From positions 1-21,796 of IMG/VR virus record IMGVR_UViG_3300048433_000683: a DNA stretch of 21,796 nucleotides; one strand, given 5' to 3'. The stretch is from a virus. Shown piece by piece: positions 1 through 21,796 of this stretch. The position numbers and the translations under genes were made by a program. The notes beneath the pieces are model-generated. The model was not told the origin of the DNA and did no database searches. It saw nothing but the letters and a program-made list of their open reading frames with translations. The stretch's first letter is position 1; the number at the start of each line of letters is the position of its first letter.

Positions 1-125
1 GTCTACTCGGTAATCGTTCAAATGGTATTAACATCAAACGTGCTACTATCTCTCAAGTAACACCAAATCAAGTCACTAAACATATCAAATACTATGACTT
101 CGCAACGCATCAAGTAGTCAGATAA
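1..125 (+). CDS. 3' end of a small hypothetical protein (partial)
   Basis: The frame is open from base 3 to a TAA at 123-125 and encodes about 40 C-terminal residues, with the start lying outside the window. The visible tail reads LLGNRSNGINIKRATISQV and ends KYYDFATHQVVR, a soluble mixed alpha/beta-like composition with several basic residues. It resembles small hypothetical proteins of T4-like cyanophages, but this is from memory only and I assign no function. The next gene starts 31 bases downstream, so the two may be co-transcribed. The other two forward frames stop early (bases 11-13 and 58-60), which supports this frame. Confidence 0.55.
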   Translation, partial: LLGNRSNGINIKRATISQVTPNQVTKHIKYYDFATHQVVR

Positions 126-145
126 CTATCTCTACAATCTAATAG

Positions 146-154
146 TTTTCCACA
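146..154 (+). promoter_or_regulatory. TTTTCCACA box next to the start codon of the 86-residue gene
   Basis: The nine bases TTTTCCACA end two bases before the ATG at 156, where a ribosome binding site would normally lie. The same word recurs at 375-383 and inverted at 398-406, at the other end of the same gene. It differs by one base from the DnaA box TTATCCACA, but T4-like phages are not known to start replication with DnaA. A translational or transcriptional operator is an equally open possibility. The sequence itself is certain; the function is inference. Confidence 0.35.
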
Positions 155-155
155 G

Positions 156-416
156 ATGAAAGACTTCATTCAAGGGCAACAAGTTACTTACAATCAGTTC
201 CAAGGTAGAGTAAACTTTATCGGTGATCAGTATATCACCCTTACTATTAGAGAGTGGGATAAATCCCCGCAGGAACAAGTTAACTCCAAATGTAACACTC
301 GACAAGTTAACCTATGTGTATACAGAGAACATTGGAGTGAGATACATTTAGTCCCTCCACAGGTTGTTAACACCTTTTCCACAGATAATGCGGAAATTGT
401 GGAAAACATTAAATAA
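156..416 (+). CDS. Small conserved-type phage protein, 86 aa, SH3-like
   Basis: An 86-residue soluble protein of unknown function. The first half contains QGRVNFIGDQYITLTIREWD (about residues 16-35), a run of alternating hydrophobic residues typical of a small SH3-like beta barrel. It is followed by a polar loop and a second strand pair, VNLCVYREHWSEIHLV (about 51-66). This pattern (V-x-F-x-x-x-Y-I-T-x-x-I-R-x-W-D, then V-Y-x-x-x-W) is one I associate with short hypothetical proteins of T4-like cyanophages. The ATG at 156 is the only start after the upstream in-frame stop at 123-125. No clear Shine-Dalgarno precedes it; the space is taken by TTTTCCACAG. The last 14 codons carry an inverted repeat of the same word. 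It could be a nucleic-acid-binding or structural barrel; nothing in the sequence decides. Confidence 0.75.
   Translation: MKDFIQGQQVTYNQFQGRVNFIGDQYITLTIREWDKSPQEQVNSKCNTRQVNLCVYREHWSEIHLVPPQVVNTFSTDNAEIVENIK
375..406 (+). repeat. Inverted repeat TTTTCCACA / TGTGGAAAA (9-bp stem, 14-base spacer)
   Basis: TTTTCCACA at 375-383 and its exact reverse complement at 398-406 flank 14 bases. It lies inside the last codons of the 86-residue gene, ending 10 bases before its stop. It could form an RNA hairpin or be a palindromic protein site. No U-run follows, so a simple intrinsic terminator is unlikely. A third copy of the 9-mer is at 146-154. Confidence 0.5.
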
Positions 417-639
417 ACTACTATGTGTGTTTAATCCCTCTCTAAATGTCTCCACTAATTGTAGTCTTAGCACGCTTCCTAACAGTTGTCAACCCCCTCT
501 AATCACCTCGGAGATACTCTCATCACCATTGCTAATCATTCCCCTCTGAGGATCATACAGAGGCACTTGACAAACTATCAGAATCATGTTATAATTACCT
601 TGTAGAGGTTCAGAAACAGACCTTGTATCTTTCCCACTT
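417..639 (+). other. Non-coding gap with a consensus promoter and a small hairpin
   Basis: This 223-base stretch has no credible gene. It is richer in C than its surroundings (several CCCTC and CCCC runs). The longest frames crossing it lack phage-like protein character. Just upstream of the promoter -35 box is a 6-bp inverted repeat CCTCTG (543-548) / CAGAGG (558-563) with a 9-base loop, which could be an operator or hairpin. The promoter itself is listed separately. On the minus strand there is a TTGACA (reverse complement of TGTCAA, 488-493) but no good -10 partner at the right spacing. Confidence 0.6.
567..595 (+). promoter_or_regulatory. Perfect sigma-70 promoter with extended -10
   Basis: TTGACA at 567-572, a 17-base spacer, and TATAAT at 590-595 match the bacterial housekeeping consensus at all twelve positions. 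The TG dinucleotide at 587-588, one base before TATAAT, adds an extended -10. Transcription should start near 602, giving a leader of about 38 bases before the ATG at 640. Early genes of T4-like phages are read by unmodified host polymerase from strong promoters like this, so the 67-residue gene is probably early. The small hairpin at 543-563 ends three bases before the -35. Confidence 0.85.
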
Positions 640-843
640 ATGCAATACATTATCTACGACAACACAGACACACTCAGAGCATCATTCGTAAGTGTCTACG
701 ACCTTGAGAAGTTTATCGATGGCATCAGAAACTCTCGGGGAGATAACTACCCAAATACTCCGAGAATGTCCACCTTTGATTACATCAAGTCTATCGGATG
801 GTTCTGGGAGGTAGTTGACAAATCAGCAGAGGTTGGTGTATAA
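640..843 (+). CDS. Small hypothetical protein, 67 aa, likely early
   Basis: A 67-residue soluble protein of unknown function. It begins with a strand-like MQYIIYDN, continues with a helix-like stretch around DLEKFIDGIRNSRG (about residues 22-35) and ends with an aromatic-rich segment, YIKSIGWFWEVVDKSAEVG. The layout (short strand, Leu/Phe helix, WxWxV-like strand) suggests a small alpha/beta fold, but I do not recognise a family. It is the first open frame behind the perfect sigma-70 promoter at 567-595, so it is likely transcribed early by host polymerase. The ribosome binding site is poor: the nearest purine-rich tract (AGAGG near 603-607) is over 30 bases upstream of the ATG. The stop TAA is followed by a direct repeat of AGCAGAGGT (825-833 and 845-853). 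Confidence 0.7.
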   Translation: MQYIIYDNTDTLRASFVSVYDLEKFIDGIRNSRGDNYPNTPRMSTFDYIKSIGWFWEVVDKSAEVGV

Positions 844-1033
844 TAGCAGAGGTAATCGGAGGTCCTTTGAGTAACACTTAGCGGCAGTTGTTAAATGTCA
901 TTTAGGCAGTTATATTGGCCCCCGTAAATATAAAACAAGCCACTACCCTAACCTACAAAGGTTCCCCAGAGCGAGTTCTATATTATTTCAAAGATTAATT
1001 TCATAGGATCTAAAAAAATTTCTGAGGTAAAAA
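844..1033 (+). other. Non-coding gap with weak late-promoter-like element
   Basis: No credible coding frame. CGTAAATA at 923-930 matches six of eight bases of the T4 late promoter TATAAATA, about 100 bases before the next start; it is a weak candidate for late transcription of the genes that follow. A short AACCT/AGGTT inverted repeat (950-954 and 959-963) has a 4-base loop and no U-run. GAGGT at 1023-1027 is a good ribosome binding site for the gene at 1034. I see no tRNA-like fold. Confidence 0.45.
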
Positions 1034-1252
1034 ATGGATGCTAAGACCCGTGTAGAACGTCAAGATACTCGTGTATGGGCATTAGAGCAATTGATAAGGT
1101 TAGAGGCATTCCTAGACCCTCGTATGTACGGTTGTGCAGACTATTATGCATCATCTTATGCTTCTCATGTATTAGATGATCTATATACACTATGGGTTGA
1201 GTGGAAAGAAGATAATCCCACAAATAATCCCCAAGTAATTAATCGTATGTAA
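1034..1252 (+). CDS. Small hypothetical protein, 72 aa
   Basis: A 72-residue, probably helical, acidic and aromatic-rich soluble protein of unknown function. Residues 8-25 form an amphipathic-looking helix (RVERQDTRVWALEQLIRLEA region); residues 34-60 (YYASSYASHVLDDLYTLWVEW) look like a second helix rich in Tyr and Trp. The start is well supported by a TGAGGT ribosome binding site at 1022-1027, seven bases before the ATG. It opens a tight run of genes: the next start is four bases after its stop, and the two following junctions overlap. It may be transcribed from the weak late-like element at 923-930. I do not recognise a family. Confidence 0.7.
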   Translation: MDAKTRVERQDTRVWALEQLIRLEAFLDPRMYGCADYYASSYASHVLDDLYTLWVEWKEDNPTNNPQVINRM

Positions 1253-1255
1253 GTT

Positions 1256-1429
1256 ATGTCCCATAGATTCACAACCAGATTAGAAGAAGATGATTTCGGT
1301 GATTTAATTCTCACTGTACCATATGAAGCATGTGAAGAATTGGGATGGGATGTAGGAACAGAATTGGAGTATGATATCACTGAAGATGGTACAGCATTCA
1401 CACTAAGGAAAGCAAAGGATGACGAATGA
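1256..1429 (+). CDS. Small AbrB/MazE-like swapped-hairpin protein, 57 aa
   Basis: A 57-residue protein. After MSHRFTTRLEEDDFGD comes LILTVPYEACEELGWDVG and then TELEYDITEDGTAFTLRK. The order strand, V-P-x-E/A-x-x-E-E-L-G-W, x-G-x-x-L-E-Y, then x-x-D-G-x-x-x-L-R-K follows the AbrB/MazE swapped-hairpin fold, whose members have I-P-x-x-x-R-x-x-L-G-x-x-x-G-D-x-L. That fold usually dimerises and binds DNA or a toxin. The basic residues used for DNA contact in classic AbrB are mostly replaced by acidic ones here, so DNA binding is doubtful. Similar short acidic proteins occur in T4-like cyanophages. No toxin partner is visible nearby. The start has only a weak ribosome binding site, but it follows the previous stop by three bases and its 3' end overlaps the next gene by 11 bases, as expected for coupled translation. 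Confidence 0.72.
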   Translation: MSHRFTTRLEEDDFGDLILTVPYEACEELGWDVGTELEYDITEDGTAFTLRKAKDDE

Positions 1430-1658
1430 GCAACAAGGGATCACTGAGCAACAGGTTGCAGATGCTATCAATGTAATCAATGACTGCTTAGGTAAAATCA
1501 TCAAACGTATTGAGGAAGTCGAGAAGTATGTGAGCGAGATACCCACACCAGACAAGACTTACTACAAACCAGAAGGGTATGATGATTATATGAATTTAAA
1601 AGAGAACTTTGATGAAGTTTATAAAAGAATAGGGGAGTTAGAAAATGGCAGGGTGTAA
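1419..1658 (+). CDS. Small coiled-coil-like protein, 79 aa
   Basis: A 79-residue charged protein of unknown function. Residues about 8-42 (EQQVADAINVINDCLGKIIK and onward) have hydrophobic residues at heptad-like spacing and should form one long helix or coiled coil. A Pro/Tyr/Gly linker follows (IPTPDKTYYKPEGYDDY), then a second helix, LKENFDEVYKRIGELEN. The AAGGA at 1405-1409 is a suitable ribosome binding site for the ATG at 1419. It overlaps the upstream gene by 11 bases and the downstream 1014-residue virion gene by 14 bases, so translation is probably coupled. The position suggests a small chaperone or accessory protein for the large structural protein, but that is inference. Confidence 0.7.
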   Translation: MTNEQQGITEQQVADAINVINDCLGKIIKRIEEVEKYVSEIPTPDKTYYKPEGYDDYMNLKENFDEVYKRIGELENGRV

Positions 1659-4600
1659 ATTTAGCGAGGAAGAGGACCAAGGACCATGTGGGGGTGGTTT
1701 TGCTATTAATGAGGAGCATTGTTATTATTATACACCACCCGCACCAGGAGGATGTTCAGTTGAGTTTATTGAATATCCCGAAGCAGTTATAAGATCATCA
1801 GGCGAAGCTTATAACTTACCGAAGCGTCGTAGTGATGCTGTCATGTATCCATTCACTGCTGTGTCATATGGTCCCGAAGGACCAGGTGCTGCACATTGTG
1901 GAAAGGTAACAAAACCTGACAATTGCACTACTATTTTCGGTGGATTTGGGGATTCTTTTGATGTATCTGAAATATTTTTAGATTACACTCCGACTGAATT
2001 ATCATTTGATTATGGATATTCCGATACGTGGTTTGCATATGTGTATGATACTAGTGATGATGCAGGTCATTTAGGTACAGCATGTTATCATATTGAGGAA
2101 ATGGATGAAGATAGTACTACCACTACCTCGACGACAACCACAGATCCTACTACAGGACTTGATTCAACAACTTCTTCAAGTGCAAGTACACCAGCAGCAA
2201 GTACAAGGTGTATTCCCTGTGCAGCATTCAATTGTAGTACTGCCAATACATCTTTAAGTTATACAGCAACTGAAGATCTAACAGGCGATCCTGATTGCCC
2301 CCACCCCACATTGTTTGGATTTGGCACAGATTCAAATAAGATTGCATTTACTTACGATTCATTATCCACACAAGTACCAGATGGTATTATAGGTTTTGAG
2401 GTAAGTTTTGATGGGACGACCTATGTAAATGCATGGGATGCCACAAACAATGCAGGTATAGCATATACATCATCACAAAGTCCATGGCAAGGAGAAACTG
2501 CTGTTGGAGAGGAAGATGGTGATGAAGGATTTAGTGATTTTGAAGTTTATAATCTCAATGATGGTGTAAATGCTTTTGACTTTAGAGTTAAGTTTAGTAT
2601 CGAACCCATATATGACGATTCTGGCGCGACCACAGTGTTCTCAGGCACTCGGTGGATCCCAACAGAGATTCTAAACAATGGAACAGGATGGTCTATTGGA
2701 GATGTAATACCAATTACCTTTCAGCATCGTCTACCAGATAATACTTTAACAACCTTAACACTCAATATTAGGGTGACTGCAGTTGGAAATATACCTTCTC
2801 AACAAGAAGTACCTGGTTTTGATCTATTAAGACCCAATGATACTATCAATGGTCATAAAATTACGCGCACTTTTCATACTGAGATAGGAGAATTTCCGTA
2901 TCATATCATCTATTTGGACGGTAGTGGTTCTGATTTTGTTAAAGACACGCAATATACCAGTAATAGAGCACATATTATCACTGCTGTAGCAGGATATGGT
3001 ATCAAAGATCGCGCAATTTTAGTAGGATTGTATGAATTTTTGGATAAATCTATTCAATTTTTGACGGGCGACGTAAATAAAGACGCATCTGACGTGTTTG
3101 GTGACATTAAAACACCTCGAGCATTCATTACTGTGAATGAAAATGGTGGAATTAGCGATATTAATATTTCTGCAGGCGCATATTCACTGGATACTGGTAG
3201 TTTTTTCTCTCTGAATGACGGACAACCTCTTAGTGGTTACTCAAGTGGTGATAATGTTGCTACTAGTGGCGGAAATGGTAGTGGTCTTACCGTTGATATT
3301 GATACATCAGTGGTGTTTGATGAAAATGCCTCAGAAATTGCTGATATAGTTGATGCTGTTCGTATTAATACTCCAGGATCTGGGTATCAAAACGGAGATA
3401 TTGTTACAATTTCTGGTGGTGGGGCAAAAATTGCAATTTCAGAGGTTACATCTGGTGGCGAAAACTTAAATTTAATGAAGGAATTGCCTGATATAGGAAT
3501 TGGTGCTCCTACTGATAATAATACGGCATTTTCAAAGAAAGGTGAGGATGATGGTAATCCAGATTTTAAGTTAATCTTAACAACAGAAAAATTAAAGTTT
3601 AAAATTTTAACTAAAGATGATGGGAAGGTAGATGCCCAACCAATTGATCAAACTGATGGTGGAGATAATCAACCTGCTAAAATTTCAACAACTATTGCTG
3701 GCGGTAAGGTAACAAACATTACAATTACCAATCCTGGTAGAGGATATACTAATCTTAGTAGACCTGAGATTATTATTAACAATTTTGCAGAATTCAAAAG
3801 AGAGACAATTGGTAATGATTCCTATCGCGACGATTACGACGAAGAGACTAGAGACATTTTTTCTAAAATGCCTGAAAGTAGACAAAATTCTTCAGATGAA
3901 GGGTATACAGCCGTAACTGAAGACTTATTCAAAGGTCTTAATTTATCTTTTGATGCAGTACCATCAGAACGTGAAATTATTAGTGCAGAACCAGTCATTG
4001 ATATAAAAATGGATCCTGATAGAGAAAGTATACGTCAAAAATCACAGCAAAAATATACATCAGATGTTACAGATCCTTTGAAGCAACTTATAACACCTAA
4101 CTATGACGTAGGTTATCTTGACAATGTTGAATTGGATGGGGGATATATTATAGATCCTGCGCTTCCACCATTGCCCTTTGATATCAAAGGTGTTATTAGA
4201 GATGATTTACCTAGAACTCAAAAAACTGTGAGTGATAATATCGATGATGTTACGCAAGAAGTATATCCCGATTATCGTGTAGATAACGAAACTAAAGTAG
4301 AGAGTTGTGCAGGAAGTTTTACTAATTTACCAGTTGCTTCAAAGTTTACTAAATATATCGTTAGACAATTTCGTCCAGATCCAACTGATGTAACAGAAAT
4401 TTCTGTAAAATTAAGTTGTACACCACAGGATATTGGTTGCGCTCATTTTGCATGTCCTCCACCATTTCTTACTCCAAATAGTAGTACAACTACTTCGACT
4501 TCAGATGAAGCTACTGGTTCTACCGAAAGTACTACTGTAACCAGAACTTATACAATGTCACCTCTTATGGGACCAGGATGCCAGGAGTGGACTGCAGAAG

Positions 4601-4689
4601 GAAAGATCACAATGTGGCACGATTTGACTAGAGCAGCTCAAACAGTCGTCAGAGCTGCTAAAGAATACGGGAATCCATTTGCAGATTAA
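1645..4689 (+). CDS. Large Cys- and Ser/Thr-rich virion structural protein, 1014 aa
   Basis: Probably a tail or baseplate-associated virion protein; I do not recognise a named T4 equivalent. The N-terminus is Cys- and Gly-rich with Cys at 4, 15, 26 and 37. A Ser/Thr-rich linker spans about residues 157-187 and a second lies at about 947-968. Beside each is a matching I-x-C-A-x-F-x-C motif (190-197 and 930-937). The central part contains beta-rich segments such as TGWSIGDVIPITFQHRLPDN and HIIYLDGSGSDF. Two G-x-G-Y turns (PGSGY, Tyr codon at 3385; PGRGY, Tyr codon at 3745) belong to the repeat family that fills the giant gene downstream. A charged, probably helical region follows near residues 700-860. 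No signal peptide or membrane segment is seen. The start is supported by a strong GGGGAG ribosome binding site at 1632-1637, seven bases before the ATG. Two bases separate its stop from the PAAR gene, whose N-terminus shares the word QGPC. Large proteins of this style occur before the PAAR gene in T4-like cyanophages, so a hub, spike or fibre-attachment role is plausible. Confidence 0.8.
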   Translation: MAGCKFSEEEDQGPCGGGFAINEEHCYYYTPPAPGGCSVEFIEYPEAVIRSSGEAYNLPKRRSDAVMYPFTAVSYGPEGPGAAHCGKVTKPDNCTTIFGGFGDSFDVSEIFLDYTPTELSFDYGYSDTWFAYVYDTSDDAGHLGTACYHIEEMDEDSTTTTSTTTTDPTTGLDSTTSSSASTPAASTRCIPCAAFNCSTANTSLSYTATEDLTGDPDCPHPTLFGFGTDSNKIAFTYDSLSTQVPDGIIGFEVSFDGTTYVNAWDATNNAGIAYTSSQSPWQGETAVGEEDGDEGFSDFEVYNLNDGVNAFDFRVKFSIEPIYDDSGATTVFSGTRWIPTEILNNGTGWSIGDVIPITFQHRLPDNTLTTLTLNIRVTAVGNIPSQQEVPGFDLLRPNDTINGHKITRTFHTEIGEFPYHIIYLDGSGSDFVKDTQYTSNRAHIITAVAGYGIKDRAILVGLYEFLDKSIQFLTGDVNKDASDVFGDIKTPRAFITVNENGGISDINISAGAYSLDTGSFFSLNDGQPLSGYSSGDNVATSGGNGSGLTVDIDTSVVFDENASEIADIVDAVRINTPGSGYQNGDIVTISGGGAKIAISEVTSGGENLNLMKELPDIGIGAPTDNNTAFSKKGEDDGNPDFKLILTTEKLKFKILTKDDGKVDAQPIDQTDGGDNQPAKISTTIAGGKVTNITITNPGRGYTNLSRPEIIINNFAEFKRETIGNDSYRDDYDEETRDIFSKMPESRQNSSDEGYTAVTEDLFKGLNLSFDAVPSEREIISAEPVIDIKMDPDRESIRQKSQQKYTSDVTDPLKQLITPNYDVGYLDNVELDGGYIIDPALPPLPFDIKGVIRDDLPRTQKTVSDNIDDVTQEVYPDYRVDNETKVESCAGSFTNLPVASKFTKYIVRQFRPDPTDVTEISVKLSCTPQDIGCAHFACPPPFLTPNSSTTTSTSDEATGSTESTTVTRTYTMSPLMGPGCQEWTAEGKITMWHDLTRAAQTVVRAAKEYGNPFAD

Positions 4690-4691
4690 TT

Positions 4692-5264
4692 ATGGCAGCA
4701 GGAGCAGCAGGACTTTATCAGGGACCTTGTAGTGGTCATGGAACGGGAAGTGGGTCTACACACCATGCAGGACTAGGTGGATCTGTATTACCTGGTTGTA
4801 CGATGCCACCTCTAGACCCAAAAATCGTTCCTAAGACAGTGATGCTTATGAACGCAACTACACTGTGGCCACCTTTACTGCAAGCACCAGCAACTCCCTT
4901 AGGAGCAGCAAGAAATGTGTTTATCAATAAAATTATACCTATCGTAGATCAGGATATATTAACACCACATCCGACTCCAACTACGCATCAAGCGTGCTAT
5001 ACAGGTATCCCAAAAGGATGTCCCCCAGGTTGCGTGACAAATCCTGCTTTTTGGTGTACAATAGGCGTGGTAGCTGGACGTGAACCTGCTGTAGGACACT
5101 CTAGAAAGCACTTTGCAACTCAAAAGTCTGTATTCATTAATATGAAACGAGCATCTGTGTTTGGCGATCCTCTAGGGGATTTCAGTCCAGCTTTCCCTTG
5201 TTGTTCAGTAGTAACTGGGGCAAGTATCAACGTATTCATTGGAATGGCAACTGGAGGAATTTAA
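4692..5264 (+). CDS. 5.4: PAAR-motif spike-tip protein, gp5.4-like, 190 aa
   Basis: PAAR proteins form a sharp metal-stabilised cone on the tip of the central tail spike (T4 gp5.4; type VI secretion homologues). Here the hallmark V-F-I-N/G strands occur three times: NVFINK (75-80), SVFIN (146-150) and INVFIG (179-184). Between them are IVDQDILTPHPTPTTHQAC (84-102) and FGDPLGDFSPAFPCC (157-171), the usual place for His/Cys metal ligands; candidates are H93, H99, C102, H136, H140, C170 and C171. Eight Cys in 190 residues is high. At 190 residues it is about twice the size of a minimal PAAR domain; the first 70 residues are a Gly/Ala/Pro-rich extension beginning with QGPCSGHG, similar to the start of the upstream protein. 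T4 likewise has 5.4 shortly before gene 6. The ribosome binding site is weak and the start lies two bases after the previous stop. The family call is fairly firm; the ligand assignment is inference. Confidence 0.85.
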   Translation: MAAGAAGLYQGPCSGHGTGSGSTHHAGLGGSVLPGCTMPPLDPKIVPKTVMLMNATTLWPPLLQAPATPLGAARNVFINKIIPIVDQDILTPHPTPTTHQACYTGIPKGCPPGCVTNPAFWCTIGVVAGREPAVGHSRKHFATQKSVFINMKRASVFGDPLGDFSPAFPCCSVVTGASINVFIGMATGGI

Positions 5265-5267
5265 TTA

Positions 5268-5414
5268 ATGGCAAAAGTTAGAAGATCGCTCACTGGCGAT
5301 AACATGATCGAGAGTCAACCCAAAAAAACTCGTCAGGGTACTGGGCAGCATACTAAGTATGCCTCTACAAGTAGAAATAACGCTAAAAAGCGTTATCGTG
5401 GACAAGGGCGATAA
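5268..5414 (+). CDS. Small basic protein between PAAR and gp25, 48 aa
   Basis: A 48-residue, strongly basic protein that is easy to miss because of its size. It starts MAKVRRSLTGDNMIESQPKK and continues with TRQGTGQHTKYASTSRN and KKRYRGQGR. The Lys/Arg/Gln/Gly composition looks disordered and nucleic-acid-binding-like. I associate the ending with a small protein often found beside gene 25 in T4-like cyanophages; its function is unknown to me. The start lies three bases after the PAAR stop. GGAGG at 5253-5257 (in CTGGAGGAAT) is a good ribosome binding site, ten bases before the ATG. Its final codon and stop overlap the late-promoter-like GATAAATA that precedes gp25. A ribosomal-protein-like or packaging role would be speculation. 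Confidence 0.8.
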   Translation: MAKVRRSLTGDNMIESQPKKTRQGTGQHTKYASTSRNNAKKRYRGQGR

Positions 5415-5417
5415 ATA
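5410..5417 (+). promoter_or_regulatory. T4-type late promoter motif GATAAATA
   Basis: GATAAATA matches T4's late -10 element TATAAATA at seven of eight bases; T4-like cyanophages use a closely related late motif. Transcription would begin near 5424, about 20 bases before the gp25 ATG at 5444. It overlaps the stop of the 48-residue gene. In T4 this element is read by host polymerase carrying the gp55 sigma factor. Likely targets are gp25, gp6 and the giant gene. Confidence 0.6.
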
Positions 5418-5443
5418 TATTAGTATGAAGTACTGTCAGAGAG

Positions 5444-5863
5444 ATGGCGTTAAAGTCAATAGGTGGAAACACCTTTAAAAAATCTAGAAGTTTTAAAGAT
5501 GTTGCAGTCAACTTTTCTAAAAATCCTTTTACTGATGATCTCTCTGTGGTAAATAATGATAACTCAATCAAACAGGCAGTTAAAAATTTAATTTTAACTA
5601 GTCCTGGAGAAAAACCATTTCAACCCTTAGTGGGATCAGCAGTAAATCGTCTTTTGTTCGAACCTTTAGATGCTTTTACTGCTGATGCAATTGAGGATGA
5701 AATTCGTACTACTATAAACCAATATGAACCTAGAGTAGCACTCACAGAAGTGATTGTTGATCCAGTTTTTGATAGTAATAGATTAAATGTAACAATTGAA
5801 TATCAAATCGTTGGTTTGCCTATTGTTGAAACGATAGAATTTGTTTTACAGAGACCCGAATAA
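5444..5863 (+). CDS. 25: Baseplate wedge protein gp25-like, 139 aa
   Basis: T4 gp25 and its type VI counterpart TssE belong to a family in which the baseplate wedge protein primes tail sheath assembly next to gp6 and gp53. The core is visible here: SPGEKPFQPLVGSAVNRLLF (53-72) matches the family's G-E-x-P-F-x-P-x-x-G-S-x-x-x-x-L-L-F-E pattern, and the conserved EPR motif is present as YEPR (94-97), followed by the strand pair VALTEVIVDPVF and LNVTIEYQIVG. The length of 139 is close to T4 gp25 (132). The start at 5444 has AGAGAG directly upstream. It overlaps gp6 by one base (TAATG), the usual sign of coupled translation and of partners that assemble together. A late promoter motif lies just upstream. 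Confidence 0.95.
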   Translation: MALKSIGGNTFKKSRSFKDVAVNFSKNPFTDDLSVVNNDNSIKQAVKNLILTSPGEKPFQPLVGSAVNRLLFEPLDAFTADAIEDEIRTTINQYEPRVALTEVIVDPVFDSNRLNVTIEYQIVGLPIVETIEFVLQRPE

Positions 5864-7956
5864 TGCAACCAAACAATTTAACAGCATTAGATTTCGATGA
5901 CATTAGATCCTCGATTAAGTCATATTTAAGGACTCGTGACGAATTTACTGACTACGACTTTGATGGTTCATCATTGTCGTATCTTATTGATCTATTAGCG
6001 TATAATACATACTACACTTCATTTAATGCTAATATGGCATTAAATGAATCTTTCCTATCTTCAGCAACAGTAAGAGACAATGTTGTCAATATTGCTAAGT
6101 TATTGAATTATGTCCCTAGATCTATTAGGGCATCAAAAGCAATTGTTAGTTTTAAAGTAAAAACTACACAGTTAGAAGGTTCATATCCACAGTCAGTAAC
6201 TTTAAGGAAGGGTCCTGTAGCTACAGGATGTAATTATATTTGGAATACATTAACTGCAGTTACAGTTAACGTAGATCCTATTTCAGGAGAAGCAGATTTT
6301 TGTAATATTCCGATCTATGAGGGAACTATAGTTAAATTTTCTTATATTGTTAACACGTTTGCAAAACAAATATATAAGGTCCCTTCTGAGGATGTTGATA
6401 CTAGTACTTTAGCAGTTCAGGTAAAACCAAACGAATCATCTACTCAATTTGATATTTACACTCGTGCAACAACTGTTTCTACTGTAACCCCCACAACTCG
6501 AGCATATTTCTTATCTGAATCAGAAGATATGAGATATGAGATTAGATTTGGTGATGATAGTGTTGGTAGAGCAGTAAAAGACGGTGAGGTTATCGAACTT
6601 GAATATCTTGTTACTGCTGGAAAAGAAGCAAATGAATGTGGTAAGTTTGGTTTTATTGGAAAACTTATAGACAGTAATGGTCAGAATTTTGCCAGCGCAA
6701 TGATTAATGTTGTTACTAGAGCAAAATCTTTAGAAGGTGACTCTGCAGAAACAATTGAATCTATTAAGTATAATGCTCCTAGGTACTATTCAACTCAATA
6801 TAGAGCAGTGACTGCTCAGGATTATGCTATCTTAGCAAAAAATCTTTATGCAAATGCAGACTCTGTTGTTGCATATGGCGGAGATTCACTCAATCCTCCA
6901 GTATATGGAAAGGTGTATATTGTTATAAAAACAAAAACAGGTTCATTATTGAATGATGCAACAAAGAAAGAAATTTCAGGTCTTCTAAGACCATATGCAA
7001 TGGCATCTATAGATCCAATTATTATTGATCCTGAAGACATTTACATCGTTCCAAAAATCTTTGCATTGTATGATACAGGTTGTGGATCAAATCCTTCAGA
7101 AATCAAATCTGATGTTAGTGATGCCGTAATTAATTGGGCAACTCAGACCGAGATTAATAACTTCAATTCTACCTTTAGAGCACAATCACTTGAAAAAGCA
7201 ATTACACTTGCCAATAAGTGTATTACCGACGTTTCACTTCAAACAACTATTCTAAGGTATATCGAACCATCTTTAACAGACGAATCTAATACTTATTGTA
7301 TTTCTACAGGATCTCCACTCTATAATAGTGGTCCTAGTCTTGATACTTCTACAGGTGGTGATAATCAATGTAAGAAGGAACCTGTAGTAGTATCAGGAAC
7401 CTTTAGAACTGCTGATAGACCTGGTGTTGATCAACAATTTGAAGATGATGGATTCGGCAATCTGCTAATGTTCTATAATACAGGAACTCGTAAAATTTAT
7501 ACAGATACAAATGCAGGAACTGTTAATTATGAAACTGGAGAAGTTTGTTTTGGTCCAGTTAATATAATTTGGACTGGTGATGGTGGCGGTTTCCCACCAG
7601 ATGCAGTTATTATTACTAATGTTAGTACTGGAATTGGTACTGTTGTTGACTTCCCTCTAATTGCAGAAACAGCAGGCGGTGGTGGTGATGCAGGCGGTAC
7701 TGGTTTTGCTGATGGTGGAATTAAAATACCTATCATATTCATTCCTGCTAACAATTCTACAATTCCGTCAGCTTCTCCTGGAACTATCATTAATATTGTA
7801 AGTCCACCAATTACAATTTCTCCTGTAGGCACTCCAACGCCTGCCACTGTCCCACTAAATAGTTTGACGCCAACGGACTTCAATGTTAAACCCCCAGTGC
7901 TTGACATTCCTAATATATCAAATCAAGGTTCAATCAACGACACAAGTTGCTTCTAA
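5863..7956 (+). CDS. 6: Baseplate wedge subunit gp6-like (phage J family), 697 aa
   Basis: gp6 forms the inner ring of the T4 baseplate wedge as a dimer and binds gp25 and gp53; phage P2 J is the relative in simpler phages. The N-terminus LDFDDIRSSIKSYLRTRDEF followed by DFDGSSLSYLIDLLAYNTYY (about 31-50) is a typical gp6 start: a short helix, then D-x-D-G-S-x-x-x-x-L-I-D-L-L-A-Y-N. Further marks are SESEDMRYEIRFGDDSVGRA (about 219-238) and a region around YYSTQYRAVTAQDYAILAKN (about 308-327), both usual in the family. T4 gp6 is 660 residues; here the last 125 or so (from about 572) are a Gly-, Pro-, Ile- and Thr-rich tail with GGGGDAGG and repeated SPP/TPT words. The start overlaps the gp25 stop by one base, and the giant gene begins six bases after its TAA. 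Confidence 0.93.
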   Translation: MQPNNLTALDFDDIRSSIKSYLRTRDEFTDYDFDGSSLSYLIDLLAYNTYYTSFNANMALNESFLSSATVRDNVVNIAKLLNYVPRSIRASKAIVSFKVKTTQLEGSYPQSVTLRKGPVATGCNYIWNTLTAVTVNVDPISGEADFCNIPIYEGTIVKFSYIVNTFAKQIYKVPSEDVDTSTLAVQVKPNESSTQFDIYTRATTVSTVTPTTRAYFLSESEDMRYEIRFGDDSVGRAVKDGEVIELEYLVTAGKEANECGKFGFIGKLIDSNGQNFASAMINVVTRAKSLEGDSAETIESIKYNAPRYYSTQYRAVTAQDYAILAKNLYANADSVVAYGGDSLNPPVYGKVYIVIKTKTGSLLNDATKKEISGLLRPYAMASIDPIIIDPEDIYIVPKIFALYDTGCGSNPSEIKSDVSDAVINWATQTEINNFNSTFRAQSLEKAITLANKCITDVSLQTTILRYIEPSLTDESNTYCISTGSPLYNSGPSLDTSTGGDNQCKKEPVVVSGTFRTADRPGVDQQFEDDGFGNLLMFYNTGTRKIYTDTNAGTVNYETGEVCFGPVNIIWTGDGGGFPPDAVIITNVSTGIGTVVDFPLIAETAGGGGDAGGTGFADGGIKIPIIFIPANNSTIPSASPGTIINIVSPPITISPVGTPTPATVPLNSLTPTDFNVKPPVLDIPNISNQGSINDTSCF

Positions 7957-7962
7957 AGTTAG

Positions 7963-10900
7963 ATGAATACAAATAAGGTCTCCCAGTCGATTGCTACTCA
8001 GTCTCCTGAGTTCCTAAAAACAGATTACCCACTGTTTAATAAATTTATTGAGTACTATTATAGATCTCAAGAAAAAACTGGATTGGGTCAAAATATTGTT
8101 AATAACTTTTTGCAATATCTTGATATTGACAAATTGGATATTAGTATCTTAGGTGGTGCTACAAAAATTGTAGAACCTATTACTAAAACAACTGACACCA
8201 TTGTTGTTGAGAGTGTTGATAGTTTTATTGATACAAACGGATCAATTCTTATTGGCGATGAGGTAATCTACTATGAAAAAAGTACAACCTCTCCTAATAT
8301 TGCATTAAGTCCTGGTATTTCTTATGATCAAGTCAGGTTAAAGTGGACTGGACTTGCTCAACTTATCGATTCATTTGATGGAACAACTCGTTCTTTTCCA
8401 CTAACATCACAGTCTTCTCCTGTTAGTAGTCCATCTGCACAACATTTAATTGTTAGTGTTTATGGAGAAGTTTTAATTCCTACTGTGGATTATGTTATTG
8501 AAGGGACAAATATTGTATTTACAACTGCACCTAGAGTAAGAACTGCAGGTGATGATAATGTTAATACATTTATTACATTCCTTAGTGGTTTTGTTGAGAA
8601 TTCAATTGTTGATACTGACGATATTTCGGGTTCATTTGGTGAAAATAAGACAGAATTTAAAATTACTAGGAATGGTGTATCTTATGAACCAATTGCAGAT
8701 GAATATATTCTAGCGGTATATGATAATAAACTTCTTGAACCAAAAAAAGATTTCTTCATTGATGGAGATATTTTCATTTTTAATGAAGCACCTTTAAACG
8801 GCAGATTACTTTCTTTATATTCAATTGAAGCACCTATTCCCGATTTTGGTAGTGGTGCAGTTGGATATGCTCGTATTAGTGATACTGGTACTCTTACTGG
8901 AATCAATATTAATCAAACTGGATCTGGATATCAATATAAGTATCCTCCAAAAGTTTCAATCAATAGTTTGAACGGTAGAGGTGCTGCAGCATCTGCACTT
9001 GTAAATGGTATTAAGTCTGTAAGTCTACTTGATGGTGGTAGAGGATATAGTGATACTAATCCTCCAGAAGTCGTAATTCAAGCACCAACTACCACAGATT
9101 CACAAAGTGCTGAAATTAAAGCAGTAGTTGAAAATGGTTCTATAACCAGTCTTGAAATTGAAAATTCTGGAAGTGGATATACTTTTATCCCTCGAGTTTC
9201 ATTCAAACAACCTGGCGGGGCAAAGATTGCTCCAGTAACCATGTCCAACGGTAGTATTAGTGGAGGAGTTACTGTTTCTGAAGGTGGTTCTGGATACACC
9301 ACAGTGCCTCTAATCTATGTTGATGAACCAGTGGGTGAGAATGGTATTAAAGCGGTCTTACAGGCGGTTTTAACCGATGGTGTGGTTACATCTGTTAATG
9401 TTTTGAATGCTGGTCAAGGATACCTTACAACTCCTAGAATTGCTGTAATCAATCCAACTGGAGCTCAAGTTCTAGAAACTTTAGTTGACAGTGATGGAAG
9501 AGTTGTATCTGTTGAACTTTTAAGTGGTGGTGTTGGGTATGAAGATGTTCCCTCTGTTTATATTGTTGATAACAGAACAGATGCCAGTGGAACTGGAGCA
9601 ACAGCAACAGCATCGGTCTTTAATGGACAAATTACTGACATCAATATCACTAATTTTGGTTCTGGATATTCTGCAGTAAATCCTCCTACAATTATTATTC
9701 AAGATCCTCCTCAATCTAAAGCATCTGTTGAGATTGGATTGAATCAAATTACTGGTTTCTCTATTTCTAAAGTTGGATCTGGATATGATAAAGCACAATT
9801 TTTAGGATGTGCTAGAGCGGCAAGTGGTATTGTTAATTATACCGAAGTTGGTAATGCTGTATTTTCTAATAATACAGTTGCAGCAACTGCAGAAATTGAT
9901 ACTGAAGTAAAATGTCTAGACGCATTATTTGTCAAAAGATTACTTGACAAATATATTGATCAATTCCTTCCCGATGTTCCTACACTCGATTATACTAAAA
10001 TTGATGTAAGAAATGCAATTAAGTCTGTAAAAGATTTTTATTCCACTAAAGGTACATCTTTCAGTATATCCTATCTGTTTAAACTTCTTTATGGTGAAGA
10101 AGTTTCTGTTTCCTATCCTAAGGATCAAATCATCAAACCATCTGATGCCACTTGGTCTATTGATACGATTCTTCGCGCTACATTAGTTAGTGGAGATCCT
10201 GAAAATATTAAAGATGGATTATTAACACAAGATAATAATATTGCAGATCCTAATATTTCAGTAGCAACTGCTCTAATTGAAAATTTCATTTCTATTAAAA
10301 CATCTAATGTAGAACTTTTTGAACTTGTTCTTTCTGAAGAAACTATTCAAGGTAACTTTGTAGTTCCTTATAAGACGAAACTTGGTGAACCTCTTAATAC
10401 TACAGATAGTATTATTACTGTAGACTCTACTATTGGTTGGCCAGAAAGAAATGGTGAATTTTTAATTGGAAACTCTGAGTTAATTCAATATAAAGAGAAG
10501 TCTCTAAACCAATTTATTGAGTGTACTCGTTCTGTAAACGGTGTTGTTGAAGACTGGGATGCTGCTACAGAAGTAAACTCAAATCTTATTGTATACGTTA
10601 ATAAAGGAACATCTCTTGAAGTTGTTCTTAAAGTAGTTGGTATTGTTGATGCTCAAGAAACAACGTTAACAGATACTGGATCTTACTATCTTTCTGGAGA
10701 TAAACTATCGGTATCTAAACTTGGAGGAACTTCCAACAAACCAGAATTAACAACCTGGTTGTATAATGTTAAGAAACTATTACAAGTTGATACTATCACC
10801 TATGGTGGTATTAATAACACATTTGCAACAGTCACTTGTTCTAATAACCATGGTCTTTTGGTTGGGGATCAAGTTACTATTTACGGTGCGAATCCAATTG

Positions 10901-13900
10901 TTTATAACGGAACATTTGAAGTAACATCGAGAGATACTGAATCTGTTTTCCAATATCAATTGCCACAACCAGCAGAAGTAGTACCTCAGGGTAATATATT
11001 AGTCTCTGTTGACCTTAATAAAGGAAAATCTGATAATAGTGCAGTTTTTAATTCTATTGGTCCTTATACCACTAATATTCAGAATTCATTTTTCAATGAT
11101 AATTATGCATATGTTGCATCTACTGGTATTCCAAATTATAAGATCGGACCCTTCCCAGGATCTGCTCTTTTACCTGGAAACCAACGTAAACTGAATAGAT
11201 TTCCATTAGTACCCTCTACAATTTCAATTAAGAATGCTATTTCACCTGGTCCTATTGGAACTTGGATTAATGGAACATCAGTTTGGTCATATAAGTCAGA
11301 TATCACAAAAACTTTTGGACCAGTCACTTCAATCAATATCACAGATGCAGGATCTTCATATGATGCGGCATTCCCTCCAGTTATCACTATTTCTGGTGGT
11401 GGAGGAACAGATGCTACTGCAGCAGTAACTGTAAATGGTTCTATTACTGAAATTGTTGTAGATAATGGTGGATCTGGATATACTTCCTCACCACTTGTCT
11501 CTATTGTTGGTGGTAATGGATCTGGTGCTGCAGCAACTGCTATTGTTACTAAAGGTGTTGTTTCTAGTATCCTTATGAATACTAGTGGTACTGGATATAC
11601 CTCTCAACCATCTATTACTATTGTTGGTGGTGGTGGCACTGGCGCTACAGCAACTGCTTCCGTTAGAGGTGCAATTCAGTCTATTGCAGTAACTGATGGA
11701 GGTGCTTCATATACTTCTAAACCATCAGTTACATTGAGTTCTGGAACTGGTGCAGTTGCTCAAGCTATTGTAAGTAATGGTAGAATTATTTCTATTGCAA
11801 TTATTTCTGCAGGTGTCGGATATACTACAGCACCAGAAGTAACCATTCAAGGTGATGGTTTTGGTTCAGTTGCCCGTGCTACTATCGATACTGATGGTGA
11901 AAATGCTGGTAGGGTTACTAATATTGAAATCCTCAATAGAGGCATCAATTATGTTCAAGGAACAACTATTATCAATCTGACATCAGTTGGTACTGGAGCA
12001 ACCTTTAGTCCAAATATTTTTGAGTGGACTTATAATTTACAAGAGACTACAACTGTTGATGAGTCTAAAGGTTCGGTATTTGCTGGTTTTAATAATCAAT
12101 ATGGGGGAGAATATGCTCATATTTCCAACCCTCAAAAATTAAGATATATTCTTGGTGATAATCTATTTGAAAGTATCACTGGTGCTATCTTAGAGCAAGA
12201 AACTCAATTAGAACACTCGCCAATTATAGGTTGGGCATTTGATGGCAATCCCATTTATGGTCCTTATGGTTACTCAGATCCTACGGATCAGTCTTCGAAT
12301 ACTACTCGTTTGAATAGTTCATATCGATTAAAAACTAACCTAGTCTATGATGGGGTTTCAAATCCATATCCTGTTAGAACTGCTGGTCCTTTGCTTACCG
12401 AAGAAGTTGCAGGAAAATTTGTTGAAGACTATGAATATGCATTTGGTCTTGGAGATCTAGATCAATACAATGGTCGTTTCTGTAAAACTCCTGATTTTCC
12501 AGAGGGTAGATATTGCTACTTTACTACAGTTGATACTACCGAAGCAGGTAATCCAATATTCCCTTATGTTATTGGTCCAAGTTTTAATTCTATTGTAGAC
12601 TCTTGGAATTTGAATAAGGATGCAATCCAACAGAATATCCCAACAGGAGTTGTAAGATATCGTGATCCTTATGAGAATGTTGACATTGATGTTGAACGTG
12701 CTCCTAATGCATCGACAAATGCTTTAACTACAGAAGGTGGTGATATTATCCTGTTTGAAGTAGAAGATGAGAATAGAGATGGTATTATTAGTCAAGATGA
12801 AACTGACGATCCAGATCAACTCTTTGAGGAATCTCCTTTACAGTTATTTGATTATTTCCCATCGGTAAGATTTGATTCTAAAGTTGATATTGAAGTTGAA
12901 ACTACCACCAAGTTTGAAGATGCATCCGTAACTGGATTCATTATTGAAGATGCTGGTAAAAATTATCAAGTTGATGATATTTTAACTTTTGATAATACTG
13001 ATACTGATGGAATTGGTGCATCTGCTAGAGTTTCTAGAATTAAGGGTGAATCTATATCTTCTTATAATTTTGAAGTAGTTGAAGACAAATTCTATGGTGT
13101 ACTAACAACTACTAATCCTCATAATCTTGTTATTGAAGATACTGTTTATGTGGATTATACACCGATCATGGATAACACAAACAAACAGTTTGTTGTTAGA
13201 CAATTAAAAGGTGTTGAAGAACTTATTATTGAACAAAATGGATCTGGGTATGATGTTGATATTCCCCCAACGATCATTATTGATGGTGACGGCGATTCTG
13301 CAGAATTACAAGCAATTGTAAGTTCGGTTGGATCTATTGATACTGTCAATATTATTAATTCTGGTTCTGGATATGTTAATAACCCTCGTATCATTTTATC
13401 TCACCCTCAAGTTTTTAAAAAGGCAAATTATTATCTTTCCGTAATTGAAAATGAAAATTATGTAAAAGTTAATGATGTATTTGTTAATGATGATAAAGAG
13501 GTTTTCTTCTGTGGTAAAACTCTTGATAATAATAGTAACGAGGTTGCATTTGTCTCCAAGTTCTCTGAACTAGGTGTTAAAGAATGGGAAAAAACTCTTG
13601 AAAGTCAAGATGGAGAAACATATACAGAGTTTGTAAAACTAGATGTTAATGGAGATTTTATTTGGGTAGTTGGTCAAAATAAACCAAATTCTTCACTTCT
13701 TGCTGCATATAATCCTGATATTATCTTAGCAAAATATACACAAGCAATTGATGGATTAAGTGCTACCTTAAACTTCCAGAAAGGATATGCTGGTATTTCT
13801 GGTGCTACAAGATCTGATAATATCACTACTATCAAGAGATATTCAGATTCTCGTTATATTATCGGTGGTTTTACCAATACAAACTCTGCTAATCCACAAG

Positions 13901-16900
13901 ATGCTTTTATTGCATCTGTAGATGCATCTGGTACGTTTGCTGCAAAGAGAAAACTTGCATCGGTTAATGGATCTGAAAAGATTACCGATCTTATTGTTTT
14001 GGATGATGCAGTATACTTTGTCATGGAGACTTCTCCCACTGAGGGATCTTCTGATGTTAAAGTATCTTTTGGTAAAGTTCTTATTGGAACTTCTGTAATT
14101 ACTGTTGAATGGATTAAGGAGATTAATAATGTTACATATTCATTTGGAGATACTAGTTTAATTGTTGATGAGTTTAATGAGTTTTATATCACTTCAACGT
14201 TAGCACTCAAGTCCAATACTACTATAAAGGATAGTTTCTGGATTGGAAAACTTGATACTAATGGAGATCTCCTTTGGAACTATCGATATATTGCTCCTGT
14301 AGGAAATAATATTGAACTTGCTTCTAGAAGTAGTATTGATATTTTTGGAGATCTTAATATTGCGTATACAAGTACTAATAGTACAAGTGGACTAAAAACT
14401 GTTGATACTGCAAAAATTGGATATAATGGTATTCTCAAGAAACATACTAATAGTGAATTTAATGCAAATAACATTGAAGGTATCACAGTTAATGCCATCA
14501 CCGTAGATAATTCTGGTGATGTCTATGCATTTGGTCAAACTCAATGGAATAGAAATGAGTTTGTATTACCATTTACTACTGGTGCAACACAAGCAACTGA
14601 TATTACAGGTCACTACACACCTTCAATTGTTGAAACAGGGGATTCTGTAAGATTTTTAGCAGATTATGCATTCATTCAAGGATATCAAACTGCATCTCCA
14701 TCTAGTTGGGAAAATGCCACAGTAAAAATTCTTGGATCTGAACTTGGAACAAAACTGAATGATGATTGGACTCTTGAGTTCATGATCTATAAAAATGGAT
14801 CTGAATATCAGTCCTTCAGTCAAACACAATATACTTTGGTTAGTATTGGTGATGCTACTGATGCTACAGGTGGTCTCTGGTTATATTATGATGAAAGTAG
14901 TGGCAGACTAGAGTTAGTTGTTACTAATGACACCACGTCAATTAATTCTGCAGGAGGAGCAATACAGTCTACTCAGACAACAATGTATGCTGATAACTCT
15001 TGGCAATTTATTGGTATTAAGAAAGAAGGTAATGTATTTAAGGTATATGTAAATAGTACCGAAATTCTAACTGGAACTATCTCAGATACTATTTTTACCA
15101 ACAAAGATATTCATTTTGGTAATATTCCTGGTAGATCTACAACAACTGGTCAATTCCGTTCTAACGAGCAGTTCCAAGGATATATTGATACGGTCAGACT
15201 TAAAAATAGAGCTGTTGCGCCTACAGTTCCTTCTGATGTAACTACCATCCCTCCTGTAGGAGCATATGCTCTTGCATTGGATTGGGCAGATGATGCTTGG
15301 TTTGCTACTAACACAAGTCGCTATGATTATATCGATTATATTGGTTGGGGATTAAAAGTAGACAAAGACTCTGATACTGATAGACTTGGCGACAAAGGAA
15401 TTCTAAGCACTACAAATATTGGACTAGTCAGAACTGCAATAACTCCAGTAACTGGAGTTAGTATGACTGTTTCCTCTACTGGATTTGCTCTTGGAACTTC
15501 TGGATTCCAAGGATTGGATTTTGAAGATGCTACAACTACGATGCAGGAAGGAACTGAAACGTTAACATACAGTTCTGATATCTGGAGTTCCAGAACAGCA
15601 ACCGTTCCTTCTCCTGGATCTAAAAAACTTAAAGTATCTGCAGTTGTAAAAGATCGTTACTATATGAAAGTAACGGATACTGTTAAAATTGATAATATTC
15701 AAGAATTATCACTTAATCAAGATTTTCAAATTACTTTAGGATCTAAACTTGTATTGAATACAGATGCAGGATCGTTTATTAATAGTGGTTATGTTATTAA
15801 AACTGATACCACTAATAATAAAGTTTATGTTGCTGTAAATAATAATTCTTGGAGTGATGATCTTAATACAGGTTTATTGTCAACCGAACAATTTGATGAG
15901 AAAGATACTTATGGTATTATTGGAACAACTCCAAGTGATGTAAATGTAATTGAAAGATATGTATTTGGCGATATAGTCAATACTACTCCTGGTACTTTTG
16001 ATATAGACTTGGATGATTATAATCTAGATGGTACTGGTTATAATGCGGGTGGTGGACAAAATCTAGATTCATTTGCAAAATTCAAACCATTTGGTGCTGA
16101 TATTTACAGTGTACAAATTGTAGAAGTTTCTGGCAGCACTTCGTTTATTCCTGGATCAGTTGTAAGTATTACAGCATCTGATATTAGCTTCAATACTGCT
16201 AAAACTACTGCTCAAATTACTAATTTAACAGGTGTCACTAAAATTACTTTAGTTGCTACCTTAGATAAGGTATTGCAAGCAACAAGTGTTGTTAATACTG
16301 ATGAAGTTTACATCATCACATCTTCTAGACATTATCTTGATGTTGGTCATAATATTTTAGTTGATGGCAATCCTTCTCAAACTGCTGGTGGAACTGTATA
16401 CGATGAATATGATGGTTCTTTTACTGTTGATACTGTTGTAAGCGATAGAGAATTCGTTTACAAACTTCCTGCTGCTGCTCAAACCGATCCAGCACCAAAT
16501 GCAGCAAATGTTAGCATTTTCAGTAAATCTCCTGTCTTAAAAATGTATTATGGTCATCAGTATCTGTTTGATCTAAGTCACTCATCGATGCTTGGTGCAA
16601 ACCTGTCTTTCTCTAAAGATAATTTGTATAAACTTGAATATTCATTCAATTCTATTGAACGTATTGGTACTCCTGGTATCACTGGAGAAGGTCAACCAAC
16701 TCCTACAGTTAAGTTTAAAGTTGGTCAGGATACTGTTACTAATATCTCTTACTACTTTGATCCATCTAGAACGGGTGCAGATACACCTGTAGACCCCTCT
16801 AGTTATCTGGATATTGTTGATTCTCCATATGTTGGAACATTTACTATTAGTGAGGTTACTGGAGCAACAATTACAGTTGGTGCAAAAACTATGAAATTCC

Positions 16901-19900
16901 CTCTGTCTAATGAACCAGAAGGAGTTGCTACCATTACGAACACCAATTACATGACAAGTTCGAAAAAAGGTGTTGGTAGTATAGGTCAAATTAGATTAGT
17001 TAACTCTGGTGGATTTTATTCTAGATTGCCTATTGTAACAGGTATTGAGTCTTCTAGAAAAATTGAAAGAGCAGAGATCTCTGAACCTGGTACTGAATAT
17101 CAGGTTGGGACATATAACAGTGTTCCTATCAGTGGTGATGGTGAAGGTGGATTGGTAACAATTGTAGTCGCTAATGGACAAACTGATGAAGGTGTTACTA
17201 TTCCTGGTCAAATTCAACAGGTAACAATTACATCTCCTGGTAAGGGATACACTACTGCATTTATTGATATTGAATCCATTGATGGAATTCTTGGAGCTGG
17301 ACTGACTGGATCTGGTGCTGCAATCAACGTTGTTATCCCTCCATTTGGAACTGGTGCAGTAATCTTCACTAAAGGTACAAATGTTGGTAAGATTAAAAAA
17401 CTTAAGAATAATAACTTTGGTTATGATTATCCACATGACTATACGTTGCGCCCTGAAATCACTTTCCCAATCAACGCGCAATTAACATCTACTAGTATTC
17501 TGGATAGTATCACAGTTACTGATCCTGGTTCTGGTTACTCGCAAGCACCTGCTATCATTATTACTGGTGGTGGTGGATCTGGTGCTATTGCCGAAGCAAG
17601 TATTAGAAATGGAAGAATTGAGCAAATACTTATTAAAGATCCTGGTGCTGGTTATTCTTCTGCACCAACAGTATCTTTGAAATCTTCTTTCAACTATGTT
17701 GTAAACCTTGATTTGGGACTACTCCAATTTGCATTCCCACATGGAATTGTAAATGGTTCTGCAGTTACTCTTAATGTAGTTGATACTGGTGATGGTATAG
17801 AATTCCCACTCGCTTCTGGTGCTGTTGGTAGACTTAATGGAAACACTACTTATTATGCAATTACTGGTACAGCAAATTCCCTTGATGGAGATCAACTGAA
17901 ACTTGCTATCACACCAGCTAACGCTGAATTGGGTGATGCTATTACATTTGCTAATGCTGGAACGGGTAGACAGCAAGTATTGACAGAATCGTTTGGTGCA
18001 GCTGCAGAAGCAAATGTTATTACCTCGACCTTCTTAGAAGGTGAAATGGTTTACCAAGGAGATAGTTTAGAAAATGCAACTGCTACTGGATTTGTTTCTA
18101 CAAACCAAGGTTGGCAAGTTGGACCTAGAATTTTAAAAGTCGTTGACTACACGGGAGTTTTCTCAGAAAATCAAAAAGTTACTGGTGTAATTTCTAAGTC
18201 CTCTGGTGTTATTAGCGATCTTAATATTGCTAAAGGTGTTCTAGAGATTGGACCTATTACCAAGACAACGGGTCAATTCATTGATGATGTTGGAAAACCT
18301 TCTGAGATTATTCAAAAAATTCAAGACTCTTACTATTATCAAGATTTCTCATATGCAGTTAAGTCCTCGGTTTCTATTGATGATTGGAAAGATATTCTAA
18401 TTAAAAATGTTCACCCTGCATCATTTAAGGTTTTTGGTGAACTTAATTTGGGAGAGTATGGGTATACCGCAAATAGAGAAATTGATTTTGAATTAACTAA
18501 GTCTGTTGAACTCGCTAGAGAAGCAACTGTACCAAATATTCAAAACTTTGCTCTGGCGGAACCAATTTACTCTGAGTTCAATAATACTGAAGTTTTATTC
18601 CGTCAAAGAAGATTGACCTCTTCTGAGAATATCCTCACTTCCGTTGTTCAACGTCTTGATGATATGTCCAATTTATTTGATGGCGAAAGAACGCAATTCC
18701 CACTAACAGTTAATGGTGAAAATGTAATTGCTAACGCTAATCAACTTCTTGTTGTTCTAAATGGTGTTGCACAAACTCCAGATGCTTCCTTCGAAGTTCA
18801 AGGAGATTCAATTATTTTCTCAGAACCACCTTCACCTCCAGCAAGTGTTAAGTATGTGAGCGTAGGAATTCAGCAAATTGCAACTGTTGATTTGGAATTC
18901 TCTTTCACGAGCGGTATTTTCCCTAATGTCGGTAATACTTTAATTGGAATTACTTCTGGAGCAAGACTTACTGTCACTAATGTTATTGGTGATACTATTC
19001 GTGGATTTGTCACTGAAGGAACTTTTGTTAGTGGTGAGCAATGTCAAGTTGGTGCTACTGGATTCTCTGGAACTCTTCAAACTATTGATAGTGGTATCTA
19101 CAGCAATGGATTATTTGTTTTTAACGAACAAATTACAAATCTGGATGGAGATCTTGCAGTCGTAGAAACAATTAACCTTGAAACGGGTCAAGAAACTCCT
19201 ATTGCAAAACTTCGCTATGGTATTGGAGCTTCAACTACAAATGTTGAGGTAGTTTCTACAGCAGCAGGTGTTGATACACCAGTTCCTATTGGAACGTTTG
19301 TGGAGAATGATGATTATCAAATTGCCTCTGAAATTGTTACAGTTACCTCCGTAACCAATGGATCAGATTCGACAACTATTGTCGTAACTAGAGGACAACT
19401 TGGGACAGCAGCTACTTCTCATCAGGAAGACACTCCAATGTATTCTACTGATATTGAAGTTACCAATGATTTAACTTTAAGTAAGACTGCAGGAACATAT
19501 CAGTCCACACCTGGTCTCTTTAATATTCAACTGAATGATGTTATTATTGGTGCTCAATCTGGTGTTGTTGCTCGTATCACTTCTACTAGCGCATATCAGG
19601 ATCCTATAACTCAAGAGTTTATTGAACAGGTTAATATTTCATCTGGATCTTCTTTCTTTGGTCTTCTGTTCAACAGATTAACATCAATTAGTTATCCTAA
19701 TAAGATTATTGATGATATTTCCAATTCACAAGTAAGTATCGTTGATTTTACTGATAATGTAACTGCATTTAATGCAGATTTCCCTAATAATGAATCTATT
19801 AGTAATAATATTGTAATTTACGATAATGAAACTGGTGAATTTACTGATGATGAGTTTATCAGAAACTACCGTGTTCTTTATGGCGGTAATACTGGCGACT

Positions 19901-21796
19901 TTAGTGCCAATGAAAATATGGCAGTAAGAAAACTAACCTTTACTGATCTTGTTGGTGGTGGATTCTTCTCTAGTGGTCAAATTATCAGAACAGCAGATAC
20001 TAAGGCAGAAATTATTGGATATAGTCAAGCAAGAAATACACTTTATCTTGGTAAAATTGGTAGATCTCAATCTACAGGTCAAGACTATCATACTGCATCA
20101 TTTGTTGCAGGTGCTCAACTTAATACAGCAAACTCTAAGTTTGGTAGCGCATGTCTAGCACTCTCTAAGGGTACGTCAGCGCATAGTTTTGTAAGTGGTG
20201 TTGATGATGCGATTATTGCTGGCGGTGGCGCTACAGGGTCGTTTACTGCTGCTACAGGAACAACATATAACCCATTCACGGGTGATATGGTTATTACTAT
20301 CGGTACTCATACTCTTACAACATCAAATACAGTAACAATTGTTGATGATGGTATTGTATTTACTTGTGGTTCGGATAATAATACTAATAATTATGCGTAT
20401 CCTCGTGCTACCGATCCTGCATCTGGTTCTGCTCTCGCGATTACAGCAGAAACTGATACTACAATCACGGTAAACGTTGGTCCAGTACCTATTGATGAGT
20501 ATCTAACTATTCCAACTTCTACAGAGTTTGGATTTGCTTCTGGAGACTTTACTGTTGAAACCTGGATCAAACTGAACAGTGTTGCTGCTGGTGGTAAGAC
20601 TATTTTTGATATGAGATCTGGTGCAACGGAACTTGCTCCTTATCTGTATGTCGATGGTGCAAATATTAAGTATTACAATAATGGTTCTGTAACTATTACT
20701 GGCGCAACAACTCTTGTAGTTGATACCTGGTATCATGTTGCTATTTCTAGAAGTGGTACTGACACTAAGTTGTTCTTAAATGGCACTCAAGAGGGTGGTA
20801 CATACTCAGACGCTAGCAACTACGGTTCAACAAAACCAATTAGAATTGGTGCTGACTATGCAGGTTCTGCTGTTACTCCTGGATATTTTGACGACTTTAG
20901 AGTCTCTAACAGTGCTCGTTACACGGCAACGTTTACTGCTCCCACAGGTATGTTCCACGGTGATGCAAACACCAAACTCCTCCTTCACTTTGATGGAACA
21001 AACGGTCAAACATATACTCAAGATTGGTCTGGTACTGAGTCCTTTACTGATGGTGAAGAATTCAACAATGATGCAATTACTGGATCTACTAGACAATATG
21101 GTGGTTTACACCAGTTTGTAAGTGCTACAACAAACGCTATCACTATCGATAGTGCCAATAAGACTCCAACCGATGCAACTTATGATTCATCTACAGGTCT
21201 TCTTGTACTTACAATCGGGTCTCATAGTTATACAACTTCATCCACTCTTACTATTGCTGCAAACTCCCTGACATTTACTTGTGATAAGGATAACTATGTT
21301 ACAAATCATACATATCCACGTTCTACTGATCCGTCATTCGGTGTTACACTTGATGTAACGGCAGTAAGTGGAACTACAGTTACTGTAAATGTTGGGACAT
21401 CTCCTAGAGGATTTGCAAACAAAACCCACAGATACTATGATGCTGCTACTGCAGTTCTTAAGAATATCGATCTTCTCTCTGAAGAGGGTGATGCTGTTGC
21501 TACTGCAGCATCACCATATCAACTTGATTATAGTACTGCTGCTGCAGTATACGGTTCTAGCGATTCAGTTGCATATGATTACTTTGGATCTTCAGTTGCT
21601 GTTTCAGATGATGGAACAACGAATAAAATGGTTGTTGGTGCGTATCAAGATGATGATGATGCAGAGAATTCTGGATCTGCATATATCTTTGATCTAAATG
21701 GTGGAAGTCAGGTTAAGATAACTGCAGGTTCTTCAAATGCTGGACAAAATGATACTTTTGGTTATTCAGTTGCTGTAAACAATAATAAGGTTGCAG
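7963..21796 (+). CDS. Giant mosaic baseplate/fibre virion protein, at least 4611 aa (3' end outside window)
   Basis: The frame is open without a stop to the last base. With the six-base gap after gp6 and the Gly/Ser/Thr-rich modules, I infer a baseplate-anchored fibre or adhesin near 480-500 kDa or more. Residue order: 1-60 helical N-terminus (PEFLKTDYPLFNKFIEYYYR); 70-129 a V-x-S-x-x-x-F...E-V-I-Y-Y-E module, repeated at 807-876 and 3749-3828; 138-190 an F-D-G-x-x-x-x-F-P-L module, again near 3572-3623; 323-608 eight G-x-G-Y repeats; 651-746 a helical insert with KDFYSTKGTSFSISYLFKLL, typical of cyanophage structural proteins; 1133-1330 six repeats; 1418-1525 a YHYH-like domain; 1602-1613 an EF-hand-like loop; 1668-1804 three repeats; 1838-2200 a seven-bladed propeller; 2268-2416 a LamG-like fold; 2856-2940 a degenerate cupredoxin-like segment; 3019-3231 six repeats; 3450-3495 the IQDSYYYQDFSY module; 4102-4173 and 4407-4478 a duplicated module around a second LamG (4180-4348); FG-GAP blades from 4541. 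No transmembrane segment is evident. Module names rest on pattern recognition; the continuous frame is certain. Confidence 0.92.
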   Translation, partial: MNTNKVSQSIATQSPEFLKTDYPLFNKFIEYYYRSQEKTGLGQNIVNNFLQYLDIDKLDISILGGATKIVEPITKTTDTIVVESVDSFIDTNGSILIGDEVIYYEKSTTSPNIALSPGISYDQVRLKWTGLAQLIDSFDGTTRSFPLTSQSSPVSSPSAQHLIVSVYGEVLIPTVDYVIEGTNIVFTTAPRVRTAGDDNVNTFITFLSGFVENSIVDTDDISGSFGENKTEFKITRNGVSYEPIADEYILAVYDNKLLEPKKDFFIDGDIFIFNEAPLNGRLLSLYSIEAPIPDFGSGAVGYARISDTGTLTGININQTGSGYQYKYPPKVSINSLNGRGAAASALVNGIKSVSLLDGGRGYSDTNPPEVVIQAPTTTDSQSAEIKAVVENGSITSLEIENSGSGYTFIPRVSFKQPGGAKIAPVTMSNGSISGGVTVSEGGSGYTTVPLIYVDEPVGENGIKAVLQAVLTDGVVTSVNVLNAGQGYLTTPRIAVINPTGAQVLETLVDSDGRVVSVELLSGGVGYEDVPSVYIVDNRTDASGTGATATASVFNGQITDINITNFGSGYSAVNPPTIIIQDPPQSKASVEIGLNQITGFSISKVGSGYDKAQFLGCARAASGIVNYTEVGNAVFSNNTVAATAEIDTEVKCLDALFVKRLLDKYIDQFLPDVPTLDYTKIDVRNAIKSVKDFYSTKGTSFSISYLFKLLYGEEVSVSYPKDQIIKPSDATWSIDTILRATLVSGDPENIKDGLLTQDNNIADPNISVATALIENFISIKTSNVELFELVLSEETIQGNFVVPYKTKLGEPLNTTDSIITVDSTIGWPERNGEFLIGNSELIQYKEKSLNQFIECTRSVNGVVEDWDAATEVNSNLIVYVNKGTSLEVVLKVVGIVDAQETTLTDTGSYYLSGDKLSVSKLGGTSNKPELTTWLYNVKKLLQVDTITYGGINNTFATVTCSNNHGLLVGDQVTIYGANPIVYNGTFEVTSRDTESVFQYQLPQPAEVVPQGNILVSVDLNKGKSDNSAVFNSIGPYTTNIQNSFFNDNYAYVASTGIPNYKIGPFPGSALLPGNQRKLNRFPLVPSTISIKNAISPGPIGTWINGTSVWSYKSDITKTFGPVTSINITDAGSSYDAAFPPVITISGGGGTDATAAVTVNGSITEIVVDNGGSGYTSSPLVSIVGGNGSGAAATAIVTKGVVSSILMNTSGTGYTSQPSITIVGGGGTGATATASVRGAIQSIAVTDGGASYTSKPSVTLSSGTGAVAQAIVSNGRIISIAIISAGVGYTTAPEVTIQGDGFGSVARATIDTDGENAGRVTNIEILNRGINYVQGTTIINLTSVGTGATFSPNIFEWTYNLQETTTVDESKGSVFAGFNNQYGGEYAHISNPQKLRYILGDNLFESITGAILEQETQLEHSPIIGWAFDGNPIYGPYGYSDPTDQSSNTTRLNSSYRLKTNLVYDGVSNPYPVRTAGPLLTEEVAGKFVEDYEYAFGLGDLDQYNGRFCKTPDFPEGRYCYFTTVDTTEAGNPIFPYVIGPSFNSIVDSWNLNKDAIQQNIPTGVVRYRDPYENVDIDVERAPNASTNALTTEGGDIILFEVEDENRDGIISQDETDDPDQLFEESPLQLFDYFPSVRFDSKVDIEVETTTKFEDASVTGFIIEDAGKNYQVDDILTFDNTDTDGIGASARVSRIKGESISSYNFEVVEDKFYGVLTTTNPHNLVIEDTVYVDYTPIMDNTNKQFVVRQLKGVEELIIEQNGSGYDVDIPPTIIIDGDGDSAELQAIVSSVGSIDTVNIINSGSGYVNNPRIILSHPQVFKKANYYLSVIENENYVKVNDVFVNDDKEVFFCGKTLDNNSNEVAFVSKFSELGVKEWEKTLESQDGETYTEFVKLDVNGDFIWVVGQNKPNSSLLAAYNPDIILAKYTQAIDGLSATLNFQKGYAGISGATRSDNITTIKRYSDSRYIIGGFTNTNSANPQDAFIASVDASGTFAAKRKLASVNGSEKITDLIVLDDAVYFVMETSPTEGSSDVKVSFGKVLIGTSVITVEWIKEINNVTYSFGDTSLIVDEFNEFYITSTLALKSNTTIKDSFWIGKLDTNGDLLWNYRYIAPVGNNIELASRSSIDIFGDLNIAYTSTNSTSGLKTVDTAKIGYNGILKKHTNSEFNANNIEGITVNAITVDNSGDVYAFGQTQWNRNEFVLPFTTGATQATDITGHYTPSIVETGDSVRFLADYAFIQGYQTASPSSWENATVKILGSELGTKLNDDWTLEFMIYKNGSEYQSFSQTQYTLVSIGDATDATGGLWLYYDESSGRLELVVTNDTTSINSAGGAIQSTQTTMYADNSWQFIGIKKEGNVFKVYVNSTEILTGTISDTIFTNKDIHFGNIPGRSTTTGQFRSNEQFQGYIDTVRLKNRAVAPTVPSDVTTIPPVGAYALALDWADDAWFATNTSRYDYIDYIGWGLKVDKDSDTDRLGDKGILSTTNIGLVRTAITPVTGVSMTVSSTGFALGTSGFQGLDFEDATTTMQEGTETLTYSSDIWSSRTATVPSPGSKKLKVSAVVKDRYYMKVTDTVKIDNIQELSLNQDFQITLGSKLVLNTDAGSFINSGYVIKTDTTNNKVYVAVNNNSWSDDLNTGLLSTEQFDEKDTYGIIGTTPSDVNVIERYVFGDIVNTTPGTFDIDLDDYNLDGTGYNAGGGQNLDSFAKFKPFGADIYSVQIVEVSGSTSFIPGSVVSITASDISFNTAKTTAQITNLTGVTKITLVATLDKVLQATSVVNTDEVYIITSSRHYLDVGHNILVDGNPSQTAGGTVYDEYDGSFTVDTVVSDREFVYKLPAAAQTDPAPNAANVSIFSKSPVLKMYYGHQYLFDLSHSSMLGANLSFSKDNLYKLEYSFNSIERIGTPGITGEGQPTPTVKFKVGQDTVTNISYYFDPSRTGADTPVDPSSYLDIVDSPYVGTFTISEVTGATITVGAKTMKFPLSNEPEGVATITNTNYMTSSKKGVGSIGQIRLVNSGGFYSRLPIVTGIESSRKIERAEISEPGTEYQVGTYNSVPISGDGEGGLVTIVVANGQTDEGVTIPGQIQQVTITSPGKGYTTAFIDIESIDGILGAGLTGSGAAINVVIPPFGTGAVIFTKGTNVGKIKKLKNNNFGYDYPHDYTLRPEITFPINAQLTSTSILDSITVTDPGSGYSQAPAIIITGGGGSGAIAEASIRNGRIEQILIKDPGAGYSSAPTVSLKSSFNYVVNLDLGLLQFAFPHGIVNGSAVTLNVVDTGDGIEFPLASGAVGRLNGNTTYYAITGTANSLDGDQLKLAITPANAELGDAITFANAGTGRQQVLTESFGAAAEANVITSTFLEGEMVYQGDSLENATATGFVSTNQGWQVGPRILKVVDYTGVFSENQKVTGVISKSSGVISDLNIAKGVLEIGPITKTTGQFIDDVGKPSEIIQKIQDSYYYQDFSYAVKSSVSIDDWKDILIKNVHPASFKVFGELNLGEYGYTANREIDFELTKSVELAREATVPNIQNFALAEPIYSEFNNTEVLFRQRRLTSSENILTSVVQRLDDMSNLFDGERTQFPLTVNGENVIANANQLLVVLNGVAQTPDASFEVQGDSIIFSEPPSPPASVKYVSVGIQQIATVDLEFSFTSGIFPNVGNTLIGITSGARLTVTNVIGDTIRGFVTEGTFVSGEQCQVGATGFSGTLQTIDSGIYSNGLFVFNEQITNLDGDLAVVETINLETGQETPIAKLRYGIGASTTNVEVVSTAAGVDTPVPIGTFVENDDYQIASEIVTVTSVTNGSDSTTIVVTRGQLGTAATSHQEDTPMYSTDIEVTNDLTLSKTAGTYQSTPGLFNIQLNDVIIGAQSGVVARITSTSAYQDPITQEFIEQVNISSGSSFFGLLFNRLTSISYPNKIIDDISNSQVSIVDFTDNVTAFNADFPNNESISNNIVIYDNETGEFTDDEFIRNYRVLYGGNTGDFSANENMAVRKLTFTDLVGGGFFSSGQIIRTADTKAEIIGYSQARNTLYLGKIGRSQSTGQDYHTASFVAGAQLNTANSKFGSACLALSKGTSAHSFVSGVDDAIIAGGGATGSFTAATGTTYNPFTGDMVITIGTHTLTTSNTVTIVDDGIVFTCGSDNNTNNYAYPRATDPASGSALAITAETDTTITVNVGPVPIDEYLTIPTSTEFGFASGDFTVETWIKLNSVAAGGKTIFDMRSGATELAPYLYVDGANIKYYNNGSVTITGATTLVVDTWYHVAISRSGTDTKLFLNGTQEGGTYSDASNYGSTKPIRIGADYAGSAVTPGYFDDFRVSNSARYTATFTAPTGMFHGDANTKLLLHFDGTNGQTYTQDWSGTESFTDGEEFNNDAITGSTRQYGGLHQFVSATTNAITIDSANKTPTDATYDSSTGLLVLTIGSHSYTTSSTLTIAANSLTFTCDKDNYVTNHTYPRSTDPSFGVTLDVTAVSGTTVTVNVGTSPRGFANKTHRYYDAATAVLKNIDLLSEEGDAVATAASPYQLDYSTAAAVYGSSDSVAYDYFGSSVAVSDDGTTNKMVVGAYQDDDDAENSGSAYIFDLNGGSQVKITAGSSNAGQNDTFGYSVAVNNNKVA
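8860..9830 (+). repeat. G-x-G-Y beta repeat block 1 (8 copies)
   Basis: Eight copies of a unit ending in (G/S)-G-x-G-Y followed by about 39-44 residues with V-x-V strands and an N-G-x-(I/V)-x-x-(I/V) strand. The key Tyr codons are at 8929, 9046, 9178, 9295, 9421, 9538, 9667 and 9784. Intervals are 117, 132, 117, 126, 117, 129 and 117 bases, a strict short/long alternation that suggests a two-repeat ancestral unit. Confidence 0.85.
11330..11970 (+). repeat. G-x-G-Y beta repeat block 2 (6 copies)
   Basis: Six copies with key Tyr codons at 11359, 11479, 11596, 11710, 11821 and 11950, intervals of 111-129 bases. Copies two and three also agree at the DNA level: the stretch starting CTATTGTTGGTGGT at 11501 recurs at 11618 (117 bases on) with few differences over about 45 bases, pointing to recent duplication or gene conversion. 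The third and fourth copies are rich in GGGGTGATATA-like glycine/alanine loops. Confidence 0.85.
12920..13410 (+). repeat. G-x-G-Y beta repeat block 3 (3 copies)
   Basis: Tyr codons at 12964 (AGKNY, divergent), 13249 (GSGY) and 13372 (GSGY). The last two are 123 bases apart. The first two are separated by an inserted H-x-L-type module (about 13096-13208). The block leads directly into the beta-propeller. Confidence 0.7.
16985..17700 (+). repeat. G-x-G-Y beta repeat block 4 (6 copies, PG-x-GY variant)
   Basis: Tyr codons at 17017, 17098, 17248, 17422, 17536 and 17653. Four of the six carry P-G before the Tyr turn (PGTEY, PGKGY, PGSGY, PGAGY), unlike the G-G or S-G of blocks 1 and 2, so this block forms its own subfamily. 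Spacing is irregular except for the last two intervals (114 and 117 bases). Confidence 0.75.
20266..20481 (+). repeat. 72-residue fibre module, copy 1
   Basis: Runs from YNPFTGDMVITIGTHTLTTS through FTCGSDNNTNNYAYPRATDP to TTITVNVG. Copy 2 at 21181-21396 has exactly the same length and the same landmark words (TIG-S/T-H, TTS-x-T, FTC-x-x-D/N-N, YPR-x-TDP, TVNVG). The second LamG-like domain sits between the two copies. I recall this module from several phage structural proteins of marine myoviruses. Confidence 0.8.
21181..21396 (+). repeat. 72-residue fibre module, copy 2
   Basis: Runs from YDSSTGLLVLTIGSHSYTTS through FTCDKDNYVTNHTYPRSTDP to TTVTVNVG. Same length as copy 1 at 20266-20481, with landmark words in register, so it is a clean tandem-type duplication interrupted by a LamG-like domain. 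FG-GAP blades begin about 190 bases after it. Confidence 0.8.

Follow-up and report, generated by a model that had tools for sequence, protein, structure and literature searches.

A giant cyanophage baseplate gene is probably the counterpart of T4 gene 7, with a split core and adhesin-like domains in three slots

Wedge proteins that hold spikes or fibers are described in Vibrio phage XM1 and in phage A-1(L). Each XM1 wedge is reported to contain one gp17, the orthologue of T4 gp7, and two gp16; regions 80–106 and 201–242 of gp17 hold the tail spikes, lying within their density, and gp17 serves as the attachment for 12 spikes (PMC10457771). In Anabaena phage A-1(L), a C-terminal loop of the wedge protein gp32 is reported to help hold the long fiber (PMC10966104). 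The two reports together imply that an internal region and the C terminus of a wedge protein can already face fibers. For cyanophages, gp7 has been counted among the noncyanophage core genes (PMC3037559) and is said to be absent from cyano- and pelagimyophages, where VrlC apparently substitutes for it (PMC7029224). Large structural proteins of cyanophage virions have been reported: the 'baseplate wedge initiator' S-SZBM1_208 of a Synechococcus phage (6,619 aa, 724 kDa) with 71 virion peptides and 13.5% coverage (PMC9146016), and T4-GC969 in virions of S-SM1 (PMC3037559). We found no description of a split gp7 core or of insertion slots in the open-access literature, represented mostly by passages, which is weak evidence of novelty.

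We analyzed a window of 21,796 nucleotides, the whole of the IMG/VR virus record IMGVR_UViG_3300048433_000683, in which all features described here lie on the + strand. The first genes considered encode a phrog_719 baseplate wedge protein of 1,014 aa (1645–4689; PHROG E 1.7e-286), a PAAR-type protein of 190 aa (4692–5264; phrog_281, E 1.5e-29), a gp25-type wedge protein of 139 aa (5444–5863; phrog_261, E 4e-67) and the gp6 baseplate wedge protein of 697 aa (5863–7956; phrog_219, E 5e-220), the names gp25 and gp6 being assigned via P-SSM7. Directly after gp6, at 7963, starts the giant gp7-type wedge gene, of which the window holds the 5′ part (7963–21796; 4,611 of 7,027 codons) before the gene runs off the 3′ edge of the record. 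The frame (7963–21795) begins with ATG and contains 4,611 codons without a stop, a run with a chance of ~10^-147 at the composition of the window, and the remaining five frames contain 171–637 stops each. The GC content at its third codon positions is 0.17, versus 0.48 and 0.43 at the other two. No DNA tandem repeats were found in the window.

That the contig terminates within the gene is the sole point in favor of an assembly artifact or a chimera, an explanation that we can practically dismiss. Window positions 340–21796 align without a gap (21,457 bases, 99.991% identity, ~2 differences) to a second IMG/VR record of 55,325 bases, 3300017755_000007, in which the gene continues to a stop after 7,027 codons and a 408-aa frame follows. 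This agreement refutes chimerism, and cultured phages carry collinear orthologues. The single frame of at least 4,611 codons in the original prediction is thus real, and its extension beyond the contig gives a protein of 7,027 aa with a computed mass of 751 kDa and a pI of 4.4.

The gene belongs to a known family. A DNA search found 214 phage records matching the window, all named Synechococcus, Prochlorococcus or cyanophage; the best match is Prochlorococcus phage P-SSM7, whose PSSM7_090 (7,124 aa) is flanked by gp6 and gp9. The protein matches the cyanophage virion structural family PHROG_701 with 7,644 bits, the best stretch aligning aa 1–4078 with positions 1–4076 of 6,136, and 475 phage records contain relatives of its first 799 residues. 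Names among the 60 matches listed include structural protein, baseplate wedge initiator, baseplate wedge protein and hypothetical protein. The family is annotated as 'structural protein' and sometimes as 'gp7/baseplate wedge initiator', and some GenBank records, such as that of P-SSM2, already label the gene gp7. A gene in the same place after gp6 is also found in P-SSM7, ACG-2014a, Syn19, S-PM2, P-SSM2, S-SM2, S-CRM01, phiM7, S-SZBM1 and T4, as judged from the gene order of annotated relatives, some of which call the gene before it simply 'baseplate wedge subunit'. Using S-CRM01 as the query against IMG/VR gave two loci only. Two sets of relatives were assembled: A1 holds 36 other sequences from 82 loci, of which 53 were stop-tested and thinned at 93% identity to 37, with the identical locus L004 and two loci carrying a long insertion then removed and two distant loci added; A2 holds 34 sequences from 75 loci, 52 of them stop-tested and thinned at 95%.

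The two proteins reported from virions are orthologues of the giant. S-SZBM1_208 aligns with it at 46%, 43% and 42% identity over blocks of 2,247, 1,254 and 682 residues and adjoins two 'baseplate wedge subunit' genes in the gp6 and gp25 places, and T4-GC969 is the cluster of Syn19_088. Presence in the virion, as predicted originally, is thereby reported for orthologues of the protein (S-SZBM1, PMC9146016; S-SM1, PMC3037559). With such orthologues, the PHROG_701 family and hundreds of phage records matching at the DNA and protein levels, the same prediction's description of the apparatus as undescribed does not stand.

Three segments of the giant protein match T4 gp7 645–897 in the same order. 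Core segment N (aa 3–56, predicted helices; 7969–8130) corresponds to approximately T4 gp7 645–690 through bridge phages only, core segment M (aa 650–732, DFYxxKG...LFKxLYxE; 9910–10158) to T4 gp7 724–759, and core segment C (aa 3451–3496, DSYYYQDFSY..KS...W....HPASF; 18313–18450) to approximately T4 gp7 850–897. The clearest signal comes from segment M, within which the Pfam family PF23786 Baseplate_wedge matches at aa 677–723. A profile of segment M built from cyanophages only matched the T4-type gp7 profile at 724–759 (hhalign P 93.8%, E 1.8e-7), and in a search of all PDB sequences the only matches below E 0.3 were gp7 (5hx2, 4e-8; 9f4a, 3e-7). The corresponding profile of segment C matched weakly at 866–897 (P 36.9%), and the control comparisons of the cyanophage-only profiles with six other T4 proteins gave P ≤ 0.3. 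Among PDB sequences, gp7 ranked first for segment C, at the expected place, with an E of 0.31; the pairwise score of this segment against T4 gp7, 53, only ties with the top score among 200 shuffles, and segment N scores lower.

The match becomes stronger through phages with a short protein. The core is revealed by relatives in Mendera (Stenotrophomonas, 503 aa), 7757 (Desulfovibrio, 586 aa), Cr30 (Caulobacter, 767 aa), Melnitz-2 (Methylophilales, 896 aa) and phiM7 (Sinorhizobium, 1,006 aa), all encoded at the same locus. Adding bridge phages raised segment M to P 97.7% (E 2e-12) and segment C to P 63.4% (E 7e-5), and the controls with T4 gp5, gp6, gp8, gp9, gp10 and gp53 stayed at P ≤ 1.9% (≤0.4 for segment M). 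In BLAST comparisons, the five short relatives all match the giant within aa 630–800 and aa 3397–3517; its N segment is matched by Mendera (E 0.006), Cr30 (E 0.001) and Melnitz-2 (E 5e-7), with no BLAST match from phiM7 or the Desulfovibrio phage. The N segment matched a profile of four of these phages with P 97.2%, and the bridge profile matched T4 with P 98%; the direct comparison of segment N with T4 gp7 was not significant by profile or pairwise. Segment C is clear through the protein of Desulfovibrio phage 7757, which matches both T4 gp7 645–888 (E ~5e-9) and aa 681–732 and 3451–3496 of the giant. By sequence comparison, segment M is significant directly, and segments C and N require profiles and bridge phages.

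Structure prediction adds little to the core. In the AlphaFold model of aa 1–799, which includes segments N and M, the pLDDT of the core block is mostly 30–57 and that of the N helices, which would correspond to the N-terminal helix-turn-helix of the core bundle, below 50, and this poor model makes superposition on T4 gp7 impossible; the matches listed by structure searches with it were to small beta domains and to proteins of other phage types, T4 gp7 not being among them, which speaks neither for nor against the gp7 reading. The Pfam families PF21427, PF21456 and PF21428 (Gp7_5th, Gp7_6th and Gp7_helical), all three found in T4 gp7, are absent from the giant at E ≤ 0.1, and we do not claim it as a member of the T4-subfamily gp7. 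A link to P2 gpI, which we take to be a minimal gp7, was suggested by the motif of segment M and was dropped because hhalign, run with gpI as a single sequence, yielded P ≤ 0.2. Taking position, order and profile matches together, we consider it probable that the giant corresponds to T4 gene 7, whose product is the third subunit in the (gp6)2-gp7 wedge, expanded into a covalent adhesin platform. The original prediction of a baseplate-type N terminus was right about the type; the baseplate part goes beyond an N-terminal anchor, as the gp7 core comes in three pieces, with the folds lying between and behind them. This analysis adds the identification of the gp7 scaffold and of exchangeable cassettes.

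Identifying the giant as gp7 contradicts the published absence of gp7 from cyanophages. According to that view, VrlC does the work of gp7 and the giant would be an unrelated structural protein, as the assertion in PMC7029224 implies. The giant, however, contains a gp7-type core, and a gp7-type gene occurs together with a VrlC-labeled gene in both phiM7 and S-SM2, which makes the substitution very improbable. In Mendera, the gp7-type gene likewise occurs together with a gene labeled DUF4815/virulence-associated, DUF4815 presumably being VrlC.

The core segments leave three slots, ~0.6k residues between N and M, ~2.7k between M and C and ~3.5k after C. To compare their lengths, we located the segments in 28 proteins of 503–7,447 aa, taking the best local alignment of each. 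M precedes C in all 28 and in 22 both scores exceed the best shuffle, the six with at least one core score not above the shuffles being five T4-type proteins and that of Rhizobium phage RL38J1. The gap between M and C is ~100 residues in T4-type gp7, 122 in the Desulfovibrio phage, 405 in Melnitz-2, 1,102 in S-CRM01, 1,601 in S-PM2, 2,233–2,253 in S-SM2 and P-SSM2 and 2,725–2,821 in the 13 giants that exceed 6,000 aa. The gap between N and M is 27–40 in five short proteins, ~130 in S-CRM01, S-PM2, S-SM2 and P-SSM2 and 624–632 in the giants; the placement of segment N at 33–59 in T4 gp7 is spurious, the N match resting on the bridge profiles. Across the 28 proteins, 21 to 3,957 residues follow C. 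These slot lengths indicate that the protein grew by insertion at three places and not at one end alone. In T4 gp7, the gap from M to C contains domain V (PF21427, aa 766–861), and domain VI (aa 920–1012) follows C.

The extreme length could also suggest a polyprotein, a 751-kDa chain cut during assembly into a gp7 core and separate adhesins, with the repeated spacer modules as possible processing sites. As the second insert splits the core, a cut in this slot would break the wedge protein apart. S-SZBM1_208 is listed as a single 724-kDa entry with 71 peptides (PMC9146016), which is compatible with cleavage too. We give the polyprotein explanation little credence.

The slots contain the domains expected from the original prediction: the beta repeats, propeller, two LamG folds, YHYH-like domain and FG-GAP blades were all recovered with Pfam, AlphaFold2 and motif counts. 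Between segments N and M lie two small beta domains (aa 126–210 and 214–291; 8338–8835). In structural comparison the second is similar to tailspike domains and to the domain at the N terminus of T7 gp17 (VIA Z 7.4, a middling value, 2.0–2.1 Å over 64–66 residues; 2.1 Å over 66 residues for T7 gp17). They are followed in slot 1 by G-x-G-Y beta repeats (aa ~300–612; 8860–9798; pLDDT mostly 80–93, motif positions). In slot 2, a second G-x-G-Y block, placed by motif positions (aa ~1130–1300; 11350–11862), precedes a YHYH domain (PF14240, aa 1378–1526; 12094–12540; Pfam E 8e-31, 108 bits against a cut-off of 25), a seven-bladed beta propeller (aa 1822–2195; 13426–14547; AlphaFold2 and structural comparison) and a LamG-like domain (aa 2303–2415; 14869–15207; PF02210, E 2.5e-6). 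The full protein contains 18 motifs of G-x-G-Y type, counted with one pattern. The part of slot 3 within the window comprises a spacer module with YPRxTDP at aa 4146 (20233–20487, approximate limits), LamG_3 (aa 4179–4319; 20497–20919; PF13385, E 1e-24), a second spacer copy with the motif at aa 4451 (21100–21357, approximate limits) and the start of FG-GAP cassette 1 (aa ~4500–4900; 21460–21796), where the Pfam FG-GAP matches of the window protein start at aa 4533; the cassette is completed in the longer record.

The AlphaFold2 model of aa 1781–2416, built with 35 sequences, has a mean pLDDT of 81 and contains a propeller of ~27 strands. In structural comparison the enzyme CylK ranks first (Z ~35 over 339–345 residues, 3.5 Å), followed by Sec12, WD40 and integrin propellers (Z ~25–26), folds that we take to be seven-bladed. 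Trans-sialidases filled the first Foldseek rows for the propeller and were rejected for an rmsd over 20 Å, the CylK rows being clean. The match to CylK and the YHYH domain, a predicted Zn-binding hydrolase (PMC7824862), raise the alternative that the protein is an envelope-processing enzyme, with the propeller or the predicted metal-dependent YHYH hydrolase degrading surface material at entry. To evaluate the YHYH domain, we collected 82 relatives, consisting of two plasmid genes and 80 loci, the best of 467; the 467 were found by patterns from phage sequences, some lie on phage-like contigs and two lack letters at the motif. Among the 82, all have D50, 81 have D123, 81 have N126, 80 have R128 and 78 have H41, although the patterns used to find the relatives included some of the residues scored. 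On the other side, the eponymous motif reads YCYF in the giant and YHYH is carried by 0 of the 82, and the similarity of the propeller fold demonstrates no activity. An enzymatic role of this kind seems to us unlikely. As none of the relatives carries it, the YHYH motif does not define the branch, and we assign the domain on its profile match only; loss of catalysis, suspected from YCYF, was dropped on the same grounds.

We searched tiles of the protein against 13 orthologues, one of them incomplete, and read the junctions in the other 12. Tiles of aa 1–4500 were found in 13 of 13 orthologues with a mean identity of 51–91% and those of aa 6401–7000 in 12 or 13, whereas tiles of aa 4501–4900 and 5901–6200 were matched in five only, four of the five matching the latter through their copy of the other cassette. 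These are the locations of the nine Pfam FG-GAP matches, five in aa 4480–4910 and four in aa 5860–6260, with no FG-GAP match in the pieces between the cassettes or after them (FG-GAP was located by Pfam on pieces, replacing a too strict blade regex). Cassette 2 (aa ~5866–6250) is cleanly missing in 11 of the 12 complete comparators, the flanks joining within ~30 residues, and present in one, 3300020457_000035. Cassette 1 is found in 5 of the 12 and missing or replaced in 7, not always cleanly. The spacer motif YPRxTDP, at aa 4146, 4451 and 5053 in the giant, has 0–8 copies in the orthologues under the strict motif. The variable part thus falls mostly past the end of the window.

The presence of aa 1–4500 in all 13 orthologues makes the YHYH, propeller and LamG domains poor candidates for changing host specificity. 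The two varying FG-GAP cassettes of slot 3 would be the likeliest specificity elements, and the conserved block of slot 2 more likely serves general adhesion, spacing or envelope processing. The same conservation, unlike what an arms-race recognition surface would show, fits a protein that forms a structural skirt, stabilizing or widening the baseplate and spacing the true fibers, with recognition left to fibers linked to gp9 and to a YadA-domain protein. The beta repeats and the small beta domain resemble connectors, and in the experimental evolution of S-TIM4, with 20 mutated genes, the adhesion-type example highlighted in the text is a different adhesin, ORF108 (YadA), and not the giant gene (PMC6224464). 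A pure scaffold, however, leaves the differences in FG-GAP cassettes between relatives unexplained, which counts against a skirt. LamG, FG-GAP and propeller folds moreover commonly bind. We regard the skirt as a serious though somewhat unlikely explanation. Our own proposal for the family, that a wedge scaffold became a host-recognition organ in Kyanoviridae, with FG-GAP propellers swapped in the last slot among repeated ~85-residue spacers, is likewise tentative, and we hold it as a possibility of less than even chance.

The core segments of the wedge are kept in the T4 order, and all remaining sequence lies in the three slots. In the proposed mechanism, one copy of the giant per wedge would give six per virion, ~4.5 MDa in total, and the six copies might surround the baseplate with beta repeats, YHYH domains, propellers and LamG domains. 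The giant would then act in host attachment, its domains contacting the cell envelope and covalently replacing the bolted-on spikes or fibers of simpler phages, and the contact could be relayed via the wedge to sheath contraction. By analogy with XM1 and A-1(L), the simplest reading would be that cyanophage gp7 bears its own adhesins where their wedge proteins face fibers. Host recognition by marine T4-like cyanophages is poorly known; the gp7 identity fills the missing part of the baseplate model and helps account for the many different annotations of the gene. The three slots are places to seek adhesins, and the two FG-GAP cassettes are predicted to track host range. If propellers are swapped in the last slot as proposed, host range could shift through exchange inside one baseplate gene and not in fiber genes.

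Among known proteins, XM1 gp17 (242 aa), likened to the giant by published description, differs from it in that the spikes are separate proteins. S-SZBM1_208 shares the place and the core order with the giant, and the regions between the three aligned blocks have diverged. PSSM7_090 of P-SSM7 shares the locus and is 77% identical over aa 1–4508 and 71% over the last ~780; it lacks cassette 2, and in place of cassette 1 it has ~760 other residues, without a Pfam match there. T4 gp7 (1,032 aa) is, like the giant, encoded after gp6 and carries the DFYSTKG and HPxxF motifs in order. In T4, ~640 residues precede the core, ~100 separate M from C and ~144 follow C, whereas in the giant no sequence precedes the core and the three slots measure ~625 (N to M), ~2,730 (M to C) and ~3,530 residues (after C).

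Proteins of the gp7 type were also found in other cyanophage lineages, with sizes of 3,048 aa in S-PM2, 4,156 aa in S-SM2 and 5,195 aa in P-SSM2. In each of the three, a stretch related to the YHYH domain lies in the gap from core M to core C, two of the short segments that correspond to parts of T4 gp7.

Relatives of the YHYH domain were additionally observed in two assemblies of cellular organisms. One is a YHYH reading frame on a 189-kb contig (QCLS01000003.1) of the Prochlorococcus sp. AG-418-C09 assembly, where a gp6-like gene, assigned by position and showing 34% identity, lies a few kb from the frame; the contig is probably a phage genome sequenced along with its Prochlorococcus host cell. 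The other, a region with 61% identity, is on a 188-kb contig (NZ_RMVE01000006.1) in the assembly of the flavobacterial isolate Nonlabens xiamenensis 1Q3. This contig also has a gp6-like gene assigned by position (44% identity), and it represents either a Nonlabens phage or a contaminant.

Because of its repeats, the giant gp7-type protein (window 7963-21796) matches PHROGs of unrelated name, such as phrog_460 'head closure Hc2', and in other phages the stretches that it matches are annotated, for example, as 'gp8 baseplate wedge protein' or 'gp14 neck protein'. This makes the protein a hazard for annotation. Repeats of the G-x-G-Y type are present also in the upstream phrog_719 wedge protein (window 1645-4689; 1,014 aa), and some PHROG cross-matches are common to the two proteins.

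In structural comparison, the solved structure nearest to the propeller model (window 13426-14547) was CylK of Cylindospermum, with a Z of 35, far ahead of the next rows at 26. CylK is an alkylating enzyme; the likeness of the propeller model to it is one of fold.
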